Notes under the pieces: model-generated
Told to the model about the DNA's origin: nothing
Seen by the model: only the letters and a program-made list of their open reading frames with translations
Database searches by the model: none
Origin: Chamaelirium japonicum
Lineage: Eukaryota; Streptophyta; Magnoliopsida; Liliales; Melanthiaceae
Reading direction: 5' to 3'
DNA: 64,000 bases
Assembly (NCBI GenBank): GCA_947650365.1
Contig: OX393554.1
Coordinates: forward strand, 33,402,704-33,466,703
Shown here: in pieces, positions 1 to 64,000 of the stretch
Layout of the letters: every line of letters starts with the position of its first letter
Numbering within the stretch: the stretch's first letter is position 1
Translations under genes and position numbers: made by a program

Positions 1-721
1 GGGAACCCACCACCGTCGCTTCCTCGTATTCCTCCTCCACCTCTTTCTTCCTTCCTCCTCTTCTCCCCTGCCCCCCAAACCTCCTCCTTTTTCATCTCAT
101 TCTTCCTCCTCCTCCTCCCTTTTCCTTACCTTCTTCTTCCTCCTCTTTCCCTCGTCCTCATCATGAAAATCGCAACTCATCCTTACCAGGCTGAACTCAC
201 CTTCTATGCATTCTACCGGGGTGGACGAATGCATAGAAGGTGCATTCAGTTTAGTAAGGCTGAGTGTTTCGATTTCCAGGATGGGGAGGCAAGAAAGAGG
301 AGGAAGTAGAAAGGGGGGGAAAGAAGGAGGAGGATGGGGGAGGGAGGATCCGAGGAAGAGACAGACCAACGGTTGTGGGTTACTAGCGACAGCTTGCACA
401 TGGACAACAGAGGCAAAAGAGGGGGTGTCCTTTAGACAATGATGCCTAAGGCATTTTGTGGGCTATATCTATCTCCACCCTTTTTTACAGAACTTAGGGA
501 AAGGCATTAAAACTATGGTATATGTAATAGTGTGAATCCCAGGGTGGTGCACGATTCACCACAACTGCTCGATGTCCTAGTTGGTGCAACCAACATGGAT
601 GGCCACTGCCAACCCCATCACTATCGTCGGTGCCGTCTGCCACCGCAACCACGACTACCATTGCCTTCGTCGTCCATGGCGACATCATCGGCCGATGTGT
701 GAGGGTTAGTTAATTTAGGGA
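1..721. repeat. Pyrimidine/purine mirror region with a hairpin; no gene
   Basis: No gene is supported here. Bases 1-165 are pyrimidine-rich (CCTCCT and TTCC runs) and bases 280-355 are purine-rich (GAGGAG, GGGGG), so the two halves are partly complementary. Between them is a hairpin with a perfect 16-bp stem (198-213 pairs with 227-242, 13-base loop) that extends imperfectly to about 155-285. Two overlapping open frames on opposite strands both read ECIEG and FSLVR, which is what an inverted repeat gives and is not evidence of coding. Bases 370-721 hold nothing I recognise. A foldback transposon or a small-RNA hairpin are the likely readings. Confidence 0.5.
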
Positions 722-2148
722 ACGTTATGGGGCTTTGGTGATGTTATATTTATCTCTCGCTCTTATGGTATTCTCACAAGTAGGTGATCACACCCTTTAT
801 AGGTTTTATATAATATTAGTCATATAAGACGATTGAGCATTCCACTTGTGGGTTTCTTCCATGATTTGTCATTTAGGCTGCTTTTGGTAGCAAGAAAGTT
901 TTAACTAAGAAAAATGAAAGTGAATGCTGAGCCAAGGAACGTGATTCATCTCAGTGAAGACAGGGAATGCGATGCATGTACATGTCACTTTTCCACCATT
1001 TTGCTTGTTTTTTGTATAATATTGGATTTACTTTTCCCTTCCTTATCTAAACTGTTTGGGTAACCAAAAGCACATACTAGGGTTCATGTGAGGGAATCTG
1101 ATTACTTTTCCCTTCTTTTAGTTCTTTAGTGAAACTGTTTGTCTACCAAACATAGCCTTCTCTCTATGTATTAGAGCTAGGTTGCTTGGTCTAGGGTTTC
1201 AAAATTCTTATCTGTGGCTTCAGCCTCGACCTTCGTCACTTGACATCCTCGAAGAGGTCAGGGCATTATAAAATTAATTTCTTCCACCCTTCATCCTCTC
1301 TTCCATGAATTTCATGTTGTTAGCTAGAGATATACATGTACATCACATACATCCTTACCATGGGCTGAGCCACATGAGAGCTGACCATTTGTTTTCCTCC
1401 AAACACTCCATGACCCACCCGATTCCCACCATTTCCTCTGCCCAGCATGCCCCCTCCCCTCCACCTCATAGCTAGCCCTCTGATGAGCAATCCAATTATA
1501 GTTTGTTTTTTGTTTTTTGTTTTGAGGGGTATTGTTTTTTGTTTTTTTGGTAGCTCATGAAAGGGGGGGGTGGCGACGATCGGATCTCCCAGAGGTGCCA
1601 CATGTCGGGACAGAACCAGATGAGGCCCGCTGCCACCATCAACGGGGATACAACCCCCCAGACCACCATCCGGTCGGACGACCGCCATCCGGCAAAAAAC
1701 TTTAGCCATTATTCCGGCGGCTAGAGGGACACCAGCGCCGCCACCACGCAAAGATCAGAACCAGACGCCAAACCAGATGGAGTTTGTTGATTGAGTCTCC
1801 TGACAGCTCATGTGGCCTTGACCATAGAAGACAGTTTATATTCTTTGTGAGAGCTCATGAATGAGTCATTGTCTTCAGCTCAAATGTAAAGAATGGAAAC
1901 CTCTTTTTACAATTTTCAAATAGCAGTGCTCATTGGTTAAATATAAGTAAAATGTTATTTGAGCAAACAAAGGGATACAAGGAAAATACTGTGGGTGTAA
2001 AATCTGGTTAAACGCTCAACGGTGGGACCCGCAGTCCTGCCTGGGCCCACGAGTCCAACGGTGGAACCCGCAATCCTGTCTGGGACCCATGAGTCCAACA
2101 GTAGGACCCGCAGCCCTACGCGAATGCCACATAAAGTTGGCAAACTAA
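722..2148. repeat. 1.43 kb dispersed repeat, copy 1 (upstream of the P450)
   Basis: This segment starts near AACGTTATGGGGCTTTGGTG and matches 9435-10880 almost base for base, by eye above 95 percent. The two copies are direct and bracket the P450 gene. Inside are a TTTTGGTAG...CTACCAAA inverted-end segment (about 873-1156) that looks Tourist-like, a GC-rich block (1560-1790), and about three units of a ~39-bp minisatellite containing GTCCAACGGTGGGACCCGCA (about 2010-2120). No coding frame is shared convincingly by the copies. It may be a local duplication or two insertions of one element; I found no target-site duplication. Confidence 0.75.
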
Positions 2149-2341
2149 AGAGTACAATTTTGTTCCAACCTCCTTAAAAAGGTTGGTGCATCCCGCTCTC
2201 TCTCATTGGTCCATTCCAAGGGTATGTTTGTCATTTCATACTGTTTATCATGGTGAAATGATCAAAAACCCTCGAGATGGATCAATGAGAGAGAGCGGGA
2301 TGCTCCAACCTTTTTAAGGAGGATGGAACAAAATCATTCTT
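2149..2341. mobile_element. 193-bp MITE with 8-bp target duplication (hAT-like)
   Basis: The ends are inverted repeats of roughly 55 bp (ATTTTGTTCC, CCTCCTTAAAAAGGTTGG and GCATCCCGCTCTCTCTCATTG recur in reverse at the right end). The direct repeat GCAAACTA lies at 2140-2147 or 2148 on the left and 2342-2349 on the right, which fits an 8-bp hAT target-site duplication. There is no coding capacity. It sits 0.4 kb upstream of the P450 start, right at the end of repeat copy 1; copy 2 lacks it. Confidence 0.7.
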
Positions 2342-2349
2342 GCAAACTA

Positions 2350-2770
2350 GTTGGCTACCTTGTATTTCCATGAACATATTGATAATCAAATCAGATGTGT
2401 TAGAAATTTTATAAACAAAAGATATGAGTTGAATTATTTTCTGAAATACAGTATTTGTATAACAAAATATGATATTTAATTACATCCGAGTAAATCATCA
2501 AATGGCAAAAGTAATTGTGTAAAAAAGCCATAGATCCGAACCCGGTCGCCCAGTCAACGGGCCCGACCCGGCTGTGATGTCACCGGACGGTAGGATTTCC
2601 CCATCAAGTGCAATTAGCCTGCCATCGGACGGCTGTGATGTCACAGGACGGTAGAATCCATCAGGACAAGGGACAGCATCTACATCCCGCTCCCTGCCCA
2701 GATTCTAAAACCCTTCGCTTTCTCACCGTTTAAATACCCGTCCAAACGGACCCCTGGTTCACCGGACCCG
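2350..2770 (+). promoter_or_regulatory. Upstream region of the CYP706 gene, with a duplicated TGATGTCAC block
   Basis: The 420 bases before the P450 start become GC-rich from about 2530. A block containing GGCTGTGATGTCAC, then GGACGGTAG, occurs twice about 62 bp apart (near 2569 and 2632). TGATGTCA resembles a bZIP-type core, but that is inference. TTTAAATACC near 2729-2738 is the best TATA-like sequence, about 35 bases before the ATG, which would leave a very short leader; transcription start is not known. The sequence before 2530 is AT-rich and shows nothing specific. Confidence 0.4.
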
Positions 2771-5700
2771 ATGGAATCCACCGCCGACTCATCCTCGCGC
2801 TTCCCCACCTACTCCGCCGCCGCACTGCTAACGGTGCTCTGGTACGCCGCCTTATTCTGGCGGTGGCGCCGCCGTGACAAGTACCCTCCTCTGCCCGGCC
2901 CCACCGGCCTCCCCCTCGTGGGCAACCTCCCCTTCCTCGACCCGGACCTCCACACCTACCTCGCCGGCCTCGCCCGCACCTACGGCCCCATCTTCCGCCT
3001 CAAGCTCGGCGCCAAGCTGGGCGTCGTGGTGACGTCGCCCGCCCTCGCCCGCGAGGTGCTCCGCGACCACGACGCCACCTTCGCCAACCGGGACGTCCCC
3101 GCCGTCTCGCGGGTCACCACGTACGGGGGCGGCGACATACTATGGAGCCCCAACGGCCCCACGTGGCGGATGCTGCGGCGGGTGTGCGTGCGGGAGATGC
3201 TGAGCACCGCCAGCCTGAACGCCGTGTACGGGCTCCGGAGGCGGGAGATGAGGGCCGCGGTCCGGCGCCTGCGGGACGCTGGGGGGGCGGCGGTGGACGT
3301 GGGGGAGGAGATGTTCGTGGCCACGCTGAACGTCATCACGGGGATGCTGTGGGGCGGGACGGTGGTGGCGGAGGCGGAGCGGGGGGCGGTGGGGAGAGAG
3401 TTCCGGGAGCTGGTGGGGGGGATAACGGACCTGGTGGGCAAGCCCAACGTGTCGGACTTCTTCCCGGCGCTGACCCGGTTCGACCTGCAGGGGGTGCAGC
3501 GGAGGATGGGGGTGCTGATCGCCCGGTTCGACCGGATGTTCGGGTCCATCATCGACCAGCGGGTGAGGATGGGCGACGGCGGGGACAAGGATTTTCTGCA
3601 GTACATGCTGAGGATGGAGGCGGGAGGGGGCGACCCCAACACTCCCTTCACCAGGGACCACGTCAAGGCTCTTCTATTGGTATATATATACACTCAACAT
3701 TATTATTTGCACTCACTCCCTCGTTTTCTCTTTTTCTAGTTCTCCGTTCAAATTCAACAGGCACGGGGTGAGATTATCCAGATGGTACGGTCGAACCGTA
3801 CCTGATCCGGGTTCGGCTACGGACCGTTTGCAAATTAACCTCGTATGAATCTAAACACAAAATCCAACATAAAATCAAGTATTTTTTTTAGTCACAAACG
3901 GATTTCCGGAGGCGCCACATGCCGGCGCAACAAGGGGACAGTCCCATCACACCGTCACTCCGGCGAACCCAACAACCACCACCACATCGCCACCACCGGC
4001 AGATCAAAATCTCCAATGGGAAAAGAAAATAAAAACATAAAAAAAAAACCACATACAAAATGGATCCAAAAAGGGCAAATCCAAAGCAGAGGTCGCCAGC
4101 GTCGGAGAACGTGCCCAAAACAAACCGGCACCACCGCCACCATCTCCGACAGCTCAGCCAAAATGAAGGAACACCATTGCCGCACCCGCTACTGTTGACC
4201 GCCGTTGCCACCGTATCACCGAAACCCGCGCCACCGGCAAGACAAGGCCATCTGGAAGAACCACCGCTGCAAACTAGAGCCGGGACCAGATCTGCACCCC
4301 CGACTAAAGCCGACGAGGAACCACGTCTCCGATGCCGATAGAGGACCGCCAATCAAGGAAGAGGGCGCCACACGTCTCCGTCACTACGAACACACAAAAA
4401 CCGCCACTGAAGAGGCCCATATGCACAAAGGGGGAAGAGGGGATCAGATCCTACCCAAGAATGAGCCGCAACTAAGGGCCTGGCCTCCCCGGAGCTGTCG
4501 CTGGCGCAAAATCGCCTACCTATCCAAATTAGAGGTTTTCCTCTTTTCCAAAAGCACTTGGCTGCAAAAAATCTTGTATAATCCTTACCCTAACGAGTAC
4601 AAGCCCATATATATAGAGTATAGTCATCTCCTATTGGTGGTTATTGGATCTGGATACCAATGGGTAAGGGTGTGTTTGGCATTGGTTTTAAAATTTTAGG
4701 TTTTTATTTTGGAATACCAAGAACTACTTTTGTATAAAACCAGTTTTAGCTTATAGAGAATCAATTTTAGAATTATCAACATTTGAGCATTTAGCAATAA
4801 AATCAGTTTTGAGCTTAAAACAAATTTTATAGTTACTTTCCCTATTTTTAAATACTATGTTTGTAAAACATTATCTATATAACATACTCTATCTATCACA
4901 TTATTTTTCTATATATATCATTTTCCCTCTCTATAATATTCTCTCTATATTATTTTCTCTCTCCAATAATTTTTTATTCTAAAATATTTTTTGTGTAACT
5001 CTCTTTGTCAATATTCTCTCTATATAATATTTCTCTTTAGAGCACTCTCTCTATATAATATTTTCTATCTACAATATTCTATTTATGATATTTTCTTCTT
5101 GTCTCTCAATGTCAATTCTTCTTACAACATTTTATTTCTTTAAAATACTTTCTTTCCAATATTTTCTCTTTGCGATATTTTCTCTTTCTACAATATATTC
5201 TCCCTAATATTATCTCTATCATATTTTCTCTCTATAATATTTTTTATCTTCTTTCCACGTTATTTTCTTTCTCTATAATATTTTCTCTCTAAAATACTCT
5301 CCTTCTCACGTATTTTCTCTCTCTATAATATTTTCTCTCTATAATATTATTTATCTTCTCTCTACGCTATTTTCTCTCTCTTTGATATTTTTCTATATAA
5401 TATTTTCTCTATTTCAATTTCTCTCTTAAACATTTGCTCTCTCTAAAATATTTTTTCTTTACAATATTTTCTCTCTCTAAAATATTCTCTTTGTATATTA
5501 TTTTTTTCTCTCTTTATAACATTTTTTCTCTCTAAAATATTCTCTTTCTATAATATTTTCTCTCTACAATATTTTCTTTTTCTACAATATTTTTTCTATC
5601 TACAACATCTTCAATCTATTTCTATAATATTTTTTCTTGATAACATTCTCCCTATGATATTTTCTCTCTATAATATTTTTTCCTCTCTACGTCATTTTCT

Positions 5701-8700
5701 CTCACTACAATATTTTTTCTTTATAAAATATTCTCTCTTTACAATATTTTCTCTCACTAAAATATTCTCTTTCTATAATATTTTTTTTCTCTAAAATATT
5801 ATATTTCTACAATGTTTCCTCTCTATAACATTTCTCTCTTTAAAATATTCTCTTTTTACAATATTTTCTCTCAGAAATATTCTTTCTATAATATTTTCTC
5901 TCTTGAACATATTTTCTTTCTATGATATCTTCTATCTATAATTAATTTTTTTCTCCTCTCTAAGTTATTTTCTCTCTCTAGAATATTTTTTATCTAAACT
6001 ATACTCTATAATATACTCTCCATAAAATATTCTCTTTCTATAATATTTTCTTCCTAAAATATTCTTTTTCTACAACATTTTTTTCTCTCTACAGTCATTT
6101 CTCTCTCTACAATATTTTCTTTTTGTAAAATATTCTTTAATTAAAATATTCTCTTTCTATAATATTTTCTCTCGAAAATATCATATTTCTACAATGTCTC
6201 CCCGCTACAACATTTCTCTCTCTAAAATATTATCTATTTATAATATTTTCTCTCTCTAAAATAATATATTTCTATAATATTTTCTCTCACTATAACTAAT
6301 ATTTTTTTCTGCTCGATACGTTTTTCTCTCTCTACAATAATTTTTGTCTAAACTATACTCTCTATAATATATTCTCTCTCTAAAATATTCTCTTTCTATA
6401 ATATCTTTTCTCTCTAAAATATTCTTTTTATAATATTTTCTCTCTCCATAATATTTTTTTTTTACAATATTCTCTCTCTGTAAAATTTTGCCTTTCTACT
6501 ATATTTTCTCTTTATAATATTTTCTATCTTCAATATTTTCTCACTACATCTTTATTTAATTAATACACTCTTTACCTATATTCTTCTCTTTATAATTTTT
6601 TTATAATATTTTTATATGTATAATATATTTTCTCTATAATAATTTTTTCTCTCTACAATATGATCTGTATATATTCTTCTAGTTTTAAATTTTCTCTCTT
6701 TATAATAGTTTTTATCTACAACATATTCATTATTCACAATAATTTCTCTTAATTAGCGTTTTGCCTCCTTGCCTCAAGAACCCAAAAGCAAAAAAATTCT
6801 GCTTTTGGGTTTTGGTGATTTTCTAGTTTTTGGTTTGAAAAACCAACTTTCTAAGCATATCCCAAACGCACTAAAATCCTATACCAAAGCCAGTTTGGCA
6901 AGCAGAACTAGTTTTGACCCAAACTAGGCCTTCAAAACTAATGCCAAACACACCCTAAGACAAACCCAACTAAAGGAGAAAAGCTGGGCACTGGGCTCAC
7001 AATCGTGACAAGTCTGAACAGCTTTTTGGACTACAACCACGGGTAGTCAGAACAACTATTTGGATATTGGATGCATGTAGTCTGCTGCCCAACCTTAACT
7101 ATCTCAATAGTTGTCCAGACCCATGTAGAAGATCAGCCAAACATGTCCAAACAAAAAATAGGAGTTCGAACCATACATGGCCTTAATGGCCTAAATAACT
7201 GTCAGAATGGCTAAACGACCAGTCTGAACAGTTGAACGTACCGTCCTAGTTACACAAGAACACTTAGAAATTTTCTAAGTGTCGGACCACTGTGGATTCT
7301 AAATCGGATAAAGCCGACTAAGCCTGATAAATTTTTAATAACCTGTTTGATATTAAATAATAATTATTATTATGTTTTTTTTATATAAAATCATTTGTAA
7401 TATGAATCGAACTCTAAATATATGAAACAATTAAAATCATGAAATAGCACGTAATTCCGAATGGATTCAAAAAAACTTGTTTTTGATATCGATCTTGTAT
7501 GTGTCATCGAACCAAACACGTTATATACCTGTGGAAATGGTCGAGCCTAATCTTTTGGTCTTCAAGAAATATTGTACCACACTTAAACATCTTTAATGAC
7601 TGTGGAGCACTGTTAAAATCTAGACCCACAAGATATTATTGTGGGAAGCGAAGGCTCTGACGATCTAGATCCGACCACCGGGTCTTTCACGAAAGCGATG
7701 CCACAAGGGTTCAAGGTCGAGATTCGAGATATCACACATCGGAGAAGATGATACGCCCAAGCACAACAAAGAAATATACAGGTAATCAAATATTAGGATT
7801 TCACTATCAAGATATTACAATTACCGGAATGTAATCGTCTTCGTCGTGTGATTGTAGAAAAAAAGAGTATCTACCGCATGTAATCGCCTTCGTCGTGTGA
7901 TTGTAACGAAAAAAGAGTATCAATTTGCTACAGTGCTTCAATGTAGCAAAAAAAAAAGCTACATTGATTTCACTATAGCAAAGAATAACAATTCGATAAT
8001 AAAGAATAACAAATTCTACAATGATTTCACTGTAGTAAAATTTTAATATTACTTCTAAAAAATTCTCGTTTAAAAAAAAAATTACTATAGTAAAATCAAT
8101 ATAGCAAAAAGTAACAATGTGCTAAGTACTATAACTAAAGAGTAGCTACTCTTTGCTGTAGAGAAGGCAACATTTGTGATTTTACTATGAGGGGTAGTTT
8201 TATCATTCAAAGTGGAGAAAAATCGATGGTGCATCCTTTTTCAATAAGGACTTGGTGCAAAGCAACCTTACAGTCTGTCCTTTTCACTAAATAGATCTCT
8301 TGTCAGGGACCTAACACCACATAACATTGCCAACAGGACATGGTTCTGGGGGGAACGGACACCACGTCAACCACAGTGGAGTGGGCGATGGCTGAAATGA
8401 TGAAGCAGCCCGAGATCATGAAGAGAGCACAAGAAGAGCTCGATGAAGTGGTGGGGAGGAGCAGCGTCGTCGAGGAGTCCGACATCCCCAAGCTGCACTA
8501 CCTCGCGCTGGTGATCAAGGAGGTGCTCCGCCTGCACCCGGTCGTCCCACTCCTGGTCCCCCACTGCCCGACGTCGCCGTGCGTCGTCGGGGGCCATACC
8601 GTCCCGCAGGGCAGCAGGGTCTTCATCAACGTGTGGGCGATCCACAGGGACCCTTCGTTGTGGGAGGACCCGTCGGAGTTCAAGCCGGAGAGGTTCTCGA

Positions 8701-8963
8701 GCGCCGGTAGCAGGTACGACTACAGTGGGAATGACTTCAGCTACTTCCCGTTTGGGTCTGGGAGGAGGATATGTGCAGCGGTCCCCATGGCGGAGAGGAT
8801 GGTCACCTACTCCCTGGCTTCTCTGCTGCACTCCTTTGATTGGAAGCTAGAGGAGGGGACGGAGGTCGATCTCACGGAGAAGTTTGGGATTGTTCTGAAG
8901 AAGGCTAAGCGACTGGTTGCTGTACCCATACCAAGGCTGGCTAGCCCTGAGCTCTATTCCTAG
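2771..8963 (+). CDS. Cytochrome P450, CYP706-like
   Basis: This is a class II plant P450, a haem monooxygenase anchored in the ER membrane and fed by P450 reductase; the substrate is unknown (other CYP706 members oxidise terpenoids or flavonoid-type compounds). Exons are 2771-3679 and 8337-8963, both junctions in phase 0, giving 511 residues, normal for the family. Residues 16-31 form the membrane anchor and 39-52 the proline hinge (PPLPGPTGLPLVGN). The second exon opens with DMVLGGTDTT, the I-helix oxygen-binding motif (308-313). ExxR is at 365-368 (EVLR), PERF at 420-423, and FGSGRRIC at 442-449 with haem ligand Cys449. The residue two after the cysteine is Ala where FxxGxRxCxG expects Gly (RICAAVPMAER), a mild oddity. 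WSPNGPTWRMLRRVCVREML and FANRDVPAV are CYP706-like; CYP76 is the alternative. The 4.66-kb intron carries transposons. No frame breaks are seen, so it may be functional. Confidence 0.9.
3680..4674. other. P450 intron, 5' part
   Basis: This is intron sequence after the donor GTATAT at 3680. From about 3880 to 4560 it turns GC-rich and carries overlapping open frames on both strands that match nothing I know. The opening words (TTCCGGAGGCGCCACATG) resemble the GC block inside the flanking repeats (CTCCCAGAGGTGCCACATG at about 1588 and 10330), so it is probably a relative of that repeat family rather than an exon. Confidence 0.35.
4678..6955. mobile_element. PIF/Harbinger-type nonautonomous element, 2.28 kb
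   Basis: The terminal inverted repeats are GGGTGTGTTTGGCATTGG on the left and its complement ending CCAAACACACCC on the right, with one mismatch in the first 20 or so bases. They are flanked by TAA at 4675-4677 and 6956-6958, the 3-bp target-site duplication typical of PIF/Harbinger (Tourist) elements. No transposase is encoded. The interior is dominated by a tandem array (next entry), which makes this element several times longer than usual Tourist MITEs. It lies in the P450 intron. Confidence 0.8.
4880..6740. repeat. Degenerate TATAATATTTTCTCTC tandem array
   Basis: About 1.9 kb consists of loosely repeated words such as CTCTCTATAATATTTTCTC and CTCTCTAAAATATTCTCTTT, with a basic unit of about 16-20 bases and sometimes a doubled unit. 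The + strand is almost free of G. The array lies wholly inside the inverted-repeat element 4678-6955. No reading frame longer than 60 codons exists in it. Confidence 0.85.
6959..8336. other. P450 intron, 3' part
   Basis: No coding sequence was recognised. A ~55-bp unit containing CGTCGTGTGATTGTA is repeated twice (about 7825-7920). From 7925 to 8180 there are many short words of the form CTACAGTG, CACTGTAG and TGTAGCAAA in both orientations, suggesting a decayed foldback element. The acceptor is CAACAG ending at 8336. Confidence 0.4.
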
Positions 8964-9434
8964 GTGCCCACTACTTTAGGTTTTTGTGTCAATCCAACCC
9001 AAATCTTGTGCTCCACTTCTCTACCCCATCGTCTGCCCCTCAGGTCATAGTCGTCCCTTGCACCCATTCCCGATCGGTGCGTTGCACCCATTTCCGATCG
9101 GTGCGTTGCACTCACCCCAACCGGCAGACAAAGGGACGGCAGTGATCAGGTACAAGCTGGTGTGCCTATGTCGCTGGGACAATGAGATCCGTTTCTTTGC
9201 CTGCCAGTTGGGGTTGAGTGCAATGCACCGGTCGGGTATGGGTGCATCGGACGGCTGTGACTTGACGGGCAGACGAAGGGACAGAGGATTTGGGTTCGTG
9301 TGAATCATGAACAAGATATATGGGTTGTATTTCGCATGTCTAGTTTGAAGTGTTGGCCTTATAATGTGTTGGTTATGAGCTTTGAACGTTATGGGGCTTT
9401 GGTGATGTTATAATGTGTATTTCACATGTCTGGC
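8964..9434 (+). other. 3' flank of the P450, with a 26-bp triplet repeat
   Basis: Just after the stop codon there are about three units of a 26-bp repeat containing CCGATCGGTGCGTTGCAC (about 9055-9115). At 9378-9405 and again at 9434 the words GAACGTTATGGGGCTTTGGTG occur, so the first bases of the following long repeat are themselves duplicated in tandem about 56 bp apart. No polyadenylation signal could be picked with confidence. Confidence 0.45.
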
Positions 9435-10287
9435 TTGAACGTTATGGGGCTTTGGTGATGTTATATTTATCTCTAGCTCTTATGGTATTCTCACATGTAG
9501 GTGATCACACCCTTTATAGGTTTTATATCATATTAGTCATATAAGACGATTGAGCATTCCACTTGTGGGTTTCTTCCATGATTTGTCATTTATGCTGCTT
9601 TTGGTAGCAAGAAAGTTTTAACTAAGAAAGCTGAAAGTGAATGCTGAGCCAAGGAACGTGATTCCTCTCAGTGAAGACAGGGAATGCGATGCATGTACAT
9701 GTCACTTTCCCACCATTTTGCTTGTTTTTTGTATAATATTGGATTTACTTTTCCCTTCCTTATCTAAACTTTTTGGGTAACCAAAAGCACATACTAGGGT
9801 TCATGTGAGGGAATCTGATTACTTTTCCCTTCTTTTAGTTCTTTAGTGAAACTGTTTGTCTACCAAACATAGCCTTCTCTCTATGTATTAGAGCTAGGTT
9901 GCTTGGTCTAGGGTTTCAAAATTCTTATCTCTGGCCTCATCCTCGACCTTCGTCACTTGACATACTCGAAGAGGTCAGGGCATTATAAAATTAATTTCTT
10001 CCACGCTTCATCCTCTCTTCCATGAATTTCATGTTGTTAGCTAGAGATATACATGTACATCACATACATCCTTACCATGGGTGGAGCCACATGAGAGCTG
10101 ACCATTTGTTTTCCTCCAAACACTCCATGACCCACCCGATTCCCACCCTTTCCTCTGCCCAGCATGCCCCCTCCCCTCCACCTCATAGCTAGCCCTCTGA
10201 TGAGCAATCCAATTATAGTTATTTTTTTGTTTTTTGTTTTTTGTTTTTTGAGGGGTATTGTTTTTTACTTTTTTGGTAGCTCGTGAA

Positions 10288-10318
<31 letters not shown>

Positions 10319-10880
10319 CGACGATCGGATCTCCCAGAGGTGCCACATGTCGGGACAGAATCAGATGAGGCCCGCTGCCACCATCAGCGGGGATACAACC
10401 CCAAGACCACCATCCGGTCGGACGACCGCCATCCGGCAGAAAACTTTACACACCATTCTGGCGGCTAGAGGGACACCAACGTCGCCACCACGCAAAGATC
10501 AGAACCAGACACCAAATCAGATGGAGTTTGTTGATTGAGTCTCCTGACAGCTCATGTGGCCTTGACCATAGGAGACAATTTATATTCTTTGTGAGAGCTC
10601 GATCATGAATGAGTCGTTGTCTTCAGCTCAAATGTAAAGAATGGAAACCTCTTTTTACAATTTTCAAATAGCAGTGCTCATTGGTTAAATATAAGTAAAA
10701 TGTTATTAGAACAAATAAAGGGATACAAGGAAAATACTGTGGGTGTAAAATTTGGCTGAACGCTCAACGGTGGGACCCACAGTCCTGCCTGGGGCCCACG
10801 AGTCCAACGGTGGGACCCGCAATCCTTCCTGGGACCCACGAGTCCAACAGTAGGACCCGCAGCACTGCCTGGGACCCACT
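9435..10880. repeat. 1.43 kb dispersed repeat, copy 2 (downstream of the P450)
   Basis: This is the direct, near-identical partner of 722-2148. Differences include a run of 31 G (10288-10318) where copy 1 has nine, and several single-base changes. The last ~20 bp of the copy-1 match (CCACATAAAGTTGG, AAACTAAAG) are found again only at 11487-11509, so about 600 bp separate the two parts of copy 2. Confidence 0.75.
10288..10318 (+). repeat. Run of 31 consecutive G
   Basis: This uninterrupted homopolymer lies inside repeat copy 2, where copy 1 has only nine G. Such runs can form G-quadruplexes and are also common assembly errors, so the exact length should not be trusted. Confidence 0.8.
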
Positions 10881-11486
10881 TACACTATTTGGGGTCTGGT
10901 AAATCCCTTAGGATATTTATCAAACTCCGGATATTCTTAAAAATATTCCTGGAATATTCTCTATATAAACCAAAGTTTTATAAATAGCAAACCCTGTAAA
11001 TGATTCCAGATCCCCCAAAATCTAAACCATAATCCCACTTTCTATTTTCCAGAGCTTCTCGAGCCTTCTGGTTTTCATATTCCCTCTCCACCCTCTGTCA
11101 TATATCTTGTAAGAAGCACTCCTCGGCCTGTCGAGAGTAGCTCTACTTCATTCAGAGATAGTGGATTCAAAGGTTGCGTTTTACCGGACAGAGCCGTAGG
11201 CTTCGGCTGAACTCCGTCATCACTCCCTGTGTCATCTCTCTGTCTATTCTACAGTGCTTATGTGACAGCCTAGCAAGTTACAACTCAGCGCTTCGAAGCG
11301 CACCACATCCCGAAGGATAAAACCTTCAATCGATTGTTGGAGGAGGGACAAGTACGACGGCCAACAAAATCCTTCCCCACAAATGCTACTATGAAAACTT
11401 GATGTGACATGATCACAGCCATCTGTTGCATCCATCCCAACCGGTGAGTCACACTCGATAGGCAAACAGATTGATGTAATCGTGTG
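10881..11486 (+). mobile_element. LTR-like insertion in repeat copy 2
   Basis: This 0.6-kb segment interrupts the match between the two long repeats. It contains a TATA-like CTATATAAACC near 10965 and, at about 11106-11150, TTGTAAGAAGCACTCCTCGG followed by CCTGTCGAGAG, which resembles the reverse complement of 41130-41190. A promoter-like TATA followed by such a leader fits an LTR. The ends are not sharply defined and no clear target duplication was found. Treat as a fossil of an LTR element; no coding part is present. Confidence 0.4.
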
Positions 11487-11509
11487 CCACATAAAGTTGG
11501 AAACTAAAG

Positions 11510-11857
11510 GGTATGCTTATGTTTTGTTTAGCCTAAGATCCCTGAATTTTATCATAAATCTAAAATTACCATCCAACGCAGTGGCAAACAGCAGAGGCGG
11601 CGACGGCAGCGATGTTTGGTGGTTTGGTTTGGTTGAGATTTTAGGTCTAGGGTTCATCCCATAGCCTGTAGATCTTAGGGTTAGGTTTAGGTTCGATTCC
11701 ACGGTGGCAGTAAGCAGCTCCGGCAACGACGGCGAGCAGCGACAGGTTTGGTGGGTCGGTTCGAGTCTCATAAGAGGATATACATGTGTCCCTGTACATG
11801 TACAACACATACATCCATCCTTACAGCCACACTACCAAAAGATCCGCGTCCGTACAT
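11510..11857 (+). promoter_or_regulatory. Upstream region of the plastid-protein gene
   Basis: This stretch contains a repeat-like block (about 11600-11750) sharing the words AGGTCTAGGGTTCATCCCAT and GTAGATCTTAGG with 40480-40620. No TATA box can be chosen with confidence. The sequence turns pyrimidine-rich just before the ATG at 11858. Confidence 0.3.
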
Positions 11858-14916
<3,059 letters not shown>

Positions 14917-15264
14917 GCCAACAGTGGTAAGCAACCAGACTGTTTCCCTGTGAACTAAATTGAGATTTTTCGCGGAAATTTCGTTTAGAGGTTTAAATCC
15001 TGGTTGTATTGTTAAATCGATGGTAACCACATGAATACTGATCATATTTTGATAAACCACTGTGTATTTGCTTTAGCTAGACCGTATTCCTCGTCTAACC
15101 TCTCGATTATTTCCACGGTTTTGACACTCAGCGACTCGACTCTGTTGGAATTCGGGCCGACTCACGCGTCGACTTGACCTGGTAATAACCCGGTCCAAGA
15201 CTCGATTGACTCGGACCAAGACTCGGTCAACTTTGTCAAAACTCGGTTGACTCTCCTAAATTTA
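14917..15264. other. Intergenic region
   Basis: This is the 3' flank of the plastid-protein gene. From about 15125 to 15250 there are repeated words GACTCG, ACTCGGTC and GTTGACTC, resembling 26220-26380, probably a decayed small transposon family. Nothing else is recognised. Confidence 0.35.
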
Positions 15265-16532
15265 GCACATCTCCAACCGGCTCCCTATTTGGCTGGTTGA
15301 GCCAAGTGTAGGGAGACACGTCAGCAAAGTACTCCTCCAAGCGACTCCTCTGTGATTGCAGTCCTCAAATTTAGCGTTGGAAAACCCATGCCTCAATTCC
15401 AGTGAGCTCCTAGCACTTATCATCCAACCGGCTCCCTATTTGGCAGTTTGAGCCAAGTGTAGGGAGACACGTCAGCAATATACGCCTCCAAGCAACTCCT
15501 ATGTACAGCCCTCAAATTTAGCTTTGGAAAACCCATACCTCAATTCCTGTGAGCTCCTAGCACTCATCAACCGATGACCCGGCTATCAAATAAATAATAA
15601 TAATAATGAGCTTTTACCTTTTTACCCTCTGTTGGTTTGAAGTCAATTATATATCTGATAAATAGCATGCAAAGGATATGGGTTAGGGGTGGCAATCCTT
15701 GACCCATTCCGCGAACTCCGACCCAAACCCAACCCGAAGTTGGCGGGTTTGGGTCATAAACGGGTTGACCCGATTATTTACTGGGTCGGGCCCAGGTTCT
15801 TGCATATGACCCGATTGACCTAACTTGACCCGTTTAATTAACGGGTCGGGTCACCCGGAACCTGCTTGACCTGATTGACCCGCAAAACCCTTCTGAGTCC
15901 ATGAGACATTGAGACCAACGTTTGACTTTTTACATGTTTAAAGTAAGAGTCTATAGTGGAAGTGTGGAACAGCTTAACAACTCATAACATCAAAGATTCA
16001 CTATTTGTTGTTTGACCCTTCAAAATCAATACATAAAAAGCCTTAATGTGCTGTACTTCACATTGCTAACAACCGAAAGCCTGGTGATCCGGCGGCTGTG
16101 CGTGCAGTGCCCAACCGAACTTGGCAAGTTTGGACCCAACCTGACCTAATATTACTCAACCCAACCCGACCCATTTATTAAACGGGTCCGGTCGAGTCAA
16201 CCCGTTTATTTGGTGGGTCAGGTTTGGGTTTATGTTTTTGACCCTTTTATTAAACAAGTCAGGTTTGCGTTTTATGTTTTACCCTTATACCTATGTCTCA
16301 ACCCGACCCGAACACGACCCAACCTGACCCGACCCATTGCGACCCCTAATATGGGTTATTTGGTCTTTTGGCATGATAGTTGTTGGCTTTAAAAAAAACA
16401 ATAAAAGCTAAAGTAGGGAGTGGGATAGGGTGTCGCTTGGAAGGCCCTTGTCTCCTCCCTACCTAAATTGATGACATGATAACTTTGATGAGCATAAAAG
16501 GGGGAGGATGGAGGAGTCGGTTGGAGATGCTC
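15265..16532. mobile_element. PIF/Harbinger-type nonautonomous element, 1.27 kb
   Basis: The ends are GCACATCTCCAACCG on the left and the complement of GAGCATCTCCAACCG on the right, flanked by TTA at 15262-15264 and 16533-16535. The 3-bp TTA duplication and the CATCTCCAAC end are typical of Tourist-like elements. Near the left end a ~145-bp unit (CCAACCGGCTCCCTATTTGG through GTGAGCTCCTAGCAC) is tandemly doubled (about 15278-15570). A complete hAT element (15684-16348) lies inside. No transposase is encoded. Confidence 0.8.
15684..16348. mobile_element. hAT nonautonomous element, 665 bp, nested
   Basis: The terminal repeats are TAGGGGTGGCAAT and the complement TAGGGGTCGCAAT. The perfect 8-bp direct repeat ATATGGGT lies at 15676-15683 and 16349-16356. 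The interior is rich in GGGTCGGG and ACCCGACCC words in both orientations. It is nested in the TTA-flanked element 15265-16532, so it is the younger of the two. Confidence 0.88.
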
Positions 16533-16535
16533 TTA

Positions 16536-16976
16536 GAACATCTTTTGGAAATAGTCATGAGAAATGGAGGGGTTCCAACCTCAAAAATTTTGCGTAATAT
16601 TATTTTAAGCCCGGCAAATATTTAGGGTTTACAAACAGGGTTTATCACTCCCTGTTTGTAATGCCGAAATAGTGATATAACCCTAAACAAAATCCAAAAT
16701 GTTATTCTGGTGTGCGACTAGTGAAGTTTGATCCAGTGCAATTTAGTCCAAAATATAAAAAATTGATCCAAAATATGGAACACTAGTGAAATTCCATGCC
16801 AATCTCACTTTCGAACTTGATCTCACACGCAACTAGTGAAATTTCGATCAAATACGGAAAGCACATCCAAAACTTTTATCACACTGAGGTTCGAGCCCAA
16901 TACGATACTTTAAGTCCAAGCAAGTGGGGCATGAGAAGGAATAGAGACCAGCCGAGCTTGGTTCAACAATAGAGAT
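16536..16976. other. Intergenic region
   Basis: No gene or clear element. The sequence is AT-rich with scattered short inverted words. Confidence 0.4.
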
Positions 16977-17319
16977 TAGGGATGGCAGTGGTGCGGTTTA
17001 AAACCGAAAACCGTGATAAACCGCACCGCATGGTAAGGTTTACGTTTGCCAAAATATAAAACCATCGCGGTGCAGTGTGGTTTCGGTTTTTTGGTTTCGG
17101 TGTAGCGGTGCGGTTTCGGTTTTGACGAAAACCGTATAAAACCGCACCGTTTAGACCTTTATAATGATAAACCACGGTGCATTGCACCACACCGCACCGC
17201 ATGGTGCGGTTTCGGTTTTACATAATAGTAAACCGTCACGGTGCAGTGTGGTTTCGATGTGGCGGTGCAGTTTCGGTTTTGCCCAAAACCGTATCGAAAC
17301 CGCACCGTTGCCATCCCTA
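16977..17319. mobile_element. hAT nonautonomous element, 343 bp
   Basis: The ends are TAGGGATGGCA and the complement TGCCATCCCTA. The left flank ATAGAGAT (16969-16976) and the right flank ATAGGAGAT (17320-17328) differ by one inserted base and fit a diverged 8-bp target duplication. The interior consists of repeated GTGCGGTTTCGGTTTT words in both orientations; open frames across it are artefacts. Confidence 0.82.
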
Positions 17320-17328
17320 ATAGGAGAT

Positions 17329-17962
17329 GATGACAGTGGCTGGTCAACATTGACAAATCATTTACATCTGTAAAGTGAAAGTGTTAGTCCTAACTAACTT
17401 TTCAAGATCAACGTATAAATAGAGAGACCACTCCTATATCCTAGGGATGAAATTTTAAACTCCAAAATTCTAGCTTTTCCCCCTTTCAAGAGATGATCGG
17501 CCGGACTTGAATGTCAATGGACAGATCCAGGAGATTGATCTCCCGATATTCTCTTAACCTTCATCCATCAACGGTGGTTCGATGCCATTCATCCGGTCGG
17601 TGGGTGCCATCCATGCAGGTGAGCCCAGGTTAGGTCCAAACTTGGGTTCAATATACTGATCGTTTGCGCGACTTAAGCAGCATTGCAGCCTTCAGCATCC
17701 TTTACAACAGGATCATCTCGAGGTTCAGTATGCATGATAGATGTGAATGGGTCACTAAATAGATGACACCATAATAACTCGATCAAAATTTCTAATTAAA
17801 ACGACAATGCGGTGTACATCACACCCTAAAACCGGCGATTAATACAATCGAATGGTTCAAAGTTGATTTCCCCCAGATCACTGTAATACCGCAGTAATCG
17901 AGGGACCGTTACCAGTTACACACAGATTTTGACAGGCCAGGGCTTTCAGCAGGACACAAGGT
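17329..17962. other. Region between the repeats and the eIF3b stop codon
   Basis: This is the 3' flank of eIF3b, which is read from the other strand, so its 3' untranslated region should occupy the right part (about 17650-17962). No polyadenylation signal was fixed. Nothing else is recognised. Confidence 0.35.
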
Positions 17963-20852
17963 TCAGTCCTCAAACTCGAACGAAACCACTTCCTCCTTCA
18001 CATCCAGCACCTCCTCAACCTCGACTTCCTTGGCCTCGTACTCTTCCTCCTCGTCGCTGGCCTCCCCGTCCCTCAGCTGCAGCCTAATCTCCCTCTCCCC
18101 CTCGTGCAGCCGCTTCCACTCGCTCACCCACCTGTCCCACTCCTCCTGCAGCGTCTTTCTCCTCTGCCTCTCCAGCTCGCTCTGCTTGATCGACACGTCC
18201 TGGTCCTCCTCTTGGTACTTCTTGATGTACCGGTCCAAGTTCTTGGTTACCTCTTCAACTCCCTCAGGGCTCAACAGCGGAGGTGGTCTTGGCCGCCACA
18301 AGAACTGTTTGATTCCCGGAAAAAAGAAAATATCCAAAGGCTTAGCCACGGCAGAGCTGGCGCCACTTGAGATAATTCAAGTCGAAATGAAACCGGTCTT
18401 TACCTGAAAGAAGTGGTCTTTGGAGATCTTGTACAGTAGCGTCCCAATAAAGGACCAGATATGGAACCCATTTTCCATCTCCGTGATTGACGTGGTGATG
18501 GTTGCAACATACCTACAGATGTAGTATGGGTACGTTATACACTATTCATATAGTTACCATATCTATTCAGGGTCGGCTTTATGAATCCTTCCTCGCACCT
18601 TTCAACAAACACCCACCCTCGACCATTTTCATCCGGGCTTGGGAGGATGGGCATCAGTAGTTTTGTGCGATTTTCACGTAATGTGACCACAGACGTGGCG
18701 CCGTAGGCAAATGAAAATTAGGGCTAAAATGTTTGTAAACTAGAAGAGTACCTTCCACTGGGATCCCACTCGATGTCGGTGGCATTGAAATGCTCGCCAA
18801 CAGCCATGGTCTGTAGCTCATCGACATCGAAGAACTCCAACTGCCCATTTAAGCCCTTTAGCCCAGCAAGCACAATGAAGCGGCCGGTGGGAGACCAGTA
18901 GAGTGCATTAGCCTGCTTGGACTTGAGGGTCGTGAGCTTCGAGACGCGGCCCGTGTTGTGGGCCGTTCGCATGGTATAGAAGCTTATGTCCGGCCGAGGA
19001 CCGTCTCCATGGATGACCACAAACCTGTGGCCCTTGGGCTCCCATGCAAACGCAATTATCTTGTCTTTCTTGTTGTCGAGCTCCAGGACCTCGATGGGGA
19101 TGTCTCTTTCCTTGATCCGGAAGAGCTCAAAGCCAGTGTACGTGCTCTTCTTCGTCTTGGTGTATCTATCAACCTTAACAGCAAGGTACTCCCCATTGCT
19201 CTGCCAGTACATTTTGCAGTCGCTAACACTGAAGAGGTTCTTCTGTCTTAATTCCTCTTTGCCAGGAATTTGAATAAGGCTGACCTGTTGAAGAAACAAG
19301 AATGAATCCCTTATCCATTTATTGGAACTAAACTTCACCGTCGAAAGAAGAAAAAAATCTGCTTACCCTGGCAGGCTGGTTTCCACCGCCTAGCTCTGGA
19401 ACAAACAGGGATATTATGGGATCAGTGGGGGACCAGCTGAAGTCCATCACATTCTCAACCTTCAACGACTTTTTATCAATCAGTGTGAAAGTCTCCGTTT
19501 CAAATACGGATATTACATTCTTCCCAATCCTAGCAAAATATTTGTCGTCTTTCCCACCACCCCACCTGAAACATAGACAACATCGATTAGGATCAGCACT
19601 ATGGTAAAAAAAAGGGTAAGCATACACACCACAATAGTGGTCGGTACAAGCATCACCTAAACACAGGCCACGAGATTGCAGAAACACCCCCGCTTCCACC
19701 GGTTGCAAACTCATCTGCGTTTCCTTTGAAGTCCCGCATCACTTTTCCGGTTCTCACATCAAATATATTGAGCACGACCCGCTAAAATAATCCAGGGTTT
19801 GATAAATGAGAAATAACCAGTAGAAATGGTGGGCAGTCAATGGCTCATGCTGGAAGGAAGGATTGCTTACATGTGATTCACGAGGATTGCTCGGCTCCTG
19901 ACTACTGAAAGTGACAAGATACTTCTCCCCGGGAGAGAAATCGATCAGTTTGACCTGTTATTAGGAAATATACGGCGTGGCATAAGAAAATGGCATACAG
20001 AAGCAAAGATGATGAGCGCGAAGATGATGAGTCATCAAAAGTGTCACCTGTGGATGGCCAAAACGGCTTATGCGGTTAAAGCTATTAGCACCCCCCCAGA
20101 TAACAGCACCTTGCCTATGAACCGTGGCCAAGAATGTTCCAAGAGGAGACCACTGAACAAAGCTTTCGGTCCAGTACTGAAACAAAAATGACCTTAAATC
20201 ACTTTCTAACGCTCCTCCACAGGGAAACATCAACATAATAAATAATATAAAAAGAAAACAGTTGGGACATTAAATATGAATATTTCCAATATATAAACAT
20301 ATTAAACAATAACACCCTCCCAGAATGAGAATTTGCATATAGAGGGAATCGAAAATTACTCATCCAATGAAAGCATTTGAGGGATCTAGATGTTTTATAA
20401 TTTGCTGATTTTTGGTGAGGATGATCACCTTGCCATAGATAGAACCCCCACCAAAAATCAATAAATTACAAAACCTTTAGATCCCTCAAATATGCTCTTC
20501 AATTTAACGATTAAAATGGACGGTCGATAATGAAGAGCACATTTGAGAGACCTAAAGGATTTATAATATATATAGATAGGCGCGTTAGAGTGCGGTGTGC
20601 AGTGCAAGCCCACAGCGGTCAAGATGGGGTGCATTGAACGGTTGCGGACGCACACCGCACGCACCGCAACAACACATTTTATCATGATATATATATATAG
20701 AGAGAGAGAGGAATGATAAAATGCGGCGTGCGGTGCGTGCGGTCACACCGCCGCCGTCTGATGCATCCGCTGTGTGCGTGTGATGCACACAGCGGTGCAT
20801 CAGATGGCTGCGGTGCGACACCGCACGCACCGCACACCGCATCCTAACACGC

Positions 20853-20942
<90 letters not shown>

Positions 20943-23900
20943 AAGAAACTAGAATATTTAATAAGAAAAGTTAAGAATAGAAAAGTAATACATTCCATTT
21001 TTCTCCGTAAACGTGACATTGGCCTATACAAAAAGTGTTGTATTTTAATAGGCCAATTAGACTTACCCCCTAAAATGATATCAATTAGAGTTACCCCCAA
21101 ATAACTGGAATTAACCCCCAAATAATTTGACTTACCCCCACCCCCATTATGCCTATATGGTATTTTGAGATACCCCCAATTTCGTCTGATTATCACATAG
21201 AAATTTTGCGGGGCTAAGCCAAAGTTGGGGGTAACTCTAATTGTTATCATTTGGGGGAGTAAGTCTAATTGGCCTACTAACACAAGGGGGAAAGTCAAAT
21301 TGACCCAAAAAAGAAACCATATACAAGTATGACCTATGATTTATCTATAATTCTATATATTTGTTTCATTGTATTTCTTCTACCATTTATCTACCATTTC
21401 AAGTAAAAAAAAGAATCAATAGGAAAAGTTTCTTACCACTTAGAGTTACTCAAAAAAATAAATTTGAACTTTCACCTTCGTCAATAGCTCTTTATGGGTA
21501 TCCAATGGCTCTTTTTTTAAATCTCTTTAAATCTTAAAAAAGGTTCATGCATTTGGCCCCTCAAGCCTAAGAAACAAACGACATTGGATTCCGACCACTC
21601 TAGAGAAAGATCAAGAAGATTTGTGAAAACATCTAAAATCCTCCAATTTCTCTTCACCCAAGTTTTGACAAGGTTATAAAGTGTTTCAGATAGACTCGTA
21701 TATTCCTTTCAGAACTGAAGAGAAAAAAAATAACAATAAAAACCAATATTAGAAGTTCCAAAACAAACCAAACCCCAAACCCCTCACTTTTACTTTTACT
21801 ATATTGTACTTATTATATTGTATCATGTGTCGTACATATCATATCGTGCATTGTACGATACGTGAAATATGATGTTTATGCCCGGATCATATCGTTTTCC
21901 TTTCATATTATACCGTATCGCATGTATCATGTCATGTATCGTAGATACTAACAACCATGATGATAACAATGTCAGGAAATTTTATGACTATAGCAAGAGT
22001 CGTGAAAGATATATAGGCTTCCATGTCAAGTTGGAACCAATTCTCACTATTATTGAAAGTTGCAGGATGGTACAACAGATCAAGATCGTGGGTTGGGGAG
22101 GCAGCACAGAGGCCCACAGGCTCTCGAGCTCAAAGCAGGATTTCCAGTGGCAACACAAAAACTGCCGACTTTCTTAAAGTTGAAAGCAAGCAAAAAGTTA
22201 CTTAGCAAACAACATAGCTTTTTGAATGTTGGTTAGTTGCAACTTGCAACTACAAATAGCAAAATATGAAAGCTGATTCAAGATGTGTTAGATGGTTATG
22301 CACAGACATACACGAGCCAAGGAACCATTAAACCAAAAACGACACAATATAAAATGGTCAATTGTCACATTCTGGATTAAATACCAACCACTTGGGGCAG
22401 GTTTCTTAATCTTCTTATTCATTCCTATAAAGGCTAGAGCCTTCGCAAAGATGTCAGTCAACATATAAAATGCATGCACCTTATTGTAGGATGTCAGATA
22501 TTTTTGAAAGTAAGAAATTAAAGGTGAGAAAATCACTGGAAATTTCTACTATACATAATTCAAACTCCTTTGTCACTGATGAATATGAATCCATGCTGTG
22601 AAACAATCCATTCTTAGTTTATGTCTAGAAAGTCCACAATACCATCAGACATGCAATGATTTTCCTAGGAGAGAAAAGTACCTGTTATTCCAAGTAGTAG
22701 GAGTATCTACAACATAAAGTTTGTGACAATGACCATAATGTGTACTTACCGGACGTTGAAAGACAGGGTCAGGCCTCGATTGTCTGGGGTCATTCCAGAA
22801 AACCTCAGTAATTGAACCAGCACGAATAACAAATTGATCCCTAGCTCTTTTATCGGTTAGCCAATTCTGGAAATTTTCCTGTAATAACATTTAAGTTTAG
22901 AAAGTATCATGATCAAAGTCATTTCAAAGATACATAAACATGCAAAAAGATAAAAACTTAATGCGAAAATGATTAAGAGAGTAACAACAAATATATGATG
23001 ACGAATGATATTAGCATTACAATGTTGACCAAGGGCATGATCATCATTTTCATCTCCAAGTCTTCTCCCATTACGATATTTTAGCTACGAAGCACAACTC
23101 TAATCAAGAAGGCACCATGCAAGAATTGAGCAGAATTCTAGACCAAAGCAATTTTTGGCTGGGGGCGGGCCTTGTCATTGAACCTCGATTGTGGGTATCA
23201 TAAACATCATATTATAATAGGAGACTCACCTCCTCAACAAATTAAGATAACTTCAAGAAATTGACAGAAATTATCACAGCAATCAATGATGGTAACACAA
23301 TAAGAATTGGTAAAAATGACCTGTCTCTGGGATGTCAAATTGAATAATACTAAGTCAGACAGAAACAATAACGACTGCAGTTGTAGCATGGGTTTGATGT
23401 GTTTTCACCCTCTCATTATCCTTTTCCCTGGAAGATGGGGATAACATGACATATAGATCTTATTAGATAGAAGCAGATAGTCCAAGTAGTTGTTGTGTAT
23501 TACATACTTAACAAATCTACAATTCAAACTAGTCTAGTTATAAACTAGGTTAAGTTTATGTCTTGAACCAGTCAGTGCAGGTAAAATGTATCAGAGAAAA
23601 GTGGATCAAGATGTATTAAAATGTATAAATTGGATGTTACTTACATGGGTGATTCAAGAGCATATGGGCTATTTGTACATTTCAGCACACCGGTGGACCG
23701 ACGAAGTGAACCGATTGGCAAGCAATTAACAAGTTAATTTCAGGGTTAATAAATACTGAAATTAATATTTTTGAAATAAAATCTTAATTTCCGAATAAAA
23801 TATTATTTTTATTCCGAAATTATTATTTTAATACGAAAATATTTTATTTTCGGATTTATTAATTATATAATTTAATTATGGGATTCCGTGCAAGATTTTA

Positions 23901-26900
23901 TGATACTTCGGGCAAGTTTTGATTGTATTTCGAGGATTTTAGATGATATTTAATTATGGTATTTCGGGTAATATTTGATGGTATTCAGTAAAGATTGGAT
24001 AGTATTTAATTATGGAATTTTGGGCAAGATTTGATTTGGTTCAAATATTCTAAAATTACGGGTTGTTATTATGGTAAGATTCGATTTAATTCAAATCTAT
24101 CATTATGAAGTTGTTATTGCTTTCCTTTTTTGAATTTGGTTGTAATCCTATTTAAAGGCCCAAGTATGATAAAATATAGTAGAAGAGGTGTGCACATTCG
24201 ATGGGCCAATAGAGAGCAACCTTCTTCATAGGTGCAACTATTTTCGTTAGGAAACGAGTATTAGTTTCATCTTTTGTAGTCAAAGAGCCGCCTAGGCGGA
24301 GACCTAGGCGTTTTGGACCCCTGAGATCCTAGACAACCCCCTAAGCAGGCGGTTTTCCCTAGGCGATCGTCTAGCTCCGCCTAGGCGGCCGCCTAGGACC
24401 GCCTGGCGCCCGGGCAGTTTTTCACTTAATCCAATTTGGGGTTTTTCTAAAATTGAGCTGAATTAACTTATAATTGAGTTGCATTAACTCAAATTCAGTT
24501 AAATTAGCTCAATATTGAGTTAAATTAACTCAAATTCTAATGATGGGTTCATAAGAATTTGGGGGGTTTTCAAAATTGAGTTGAATTAACTTAAAATTCA
24601 GCTGAATTAACTAAAATTCATATGACAGGTTCATAAGAATTTGGGAGTTTTCAAAATTGAGTTGAATTAACTCAAATTGAGTTGAATAAACCCAAAATTT
24701 AGTTGAATTAGCTCAAATTCTTATGATGGCTTCAAAAGAATTTGGGGGGTTTTCAAAATTGAGTTGAATTAACTCAAGTTCTTATGATGAGTTCATAAAA
24801 AATTGGGGGGTTTTCAAACTCAACTTGAATTAACTCATAATTGACTTGAATTAACTCAAAATTGAGTTTAATTCACTCATATTATTATATAATTGGTTCA
24901 TAAGAATTTGGGGGGGTTTCAAAATTGAGTTGAGTTAACTCAAAATTGAGTTGCATTAACTCAAATTCTTATGAAGGGTTCATAAGAATTTGGGTTTTTT
25001 TTCAAAATTTAGTTGAATTAATCCAAAAGTGAGTAGAATTAACTCAAAGTGAGTAGAATAAACTCAAATTGCGTTGAATTAACTCAAATTCTTATGATGG
25101 TTTGATAAGAATTTAGAGGTTTTTCAAATTGAGTTGAATTAACTCAAAAAAGTTGAATTAAATCTAAACTTAAACCCTATACAGTAATATTTATTTTTTT
25201 TCTTGATTTTTTAGAAATTTTTAGAATTTTTCCCAATTTTTTTCTTCAATTTTTTTATTTTTTGATTCAGTTTGAGGGTATGGTATTTCTATACTTTCTA
25301 GATAATTCAATTTTTAGGTGGTGAAAATTATAATCAACATGCTACTAGATTGTATATACATATTTATACTATGTATAAAAATATTAATAATTACTCGTCG
25401 TTTAGGCAACGCCTAAGCAACGCTTCACCTAGACAGGCAAAACGCCTAGGCGCTGCCTAGCCACCTTGACTACACTGGTTTCATCATCATCCAAGTTTAA
25501 TCCCATCAAGATGGAGTAGACTATAGGGAAGATTGACAAGAATTTCCTGATTGGTATCCACTAGAGATATATTCTCTATATTTGGTGTTGAAGACATGAC
25601 AAAGGCAACCGGCAAGAGAAGGGTTTACCAAGAAACATACAAGGCTAGTTGGCAGTGGATTACACAGTCTAAGCTCATGCAATAAGGGAGAAACCCTCCA
25701 AGGTTCTCTTAAACTAGGAAAGAATTTACACGAAGAGGGTAGGAGACTCGAAACCCAAAAAACATATCACAAGTTGCATTGAGGATCTCATAAGTGTGAT
25801 GCTTTTCTTCTAACTTTTAAAGTGCTACATTAATCCATGGGCCCTTACATAAACAGAAGCTAATCTTGGAAGTAGCCTATAAAAACAATACTTTCTTTAG
25901 ATCATAGCACGCATAATGGTACACGTTGAAGTCTCTCATTGATTGCCTTTATTTTTTCATCTTTTCCCATGTAACTTGCTGATGATATCATGTTACTGAT
26001 GAAGTAAGGATTGAGTTGAAATATTGAAGGAAAGAATCATATGATAAGGGTCCGATATTAGTAAACTGAAGCGATGTATATAGAATGTTACTTCGAAGTA
26101 AATAGAAATGATGGTCGAACAGTAATCAAAATGTGGTCAAGTGATATTATGTTGTGGTCATATTCGTTTTTTGGATCTACTATGAGATTTAATGGAAAGA
26201 TAGAGAAAGAGACCGGTGTTCAAAAGCTAAACTCGGACACGGCTTGAAAGCCAAGCGAATCGAGCAAACTCGGTCCAACTCGGCCAAGTTTTACCCCAAC
26301 TCAATACGACTCGGCCAAATAATTCGACTCAAAATCTGGTCACGTTGAGTCGACTCAGTCAGACTCGACCGAGTTTTAAAAAAGTGCAAACTGTTACTGA
26401 CCGAAGCATGTCTTTGAGGGACAAAATAATAATCTATATACATGTTTGGGCAGTTCGGGTTATTTACAACCCTGCCATCCTCAAAATCACGCAAGATAAC
26501 TTACGAGACAACTTTCGGAGACAAGTTGTCCATCCGATCTAATTGTACGTATCAAACAATATCCCCATATCCCCTCAAATCGAACGGATAAAAACCCTCC
26601 CCTCAAATCGAACGGATATAAAACCCCCCACAAATCTATCAAAACTGAAATATATAGAGAAACGGGAAAGAGAGGAGATCGTGTGCAGATTTTAGAGAGG
26701 GAAAAACCTGGGCTTCAGTTGCAGCGCAATGGGATTCATGGGTTCGGGTAGAACGGACGGCTGTGATGAAGGGAAATAAAAAGAAAGAGAAACGGAAAAG
26801 AGAGGAGATCGTGTGCAGATTTTAGAGAGAGACAAATCTGGGCTTGGGTTGCAGCGCAACGGGATTCATGGGTTCAGGTAGAACGGACGGCTGTGATGAA

Positions 26901-27334
26901 GGGAAATATTCAACACACTCAATCATCTCTCAAATCAAATGGATCAAAAATTCTCAGAAATCACTCAGAAAAAACAAATCCCTCAATACTCTGCCATGCT
27001 AACAACCAATACCTACACGATCTCCCCCCGGCCCCCTCACCACGCTAACAACCACTGTGCACGATCGCACCCCACCCCCCACCCCCGGTTCGTCTCCTCT
27101 CCTCTCCGACTTGACGTCCCCCAACACCGATCAAACCACCGGGGCTCTCTCTCTCTCTCAACCCGACCCCAGCCCACCCTAGGTTCTCTCTCTCTGTTTC
27201 TCTTTTGCATGTTCGTCTCTCTTTATCTATACTGATTTAATTTTCTTTCATTTTTGCAGGTTCCCAACACCGATCAAGTCACCAAGGAAACATTCCCCTC
27301 TCTCTCTCTCAACCCAACCCCAGCCCACCCTAGG

Positions 27335-27397
<63 letters not shown>

Positions 27398-27642
27398 GTG
27401 TAACTGTGTTTGTTAGATTGGGAGTGAAAGATGATCTCTGGTTCTTATCATTCATGGCAGTACCCAATGCAGAAAGCCTCAATAAAAATACAGATATTAA
27501 CTTGATTGATGATTCTTTAGCATAGTAAAATACAGATATTAACTTGATTAATGATTCTTTAGCATAGTACCAAAGTTCAGATTCCCACTAATTCAGTGGT
27601 AACAAAATTCTCTCTCTAAACTCCCACCCCCACCCGAACCGT

Positions 27643-27714
<72 letters not shown>

Positions 27715-30700
27715 ACGACGTCCCCGTCCCGTCACCCTACAACGGCGCATGCACCACTGCACCCCGAACCATCTCCCTCTCTTTGCTCTGTTTTTTTTAA
27801 AAAACATTCTCTCTAACCTCCCACCCCCACCCCCACCCGAACGGTTCCCTCTCTCTCTTGCTCTCTAACGACGTCCCCGTCCCGTCACCCTACAACGGCG
27901 CATGCACCACTGCACCCCGAACCATCTCCCTCTCTTTGCTCTATTTTTAAAAAAAAACATTCTCTTTCTAAACCCCCACCCCCACCTCCACCCCGAACTC
28001 TCTCTAAACACCACCCCGGATCTTTTTTTTAAAAAAAACTCTCTAAAACCACAACCCCAACTCCAACCCGAATCCCCTCTCTCTCTAAACCCCCACTCCA
28101 AACCTGCAACTCTCTCTCTATCTAAACCACCACTCAGGTCTTTCTCTCTCTATATCTCTCAATTTTTTTTAAGAAAACATCTCTCTCTCTAAACCCCACC
28201 CGGCTCTGTTTGTTTTTAAAAAAAAACCCACCCCCTCTCTCTCTCTCTCTAAACCCCAACTCAGGTTCTCTCTATTCCCTCTATGCTCGGGTTCTTTTCA
28301 TGTTTACCCAATCAAAACTGAATTGAAGAGGTCAAAATGTAATTTTTTAACTATAGGGGAGTTAAGTATTTGTTAGCTAAACTTTAAGGGGTAAAGTGTA
28401 ATTTATCCATTTTTGTAACGGCTATGTTTGTTTTAAAACCCCCCCCCTCTCTCTCTAAACCCCAACTCAGGTTCTCTCTCTATTCCCTCTATTCCCGGGT
28501 TCTTTTCATGTTTACCCAATCAAAACTGAATTGAAGAGATCAAAATGTAATTTTTTAACTATAGGGGAGTTAAGTATTTGTTAGCTAAACTTTAGGGGGT
28601 AAAGTGTAATTTACCCATTTTTGTAATAACGCATGCCCTTTTCTTGATTTCTTCTGATCTACGATATTTAAAGAAAACCAAGCAATTGTTTTGCAAATAA
28701 TCCTTCAAGGGAAAATGATTTTGTTTTCAAACTTTTCCTTCTCAAATGGGGCTAATATGGATTTTTTTTTGGGTTATTTTAACTTTGCCCCCCCCCCCCC
28801 AATTTTCATTGAATTATACTTTACCCCATATTTTCATTCTTATTGATTTCTTCTGATCTATGATATTTAAAGAAAACCAAGCAATTGTTTTGCAAATAAT
28901 CCTTCCAGGGAAAATTATTTTCTTTTCAAACTTTTCCTTCTCAAATGGGGCTAATATGGATTTGTTTTTGGGTTATTTTAACTTTGCCCCCCAAATTTTT
29001 CATTGAATTAGACTTTACACCATATTTTCATTAATTAGACTTTTACCCCCAAAACTAACTGTTCGGTCAGCTCACACGCCAAAACTTTATTTCTTTTCCG
29101 TCAGTTCACCCTTTCTCTTAGATGGTGAGCTAACAGAACAGTTAGTTTTGGGGGTAAAGTCTAATTAATGAAAATATGGGGTAAAGTCTAATTCAATGAA
29201 AAATTTGGGGGGCAAAGTTAAATAACCCTCTTTTTTGTGCGTTCCAGTTTGTACCGAAGAACCCAACCCATAAGCAGATTTGGGTCAAAACAAAAAAATT
29301 TCTTTAATGCCAACGGTTAGCGATCAATTCAAAGTGATATTTACATACAAACACCTCGATCAATTCATTCAAACATTATATATTGACCCCTGCAATTACA
29401 TACAAACACCTAAATTCTCTATCATTCTCTCAACTCGACCACACCCCAACTTTCTCTCTCTCTCTCTCTCTAAACCCCCTCCCTTTTTCATTGATTTTGT
29501 TTTTCAGCAGTTCTTTCAGCCCAACCCGGATATCTCACTGATTTTTTTTTTCAGTAGCAGCTCCCTTCACTGAAACCACACCAAATATCCCCGATCGCCA
29601 ATACTTTCCAACACCGATCGCACCAGGTTCTCTTTCACTGTCTTTTTAAAATATCTATATAAAGCATTTTTTCACTTTGTTAGTATTTTAGTGTGCCGAT
29701 ATAAAATCTTTTAGTATAGTAACAATTTTCGGATGGTACTTTCTGAAATTTAATATCATGCTGATATTTGTTCCAAAATAAATGATTATCTTCTATTAAT
29801 AAATGATTCTCTATCTTTTTGATGCACCTTTTTTACCCGGTGAGATAATCTGTCAATTATGATTCAATTAAGGACACCATGTGAGAGTAACATTCTTCTA
29901 ATAATATGGTTCATGTATTATGTGGTCTCTATCTTAATTAGGGGGAAAGTAGGAAAAAATAAATATTATGGTCTTTTAGTTGCTTCTTCTTTTCTGCTCG
30001 GTGAGAAAACCGGTCAATGGGGGTGGTAATGCTCGATGGGGGTAATGCTCGATGGGGATTTTAAATCCCTATTGTAAATGGGGCAGTGATGGAGCCATGT
30101 ATGGGCTAAGGGGGGCCATGACCCCCCCTTCAATTATTGTTTTTGAAAAAAATTATATAGTAAATGTCTAGAATTTATACAAAAAAAAATTGTTTCATGC
30201 TTTGCTCCCCCTATCCCAAATGAAATTATTATGTTTTGACCCTTCTTAATATAAAATCATGATTCTGTCCCTGAAAGGGAGGTGTTAGGCTAATTCAAAA
30301 ATCACAAAAATCAATTTGTATAAAATCCTAAATCTTTATGGTATTTTTGTTGCTTCTTCATTTCTGTACGGTGACAGTAATGCTCAATTATGATTCTATT
30401 AAAAACACCGTGTGAGAGTAACGCTGCATAAAAAACTAAATTAAAATTTCAGCTCAATTAATTTAGAACAATCTTCGAGCATAGGCAGTTGATGTGATGT
30501 ATCAAAAGCGCTCAATGGGTCAAAGGATCCCAATACAGTGTTTCAAAAGCGCTCAATGGGTCAAATTGCTAGGAGACAAAGAGAAAAGGAAAAAATAGCC
30601 AAGGAAAACGCTATGACAATATTACCAGCTAAAAATTCAGAACAACTGCCGACTAAAAATCTAGAGATGTCAGATAAATCAACAAAGGATCCCAAGATAG

Positions 30701-33700
30701 TGTTTCAAAAGCGCTCAATGGGTCAAATTGCTAGGAGACAAAGAGAAAAGGAAGCAAAAGCCAGGGGCAAGGCTTTGATGATATTATCAACAGAAAATTT
30801 AGATCAACGTCCGACTGAAAATCTAGAGATGTCAGACATACCGGTATTCCGACAAAGGCAAACGAAGAGGACAAGAAATGATCCCGAGATATTGTATTAT
30901 TCGCGCTCCATGGGTCAACGTGCTAGAAAGCAAAGAGAAAGGGAGAAAAAAGCTAGGGAAATGACTGTGACGATAGTAACAACTCCAGCTTCTGAACATC
31001 TACTGGTTGCAAATCATGTTCCAGAACCAGTTGAAAATGAGGAGCAACATTTGCGACACGACACGTAAGTTACATATATTAAAGAAAATGCATAATCTTT
31101 TTTACTTAATTTAAATTAATCATAAGAACTACCAATGTTTTAAACTTTAACATCATATTGCGTTGGTTCGTGTTCAGAACTGTAGAAGTCAAAGCAATTG
31201 ATGAGGATGAGGACTTAAATGAACCTCTTACACATGGGGAACAACTAGGCCGTCATTTTCTTGGTCGTATGGATGTCTTATGTCCTATGTGTTCGGCTAT
31301 GCACTTTATTGATGAGCGATTAGCCAAATCCTCTGTGAGGTACCACGATTAGGCACGTGCTGTCTTGAAGGAAAGATAAGATTACGTTTGCTTAAGGTTC
31401 CCCCCAACCAATTAAAGATTTATTTGACGGTGACGATAGTCGCAGTAGATCTTTCCGGCTACATGCTAGAGATTACAATAATGCAAATGCATTCACAAGC
31501 CTCAGTGTGCAGAGATATTCACGTGTTATTATGGGCCGAGGACCTAGACCATTCACGATACATGGAGAGCTTTGACACTAAACGGGAGCCTTATTATCAA
31601 GACAAGATCAAATACCATCGTATGCACAGCTCTATATTTACGATCCATCACAGGCGTTGCAAATTCGCGAAAACAGGAATGAGAATCTTGATGGTTCTAT
31701 CGTCCGGATTATACAATACACTCTTATAAGGTGCAATCCCTTCATTGCCAAATTTAAAAGAGCACACGAATTATTGAGTACGGTGGATAATGAAGGGACG
31801 AATGTGCATGCATACCTGCATTATTCCAAATCTACTGACCAACGGCGCTATAACTTACCAAGATCTGATGAAATTGCGGTTATTCTACCAGGAGACGGGA
31901 CAGAGTACTCTAAAGTGCGAGATATTAAGATTTACTTGCGCAGTGAACAGTCACTAATGACCATCAGTGAGTGTCATCCGGCGTACCTACCGCTCCATTA
32001 CGTCCTTTTCCCATACGGTGAGCTTGTGTGGCACGAAGGTATGAAGAAATGAGACACGGTTAGAAATGTGACAACAAATACACGACTGACACAGATGGAT
32101 TACTACAGCTACAGACTATACCAAAGACCCACCGAATACTCAACAATCCTCAGAGCATGTAAGTTGTTCCAAGAGTTCATCGTCGACGCATGGGCGGCAA
32201 CGGAGCAGAACAAGAACTGGTGCAGAGACAATCAAAAAAAACTTTGTGCCGAGTTATACCAGGGGTTAACTGATGTTGCTGCACAAGGCCTTGACCCCAA
32301 TCATGTCGGAAAAATGATTATCTTACCATCCACACATATTGGAAGTCCACGCCACATGTTCGAGATTTTCCAAGATTCTATGGCAATCACGCGGTATAAT
32401 CACCATCCTGATATATTTCTGACTATGACCGCAAATCCAAAATGGGATGAGATTACACAAGAATTAATAGGTGATCAGAAATCAACAGATCGTCCGGATT
32501 TGATTTCCAGAGTTTTTGAGCTGAAGAGAAAGGCACTGATAAAGGAGATAAAGCTTAATGGGGTTTTCGATAAGGAAGTTGGCCACGTCTACACTATTGA
32601 ATTCCAGAAGCGAGGCCTGCCGCATATGCACGCATTTATATTTCTACGTTCCCAAGATAAGATCCGAAATGCTACGGATGTTGATAAAGTTGTGCGAGCA
32701 GAACTACCAAGCCGCGATGATTCAATTTTATACCAAACAATCACCACATGCATGATACATGGGCCTTGCGGTGCACGGAACAAGACAGCACCCTGAATGG
32801 AGAACGGGCGATGCACAAAGAGATATCCACGAGACTTCTATGATGCAACTACAATGGATCAGGACGGTTATCCTATTTACCGTAGACGCAACACCGATAG
32901 CTTCCATACAAGTGATGGTCATCTAATTGATAATCGAGATATAGTACCGTATAACCCGTACCTAACAAGAAAGTTCAACTGTCATATCAACGTCGAGGTC
33001 TGTGCCGGGCTACGATATGTTAAATATATACATAAATACATCTATAAAGGGCACGATCGAACAACAATCGTTATGGGAGGGGTAGATGAAATAAAGGATT
33101 ACCTTGATGCGAGGTACATTGGTCCAACAGAGGCATCATGGCGGATTTTCCAACATTCGATGCACGAGGAAATACCAAAGGTCGAGCGACTTGCCATTCA
33201 TCTACTGGGAGAGCACCGAGTTTTATTTGACCCTAACATGGAGATTGAACAGATTTTTCAAAATGCCAGTACGCAGAAGTCTACTTTGATTGCTTTTTTT
33301 GATTGTTGTGCGTTAAACCAAGAAGCAAGCAGCCTGACATATCAAGAATTTCCGCAATATTTTGTATAGAATAAGTCGCAAAAGAAATGGAGCAAACGAA
33401 AATCTGGCTTTGCGATTGGTAGGATGTTTTTTGCAAGTCCTAGCTCTGGCGAAATGTTCTACATGCGGCTTCTATTGACCGTCGTTCGAGGACCGACATC
33501 TTTTGAAAGCTTACGCACTGTTGATAACGTACTGCACAACACATTCAAGGCTACATGCATCGCGAGAGGATTGCTAGAGGACGATGAAGAGTGGGTATAG
33601 TGTCTTCAAGAAGCGACAATAATGAAGACCGGACAACAATTGAGGAGGCTATTCGCTGTCATTCTTTTACATTGCTCCCCGGTAGAACCAAATAGACTAT

Positions 33701-36700
33701 GGAGGCGATTCCACGAAAACATATGTGATGACCTAGCCCATAGGATACGCAACACGTATATGATCACAGTGCCAAGTGAAAATGAGGTCGAGGACTACGG
33801 ACTCTACCTACTAAATCAGTTACTTGCCGAATCCGGTAAGAGTCTAATCGACTATCCTCACATGCCAATGTATATATTAAACTAGTGCACAGTGCCCGGT
33901 AATAGACTAATCATCGAGCACCAGCAACTACAACACGAGGCCGAACAATCTGATCCGCAGAAGAATATTGACAAGTTGAATGCTTGCCAGCGTGCTGCTT
34001 TCGATCGGATATTTTCGTCGGCCATAGAGAACAAAGGCATGATGTTCTTCCTAAACGTCGGAGCAGGGACCGGGAAGACTTTCCTATACAATACTTTAGC
34101 AACGATGTGTCGAAGCCTTGGTCATATCGTGGTCGTCGTCGCGTCATCAGGGATTGCATCGTTTCTTCTCCTTGGAGGGCGGACAGCGCATTCCACATTT
34201 AGTATACCGCTAGATGTCATAGACAATTCGGCATGCGGATTCAGCAAGCAGTCGATCCAGTCAGAGCTACTGCAATAGGTGAAGTTGATCATATGGGATG
34301 AAGTTCCAATGCAACACAAGTACTGCGTTGAAACTGTCGATCGGACGCTTCGTGACATATGCGAGGTCGATAGGCCATTCGGAGGCATCACGGTTGTACT
34401 TGGTGGAGACTTTCGACAAATATTGCATGTGATACCAAAGGGTTTATGTGAGCAAATCATTGCCGCTACGCTGCAAAGGTCATCGCTCTGGAAATACATA
34501 CAAGTGCTAACTCTTACAATAAATATGCGACTGGATTCAGGGAATGATCACAATGTTGCTTTTGTAAAATTCTTGCAACAGGTATTGAATAGATTTAGTT
34601 TCAATATTCAATTTCAATGATTATTTCATATATTCTCGCACCACCTCAAATTCGTATGCATTTCTTGCAATATCCCTCATCTAATCCAGGTTGGTACAAT
34701 TCCGCAAGAGGACATCGAACTACCACCGGAGATGCACATATGCCCCACATTAGATGATCTGGTCACCAGGGTGTACCCGCACCTAGACGTGATCGAGGTT
34801 GTTACGCCAGGATACCTTACAGAACGTATTATACTGTCTGCAAGAAATGACGACGTCGATATGATCAATTGTGCAACACTAGATCAGTATCCAGGGGAGT
34901 CCAAGTGCTACTTCGCAGCAGACTCAATCGCGGAGGATGAAAATGATCGAAGTACTACATCCCGATACCCCCTTGAGTTCTTGAACTCACTGATTCCATC
35001 AGGTTTACCACCGTTCAAGCTGGAGATCAAAGTTGGGAGTCCAGTCATACTTCGTAGGAATATCGCTCCGAAAGATGGTCTTTGCAATGGAACGCGACTA
35101 ATGGTGACCAGATGTGCGACACGAATCATCGAAACAAGGATTCTAACCGGTGATAAAGCTGGAAAGTTGGTATTCATCCCAAGGATATCCCTCACTCCGT
35201 CGAATTCTGAAATCCCGATCAACATGACAAGACGTCAGTTCCCAGTTCGACTAGCGTATGCTATGACAATCAATAAATCTCAGGGACAATTGGTGTCAGT
35301 CGTCGGAGTCAATCTATGTACCCCGGTATTTACTCATGGACAACTGTATGTGGCACTCTCCCGGTGCACAAATTTTGACTATGTTAGTGTCCTGCAACAG
35401 GAAGATAGTCCAAACAGCACGACAAATATTGTCTACCCAGAGGTCTTATTATAAATTATAAATCAAAAGGTATGAATCAACATGAACAAAGTTTTCTAAA
35501 ATTTATTCTGTGATATTAAGTCCAATAGGTAAAATGTATGCATCGTTATATTGTAGGAGTGCCTAATTTTCCATGACATTGGAAAAGTGGAATGCTTGAG
35601 GACCTGCTGCATGTGTGACTACATTGCCCACACGTAAGTAATAAGTAATGCACTCAACCGTTGTCTTAGTTCTATGTGTGTATTACACAAACAGTGTTTC
35701 ACACCAATGTTTGTTCTCAACAGGTAATGCGTCAAGAACGAAGACTCAACCCCTATTAAGGGTTGGCTTTGCCTGATGGATAAGGCCATAATCAACGCTT
35801 TAGCACGTGATACTACTTAAAAGTTTCCGTTGGATAACACTAAGCATGGAATATATTGTTATACTCCAGTGACCTGATAGTGTTTCTCCAGTGATGTTAT
35901 GGATGTAATAAAAAAAATCAAGTTATTAGGTTCAAATAGTATTGGGTTCAAATATGCTACTTTATTCTACCTATCCGAGTTTCTTTTAGTATTTCCATAA
36001 ATGCTTTTTTTTATAAATCGTTGTAATTATAGACAAATTTTTTTTCTATATACTTATATCCGTGCCTTGCACAATTTGTATAAGGATGATAATGTGTCAT
36101 CAATCGGGCTTTTCACTAAATAATTTTGATATTTAATCTCTATTGTTGTGTACTTTTTAAAACAGAAATAAATAAAAGATGTACTCCAATGGCAGAATGG
36201 GTAGACATGCATTCATGGCGTTCGAGAGGAGGTGGTATACACTAAATGCCATGCTACAACCGATGACATTTGATACTTCAACTGGAATAAGAAAACTTAA
36301 GTATCTGCGAACGATTGATTCGATGGAGGACGGCTTACAAAAAATCTACACTGAGATTTGGAGCAATGGACAAAGACAAGATATCGTTATCTTTGCAAAT
36401 CCAGAAGAAAAAAAAAAATTATATCCATTCGACGTATGGTTCGTGGGATTCTTCAGTGATGTGGGTGTGATGCAGACCCAACTCTCTATATCTCTCTGTT
36501 TCAAGTGCTATGATTCATTAATTAAACCAATTGCGTGTTAGAACCAATTGTGAATTATTTTTTAATTTTATGGTTATATTCACTATTGAAATTGTTTCTC
36601 TCGATTAAGCCTACGATAGTGTGCAATCACTACGGTTATTCACTTAACGAATTTGCAAATGAATGAATGAACTTGCTGATGATCGATATTGATCTCTTTG

Positions 36701-39700
36701 GCTGTATATGCCGTAAACCTTCAAAAACAGCTTATGAGATATCTGCTAATAGTGGGATTTTGTTTGGGTTGAATGTGATTTTTATTTTTATCCTTACTGT
36801 TGATATTGAGCGATCTCTGTGAATGACATCCATTGTTTGTTGATATAAACCTCTATTTCTTGATGATGTCGTGATATCATGATATTGATCATTTTTGTTG
36901 TACAGTTTGAATCTTTCACTTCCTGTGAGTGTACTTTTCCATTGAATGTGGCAGCGAATGTCCCAATAGTGATTGCTATTGGTGGTGTCGGGGTCGTCGG
37001 TCCATCAAGGCGGGGCTGCTGTAGGCTGGTGTTGCCGCTGAAAATGTTTCGTCGCCGAAGACGATCAGGTGTGTTGCCGTCGAATACGACGGTATGGGTG
37101 GGGGTGGTAATACTCGATGGGGGTCTTGCCGCCGAAGGCGACCTAATGTTGTGCCCTTAGGTGTGTTGCCGCTGAAGGCGGCCCGCTGCAGTGCCGAAGG
37201 CACGGGCATGCACTAGTTTGGCAATAAGACACATTGGTGTACACATCAAAATATTGGACAATAAAGAAGGTCCAAGCATAGAAAAATGATGAGATGGATA
37301 TATGGCTAAACGACGAAGGCCTGAGGAATGAGTGAATTAAAGCATGCGTAGGAGTTGCACCAATTTATGGCAAATAGCTAAATATCAATTAAGAAGTTAT
37401 TAAATGTAAGGCACGTTTGCCTCAACATGTTGCAAAAGAGAAAACTGAGATCAAAGAAAACATCCACGAAAATTGTGATGAAGGATGTTTTTTTTTTTGA
37501 GAAATGTGATGAAGGATGTAAAAAGGCTTGCAATGACAGTGGATATAGCCTAAATAGGAATTGCACACATAAAAGGTTTCTTACTATTGACACAAAGAAC
37601 TACGATTTAGTTTTTATGGTTATGGTTACTGGTGAGACCTACCGTTTACTTCATTAACTTAGGAATAGTTTGTCAACTCTAAAATATGACGAAAGAAAAC
37701 AAGATATACTATTGTCGATTACATCCAACTAGTAACCTGTGTTTCATATATAAGGATATAACGATAATTGATGGTTAGGACTTTGGAGAGGAAAAACTTT
37801 AAACCAGTCTAAAATTAAGTCAAAATAGAAGTAAGGTTGGGCCTTTATCGAGTTTAGCTTGTATAGTTTTATGACTGCTAGGTCTGGCCGTGAGCTTCCA
37901 TAAACTTTCCACGTGTATCATGTTATGATTCTTTTATATAAGTAAAAGTTTAACATAATTCTTTTGAAAGAAAATACAAAAGTCTACACATCATAAAGAA
38001 ATGACATGAAGTGGAGGAAAGATAGAACATTCCTTTGCAGCAATTAAAACTTCAAAAAGAACACAAAACCATGCCAAGAATGTTCACAAACATCAACTAA
38101 TTTTGTATTGTGCATCCGCTAATTTCGTATTAACACTTCAAAAAGAACACAAAACCATGCCAAGCATGTTCACAAACATCAACATATTTCGTATTGCGCA
38201 TCAATCAGGAGCCCATGAATAGTATATTTTTAACAAGCTAGAAAACTAAGGGCTTGTTTGGATGTTGCGTAGATATGACGTGTGTTTCTTTGCATATGCA
38301 TTATAAAAAGAAACACATGTTCATAGTTGTACTTGTTTATTTGTTTTTGTCATTTGCACATATTTGTGCATGTGTTTATGTCTCCAGTGGGGACCATGTG
38401 GTGTTTTTCTATTTGTTCATGGGGTGAGATGAATTCTTAAAAGACCAGTTAGCGGCACATATTTGAACGTGTACAACCGGTTGCACATCTAAAAAAGAAA
38501 CAACCAAACATAAACTTTTGTTTGTACATGTGCAAATAGAAACACACCCCTATTTTCACATGATCCAAACAATACCTAATAATTTCCTGAGAAACATCAT
38601 AAAGATAACAAGAGATGACATCCTTGTAACAATGTATACTTGATAGGCTTACCCCAGGTTTGTATGGCTTGATTTCAGCAGGGGTCCACTCATCTGGTAC
38701 TCTCATGTACTTGTCGATGTCATCAAATGAATTAACAGCGAATATGTGTGATTTGTCCAGCTTATATCCATGTGTCTTTTCTATTGCAAGTTTTGCCTCC
38801 TGCAATGGGAAATAGTGTAACCCATGGAATCAAATGTCGGCAAATTTCTTACAAAATGATTGAAATATTTTTTTTCTAAGGTTCTCACATTGATATTGTC
38901 CGAGATTTCTATAGTATTGGTTCCTTCATCACAAAATATCGGCCAAAATGACCAACATTTGACCAAAATATGACATTCATCTTCTTGTGAACAATCAAAT
39001 TGAAGGTTTCCGTCTTTTTCATTAACAAAATCTGTAATTTTTAGCGGAATTTTCATATTTCTTCCATTTTCTGATTTTTTCATAACAAAACGATATTTGA
39101 CCAACATTTGACCGAAAGCGATCCAAATTCAACCAAAATCCAACAAATTTCAACCGAAAAGTTTCATTAAAAAATACAAAATTTCCATACATTTGACCGA
39201 AATCCGACTTTTCCTTTTTGACGACCAACCAAATTCAACTTTTCCTTTCAGTGCAAGCGTAACCACATATGATCATGTAATGGAAAATTGAACACTCAAG
39301 AGGTTCAAGTTGAAGAAGTTCCTCATTGTCGTCGATGATTAGTATTAAGAAAAATAAACATGCTAATATTCAAAATAAAAAATACAAGCCCCTTTTTGTT
39401 TCACAAATGATCAACAATATAATAGAAATGAGATTGAAAAATAAAAGACAGGTTCGATACCTCCGCCGTATTGAACTCGATAAAGCAGTACCCTTCAGTT
39501 TTTTTACTGTCCGCGTTTACAGGCATCCAAAGCCCCCCTTCTCTTATCACACCTATCTGACTGTATATCTTCCGGACAACGCCTTCCAGCTTCTCGAATT
39601 TCTCCGGTGGGACGACCGGCAGATTGTCGACGACGATGATGTTTTCGAACCCGGTCTCCAGTTCCAGGTTCTCATCATGAAACAGATCCTCATAATCATC

Positions 39701-39948
39701 ATCACTGAAGGGGGAGGGACATCATGATAACAACAAACAAACCACATGATGGATTTTTTACTTTGAGGTCGAGATTTAGGGTTTCGGGATTACCTATTGA
39801 CGCCGAGATCTTCTCCCGGAGGGAGTTCGATGGCATCCAGATCGACTGACGACAGATCTATCCCAAGCCGTTGGGCCATTGCTTCGATGTCTTCCATCGA
39901 AATCTCGTCGGCCATGTGTTTTTTCTTGGTGATTTCGTCCTCCACCAT
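17963..39948 (-). CDS. TIF3B1: Translation initiation factor eIF3 subunit B
   Basis: eIF3b is the scaffold of the cytosolic eIF3 complex on the 40S ribosome. Coding exons in reading order are 39948-39794, 39704-39461, 38799-38653, 22878-22750, 20176-20048, 19954-19871, 19781-19657, 19565-19367, 19284-18752, 18512-18404 and 18304-17963: 2196 bases, 731 residues, every junction GT-AG and in phase. Residues 72-160 are the RRM (IIVVDNLP, then EGYCFIEF). Exons 4-10 form the beta-propeller ([51 protein letters not shown]). Exon 11 is the charged helical tail ([27 protein letters not shown]). The match to Arabidopsis TIF3B1 is continuous, so the gene looks intact. I chose the first ATG (39948; A at -3, G at +4); Met12 (MADEIS) is an alternative start. 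Intron 3 is 15,774 bp and holds a Helitron in opposite orientation; most other introns are 80-660 bp. Confidence 0.97.
20365..20845. mobile_element. Cluster of three foldback MITEs in eIF3b intron 4
   Basis: Three hairpins lie side by side. 20365-20495 pairs GCATTTGAGGGATCTAGATG and CTGATTTTTGGTG with their complements. 20580-20690 and 20717-20843 are GC-rich; the latter has ~57-bp arms (ATGCGGCGTGCGGTGCGTGC pairs with GCACGCACCGCACACCGCAT) and a loop near TGTGTGCGTGTGATGCACAC. The two GC-rich hairpins share the CGGTGTGC and GCACCGCA words and seem to be one family. None encodes protein. Confidence 0.7.
20856..20939. repeat. (TA)n microsatellite
   Basis: About 41 uninterrupted TA units lie in eIF3b intron 4, just beyond the GC-rich foldback. 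Open frames made of IYIYIY are artefacts. Confidence 0.95.
21049..21276. mobile_element. 228-bp foldback MITE (GGGGGTAA/AGTCTAATT family)
   Basis: About 50 bp at each end are inverted repeats: TAGGCCAATTAGACTTACCC and ATTAGAGTTACCCCCA on the left pair with TGGGGGTAACTCTAATTG and AGTCTAATTGGCCTA on the right. Words of the same kind (GGGGGTAAAGTCTAATT) make up the palindrome at 28970-29229, suggesting one family. No clear target duplication was seen. It lies in eIF3b intron 4. Confidence 0.65.
22879..24271. other. eIF3b intron 3, 3' part
   Basis: No coding sequence recognised. From about 23690 to 24220 the sequence is AT-rich with repeated TTCGGGCAAG and TTAATTATGG words and a TATA-like CCTATTTAAAGGCCC near 24148; it could be an old LTR but I cannot define its ends. 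Confidence 0.35.
24272..25477. mobile_element. hAT nonautonomous element, 1.2 kb
   Basis: The perfect 8-bp direct repeat GTTTCATC lies at 24264-24271 and 25478-25485. The right end, read inward, is CAGTGTAGTCAAGGTGGCTA; the left end contains TGTAGTCAAAG followed by GCCTAGGCG, so both ends share the CCTAGGCGTTTTG block. CAGTG is a common hAT terminus. The interior (about 24430-25160) is an array of a ~110-bp unit made of ATAAGAATTTGGGGG, TTTTCAAAATTGAGTTGAAT and TAACTCAAATTC. No transposase frame is present. It lies in eIF3b intron 3. Confidence 0.82.
25486..26560. other. eIF3b intron 3, between the hAT element and the Helitron region
   Basis: No gene recognised. A short block at 26225-26385 has repeated ACTCGG and CGACTC words as at 15125-15250. 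The exact left end of the Helitron may lie at the right edge of this stretch or beyond. Confidence 0.35.
26635..26910 (+). repeat. Two tandem copies of a ~135-bp unit
   Basis: The unit, with GAGAGGAGATCGTGTGCAGA, GGTTGCAGCGCAA and GGGATTCATGGGTTC followed by GTAGAACGGACGGCTGTGAT, occurs at about 26650-26785 and 26785-26910 with few differences. It is part of the noncoding 5' region assigned to the Helitron. Confidence 0.8.
27100..28640 (+). repeat. Series of doubled blocks and CT microsatellites
   Basis: Several separate tandem duplications lie in a row: AACACCGATCAA through CCCCAGCCCACCCTAGGTT (about 27122 and 27268); a ~200-bp block with AACGACGTCCCCGTCCCGTC and GGCGCATGCACCACTGCACC (about 27590 and 27805); and a ~190-bp block with GGTTCTTTTCATGTTTACCC and GGGGAGTTAAGTATTTGTTA (about 28255 and 28440). 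Long CT runs lie at 27340-27393 and 27647-27713. No frame in it looks like a real exon. Confidence 0.8.
28640..29229. repeat. 205-bp direct duplication plus a foldback
   Basis: A unit with TTGATTTCTTCTGATCTA and GAAAACCAAGCAATTGTTTT is present at about 28645 and 28850. The second copy runs into a palindrome (28970-29229) whose ~110-bp arms (GGGTTATTTTAACTTTGCCC, CATTGAATTAGACTTTAC, ACCCCCAAAACTAACTG) pair across a ~50-base loop. The arms resemble the MITE at 21049-21276. Confidence 0.7.
30538..35454 (+). pseudogene. Helitron Rep/helicase gene (decayed)
   Basis: This encoded the rolling-circle transposase of the Helitron. Parts in order: basic N-terminus with repeated [15 protein letters not shown] (30538-31065); an intron (GTAAGT donor near 31066, TTCAG acceptor near 31178); a CPMC zinc-finger-like block with [13 protein letters not shown]; the Helitron_like_N region with the HUH motif [12 protein letters not shown] (about 32614-32650) and the two-tyrosine Rep motif [12 protein letters not shown] (about 33022-33057); then a PIF1-type helicase with Walker A GAGTGKTF (34060), [17 protein letters not shown], and NKSQGQ and VALSRC at the end. 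A second intron, 34582-34689, is in phase. From 31657 on everything stays in one frame, interrupted by stops near 32050, 32794, 33367, 33598, 33883 and 34276; a frameshift lies between about 31350 and 31470. It is dead as read, but decay is light. Confidence 0.88.
36179..36541 (+). CDS. 120-residue ORF inside the Helitron, unknown function
   Basis: This ORF begins [20 protein letters not shown] and continues with [20 protein letters not shown] and [20 protein letters not shown]. It lies on the same strand between the helicase end and the Helitron 3' hairpin. I do not recognise the family, and it does not look like the RPA-type proteins that some plant Helitrons carry. It has mixed composition and no low-complexity runs apart from a lysine stretch coded by an A run. 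The last 20 or so residues, after [10 protein letters not shown], look like intron read-through, since a GTGGGTGTG donor-like word lies there. It may be one exon of a captured host gene or a Helitron accessory gene. Confidence 0.35.
   Translation: MYSNGRMGRHAFMAFERRWYTLNAMLQPMTFDTSTGIRKLKYLRTIDSMEDGLQKIYTEIWSNGQRQDIVIFANPEEKKKLYPFDVWFVGFFSDVGVMQTQLSISLCFKCYDSLIKPIAC
37160..37216 (+). other. Helitron 3' terminus with stacked hairpins
   Basis: Two small hairpins lie in succession: GCCGCTGAAGGCGGC (37168-37182) and GTGCCGAAGGCAC (37191-37203), the second being the canonical terminator hairpin before CTAG. Related words (GCCGCCGAAGGCG near 37128) lie upstream. Confidence 0.8.
37217..38249. other. 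eIF3b intron 3, 5' part
   Basis: This stretch lies between the Helitron end and exon 3. A ~60-bp block with ACTTCAAAAAGAACACAAAA and CATGCCAAG is doubled (about 38047 and 38128). An ORF at 37427-37657 shows no recognisable motif. Confidence 0.4.
38250..38576. mobile_element. Tourist-like MITE, 327 bp
   Basis: The ends GGGCTTGTTTGGAT and the complement GGTATTGTTTGGAT are flanked by TAA at 38247-38249 and 38577-38579, as in PIF/Harbinger MITEs. The interior has inverted GTTTCTTT/AAAGAAAC and GCACATG/CATGTGC words. It lies 77 bp from eIF3b exon 3. Confidence 0.72.
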
Positions 39949-40990
39949 GTTTCCAGTTGAGGATAGACAAGCAGAGACGGTGAAAAGCAGGCGAAACCCT
40001 AGAGAGAGAGAGCACGGCGGAAGCGGTAGCGGCGGAGACCGATAGAGAGAGAGAGGTGAGAGGGTTGTGGAGGCGGTTACAACTTACATTAGGGCTGCTC
40101 CGGCTGGAAATGGGCCATTCCTGGGTCTGAACTCAATTAAAGCCCGGCCTGTTCTGTTACGGAGCGTATTGAGCCCACACCTAGTGCAGACCTGGGCCCA
40201 CCTCACTTTTCAATAACTGATTATTTTGTGGGAAATTTTATGGGAAAATAGGTGTTAGGTCCCTAACAACAGATCAGGTTAATAAACTGGACACTCATAA
40301 GATCCCTTTAAGAGGAGGTCCCAATTTTATTTCATAAACCCGAAATCCCCCCCCCCCCTCCCTTTTTCTCCCCCTTCCCCTGTTTCCTCTCAAGCATCGT
40401 CGGCACAGCAGCAGTGGGGCCGACCTCCGCCTCCTCCTTCCTCCTCAAAGGCACGAGCAACAACAGTGGCGACGACGCTTGTAGATCTTAGGTTTTAGGA
40501 TTCGGTCTAGGGTTCATCCCATAGCATGTAGGATCATAGGTTTTAGGGTTCAGGTTGGGTCTTTGAGTTCGGATTAGGTCTAGAGTTCACTCCATGGCCT
40601 GTAGATCTTAGGATTTAGGATTCGGCTTAGGTTTTAGGTTTTGGTTTAGTTAAATAAGGAATGACATGCAAATGAAAATTTGAAGCACATTGAGGGGCAT
40701 TTTCATCCTTTGGCTTAAATGGGTCTCTTGTTTTGGACCGTTCGCTAAGTCTCACAAATTTTATCTGAGTGAGCCGCAGGTGATTTACCTCGAGGTAATT
40801 TCAGTCGGACGACTGAGAATATAAGATAGAGCCTAGCCCTTGAATTGATAGTGGGGATCTCGAAGCCCAATGAACATGGTGGGAGGGGCTTGAATTCAAC
40901 GATTCCCGAGCCTTGCCCAAGGCTCATGTGGGGGACATTTGTGTGCCGTCTTAATCAAAGACTTTTCCCTACAATTCTTGACTGAATTGG
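39949..40990. other. eIF3b upstream region and repeat blocks
   Basis: On the minus strand, 39949-40090 should hold the eIF3b leader; it has GA/CT runs (AGAGAGAGAG) at 40003-40012 and 40046-40055 of the kind frequent in plant leaders. No TATA box was fixed. Bases 40480-40630 hold a loose tandem repeat of GTAGATCTTAGG, TTTAGGATTCGG and GGTCTAGGGTTCA, sharing words with 11640-11700. A C run lies at 40350-40358. Confidence 0.4.
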
Positions 40991-40994
40991 ATGG

Positions 40995-41543
40995 TTTGTA
41001 TATTGTAGAGATGGATATTAGAGGGTAGAGAGAAAAAGAAATAGCACGATGAGTTGTTGTCGAAGTTCAGTCTTACGACCTACGTCTCCGGGCGAGACGT
41101 GCCGCCTGGTTTGCACTATAATGAAGGTGAAGATGGAGGTCAGCGTTCTCTCGACAGGCCGAGAGAAGCCTCTTACAATCAGAGTTGCACAGAGCAACTA
41201 GAAGGAAACTAGAAGAAGAGAAGAGAGTTTTGGCTATAGCTCTAGAATCCTCTCCTCCTCTGATCCACTAACCAACCAATCAACCCCTTTTCTGTAGGTC
41301 ATAGGGGTTCTTTTATAGTTGAGGATGTGCTCGATATGGCAGTGATGACATGGCGATGCTGAGGTGGTGTTGATCCTTAGCGTTCTAGTTGGGCCCCTTA
41401 TTGGGCCATTATCCGGGCCCAATAGGGGGGGCTTGATTTGCGGGCCCTGATTAATAGGTCCATGGGCCTGGACTTGCCCACTCAAGCCGTTGTGCGGATC
41501 CATGTGGATCTGGTCTGATCTAGTATAATTTTTGCACCCACAA
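40995..41543 (-). mobile_element. LTR-like fossil, minus strand
   Basis: Read on the minus strand it begins TGTGGGTGCAAAAATTATAC, has a TATA-like ACTATAAAAGAACCCC (about 41310), and then a leader with TTGTAAGAGGCTTCTCTCGG and CCTGTCGAGAG that resembles 11106-11150. This order fits the U3-R-U5 plan of a solo LTR. The far end and target duplication are not certain. No coding part; age unknown. Confidence 0.42.
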
Positions 41544-42800
41544 CTCTCACTAGTATTTTAATATGGTGCTCTGGTGATGCTCCCGAACCTATGCTTAATC
41601 AATGATCAAAAAATCGAAACATTTCACAAAAAATATATGAATTTTTTTTCTGAGACCTCGATACGAAATATGATATGCAACCTCGATCGGTTGGAAAACT
41701 GCACGATATTTCATGAAATGACACATTTTTTTCAAATATTTATGAAACCCTCCAATTTGTTCTTCATTTACTTTAAGTTATTTTATGTAAATAAGCAAAT
41801 TACCCCCATTTGATCTCAATAAAATTATGAAATTTATAAAAAATCAAATGAATCAAAAAGTATATTTTCAGTTTTAGTAGGAGTAAATAGTTATCAGGGG
41901 TTTTCATAAAATCTGTAAGTTAAAAAAAAATGGTTAAATCAACTCTTTTTTAGCTTAAAAAATTCCACAAGATGTAGAACTGTAAGTACATCTAGAAAAT
42001 CATGGTCCCTCAAAAGAAAATTTTGAATGAATAAAATTTTTCTTATATGAAAACTCAATTTTTTTAAAACTTAATAAAAAAAAGTGTTTCAAATTTTAAC
42101 ATAATTTTTGCACAATTTCAAACTTGCATAACGTTCTTGTTTTAAGTCTATTTTCAAAATCATTTGAAGCATTATTTTAACAATCAACTAATATTTATTT
42201 TATAAATATTTTTTTCATAAAAAAGACTAAAATATATTTGAAAAACATAGATCAAAATCGGACCAAACAAGACTGCACAAGAACATATATAACTCACAAA
42301 CTCAAATACATAGAAGACATGCTTTGTAAAGATCGTTAACACTAGATATCATACAAATACTACCCAAGTATTCTAAAGTGTGTATCTATACTTGGTTTAT
42401 GACTATCTAGGGTTTAACTGAAAAATTCCATTAGAAAATCAATATTTTTACTATTTTCTATAAAACTGCAATATTTTTATACTGCTGAAATATTTTCATG
42501 AAATGTTTTTATATCCAGAGTATCAAAATATTAGTAAGAATGAAAATTTTGAACCTTGTGCTTAATTGAACTTTGACGCTCCAGCTAGGGTTACTTAGCA
42601 GGGTGTTTGGCATGAGGAACAACTGTTCTGCTTAATCCTAATCCAGAAGAGGATATTTTTGCCAATAACTATTTCTAATGTAGTTGGATGGTTCAGTGTT
42701 TTGGTTAGCAAAGAAAAATACTAAGTGATGTATTATAATTTTCAAATCCTTCGTTCCACCCGAACAAATACTATCCGTTAGTTTTAAAATATGGAACTGG
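41544..42800. other. AT-rich intergenic sequence
   Basis: More than a kilobase of A/T-rich sequence with no gene, no clear inverted ends and no long repeat that I can see. An ORF at 41574-41813 is low in complexity and matches nothing known to me. Confidence 0.5.
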
Positions 42801-42809
42801 GAATAGATG

Positions 42810-42935
42810 GATGTCTTTTAAAGAGCTAGAATTCTTTTAAAGAGTTAGAATTTTTCTTCCGTGTGTGAACGCGGCTCTCTTTTAAATCCATTTAAAAACC
42901 TACCATAAAGATGATAAATTTTCATTCAATGGCAT
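42810..42935 (+). mobile_element. Left part of a split nonautonomous Helitron
   Basis: AAAGAGCTAGAATT, CTTCCGTGTGTGAACGCGGC and TCTCTTTTAAATCCATTTAA, then AAACCTACCAT and GATAAATTTTCATTCAATGG match the intact relative at 59375-59466. The match stops at 42935 and resumes at 57999, where the sequence continues to a CTAG 3' end. The first bases of this copy are diverged, so its 5' end is not fixed. Confidence 0.7.
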
Positions 42936-43974
42936 TGTATGAGCGAAAAAAAGATACGGATCATTTTTATTGCGCACACGAAGATTAAAGAGTCGGGACC
43001 TGGGGGCTCGGGGGTGGTGAGCCAGGTGCGGCGAAGGTTTGATCAGGAGATTATGGGAAAGATCCTCTGGAGGGTTCCTTTGATCAGCGTCTCCAAGTTA
43101 CTTCATGCGAGAGCTCTAGAAGGGTTGCCCAGAACAGAGGCCTTTATGAGGTTTCGAGTTTCTTGAGAGGTCGAGGGTTTTGGCCTTTGCGTTTGTTCCT
43201 TCTGTACTTCGCGTTTTCTCAGCTAGGAGCTTTCAGTATTGTTTGCTCGATCTTCGTGTTTCCCTCGGCTCTTGTTAGACCTCGGCGTCCTTGATCGTCG
43301 ATTCACGGCGTTGATCGTGCTTTTACCTTTGGCTTTGGCTTCTGGCATCTGGCTCTGGCGTCGGTGTAGCTTTGGCATTTAGCACTTGAATATAGAAGGG
43401 ATAGAGGCTTGCGGTGCTTTCATTATTCTGGACTTCGCATCGTATCGGCTAGAAAGTGCATTGCTTTGCTCGTGATCCTTCGTAGTTGTTTAGCTTCAAC
43501 ACACGCATGGCTTTAGCGCGAGTGTAACTTTGGCTTTGCTCTGGCTTTAGCTTTTGGCTTCTGACGTTTGATTCTAGCTTAGCTTTAACTTTGGCTTTAG
43601 CTTTTTGCGTCTTCCTCCGGCGTTGCTTTGACATAGCTCTGGCGTCGGTGTAGCTTTGGCGTATAGCGCTTGAACATAGAAGGTGTGTGTACCTAAGCCA
43701 ATGAAGAAAAAGGAGCGCAGCACCCGGCCTCGTACGATGCCTCGATCGGCCACGCGTTTCATGTAGGCCGACCGCACACTTAACCCGGCTATGCCACGCA
43801 TGAGAGCACAACCCTCAACAGTAAGACCTCGACAGCATGACCCGATCGATCGCGCGCTTGAGCCTGGATGCGCTGCGATTGGCTGTGTGTTTCGCGCCGG
43901 CCGGTCGCGTGTTTCACGCCAGTCAACAGCGCGTCTCATGCCGGTGGGCCGTGCATGCGCTTGGGCTAGGCCGC

Positions 43975-46234
43975 TGTTAGAATTGGTGAGGTCTATAGCT
44001 CGTAAAAACCTATAGTTTAGCTATGTATGGTTGATAGTATAGGATTGCATATTGGTACGTACCTTAGTATGTGTTCTGATTACAAAACAGAGAGCCATGG
44101 CTACATGATAATCCACTTGAGTAGGAGACTCAAGGGACTGGTCCCATGTAACCTAAATGAGTTCGCAGCTCTGATTAGGGTTGGTCGCCCTATCAGGATA
44201 AACTGTTGGGATGACAGAGCGTGGGTGTCTCCACCACGGTCATTACCAGGCACAATATCTGTGGCCGAACGGAACCAACACGGTGTATAGATCGGTGAGT
44301 AAACACCGGTGTACTAAACCGTGTTTCTGCTTAGGGTAAAACGGTCCTAAACCCTGAGGAACCATGTCTGGTGGACTAACCAGTTGTGTAGTGCTTTGGC
44401 GTACCAATGTGTGAGGATCCGAATGCAGTGATCCAAAACCACGGTGTACTGGGTTACCCGGCTGGCGTTGCATCAGCGTGTCACTCCTGTAGGCTATCCA
44501 CACCCCTAACGAGAGGTGCGTTCCTTGGTCTGACCTACGTCGTATTAAACCCTGGCCAGGTGGTCATCAGTTGGACTGGTGACGGATCCGGTTGCTCGAA
44601 AGAGTAATCAGAGGTACGATATATGTGGTCAACCTGGAAGGAACCGAGTCATATGAGCACTCGAGTCTGATGGTATTCTCCACCGCTCGAGTTGCATCAT
44701 GGCACCAGATGGAGGGACAGCGAGTTTACCATACTAAGCGGAGAGCAGGGGTATGGGGGAGAACATAATAAATCCGAGGGCATTGGAGTGCAGCCTGCGT
44801 CACACTCTGGGTGGCCACGCAGGTTAACTCGGACTCAGAGGATCGATGATACACTCGGGTAGTGTGTCGATTGAGTCTAAGTTGGAAGCTATGAACCCTA
44901 GTCCCTGAAGGTTCCACCTTATCGACATTATATACGGTTCTTATACCATCTCCTCGAAACACAGAACATAGTTAGAAGAAGCGAGAAGTTCAAGTCTATG
45001 CTCCGTGAGTGCTTCGCACTAATGCACGGTAGATGCGTAGCTACGTGTGTGCATTAAGGGGAAACCCTAGGTTAGTGCAGAGACACATGTAGCAATTCCT
45101 TGCCATAAGTGGACTTTGCCAATAGTGAAATCACTAGTACACTTCACTTATGTGTGCCTTGCAAAGTCTCATACACGAGGAGCGGCCAACTAGTGACATA
45201 AGGGCGTTTTGGTCATACCATGCACCACTATGCACTAGGGGGGCCGGCCCTAAGTGTTGGGAGACTGGTCAAGGTCGACCCCATTGGTTTCAGGAGGTTG
45301 TTGCCTCTAATGAATGGGCCGATCATGAGGCACAGAAAATGGGCTGGTTTTGACCGTTTTCAAAACCAAGGAAAATATAGAGATAAAAGAAGAGATATAT
45401 AGAGAGAGGTTTGAATCAGTCAAAATTATCCGTACTATCCTTATCCATATGGATAGGCTGGCCCTATATAAGGGAAAAAGAGAGAGGGGGGTCAGCGATG
45501 GATGCAAGCCCTAGAGGCCGGCCATGCCATGGGGAAACCCTAGCTGCCCCCTCTCCTCTCTCCTCTTCTCCTCTCTCCTCTTCTCCTCTCTCGTCTCTCT
45601 CTCCCTCGCTTGCGCCATTAGATGGCGACTTGTCTTTCTCGTGTGGTGTTTCGTAGAAGGAGAAGGCTCGTCGGATGGAGGCACTCAGAGATCCATTGAT
45701 GAGGTACCGTGCATCGTGTGACATCGGGTGAACTAGAAGGCATCTCCCGCAACCTTTTACTGTCCAGAATCTGCACAGAAAATTAGTATTATTTCTATGA
45801 TTTCAAGAGTTATAGAAGTTCAAATGAGGTGAAACTTGTTGAAAAAGTTGTGTCTTGAAGTTGGCTACCTACAGTCCAAATTTCAGCCCAATCCGAGTTC
45901 AGAAAAGAAAGTTATGGCCGTCATACCGAAGGTATGTCGAGCAGATCTGAGCCCGTCTCCATCGACAAAGAAGAAACGTGTCGTGATAAAAGAATCCGCA
46001 CGCAGGTATGATCTCCAATATGTAGATCTATCATAGATAGAACATGCATACATGCTAGATTGTTCTTTCACGTTAGATCAACATTAGGGGTTCGCATAGT
46101 TGTCATGCTAGATTCATACACGCACGTGTAGATCGTTTCGATGAAAATTTTGATATGTAATGCACACCGCTCACGGTCTTCAGATCTTCACTTTGCTTCC
46201 GCTGTGGGCCTCTACCATGGATTTATTTTCAATA
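43975..46234 (+). mobile_element. Probable solo LTR, 2.26 kb, nested in the Gypsy 5' LTR (fossil)
   Basis: It begins TGTTAGAATTGGTGAGG, a common Copia-type LTR start, and has a TATA-like CCCTATATAAGGG near 45460. Comparison with the other Gypsy LTR near 54760 shows where it entered; flanks GCCGC and GCCAT are poor matches and could be a worn target duplication. No coding part is recognised. The long U3 of about 1.5 kb before the TATA is unusual. Confidence 0.6.
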
Positions 46235-47423
46235 GCCATGACCCGATCGGCCACACGTTTCGTGCCGATCGACCACGCACTTCGCATCGGTCAGCCGCGC
46301 GTTTGGGCCTGGCTGCGCTTCCGATGGCCGCTCGCCCGATCGGCCTCGCACTTGGCTTGGCTGCGTCTCGACCATGCACTTGGCTCGTATGCGCCTCAGC
46401 AATGCGTTTCACGCTGGTCAGTCACGCACTTGGATCGGCTGCGTCTTAGACGGTCGCGTGTCTTGGTTGGTCATGCACCAGGTCGACCGTGCATCTCGCT
46501 ACAGCCATGCAAGAACTCACGCACAGCTCTGATATTCATGGGAACAGCTGGCCTGAAGATCGCGCATCAGGACTATTCAATAGCCACTCCCGAGAATCTC
46601 GAGCGGGTGACGGATTCGGGAAGACAGCTAGCTCATGCCCCGAGATTCCCAATCGACCAGCATGGCAAGAAGTATCCTCTGCCATAACTACCGAGTGCTC
46701 GCCTGTCGACACATCGCCGACCCGCAAGGCAGTTACACAGATCACGGGATCATGCCATCAATGTCGCCCTACACAAAACGCAACAACTGTCAACTAGCAG
46801 AATTATAAAAGGGGGCTTACCCCTTCAAAGAAAAAGGATCCAAATTCTGGAAGAGGAGGTGCTGCCCAATTCTCTCTAGAGTTTTCGGAGCTTGAGAGAG
46901 AGAAAGACTGGAGAGGTCGGTAATTGAGAGGTCGGTCCTCTCATGGTGTAATTGGGTCAGGGTGAGAGCTTGTAACCTGTTTGGCTTACTAGTGCATTCT
47001 CGCCCCTCTCCGTGGTTTTTTCCCTTTCGACGTTGAGAAGGGGTTTTTCCACGTAAACCCGGTCTGATCGACTTTGTTCACTGGTCTGTTAGATTGTGAT
47101 TTCCAATTGAACTGCTTCCACTAGAAAAAGATCCCATAATCTTGGCGCAATCTGTAGGATCAGTCTTCGAGACTTCCAACTAGAATTCTTGACCGTCGAC
47201 CCGTGGGTGTCGACCGGTCAGCCATTCCATCTCGTTGCAGTCTCAGGTACCCGACCTATAACCTACCTAAATCTACTAACCGATTTGACCTGTGGGTGTC
47301 GATCGACCAGTTAACTCAGGAGTCATCACCATGATCACACGACTGAGGAACGATGGCCGGCAGACCGTATCATACTAGTTCAACCTCACAGCTCCGGTCC
47401 AATTTTATTGTACCCAGGGAGGC

Positions 47424-48180
47424 TGTGACGACCAAGATCCAATAGGCCAATAGCCAAGAGCCAAGACTCCTGAGGCGGGAATGCCAAGATGGATGAGGTG
47501 AGGTGAGGTGAGGTGAGGTGTACAAGGCCATGAGTTAGCCCCACATCGCCTGGAGAGAAGGAGATCCTGAGCTACTTATATAATTTCCCCTCCTAAACAT
47601 ACAAGACGCGTTTTAAAACCGTGCGCCGCTACGGATTTCGTAAGAACTCCGTAGTTAAGCGTGCTCGGGCGAGAGTAGTACCAGGATGGGTGACCCCCTG
47701 GGAAGTTCTCGTGCGGGCACGGGCAAAGCGGACAAAATCTTGTGTGTTTGGGGCGGATGTTACAAAATGGTATCAGAGCCGGTTCTCCTCGGGATGGGGG
47801 GGTCTAACCCTACACGAGGACGTGTAGCCCTAAGGGGGGTGGATTGTGACGACCAAGATCCAATAGGCCAATAGCCAAGAGCCAAGACTCCTGAGGCGGG
47901 AATGCCAAGATGGATGAGGTGAGGTGAGGTGAGGTGTACAAGGCCATGAGTTAGCCCCACATCGCCTGGAGAGAAGGAGATCCTGAGCTACTTATATAAT
48001 TTCCCCTCCTAAACATACAAGACGCGTTTTAAAACCGTGCGCCGCTACGGATTTCGTAAGAACTCCGTAGTTAAGCGTGCTCGGGCGAGAGTAGTACCAG
48101 GATGGGTGACCCCCTGGGAAGTTCTCGTGCGGGCACGGGCAAAGCGGACAAAATCTTGTGTGTTTGGGGCGGATGTTACA
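47424..48180 (+). mobile_element. Cassandra TRIM retrotransposon, looks whole
   Basis: The two direct LTRs (47424-47764, 341 bp; 47845-48180, 336 bp) begin TGTGACGACC and end GGATGTTACA. By eye they are identical apart from the number of GAGGT units, so the insertion is young. Right after the first LTR comes TGGTATCAGAGCC, the initiator-Met tRNA primer site, then only about 80 bases and a GGGGGGTGGA polypurine tract. Each LTR carries 5S-rRNA-derived sequence, the hallmark of Cassandra. It encodes no protein and depends on other elements. It lies in the leader of the Gypsy element. I found no matching 5-bp flanks. Confidence 0.93.
47640..47713 (+). other. 5S rRNA-derived segment in the left Cassandra LTR
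   Basis: AGAACTCCGTAGTTAAGCGT, then GGGCGAGAGTAGTACCAGGA and TGGGTGACC...CTGGGAAGTTCTCGTG follow the plant 5S rRNA from its middle to near its end, including the A box, intermediate element and C box. It is part of the LTR, not a 5S gene: the 5' part of 5S RNA is missing. The same segment recurs at about 48056-48129 in the right LTR. Confidence 0.92.
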
Positions 48181-48208
48181 AAATCTTTTGTAACATCCAG
48201 TTCAACCG
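48181..48208. other. Perfect inverted repeat at the Cassandra right border
   Basis: The last ten bases of the LTR and the next three (GGATGTTACAAAA) are followed after TC by their exact complement TTTTGTAACATCC, giving a 13-bp stem with a 2-base loop across 48171-48198. This may be chance, or a scrap of an LTR end in inverse orientation. Confidence 0.7.
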
Positions 48209-48899
48209 CCCTCGAACTCGGAGTGCACCATCCCGCTGGTGAATCTTGCACTGGGGGGCGTGGAACCGAGCCAAGTTCCGATGGTCGCCACGACTATTCT
48301 AGGAGGAGGCTTATCTGAGGCATTCCTAGCTACCATGATGATGACCCAACAAGCTCTCACCGCACAGCTTCAGACGATGCAACGTAACTATGAAGAGTTG
48401 CGCGAATTCGTTCGAGTCGCACCGGTTGGAGTCCCGATAAACTCAATCGTACTAACCCCTACTGGACAAAGCCTTCCTACGCAAGTTGCCCCACCAATGC
48501 AAGTGTAGCTGCATTCGAATCCTCATGGTGAGGTCAGAGCAAATCAGTTAGTGGAGATACAAAGTGCGAATCCTGACAGGTGGGGATCAAGTAGCACAGA
48601 GCCTACCGAAAGAAACAAACGAGCCCAGGCAGCGGCGGTACGCTCGGACGTCTAGTCTCGGCTCGGGGAGCATCCCCGATAGCCGCCCACATCCAAGCGC
48701 AACTTGAAGACAGGCTCTGCTCAACCCCACCATCTTCCGCGGGAAGATAGGCACCGTCGACCACCAAGTGAGCATCATCGATCACTATCATATCACACCG
48801 GCTAGCCGGTAACCGGCTCACACCGCTAACAAAGGAAGCGAACAAGTGCTTATTCGGCAACCTGCTCTGGAGCGCCTTGCAGGCCGAGGAGAAGGGCCT

Positions 48900-49350
48900 T
48901 GAGATCACATGGAGGGGCGAGCTCCGGATCGAATGGAGGAGGTTGCCATCCGAGGAGCCACTCACTCGCCCCTCATCGGAAAACTCCTCAAGGAGCCATT
49001 CCTGCGAGGATGGAACCCTCCATGCCTTCCAAAGTTTGATGGAACTAAGGATCCCGTGGAACACGTGCTCACCTTCCAAAATGCCTTGGTCCCTCACGAA
49101 GAGGATCACATTCTCTATCGTACCTTTGCTAATAGTTTGTCGGGAACGCCGTTAGAGTGGTTCCACAAGCTTAGACCCTCGTCTATTTCATCCTTTACGG
49201 AGCTGAGCACACGGTTCATTGACCAGTATCGTTGTAACCGACGAGAATTAAAGACCCTGGAGTCACTCTTTGGGATGAGCATAACTCAGAAGGAGATGCT
49301 GAGTCAATTCCACCACAGGTTCAGAGCTGAAATACTTGAACTTAGCGGAC
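48900..49350 (+). other. Gag part of the Gypsy fossil
   Basis: The frame reads PCLPKFDGTKDPVEHVLTFQ, then GTPLEWFHKLRPSSISSFTE and FIDQYRCNR, the usual signature of plant Ty3/Gypsy gag (retrotransposon gag domain, PF03732). It belongs to the broken element 43684-55638. Confidence 0.85.
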
Positions 49351-50199
49351 GCTAACGGACAGGATCGCATAGTGATCACTGCCTTCAAGAACGCTATTCA
49401 GCTAGCCAACTCGTCAATGTCTCACTCATCAAATGCACTCCATAAACTATCAACGAGCTGTCAAGACGGATCAAGAAGTACATCAAAATTGAGGATGCGG
49501 ATAGCACGAGGAAGGTAGCAGACGCTCGAGTCCAATACCCGAGCTACAATCGGCCAGTAGTGGTCAAGAATGTCAACCAACAGCCGGCGAATCATCTTGG
49601 CGTGACAACAAGCGGCAAAGGTAGGAGGGACCTACGAGGCCACAGTGGAACAAGGAGCTCACGGTACTGAATGCCCCGATCGACCAGATCCTGGAGGCGA
49701 TTAAAGATGAACCATACTTCAAGTGGGCACCACCCCTTCAGCCCGGGGAAAGGGGGTCGTCAAGGTATTGTGAGTACCACCAAGATCAAGGCCATACTAC
49801 TTTATAGTGCAGAGCACTCAAGCACCATATAGATCTCATTGAGGCGGGGCACCTTGACCACTTCATTGATCTCCCTCAATACAAGGAGGCCAAAGCTGTG
49901 GGAGAAATCTAGCGAGGAGCGACTGCAGTCAACCCACCTCTTCCTCCGCCCGGAAGATGTCAGCTCAGGGAAATCGATGACGTCTACAGGTACCATGGCC
50001 CCGTGCCGTCTTCTAACTCCGTTGATCGTCAGGTTTGACACATAGAGCAAACATGTAGGGTCCACCATGTGGTGCTCGACCCTATCATACGGTCGGAACC
50101 AAAGGTAGAGGCAGCGATCCAGTTTTCAGCCGCCGACTTGGTAGGGATAGAAAGACCCTATAACCACCCCTTGGTCATACGTCTGCAAATAGCGAATTG

Positions 50200-50940
50200 T
50201 CTAGTGACTGGATCCTAGTCGACGCGGGGAGTTCGGTGGACATGCTCTTCCTCAGTACTTTCGATGCCATGCAGCTAAACCGCAAACAACTGACCGACTC
50301 ATCGGTGACGATAACGGGGTTCATAGGAGAGGCTCCCGATCACAACAGGGCACCATACCAATCTCACCCAGTTCATCGTCATAGAAGCTAATTCTGTATA
50401 TAACATCATCCCCTCATCGACCCACCAAGTCGTTAAGTTTTGGACTGACCAAGACGTGATGAGCATTCGAGGTGACCAGTCCTCAGCAGCTAAGTGCGAG
50501 CTGAGCCCCATTCATATGAAGACGACATGCCAGACCGAGGGAGGTGAACTGTGCGAAGGCGAAGATGAATCATTCATTGTAAACCTCTGGACTGTGAAGC
50601 AGAGTCAAACAACTCAGACAGTCGAGCACCTCGTCGCACTAGATTTGGGAACTCTAGAGAGCAAGAGCACATTTAGCTAGCTATCATCAAACGATCAAGA
50701 GAGCGTACAACTGCAAGGTTAGGAGGAGGATCTACAAACAAGGAGACCTAGTCATGAGAAGGATATTCAAGAATACGAAAGAGCCTAGGAGTGAAAAGCT
50801 AGGAGCCAACTGGGAAGGACCGTATATCATCAACAACATTGGAAAGAATGGAGCCTATCGGTTAAAGACTCAAGATGGAGCCTTGCTGGCAAGGCCATGG
50901 AATGCAACCAATTTGCAAAAGTTCTATCAAGGCAACTGAT
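50200..50940 (+). other. Protease and integrase-end parts of the Gypsy fossil
   Basis: Around 50200-50260 DWILVDAGSSVDMLF matches the active-site region of plant retroelement aspartic proteases (DxGSS-N/D). At 50754-50936 the frame LGANWEGPYIINNIGKNGAY and RPWNATNLQKFY matches the usual C-terminal end of the polyprotein after integrase (L-P-WEGPY-V). Other pol parts were not recognised. The element is broken. Confidence 0.8.
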
Positions 50941-51090
50941 TGGAAGGAATGCTTGTAACTGCCTTGTAGTTCGAAGTTAATTCAATATAGACGTGCCTTC
51001 TTGATGCTTTTGTACATATGTAATGGTGTTAATCGTCTTGAGCAATAAAAAAAAAGGGGTGGTACGCGGTACTCTGTTCGAATCCAATTT

Positions 51091-51670
51091 CCTGGAAGAC
51101 CAGTCAACAGACCCCGCTTGGGTATGACCAGTCAACCGACTTTAACTAAGTGGTACATAACATTCTAAGTGAGTTCTACCACTTGGACGTCCGGTCGACA
51201 TGTCCCTTCGCAGGGCATGACCGACCGGTGAACACCTGGAGGACCGATCGACAAACCTTGCTTGGGTACGACCGGTCAACCATTTAAACCAAGTGGTACA
51301 TAATACTCCAAGTGAGCTCTACCACCTGGCTGACCGGTTGACAGGTTCCTTTGTAGGCCATGACCGATCGGTGAACACCTGGAGGACCGATCGACAAACC
51401 CCGCTTGGGTACGACCGATCAACCACTTAAACCAAGTGGTATATAACACTCCAAGTAAGTTCTACCACCTGGCCGACCGGTCAACAAATCCCTTCGTAGG
51501 GCTTGACCGACCGATGAACATCTGAAAGACCAGTCGACAGACCCCGCTTGGGTACAACCGATCAACCAATTTAAATTAAATAGTATATAACACTATAAGT
51601 GAGTTCTACCACTTGGCTGATTGGTCGACAGGTCCCTTCGCTGGGCGAGAATGACCGGTGAGCAATTAAT
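51091..51670. repeat. Four tandem copies of a ~145-bp unit in the Gypsy fossil
   Basis: The unit contains ACCCCGCTTGGGTACGACCG, AAGTGGTACATAACACTCCA and GTTCTACCACCTGGC, then GGTGAACACCTGGAGGACCG. It starts near 51091, 51236, 51380 and 51525. The repeats lie between the polyprotein end and the antisense ORF, where Tat-lineage elements often carry subrepeats. Confidence 0.82.
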
Positions 51671-51859
51671 GTTAAGGGTTGATAAATGCAGTCAAGTGCA
51701 AACAAATTAAAGCAGGAAGATAGATTACCAAATCCACTGCGAACTAAGAGAGTAGTTCATCACATTGCAAAATAAAAGGGGAGGGATCAAGTACATCAAT
51801 CCTCTAAGGGACCCTTCCCTTTCGATAGCTAATCCTATATCTTGTCGACCTTCCATCGT

Positions 51860-53990
51860 CACCCAGCCGCCTGAGCTTTGAGGGCCATCTGCGCTTTCTT
51901 GTTGAACTCTTCTGACTGTTGAGTGAGCGTAGACTTGTGCAATGCAGTCGTCAGCTCTGTAGTGAGCTGGTGGGAAGAATTCAGCACGGTGACCTCGGCC
52001 TCGTGAACAGCCTAGAATGCAGCCGCCTCGCTACGAAGCCTACGAACCATGGTACCTTGATCTGCGAATCAAACATTCGCTGCAGTGAGATCGGACTTTG
52101 CAGTATACAGGGCGGACTCAAGGTCGAACCGGTCCACAGTAAGCTCCGCCTTTGCAAGCTTCAATTGGCCCTTGAGTTCAGCCATCTCCTTGGAGTAGAG
52201 CTTCCGGGCCTCGGACAGTGCGTCCCTAGTTTGAACCAGCTCCCGCTGCGCCATCCTAAGGGAGCGCTCAACTTCAGCAACCCTCTGCGCGCTGCCTTTA
52301 GCGATCCGGTCAGCCAGCAAGTTAATGCGACCGCCCATCGTTCCAAGCTGTCAGCGTCAAAGAAGGAAGTGGTGAGCATTATAGAAAGAGTAGCATGAAT
52401 TACATCTGGAAACAAACCACAAGCTCAGGGAAGAATCACCTCGCGAAGGTCGAACAACGTGTCTCGCCAACTTGAACTCCCAACCGCTACCCCCACCTTC
52501 TCTTTCCCTTTGGGAGTGGCCAAAACTTCTTCCTCTATCTCGAGGTGAGTCGAGGCCTCACCAGAATGACGACGAGAGGCAGATTCAGTAGTCATAGAGG
52601 GAGGAGATCCAGGAGGAGGCCTTGCAGCACCTACCAAAGTAGAGAAGGAAGGCGAAGGAAGACGAGTTCGTAAGCTTAAGCGACCCCCCGACATAGCAGG
52701 GGTCGGACTAGTAGGGACGAGGGTCGAAGTTCAAGCTCGGGACTCTACAGAGTCCAAAGACATGATGTGCCCTTTCTTCCCATAAGAAGGAAGGGGAGTG
52801 TAGCCGCGCGATATCTCTGATGCGTCCATCTCAAGAAGACTCGGACTATGAGAAAGGTCTTCCTCCACCCAGTCGTCAGGAAGGACTGCAACACCTTGAA
52901 AGCATATCACCTCATGACACGGCCTTCCACCACGTCGTCCTCAACAATAGGATTGGTAGACTCACCGAGGACAAGTCGCCTCCTCGAACCCTCACGTCCA
53001 GTTGACGGGGCAGCGCCTTCGAGAGCAACTGCTCTGCTGCCCTCGCCTACAATCGTGGTGGACCTCATACAGCGCCTAAGGATTATGCAAAGCTTCAATA
53101 TCGCAGTGTTGGGATTATAACGTCTAACGGAGCTGACATACCTGTCAAGGAGTCCCGAAGTAGAAGCAGATTGTTCTCCTCTTCTGTTAGTCGTTATAGG
53201 CGGGCTGACAGGTTCTGCTGGCTGCTTCCCTTTCTTAGGAGTCGATCCAGTATGATGAGCCCTGACTAATGGAAGCTTCGGGAGTAGCCATCTCCAGTCG
53301 TCATCACCTTCAATGATCCTCTCGATCATCTTATCCAATTCTACCTCAACGACTTTTGGGCACTTGAGTGGCCCGGTGGGGTAGTAATACTCTATGACAT
53401 ACGCAAGGTAGGAGGGAGTCCCTAAAAACTTGTAACGTCCCCTCCATGGCCCAACCACAAACGAGCAGTCTTTCCAGCCCCTCACAGAGTAAGACAAGCC
53501 ACCGATAGGAGGACGGCAATCAACACGAGCTTGGAGGCTAAAGTATGTGTACACGGCACCGATGGTTACCTTGTAGTCCTTGGGGGCGTACTTCTTGAAA
53601 AGATAAGCCACACAAAGTTGTTGCCCATATAACTTTTCTACAGCTTCCATGCAATGAAGCATCCTTCAGTCATTACCTGTAATCTGATCGGGTGAAACTC
53701 CCATGCACTCCAGTAGTCGACCAGAGAAGCTCACCAAAGGAAGCCTCAGGCCATACCTCAACTGTCCCAATATGACAATCGTCCGATTGTCTGAAGGGTC
53801 CAAGGGGCCGGTCACAAAGGAAAGGGAGATGTCGGCAGGGACGCCGAAAGCTAAATGAATATCTTCCATCAGAGGGAGTTTCTTGGAGGGAGAAAACCAC
53901 CCAAAAGCCATAGTCGATGAATGAGAGGTGAGCTGACAGGATGTGCGACTGCTTGATACGAAATATGCGACCGACGAGGCACCCTACCAA
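51860..53990 (-). other. Antisense accessory ORF region of the Gypsy fossil
   Basis: Read on the minus strand, this region contains FGWFSPSKKLPLMEDIHLAF, LRLPLVSFSGRLLECMGVSP and WRWLLPKLPLVRAHHTG, and ends with a coiled coil (AQRVAEVERSLRMAQRELVQ). The first part resembles the family called putative gypsy type transposon (PF04195), which in Tat-lineage elements is coded antisense between integrase and the 3' LTR. Its role is unknown. It is broken, as is the rest of the element. Confidence 0.72.
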
Positions 53991-55954
53991 CGAACCATTA
54001 CGCGTTGGCTACGAGACAGGCGACTGACAGCAGTCAGACCTGAGATAAGCGACCGACAACAGTCAGACCCGAGACAAGCGACCGACCAGTTTGTACGAAG
54101 GGCGCGGTCGAACGAATGACGGAGCTACTTGATCGATAAGGGTGGTCGAGCGCTAAGAGCACGACTTGCCCACGAAACGCACGACCGACCCAAAAATCCC
54201 CAACCTACTGATAAGAAAAAGAGGAATATTCGAGGCAGAGATAGAAAATGAGAGCCCTCTAAGCTTTATTTATAGAGAAACTTGGATCCTTGGGGGTCGA
54301 TTCAAATCCCGATGAAGCCGGAGGGCTGTATGGCGACACGCAGGGACACCATGTGGTGCAAGCGGGGAAGAAGTTCGTCTAACATTTATGACTCCAGCAA
54401 CATTGAAGCTGGGGATTGAGGCCCCCGTGGCATGCAAGCCGAGACATAATGGTCCTGATCAATCGAAAAGCCCCGAAAACCAACCGATCAAGAGGGATTA
54501 TTGTGTGTACCTAAGGCAATGAAGGAGAAGGAGCGGTCAGCACCCAGACTCGCACGACGCTTCGACCAACCGTGCGTTTCATGCAGGTCGGCCACACGCT
54601 TGACCGGCTGCGCCACGCTTGGGAACACAACCCCCGCCAGCATGACCCGATCGACCGCACGCTTGGGCCTCGCTGCGCCGCAGTTGGCTACGCGTTTTGC
54701 GTCGATCGGTCGCGCGTCTTGTGCAGGTGGGCCTCGCGCGTGCTTGGGACAGGCTACAACCCGATCGGCCGTGCGTTTCGCGTCGGTCGGCCGCGCGCTT
54801 GGGCCTAGTTGCGCCTCGGACGACCGTGCACTTGGCCTGGCTATGCCTCGACCGTGCACTTGTCCTGGCCATGCCTCGGTCGCGCACTTGGCTCGTCTGA
54901 GCCTCGGTTGTGCGTTTCACGCCGGTTAGCCACGTACTTGGCCCAGCTGCGTCTTGGATGGCCGTATGTCTCTATCGGCCGCGTGCTAGGTCGACCGCAC
55001 ATCTCACCACGACCACACAAGAACTCATGCGCAGCTTTGATATTCACACGAAGGGCTGGCCCGAAGATCACACATCAGGATTGTCCAATAGCTACTCCCG
55101 AGAATCTTGGCGGGCGACTGATTCGGAAAAACAGCTCACGCCCTGAGATTCCTGGTCGACCAGTATGGCAAGAAGTATCCTTAGCCATAACTACCGAGTG
55201 CTCGCCAGCCGATACATCGTGGACCCGCCAGGCAGTTACGCAGATCACAGGATTATACCATCAATGTTGCCCCACACGGAACACAATAGCTGTCACCTAG
55301 CAGCATTATAAAAGGGGGCTTACCTCTTCAGAGAAAAAGGATCTGAATTCTGGAAAAGGACGTGCTGCCCAATTCTTTCCGGAGTTTTTGGAGCTTGAGA
55401 AAGAGAGACTCGAGAGGTCGGCAATTGGGAGGCCGATCCTCTCAGGGTGTAATTGGGTTAGGGTGGGAACTTTTAACTTGTTTGGCTTACTAGTGCATTC
55501 TCGCCCCTCCCTGTGTTTTTTCCCCTTCGACGTTGAGAATGGTTTTTCCACATAAACCCGGTCTGGTCTACTTTATTCACTGGTCTGTTAGATTGTGCTT
55601 TCCAGTTGAACCACTTCCACCAGAAAAAACCCCCCATAAAAGGGGTAAAGGCTTGCGGTGCTTTCGTTCTTCCGAACTTCGCGTCGTATCGGCTGGAAAG
55701 TGCATTGCTTTGCTCGTGATCCTTCATAGTTGCTTGGCTTCAGCACGTGTATGGCTTTAGCATGGGCGTAGCTCTTGCTTTGCTTGGCTTTAACTTTGAG
55801 CTTTTTCTTTTGGCTTTAGCTTGATCTTCGCCTTGAACGACGATGACGATGTCTCCGAGTTCTTTATTCTGCTTTATTTTGGCGACGACGGTTATTGCAT
55901 AACTTTGACTTCTCTTCTTCTCTGGGCTTCTTTGGCTTGATCAGAGTTGAAGGC

Positions 55955-56310
55955 TTCTTCTGAAGATGGCGGGTATAGCACCGATCTCTGTGCGATGGTT
56001 GTGGCATCGACTTTTGTTGATGAAGATGACAGCTGTAGCACCGATCTATATGCAACGGTTATGGCATCGACTTTTGTTGATGAATACGACAGGTGTAGCA
56101 CCGATCTCTCTACGACAGTTATGGCATCGACTTTTGTTGATGAAGATGACAGATATAGCACCGATCTCTTTACGATAATTATGGCATCGACTTTTGTTGG
56201 TGAAGACGATAGGTGTACCATCGATCTCTGTACAACGGTTATGGTGTCGACTTTTGTTAATGAAGACGGCGGGTGTAGCACTGATCTCTGTGTGACGGGT
56301 GTAACGTCGG
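55955..56310 (+). repeat. 60-bp minisatellite, about six units
   Basis: A unit with ATGGCATCGACTTTTGTTGA, TGAAGATGACAG and TGTAGCACCGATCTCT repeats every 60 bp. Because 60 is a multiple of three, both strands stay open and give 20-residue repeats (STFVDEDDRCSTDL on +, STKVDAITVV on -). This explains the long open frames here; no protein is proposed. Confidence 0.85.
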
Positions 56311-56419
56311 CTTCTTCTTCGGGCGTATTTGGCTTGATCGGAGTTGAAGGCAACGGGTGTAGCATCGCTTCAGGTATACTTCTCCAAGCTTTCTTCTTTG
56401 TGAATGGAGCGGATGTTTG

Positions 56420-56860
56420 TTGAAGACGACGAGTATGGCACCACTTTGATCTTCTTCCTCGGCCTTTGCTTTTGGCTTCTTTAGAGTTGAAGATGATTAT
56501 TGAAGACAACGGGATGATGCCGACTCTGGGCCTTCTTCTCCAAGCTTTCTTCTTTGTGCGAGGAGTCGAAGCTTTATTGAAGACGACGGGGTGACATCGA
56601 CTTCGATCTTCTTCTCCGGCCTTTTCTTGTGGTATCTTCAAAGTTGGAGACGGGGTGATATCGACTCCAGGCCTTCTTCTCTGAGCTTTCTTCTTCGTAC
56701 GAGGAGTCGAAGCTTTGTTGAAGACGATGGGGTGATGTCGACTTTGATCTTCTTCTCCGGCCTTTACTTATAGCATCTTCAGAGTTGAAGATGATTGGAG
56801 ACGACGAGATAATGCCGACTCTGGGCCTTCTTCTCTAAGCTTTCTTCTTCATGAACGGAT
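56420..56860 (+). repeat. ~150-bp tandem repeat, about three units
   Basis: Units share ATCTTCTTCTCCGGCCTTT, CTTCAGAGTTGAAGATGATT, GGGCCTTCTTCTC and AGCTTTCTTCTTCGT, starting near 56425, 56590 and 56735. It is part of the unclassified element. Confidence 0.75.
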
Positions 56861-56999
56861 TCAATGCTTTGATCTTCTGTGCAAGGTGTTCACGTGGATG
56901 AGGGCTTTTATGGGCTAAGCATTCCTGTAGAACGCGCTTATCGTGCCTCGTGAAGCCTTGGGTCGTTGAGAGCGAGCCTCCTTCTTTGCAGAGCCTTCG

Positions 57000-57815
57000 C
57001 GTCTTCTAGTTTTTGACCTTCAACTCGAGCGTTGGAGCCTCCTCGTCTTCAAATCCTCCATGTCTCGATCTTCGAGCCTCAAGTGTTGGAGCCTCCTCGT
57101 CTTTCAGAGCCTCCATGACTCTACCTTCAGTCTTCGATGGCTTCTTCGACCTCTTCTTCGACTTCGACCTCTTCGACCTTTGATGCCTTCCCCCACCCCC
57201 ACTCTTTATAGGCAAAGGGGAGGAGAAGGGAGAGATATGGCTGCGATTTAGTGCATCTTTCCAATATCTCTCCCCATAACCATCAAGATATTGTTCTCTC
57301 TTTTGGGGGAAACAACCTTGATTTCTTTCCTTATTTTTATGGGGATGGTTAGGGCAAGATATGGTTCAATCTTTTGAGATATGAACCATCTTTGCACATT
57401 CAAATTGATGGCGACGTGACTTTATTTCTTGTTCGTCGGATCGAGGGATCGACATGGATCCACTGTTGGCATAGACATCCGGGCTACCTCCCCCTGCGCA
57501 TGACGATGTTTCTTTCCTTTTTTTTTTTCTTTTCTTTTTTTTTTCTTTCCCCTTATGGCTGACCACACCTCCCCATGGGGTGGGGGCACGGTTTTCCAAA
57601 AGAGGAGGCCGGTGGACTCTACCCGGCCCCTTTATTGCCTGGCCACACCCCCCATGGGGAGGGCATGATTTTCGAGAAGGAGGGTCAGTGGGCCCCCTTT
57701 TGGCTTTGAGTTGTGGGTCCGGTAGGTACACTCGCATGGGTGCCCCGTACTTGAGTTGTGCCCTGATCTTTTCTTTGCGATCCGAAGCGTGGAACCCGAG
57801 TCTCGTGCACAGGCT
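57000..57815. other. Right part of the unclassified element
   Basis: Short duplications (GTTGGAGCCTCCTCGTCTT near 57032 and 57084) and polyT runs (57519-57545) are seen. Overlapping open frames between 57366 and 57984 run on both strands through the GGGCCAAGTT repeat and show no known domain. Confidence 0.45.
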
Positions 57816-57819
57816 ATCG

Positions 57820-57965
57820 TGTGTGGGCCAAGTTTCACGTGCGGACCGTTGTGTGTGGGCCAAGTTTTGCATGCGGGCTGTTGTGTGTGGGCCAAGTTTG
57901 CATGCGGGCCGTTGTGTGCGGGCCAAGTTGCCGTTGTGTGCGGGCCAAGTTTCACATGCGGGTCG
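57820..57965 (+). repeat. ~37-bp tandem repeat, four to five units
   Basis: The unit contains GTTGTGTGTGGGCCAAGTTT and CATGCGGGC with length changes between units. It lies just inside the right end of the unclassified element. Confidence 0.8.
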
Positions 57966-57998
57966 GGTTCCATCCATGGGCTAATTTCGGTGCCCACA

Positions 57999-58159
57999 TG
58001 CATTTAATGGTCATTTGATGTTAATCTCTCTTTCTCTCTCTCTCTAATAAGTTGATCACACTCACTTTAGATTTCACACTTCTTCGGACAGTTACGATGT
58101 CGTCTTTGCCAAATGGCGTGCATCAAGCACATTTGGGTATTGCCCAGGTTTCTTTCTAG
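57999..58159 (+). mobile_element. Right part of the split nonautonomous Helitron
   Basis: TTTAATGGTCATTTGATGTT through GGCGTGCATCAAGCACATTT matches 59467-59690. It ends TTTCTTTCTAG followed by T, a Helitron-type CTAG end, after a small GTGC...GCAC hairpin. It is the continuation of 42810-42935. Confidence 0.7.
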
Positions 58160-58250
58160 TAACTCTTAGGAAAATGATTTAGATTTTACTTTCTATAGGC
58201 CCCAACAAAGCCCTTTGATGTGGCAATTTAAACCGGACCCTTACACCCTT

Positions 58251-59242
58251 GTGTTTTTCATTTTAAAAAAACCATAACTTCTTATATATTCATTGAAATT
58301 ATGAAAAATTTATATTTTTGGAATCTACTAATAACTCTACAAAACTATATCCATATTGCCTATGAAATTCTAAAAAAAAAATTTGGATATAAAACTACCA
58401 TAGGATTGTAAAAAAAAGCCCATTGGCATGAACTCGACCCGAGCAGGGTCCGAACCCGGCTCAGCCCGATCAATAGCCCGGCCCAAACACACCATGGGCT
58501 TGGCTCGGGCAGCTACCTTGATCCCGCAGTCCGGCCCGATTGTTAAAAAAAACTAAAAATATCACTTTTAAAATCTTGGTTTGACGTTAACTGACTAAAC
58601 ATCACTTACAAAAACAAATGTCACATAAAAGTCACAGTTGCAAAATCAAGAGACACTTTTTATCGGATACAAAATGTCGATAAAAGTGTATCTTAATTTT
58701 ACAACTGTCACAAACTGAAAATGTCTCCGATAAAGTGTCTTTTGATTTTGCTAGTGTCATTTTTACGTGACATTTGTTTTTGTAAGTGACATTTAACCAG
58801 TTAACGTGAAACGAAGATTTCGAAAGAAACATTTTCAGTTTTTGACAATTATAAAATTAAGAGACTTTTATTAGCAATTTCTGTTCGATAAAATGTTTTA
58901 CGAGACATTTGCTTTTGTAAGTGACATTTAGTCAGTTAACCTGAAACCAAAATTCAAAAGTGATATTTTCAGTTTTTATAACAATCGAGCCGGGGCTGCG
59001 GGCTCAAGGTGGTAGCCCCAGCCTGACCCTTGGTGTGTTCAGGCCGGGCCGGGTTAGGCCGTTGAGCGGGTTGAGTCGGGCTCGGACCGATAGGCTTTTT
59101 TTACAACTCTAGGGTAGTATTATATCCATTTTTTTTCCTTAGTATTTCATAGGCAATATAGGTTTAGTTTTGTAGAGTTCCATGAAAAGATTCCAAAAAT
59201 ATAAATTTTATAAAAAGTTATAGATTTTTTAAAGTGAAACAC
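58251..59242. repeat. Large foldback, ~1 kb imperfect palindrome
   Basis: The left arm from GTGTTTTTCATTTTAAAAA pairs with the right arm ending TTTTTTAAAGTGAAACAC. Further in, GGAATCTACTAATAACTC, TTGCCTATGAAATTCT, AGCCCATTGG and GGCCCGATTGTTA each find a complement at the mirrored position. The AT-rich outer arms, GC-rich middle blocks (CGGCCCGA, GGCCGGGC) and inner arms with TTACAAAAACAAATGTCA are all symmetric. No coding frame. It lies exactly between two related Helitron copies. Confidence 0.75.
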
Positions 59243-59308
59243 TCAAATCCTAAAAAATATTATTTAAAAAATATGAAGGGAATGAGATTGATGTTTGAGG
59301 GTATCTAA

Positions 59309-59491
59309 TCTATATATCTATATATATATATACTAAAATGGAAGCCTCTCTCCCGTGTTTTGACACGTGGGCGTCTATTAAAGAGCTAGAATATTTCTTC
59401 CGTATGTGAGCGCGGCTCTCTTTTAAATCCATTTAAAAACCTATCATGATAAATTTTCATTCAATGGGATTTAATGGTCATTTGATATTAA

Positions 59492-59590
<99 letters not shown>

Positions 59591-59702
59591 CAAGTGAATC
59601 ATACTCATTTCAGATTTCACACTTCTTGGAACAGTTGCGATGTAGTATTTGCCAAATGGCGTGCATCAAGCACATTCGGGCATTGTCCGGGTTTCTTACT
59701 AG
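59309..59702 (+). mobile_element. Nonautonomous Helitron, 394 bp, looks complete
   Basis: It starts TCTATATATC after an A and has ACTAAAATGGAAGCCTCTCT close to the start. It ends with GGCGTGCATCAAGCACATT, GGGCATTGTCC and TTTCTTACTAG followed by T. TC...CTAG with insertion between A and T fits Helitrons. CT and TA runs (59495-59589) lie inside. It is the best relative of the split copy 42810-42935 plus 57999-58159. Confidence 0.75.
59495..59589. repeat. (CT)n(TA)n microsatellite
   Basis: About 17 CT units are followed by about 30 TA units inside the small Helitron. Open frames of SLSLSL and IYIYIY are artefacts. Confidence 0.93.
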
Positions 59703-59705
59703 TAG

Positions 59706-59744
59706 TATAATACTAAAATGGAAGCCTCTCTTCTGCGTTGTGAC
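59706..59744 (+). mobile_element. Second Helitron-like 5' end, truncated
   Basis: Directly after the end of the previous copy the sequence TAATACTAAAATGGAAGCCT restarts the 5' end of the same family, runs to GTTGTGACAC, and then changes to the Gypsy fragment. Either the copy is truncated or it goes on around foreign DNA. Confidence 0.5.
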
Positions 59745-62360
59745 ACTTACCCATGTCTTGCTTGATGGCGCTAGCTCCATGTCTGACAGCAAGCTGGTGC
59801 ACTGCAATCTTGGGGTCAAGTCCGGGCATTTCCTTGTAGGACCATGCGAAGACATCTCTGTATTATTGGAGTAACTTGATGTATGCGGCCTCCTCTTCGG
59901 GAGTCAGAAGTGCACTTACGAATGTAGGCCGAGGATCCTCCTGCGTTCCCAAGTTGATTTCCTTCATATTGTCGACGGTAGATTGCCCCCCTTCTTCGAG
60001 GACCGGCGGGGCGTCTGGCAACTCGTCGTCCGAAGTTGAAGATGCGTCGATTGGAGTGTCGGAAATTGTTATAGGATTAACAGAGACCAGAATGATATCG
60101 GTGACGTCTTCAGTTTGGAAGAATGTTATAGGTGGGAGGGTGGGAACGTTATTTCTCACCTCAGTAGGTGACTTTCCCAAACAGTCGAATACTGACCTTT
60201 GACGCTTCACTTGTTTGATTGGTCCAAGTCTTTTGAATACTGATACGGGATTTTGACTTGCCTGGTTTTTGATGCTCTTCTTTTGCTTCTGAGGTATGGT
60301 CCAACGTCGAGCTCGATATCACCTTCTTTTGGTACTCTTTGTAGCGGGATGAACGACATTGGTGGAGCGTGCATCGGAGGCTGACGATCCTTCTTCTGCT
60401 TCCTCTACCAACTTCACCTCAATGTAGTTAGAGGTGAAGGTCTTCTCCCTGATGATCTTGATGACCATCAGGGTTTGACGAGAGCCGATGCCTCGCCGAT
60501 TTGGTGGGATCTGCTCGCCGCCTTGGAGAAGTGGGCTTGAGTCTTAGTCATCCTGTGTGGTATTGGAGCTGGCAGGAGCGTACTTATATGTACGGCACTG
60601 TCTTCGTTGTAGCCAGCTTTGAACAGCAGCTTGGGGGCATTTTGTCCCCAGCTTCCTTTTGGCTTGAATGTGAGTTGGCTGGATTTGAAGGAATCGCTAG
60701 ATTTTGGCGGACTTGAAGCTTGCCCCAGGCTGGGTAGTGGCAGTGTCATCTCTTGCAGAGTGATGACATTAGATTCTGATAGCAGCTGGACCATCCCTTT
60801 TGGCGAGGCAAAAGATGGTCATTCATCTTTGCGAAGCCACTGAGGCGTGAGGCGTAAGACTGTCGTAGCTTGGACAGGCAATAGAGTATGCTTCATGGAT
60901 CTTGGCTTGGAGCTGATGCGCATCCTTTGTCTTGGCGCTAGCACTTCTTTGACTTCGTGTATCGCCTTAGATGGTGGCACTGGATTTGGAGTTGGCAGAG
61001 CTTCATCCTGCTCCATCTTTTTAGCTTTCTGAGTTCGAGGAGCTTTAGCTGGAAGGACTTCTGCAACAAGGTCCTTTGCTTGGTAAAACTTGGCATCGGC
61101 GAGGTGCGCTTCAGCCTCATTGAATGGCCTGTCGTCTGCAACAATGCACTTCTCCAGACCTTCCTCGTAGTACTTGAGGCATTGGTGCCAGGTAGACACT
61201 ACAACATCGTTTTCATGCAGTACGATCTTCCTAGCAAGAGGCGATATGATGTTTGACAGTCAATGACGTGGAAGAGAACTGTCGTGTCAAGCTGGCTGAT
61301 GGAGAGTTTTAGATAAATGATTCCTATGGTGGACTGTCCGCCTTGATTGAACCCTTGAATGACCAGCTGGCTTTGCGAGAGCTGGTCGGTGGTGATGCCA
61401 AGCTGGCGCATTGTTTGGATAGGCATGATGTTGACGGCGGAGCCACAGTCCAACAGGATTCGATTTACCGGCTTCTCGTTGATGTATCCCGAGACATAGA
61501 CAGGTCGATTGTACAGTCGTGCTCCGAGCTGCAGATCTTCGTCCGAGAAAGTTATTGCTGCGTTGCATGAGACAATAGTTTTGTCCTTCTCGGCGTCTTT
61601 CTTCTTTCTTTTGTAGCTGTCTGGATCTGTCAAAGCCTCGGCCATTGCTAGGCGAGCTTTCTTTGGGAGGTGTAGTGCTTCTATGAGTGGCAAGTGCAAG
61701 ATTGCCTCATCGTAAGCAGCAGCACTGTCTTTGTCGGAACTATCCTCCTCGTTGTCGGTGTTGCTTTCTTTAGAAGACTTGATCCTATCTTTTTTCTTTC
61801 GGCGCCATGTGGATCTCAACCATGCAACATGAGGCTTTGTGCTGCTGATCAGCTGGGAGGAAGTAATCGGGGAAGAACTCTTGCAACGTTGCCGGTTCTG
61901 GAGGGTTTTGCAGGAAAAGATAATCTGGATCTGCTGGCGATACATTGAACGCCTTCCTTCCTGGAGCTTTGCTTTTCTTTTTGTAAGTTCTTCGTTCTGG
62001 AAGCTTTCTTGTTACCCAATCTAGCTTGCGACTTCTTGGCATCTATGGCCTTCGTCTGTGAGGCAACATGACCCATGCATCTTCATCAGTGGATTCTTCG
62101 TCACCAAGGTGAAGGTCTGGAGTAGCAGCTGTAGGTTCTTCATGGGTCGGGAAGACCTGCTCCTCTGGGGACCTTGGTGGCTCGCCTTCTGACTCCCAGC
62201 CGGTGGGCTTGATTTCTTCTATTGGGACAGACAAAGGTTTGGAGTAGAGAACGTAGTAGTCAAATTTACCTGAGGGCTGGCCTAACAGACCGACCTCTGG
62301 GTCTCCTTGCTCGTACCTTGTCTGGAGATCGCTGCAACGCCTCCACTGCCTCTTCAATAC
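59745..62360 (-). mobile_element. Ty3/Gypsy polyprotein fragment, antisense (fossil)
   Basis: On the minus strand, from 62360 downward: a gag-pol linker region; AAITFSDEDLQLGARLYNRP followed by LLDCGSAVNIMP, the aspartic protease active site, and IDCQTSYRLLLGRSYC (about 61200-61570); TWHQCLKYYEEGLEKCIVAD (about 61120-61195); a spacer; and, near 59750-59870, PEEEAAYIKLLQ and EMPGLDPKIAVHQL, the start of a plant Gypsy reverse transcriptase. It looks Tat/Ogre-like. It is broken and no LTR was seen beside it. Age uncertain. Confidence 0.85.
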
Positions 62361-62660
62361 AGTCTCATTGCAAGCTTCTCATTGATCCAGGATCGCGACG
62401 CCTCCACTGCCTCTGCGTCGCCGGACGTTTCATTTCCATCCAGCGACACTTCCAGTGCATCTGCGACGCCCGACCACCTATGCGACGCCTCCAATGCCTC
62501 TGCATCGCCGGACGTTTCTCTCTCAAATTGCATGCCGTTCACCCACCGCCTCAAATTGCTAATGTCTCTCTCTCAAATTGCTAACGTTCGGATCCATTAC
62601 TTCCCCTAAAATTGCATGCCATTCACCCACCGCCTCTCTCGGTATGCGACACATCCCTTT
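62361..62660 (+). repeat. Short GC-rich direct repeats
   Basis: CGACGCCTCCACTGCCTCTGCGTCGCCGGACGTTTC and variants (shared core GCCTCTGC-TCGCCGGACGTTTC) occur near 62397 and 62487. CTCTCTCAAATTGC and TTCACCCACCGCCTC occur several times to 62640. The open frames in it read as Ser/Ala/Cys-rich low-complexity sequence. Confidence 0.6.
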
Positions 62661-64000
62661 CCAATCTTCAGTTTTTCTTTTCAGCCCTAGAAATTGTGTT
62701 TTGGTGAGCCGTTTTTCCCATTGCATCTCTTCAATTTCCAATTATTACCTAACGTTCGGTTCCATTACTTCCCCTCAAATTTACCTCATATCATTTCTTC
62801 TTTTCCCAAATTTCTGATGTCAATGATTGGGTTTTAATTGCAGCAGCCCTTAAGGACGTTGTAACCTCCTTATCTCTATCCTATATAACAGAATGATGCT
62901 TCTGAATTACCTCTCCATCACATCCAAAACCAGTATTTTCAGAGGTTTACTATTCTTTTTATTCGTTATTTTTTCCCCATTCTTACCTATCAGCTGTTGC
63001 TAACTTCTCTATGAATTTTCGAACTTTGCAGGATAACGTATTTGGGTCCGATTAAAGAGGATATTCCGCTTCTTGATTTATCTTAAAAGTTCTGTTTAAC
63101 CTGTAAGGTAACACATTTACCTATATTTCTATCTTATATGGAATTTGTAAAAAAAAAGAAAATTAGTTCTTCATCTTATCCAAAAAAAATAATAATATTT
63201 CTATCTTATATGGAATTTGCAAGGCCAATTAATGGATTATGATTTTTTTTTCTTTTTTTATGTGGATTGTTCATGGTCCTGAGTGTGAAATCGGTGACAT
63301 TTTTTGGGTTTTGCGATCCGACATGTTCAATAATATTTAGGCATTTGTTGCAACAAAGTAAATGTAATTCACTATTAAAGTGCTAGGAAATAAGTCACTT
63401 ACTGAAGGTAATTGTTCTTTCAGAATATAAAATGATATGAACACATGCATTAAGTTTGAAAGCATCATATGTATGTGATTGTATAGATCATAATTTGGAC
63501 TTAGACTTAGCTTACTTTAGTTATTCTGTTATGTTCTTGGAACAAATGATTTGAAAAGTTCTCCCTCCAATTGTCTTTTCCATCCCATCTCTTCAATTTC
63601 CAATTATTACGTAACGATGGGATCCATTATTTCCCTTCAAATTTACCTCATATCATTTCTTTTTCTCCCAAATTCTAAAGATATACACTACACATTTTTT
63701 GTGAGCATTCAAAGCATACAATATTAAGTCTAATGTATCAAGTATCAACAAAGTTAGCTGGGGAGTACCAAAAAAGGTCCACCAGCATTGTGTGACTTGA
63801 ACCGAGTGCGATGCCCAAGCCTCTCACTTAGGTTCGGCAATAGCCGCAATACAGCAATACCCATTTTTATCATCATACAAATGTTATAAAAAATCACCAA
63901 GGGTCAAGAGGTATGATGTTTCTGCGTATAATACAAGAAAAAAAGAAAATTATATTGGGTGGAGAATGTCATGGTCAAACTGTTTGTCATATCTCAGGTT
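62661..64000. other. AT-rich tail of the window, no gene seen
   Basis: A ~110-bp block (ATCTCTTCAATTTCCAATTA, CCATTACTTCCCCTCAAATT, TACCTCATATCATTTCTTC) at about 62705-62815 recurs at 63585-63675. CCTATATAACAG near 62880 is TATA-like and could belong to a transcript running rightward or to an LTR or Helitron; no exon follows that I can support. Confidence 0.4.

Follow-up and report, generated by a model that had tools for sequence, protein, structure and literature searches.

A single eIF3b gene was found in the Chamaelirium japonicum assembly, and its third intron contains a complete Helitron of 10.8 kb, which lies antisense to its host gene, is delimited by proper 5' and 3' ends and carries a Rep/helicase gene that is broken. 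We regard this element as a tolerated intronic insertion that is spliced out with the intron and is probably silenced, and we assign this reading a probability of about 0.85. The following paragraphs describe the host gene and its intron, the ends, coding content and decay of the Helitron, and outline how the insertion compares with known plant systems and with alternative explanations.

The DNA analysed here, a stretch of 64,000 nucleotides termed the window, corresponds to C6:33402704-33466703 of a 1.52-Gb assembly composed of 3,253 contigs; its genes and repeats resemble those of flowering plants. The eIF3b coding sequence was modelled on its minus strand (Table 1) and comprises 2,196 coding bases including the stop without any internal stop, thus yielding an open frame of 731 aa, with introns measuring, in order, 89, 661, 15,774, 2,573, 93, 89, 91, 82, 239 and 99 bp. 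The junctions were picked among GT/AG sites, and the presence of these dinucleotides is no independent proof of the junctions, because it was imposed during gene modelling. Two eIF3b models that differ at exons 1-2 and 8-9 have identical borders of intron 3. The predicted protein shares 71% identity over 709 aligned positions with Arabidopsis eIF3b, and one 180-aa exon resembles solved eIF3b subunits (top match 6zvj, E=1.9e-58). On the minus strand, the last base of exon 3 is 38653 (AAACCTGGG/GTAAGCC), and the first base of exon 4 is 22878 (TTATTACAG/GAAAATTTC). The two exons join in phase (...YKPG/ENFQNWL...), exactly at the coordinates that the first-pass annotation had given for a 15,774-bp intron, and the Arabidopsis sequence aligns on either side of the junction. 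The Helitron accounts for 68% of intron 3 and is located 1.4 kb from the donor and 3.6 kb from the acceptor site; the remaining 4,990 bp still include a hAT-like and a Tourist-like element. No Rfam family reached its gathering score in the interval 17000-41000. eIF3b is essential, and since the only locus found for it has an open frame, we infer that intron 3 is spliced out.

Table 1. Features of the eIF3b gene and of the elements within its third intron (window coordinates)
Feature	Position	Strand	Remarks
eIF3b gene, coding span	17963-39948	minus	11 exons, 731 aa
eIF3b exons 1-4	39948-39794, 39704-39461, 38799-38653, 22878-22750	minus	
eIF3b exons 5-8	20176-20048, 19954-19871, 19781-19657, 19565-19367	minus	
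eIF3b exons 9-11	19284-18752, 18512-18404, 18304-17963	minus	
Intron 3 of eIF3b	22879-38652	minus	15,774 bp, GT...AG
Complete Helitron	26433-37216	plus	10,784 bp; opposite strand to eIF3b; flanked by A (26432) and T (37217)
N-terminal repeat-bearing frame of Helitron	30523-31065	plus	open; 89% protein identity to the relative on C472
Rep/helicase main exon, broken	31110-34582	plus	from comparison with relatives; Pfam domains
Likely Rep/helicase intron	34583-34692	plus	GT...AG, borders as in relative
C-terminal helicase exon	34693-35454	plus	Pif1 2B domain, still open
3'-terminal hairpin of Helitron	37191-37203	plus	GTGCC-GAA-GGCAC, 5-bp stem, GAA loop; from fold
hAT-like non-autonomous element	24272-25477	none	1,206 bp; 8-bp duplication GTTTCATC
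Tourist-like MITE	38250-38576	none	327 bp; TAA on both sides (38247-38249, 38577-38579)

The antisense Helitron that the first-pass annotation had placed in this intron is real, and its ends, A/TCTATATA on the 5' side and hairpin-CTAG/T on the 3' side, are fixed by the copies of its relatives. In a search of the own genome with positions 26350-26950, 36 of the 49 matches outside the window start at query positions 80-84, i.e., at 26429-26433, and 8 of the other 13 are short inner pieces. Thirty 5' loci could be placed, including the window and one copy that was counted as both L031 and L033. TC forms the start at 25 of these and is preceded by A in 24 of the 25, whereas the five other loci start with TATA, in four cases next to TA repeats. 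The corresponding search with positions 36800-37300 yielded 40 longer matches outside the window, 27 of which stop at query positions 417-420 (37216-37219). The 30 placed 3' ends, again including the window, derive from 25 loci of this search and from five loci of the 5' search, five of the 30 3'-search loci having been dropped with alignments that stop short of the element end. CT occupies positions -4/-3 in all 30 ends, the full CTAG is present in 27, and a T follows in 28. The window copy itself reads A at 26432 followed by TC from 26433, and CTAG at 37213-37216 followed by T at 37217. The two own-genome DNA searches therefore place the element at 26433-37216 on the plus strand. Its A and T flanks in the window agree with insertion into an AT target without duplication of the target site. 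Helitrons were recognised by the criteria given in excerpts of PMC4683698 and PMC6591975, among them a GC-rich hairpin, 15-20 nt long, that precedes the 3' end by some 10-15 nt. The hairpin of the window copy lies 13 bases before the CTAG terminus, has a similar counterpart in relatives and, at 13 nt, is slightly shorter than the length given in these excerpts.

Within these borders, Pfam domains of both a Rep protein and a PIF1-type helicase are present (Helitron_like_N PF14214, E=1.4e-52; PIF1 PF05970, E=9.5e-30 and 9.7e-34; Pif1_2B PF21530, E=6e-15), and the frame that encodes them is interrupted. The closest relatives were chosen from 8 Rep loci fetched out of 150 matches, so that a closer one may exist; they are L004 on C3 and L005/L070 on C472, which are 99.6% alike and share 95.4% identity with the window copy over about 3 kb. 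The main exon of the C472 copy is open for 1,172 aa between its flanking stops, and the frame around Rep in L004 is open for 876 aa, further downstream of which the L004 gene may be damaged. Compared to the C472 copy, the main exon in the window is interrupted by eight in-frame stops, which lie at 31.5-34.3 kb; this count leaves aside two further stops in frame-shifted stretches. Compared to both relatives, it harbours two single-base deletions at 31.3-31.4 kb and one 3-bp deletion at 32.2 kb. Accordingly, the first-pass view of a Helitron "with its own Rep/helicase gene" holds for the domains, and an intact gene is rejected in light of the eight stops and the two 1-bp deletions. A stop near 34618 was considered as a further sign of decay and rejected; it is probably intronic, because the C472 copy shares it between the same GT...AG borders. 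An uninterrupted RepHel frame characterizes autonomous (active) Helitrons, and that of the window copy is disrupted. Judged from these comparisons, the Rep/helicase gene is a pseudogene and the Helitron a formerly autonomous one. The near-identity of L004 and L005, the latter on a contig of 107 kb, suggests that the family has recently been active elsewhere in the genome.

The decay of the window copy was polarised against an outgroup of five relatives that are more distant. On the window branch, 95 changes were found at 2,678 sites, namely 71 transitions and 24 transversions, and the transitions comprise 49 from GC to AT versus 22 from AT to GC. Some of these changes may predate the insertion, so that the branch length, about 3.5%, sets only a maximum for the age of the insertion. 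C-to-T changes on either strand affected 15/256 CG, 14/196 CHG and 20/748 CHH sites. CG and CHG sites taken together (29/452) thus differ from CHH sites (Fisher p=0.0023), as do CG sites (p=0.028) and CHG sites (p=0.008) by themselves, in a small test that comprises 49 transitions. In silenced plant transposable elements, 5-methylcytosine in CG and CHG contexts leaves such C-to-T decay, and the enrichment observed here fits past methylation of the Helitron. The CHG excess points to methylation of the transposon type, since decay at CG sites only could also result from gene-body methylation. Under a stricter filter (31138-34140, with 29 unpolarised differences set aside), the changes at codon positions 1/2/3 number 20/19/34 on the window branch, whereas the stem shared by the two relatives carries 5/4/22 (p=0.031); constraint was thus relaxed during part of the window branch.

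In its structure, the element agrees with the plant RepHel Helitrons described in the excerpts of PMC4683698 and PMC6591975: it shares the 5' TC, the 3' CTAG, the hairpin near the 3' end, the insertion between A and T and the combination of Helitron_like_N with a PIF1-type helicase. It differs from them by its broken RepHel gene and by the lack of a Pfam match to an RPA-like gene in the stretches scanned, which cover part of the element and include the frame 36176-36541. Intronic Helitrons are already known in plants. According to the excerpt of PMC6591975, 52 of the 665 predicted Helitrons of Arabidopsis Col-0 reside in introns or UTRs, and an intron of BrTT8 carries a 4.3-kb Helitron, whose insertion reportedly results in a yellow seed coat. 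Here, too, a host-gene intron holds the Helitron; unlike the BrTT8 element, however, the window copy is 10.8 kb long, bears RepHel sequences and is located in a translation-factor gene with an open frame. Excerpts of PMC4417168 and PMC10241880 further state that the transcription of Arabidopsis genes with long intronic transposons needs CHG methylation, IBM2 or EDM2, and that the loss of marks on such transposons is accompanied by premature polyadenylation. eIF3b resembles these genes in harbouring a long and probably methylated transposon in an intron. Searching the literature by title and start of abstract, we found no report of Helitrons in eIF3b introns of plants, and the print record may still hold one. 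The locus thus provides a fully bounded, RepHel-bearing and apparently tolerated Helitron in an intron of a translation-factor gene that was found once in its genome, and the pattern of decay hints at methylation. It represents one more case rather than a principle, and would matter more if the eIF3b mRNA depended on the silencing of the element.

The length of intron 3 was compared to gaps in the chaperonin family PF00118, for which an exon-by-exon genome search gave 89 matches and 35 pairs of adjacent matches on one strand. The gaps within these pairs have a median of 685 bp, some small exons possibly being missed and some pairs sharing ends (three on C2, two on C8). Eight of the 35 gaps span at least 5 kb, although paired matches may share up to 25 profile positions (23 in the 9.8-kb pair). 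One gap (14,196 bp, on C2) reaches at least 10 kb, and the first piece of this pair reads over one stop and may belong to a pseudogene. Intron 3 exceeds every one of the 35 gaps and thus falls into the upper tail; yet control gaps of 5-14 kb indicate that long introns are no rarity here. In view of these other long introns and of the intronic Helitrons on record in plants, intron 3 is less of an oddity than the first-pass annotation implied. A P450 gene in the window is likewise split over about 4.6 kb.

According to the preferred reading, a once autonomous Helitron would have inserted in antisense orientation at an AT dinucleotide within intron 3 of the single eIF3b gene that was found, brought there by rolling-circle transposition, as the family is known to move. 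Since the donor and acceptor sites are 1.4 and 3.6 kb away from the element, the insertion was presumably tolerated, and the entire intron would be removed in one piece as a single GT-AG intron. CG/CHG methylation would have silenced the element then, and probably does so now; silenced and with a broken gene, the Helitron should neither move nor provide a working helicase. In Arabidopsis, such silencing acts together with IBM2/EDM2 to let transcripts read through long intronic transposons, and by analogy, eIF3b may need a heterochromatin-aware read-through of its intron. A more demanding version, in which the silenced element acts as a chromatin-dependent gate on eIF3b, such that full-length mRNA is obtained only if transcription traverses 10.8 kb of methylated antisense transposon, is decidedly unlikely. 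If true, translation capacity would respond to methylation loss or heat, and the off state would consist of premature polyadenylation inside the Helitron. It is also unlikely that the Rep/helicase promoter still drives an antisense transcript over the eIF3b pre-mRNA and tunes its expression: the orientation, the open N-terminal frame and C-terminal exon and the existence of a relative with an open main exon are compatible with such a transcript, but the coding gene is dead and the methylation-like decay suggests silencing. An antisense transcript may exist, but could not encode an intact helicase.

Another explanation holds that the locus is an unexpressed copy or an assembly join and that the real eIF3b gene has a short intron, which we consider very unlikely. 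A second eIF3b copy was rejected, as a search of the 1.52-Gb assembly with one 180-aa exon scored two candidates and yielded this locus as the sole place; that single exon was the only query for a further copy. An assembly join within 22.9-38.6 kb, a concern raised in the first-pass annotation, finds no sign in the whole window in the form of N bases, while a gapless misjoin would leave none; the open eIF3b frame and a Helitron that is complete from its proper 5' to its proper 3' end and flanked by A and T argue against either version. In Arabidopsis, the intron of IBM1 serves as a heterochromatin sensor. IBM1 is described as heterochromatin-sensing in PMC11265718, and together with the very large intron in a conserved gene, this precedent might favour the notion that intron 3 is more than tolerated and that its length or chromatin state is under selection, for instance because it delays transcription or acts as a chromatin switch. 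Such selection is nevertheless extremely unlikely: the intron is built in part from common repeats, namely the Tourist-like and Helitron pieces, the gene of the Helitron is no longer under its former constraint, and an unrelated gene family also has long introns.

The hAT and Tourist elements that had been listed for the intron are likewise confirmed as a hAT-like and a Tourist-like element, and both are located outside the Helitron. The hAT-like element contains a tandem array, and its assignment to this class rests on its inverted ends, which share GTAGTCAA, and on the duplication GTTTCATC at 24264-24271 and 25478-25485. The Tourist-like MITE is defined by terminal inverted ends and the TAA duplication, and 39 other full or near-full genome matches were obtained among the 40 scored of 313 candidates; 38 of these start within 38241-38254 and 37 end within 38572-38585.

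The Helitron in intron 3 of eIF3b carries a repeated motif in its N-terminal frame, which comprises three copies of approximately 154 nt each; relative to the first copy, the other two show 86% and 66% identity. This repeat is shared with the C472 relative (L005/L070), a Helitron copy elsewhere in the same genome whose main Rep/helicase exon is open. The 3' part of the element harbours a 121-aa open frame that yielded no match in a Pfam scan, and the DNA of this frame lies inside a stretch common to both elements, which reaches window position 36554. At another Helitron-end locus, L015, a Helitron-like 3' end (CTA...) is followed immediately by a Helitron 5' end, and this arrangement constitutes a tandem or nested Helitron pair.

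Features in the window outside and within the Helitron
Feature	Position	Strand	Basis
Cytochrome P450, first half	2639-3739	+	PF00067, positions 2-268
Cytochrome P450, second half	8325-8963	+	PF00067, positions 269-458
N-terminal frame repeat	30521-31028
121-aa open frame	36176-36541	+
Retrotransposon gag	48903-49355	+	Pfam match, PF03732
gag-type aspartic protease	61199-62011	-	Pfam match, PF13975, below curated cut-off

The chaperonin exons (PF00118), searched over the genome as an intron-length control, gave matches paired across two chromosomes (C4/C7, C2/C8 and C6/C12), which suggests an old whole-genome duplication. eIF3b was found in one place in a genome search with one 180-aa exon.

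The gap of about 4.6 kb between the two halves of the P450 gene is a further long intron within the window, and the gag and protease matches are retrotransposon remains upstream of eIF3b.
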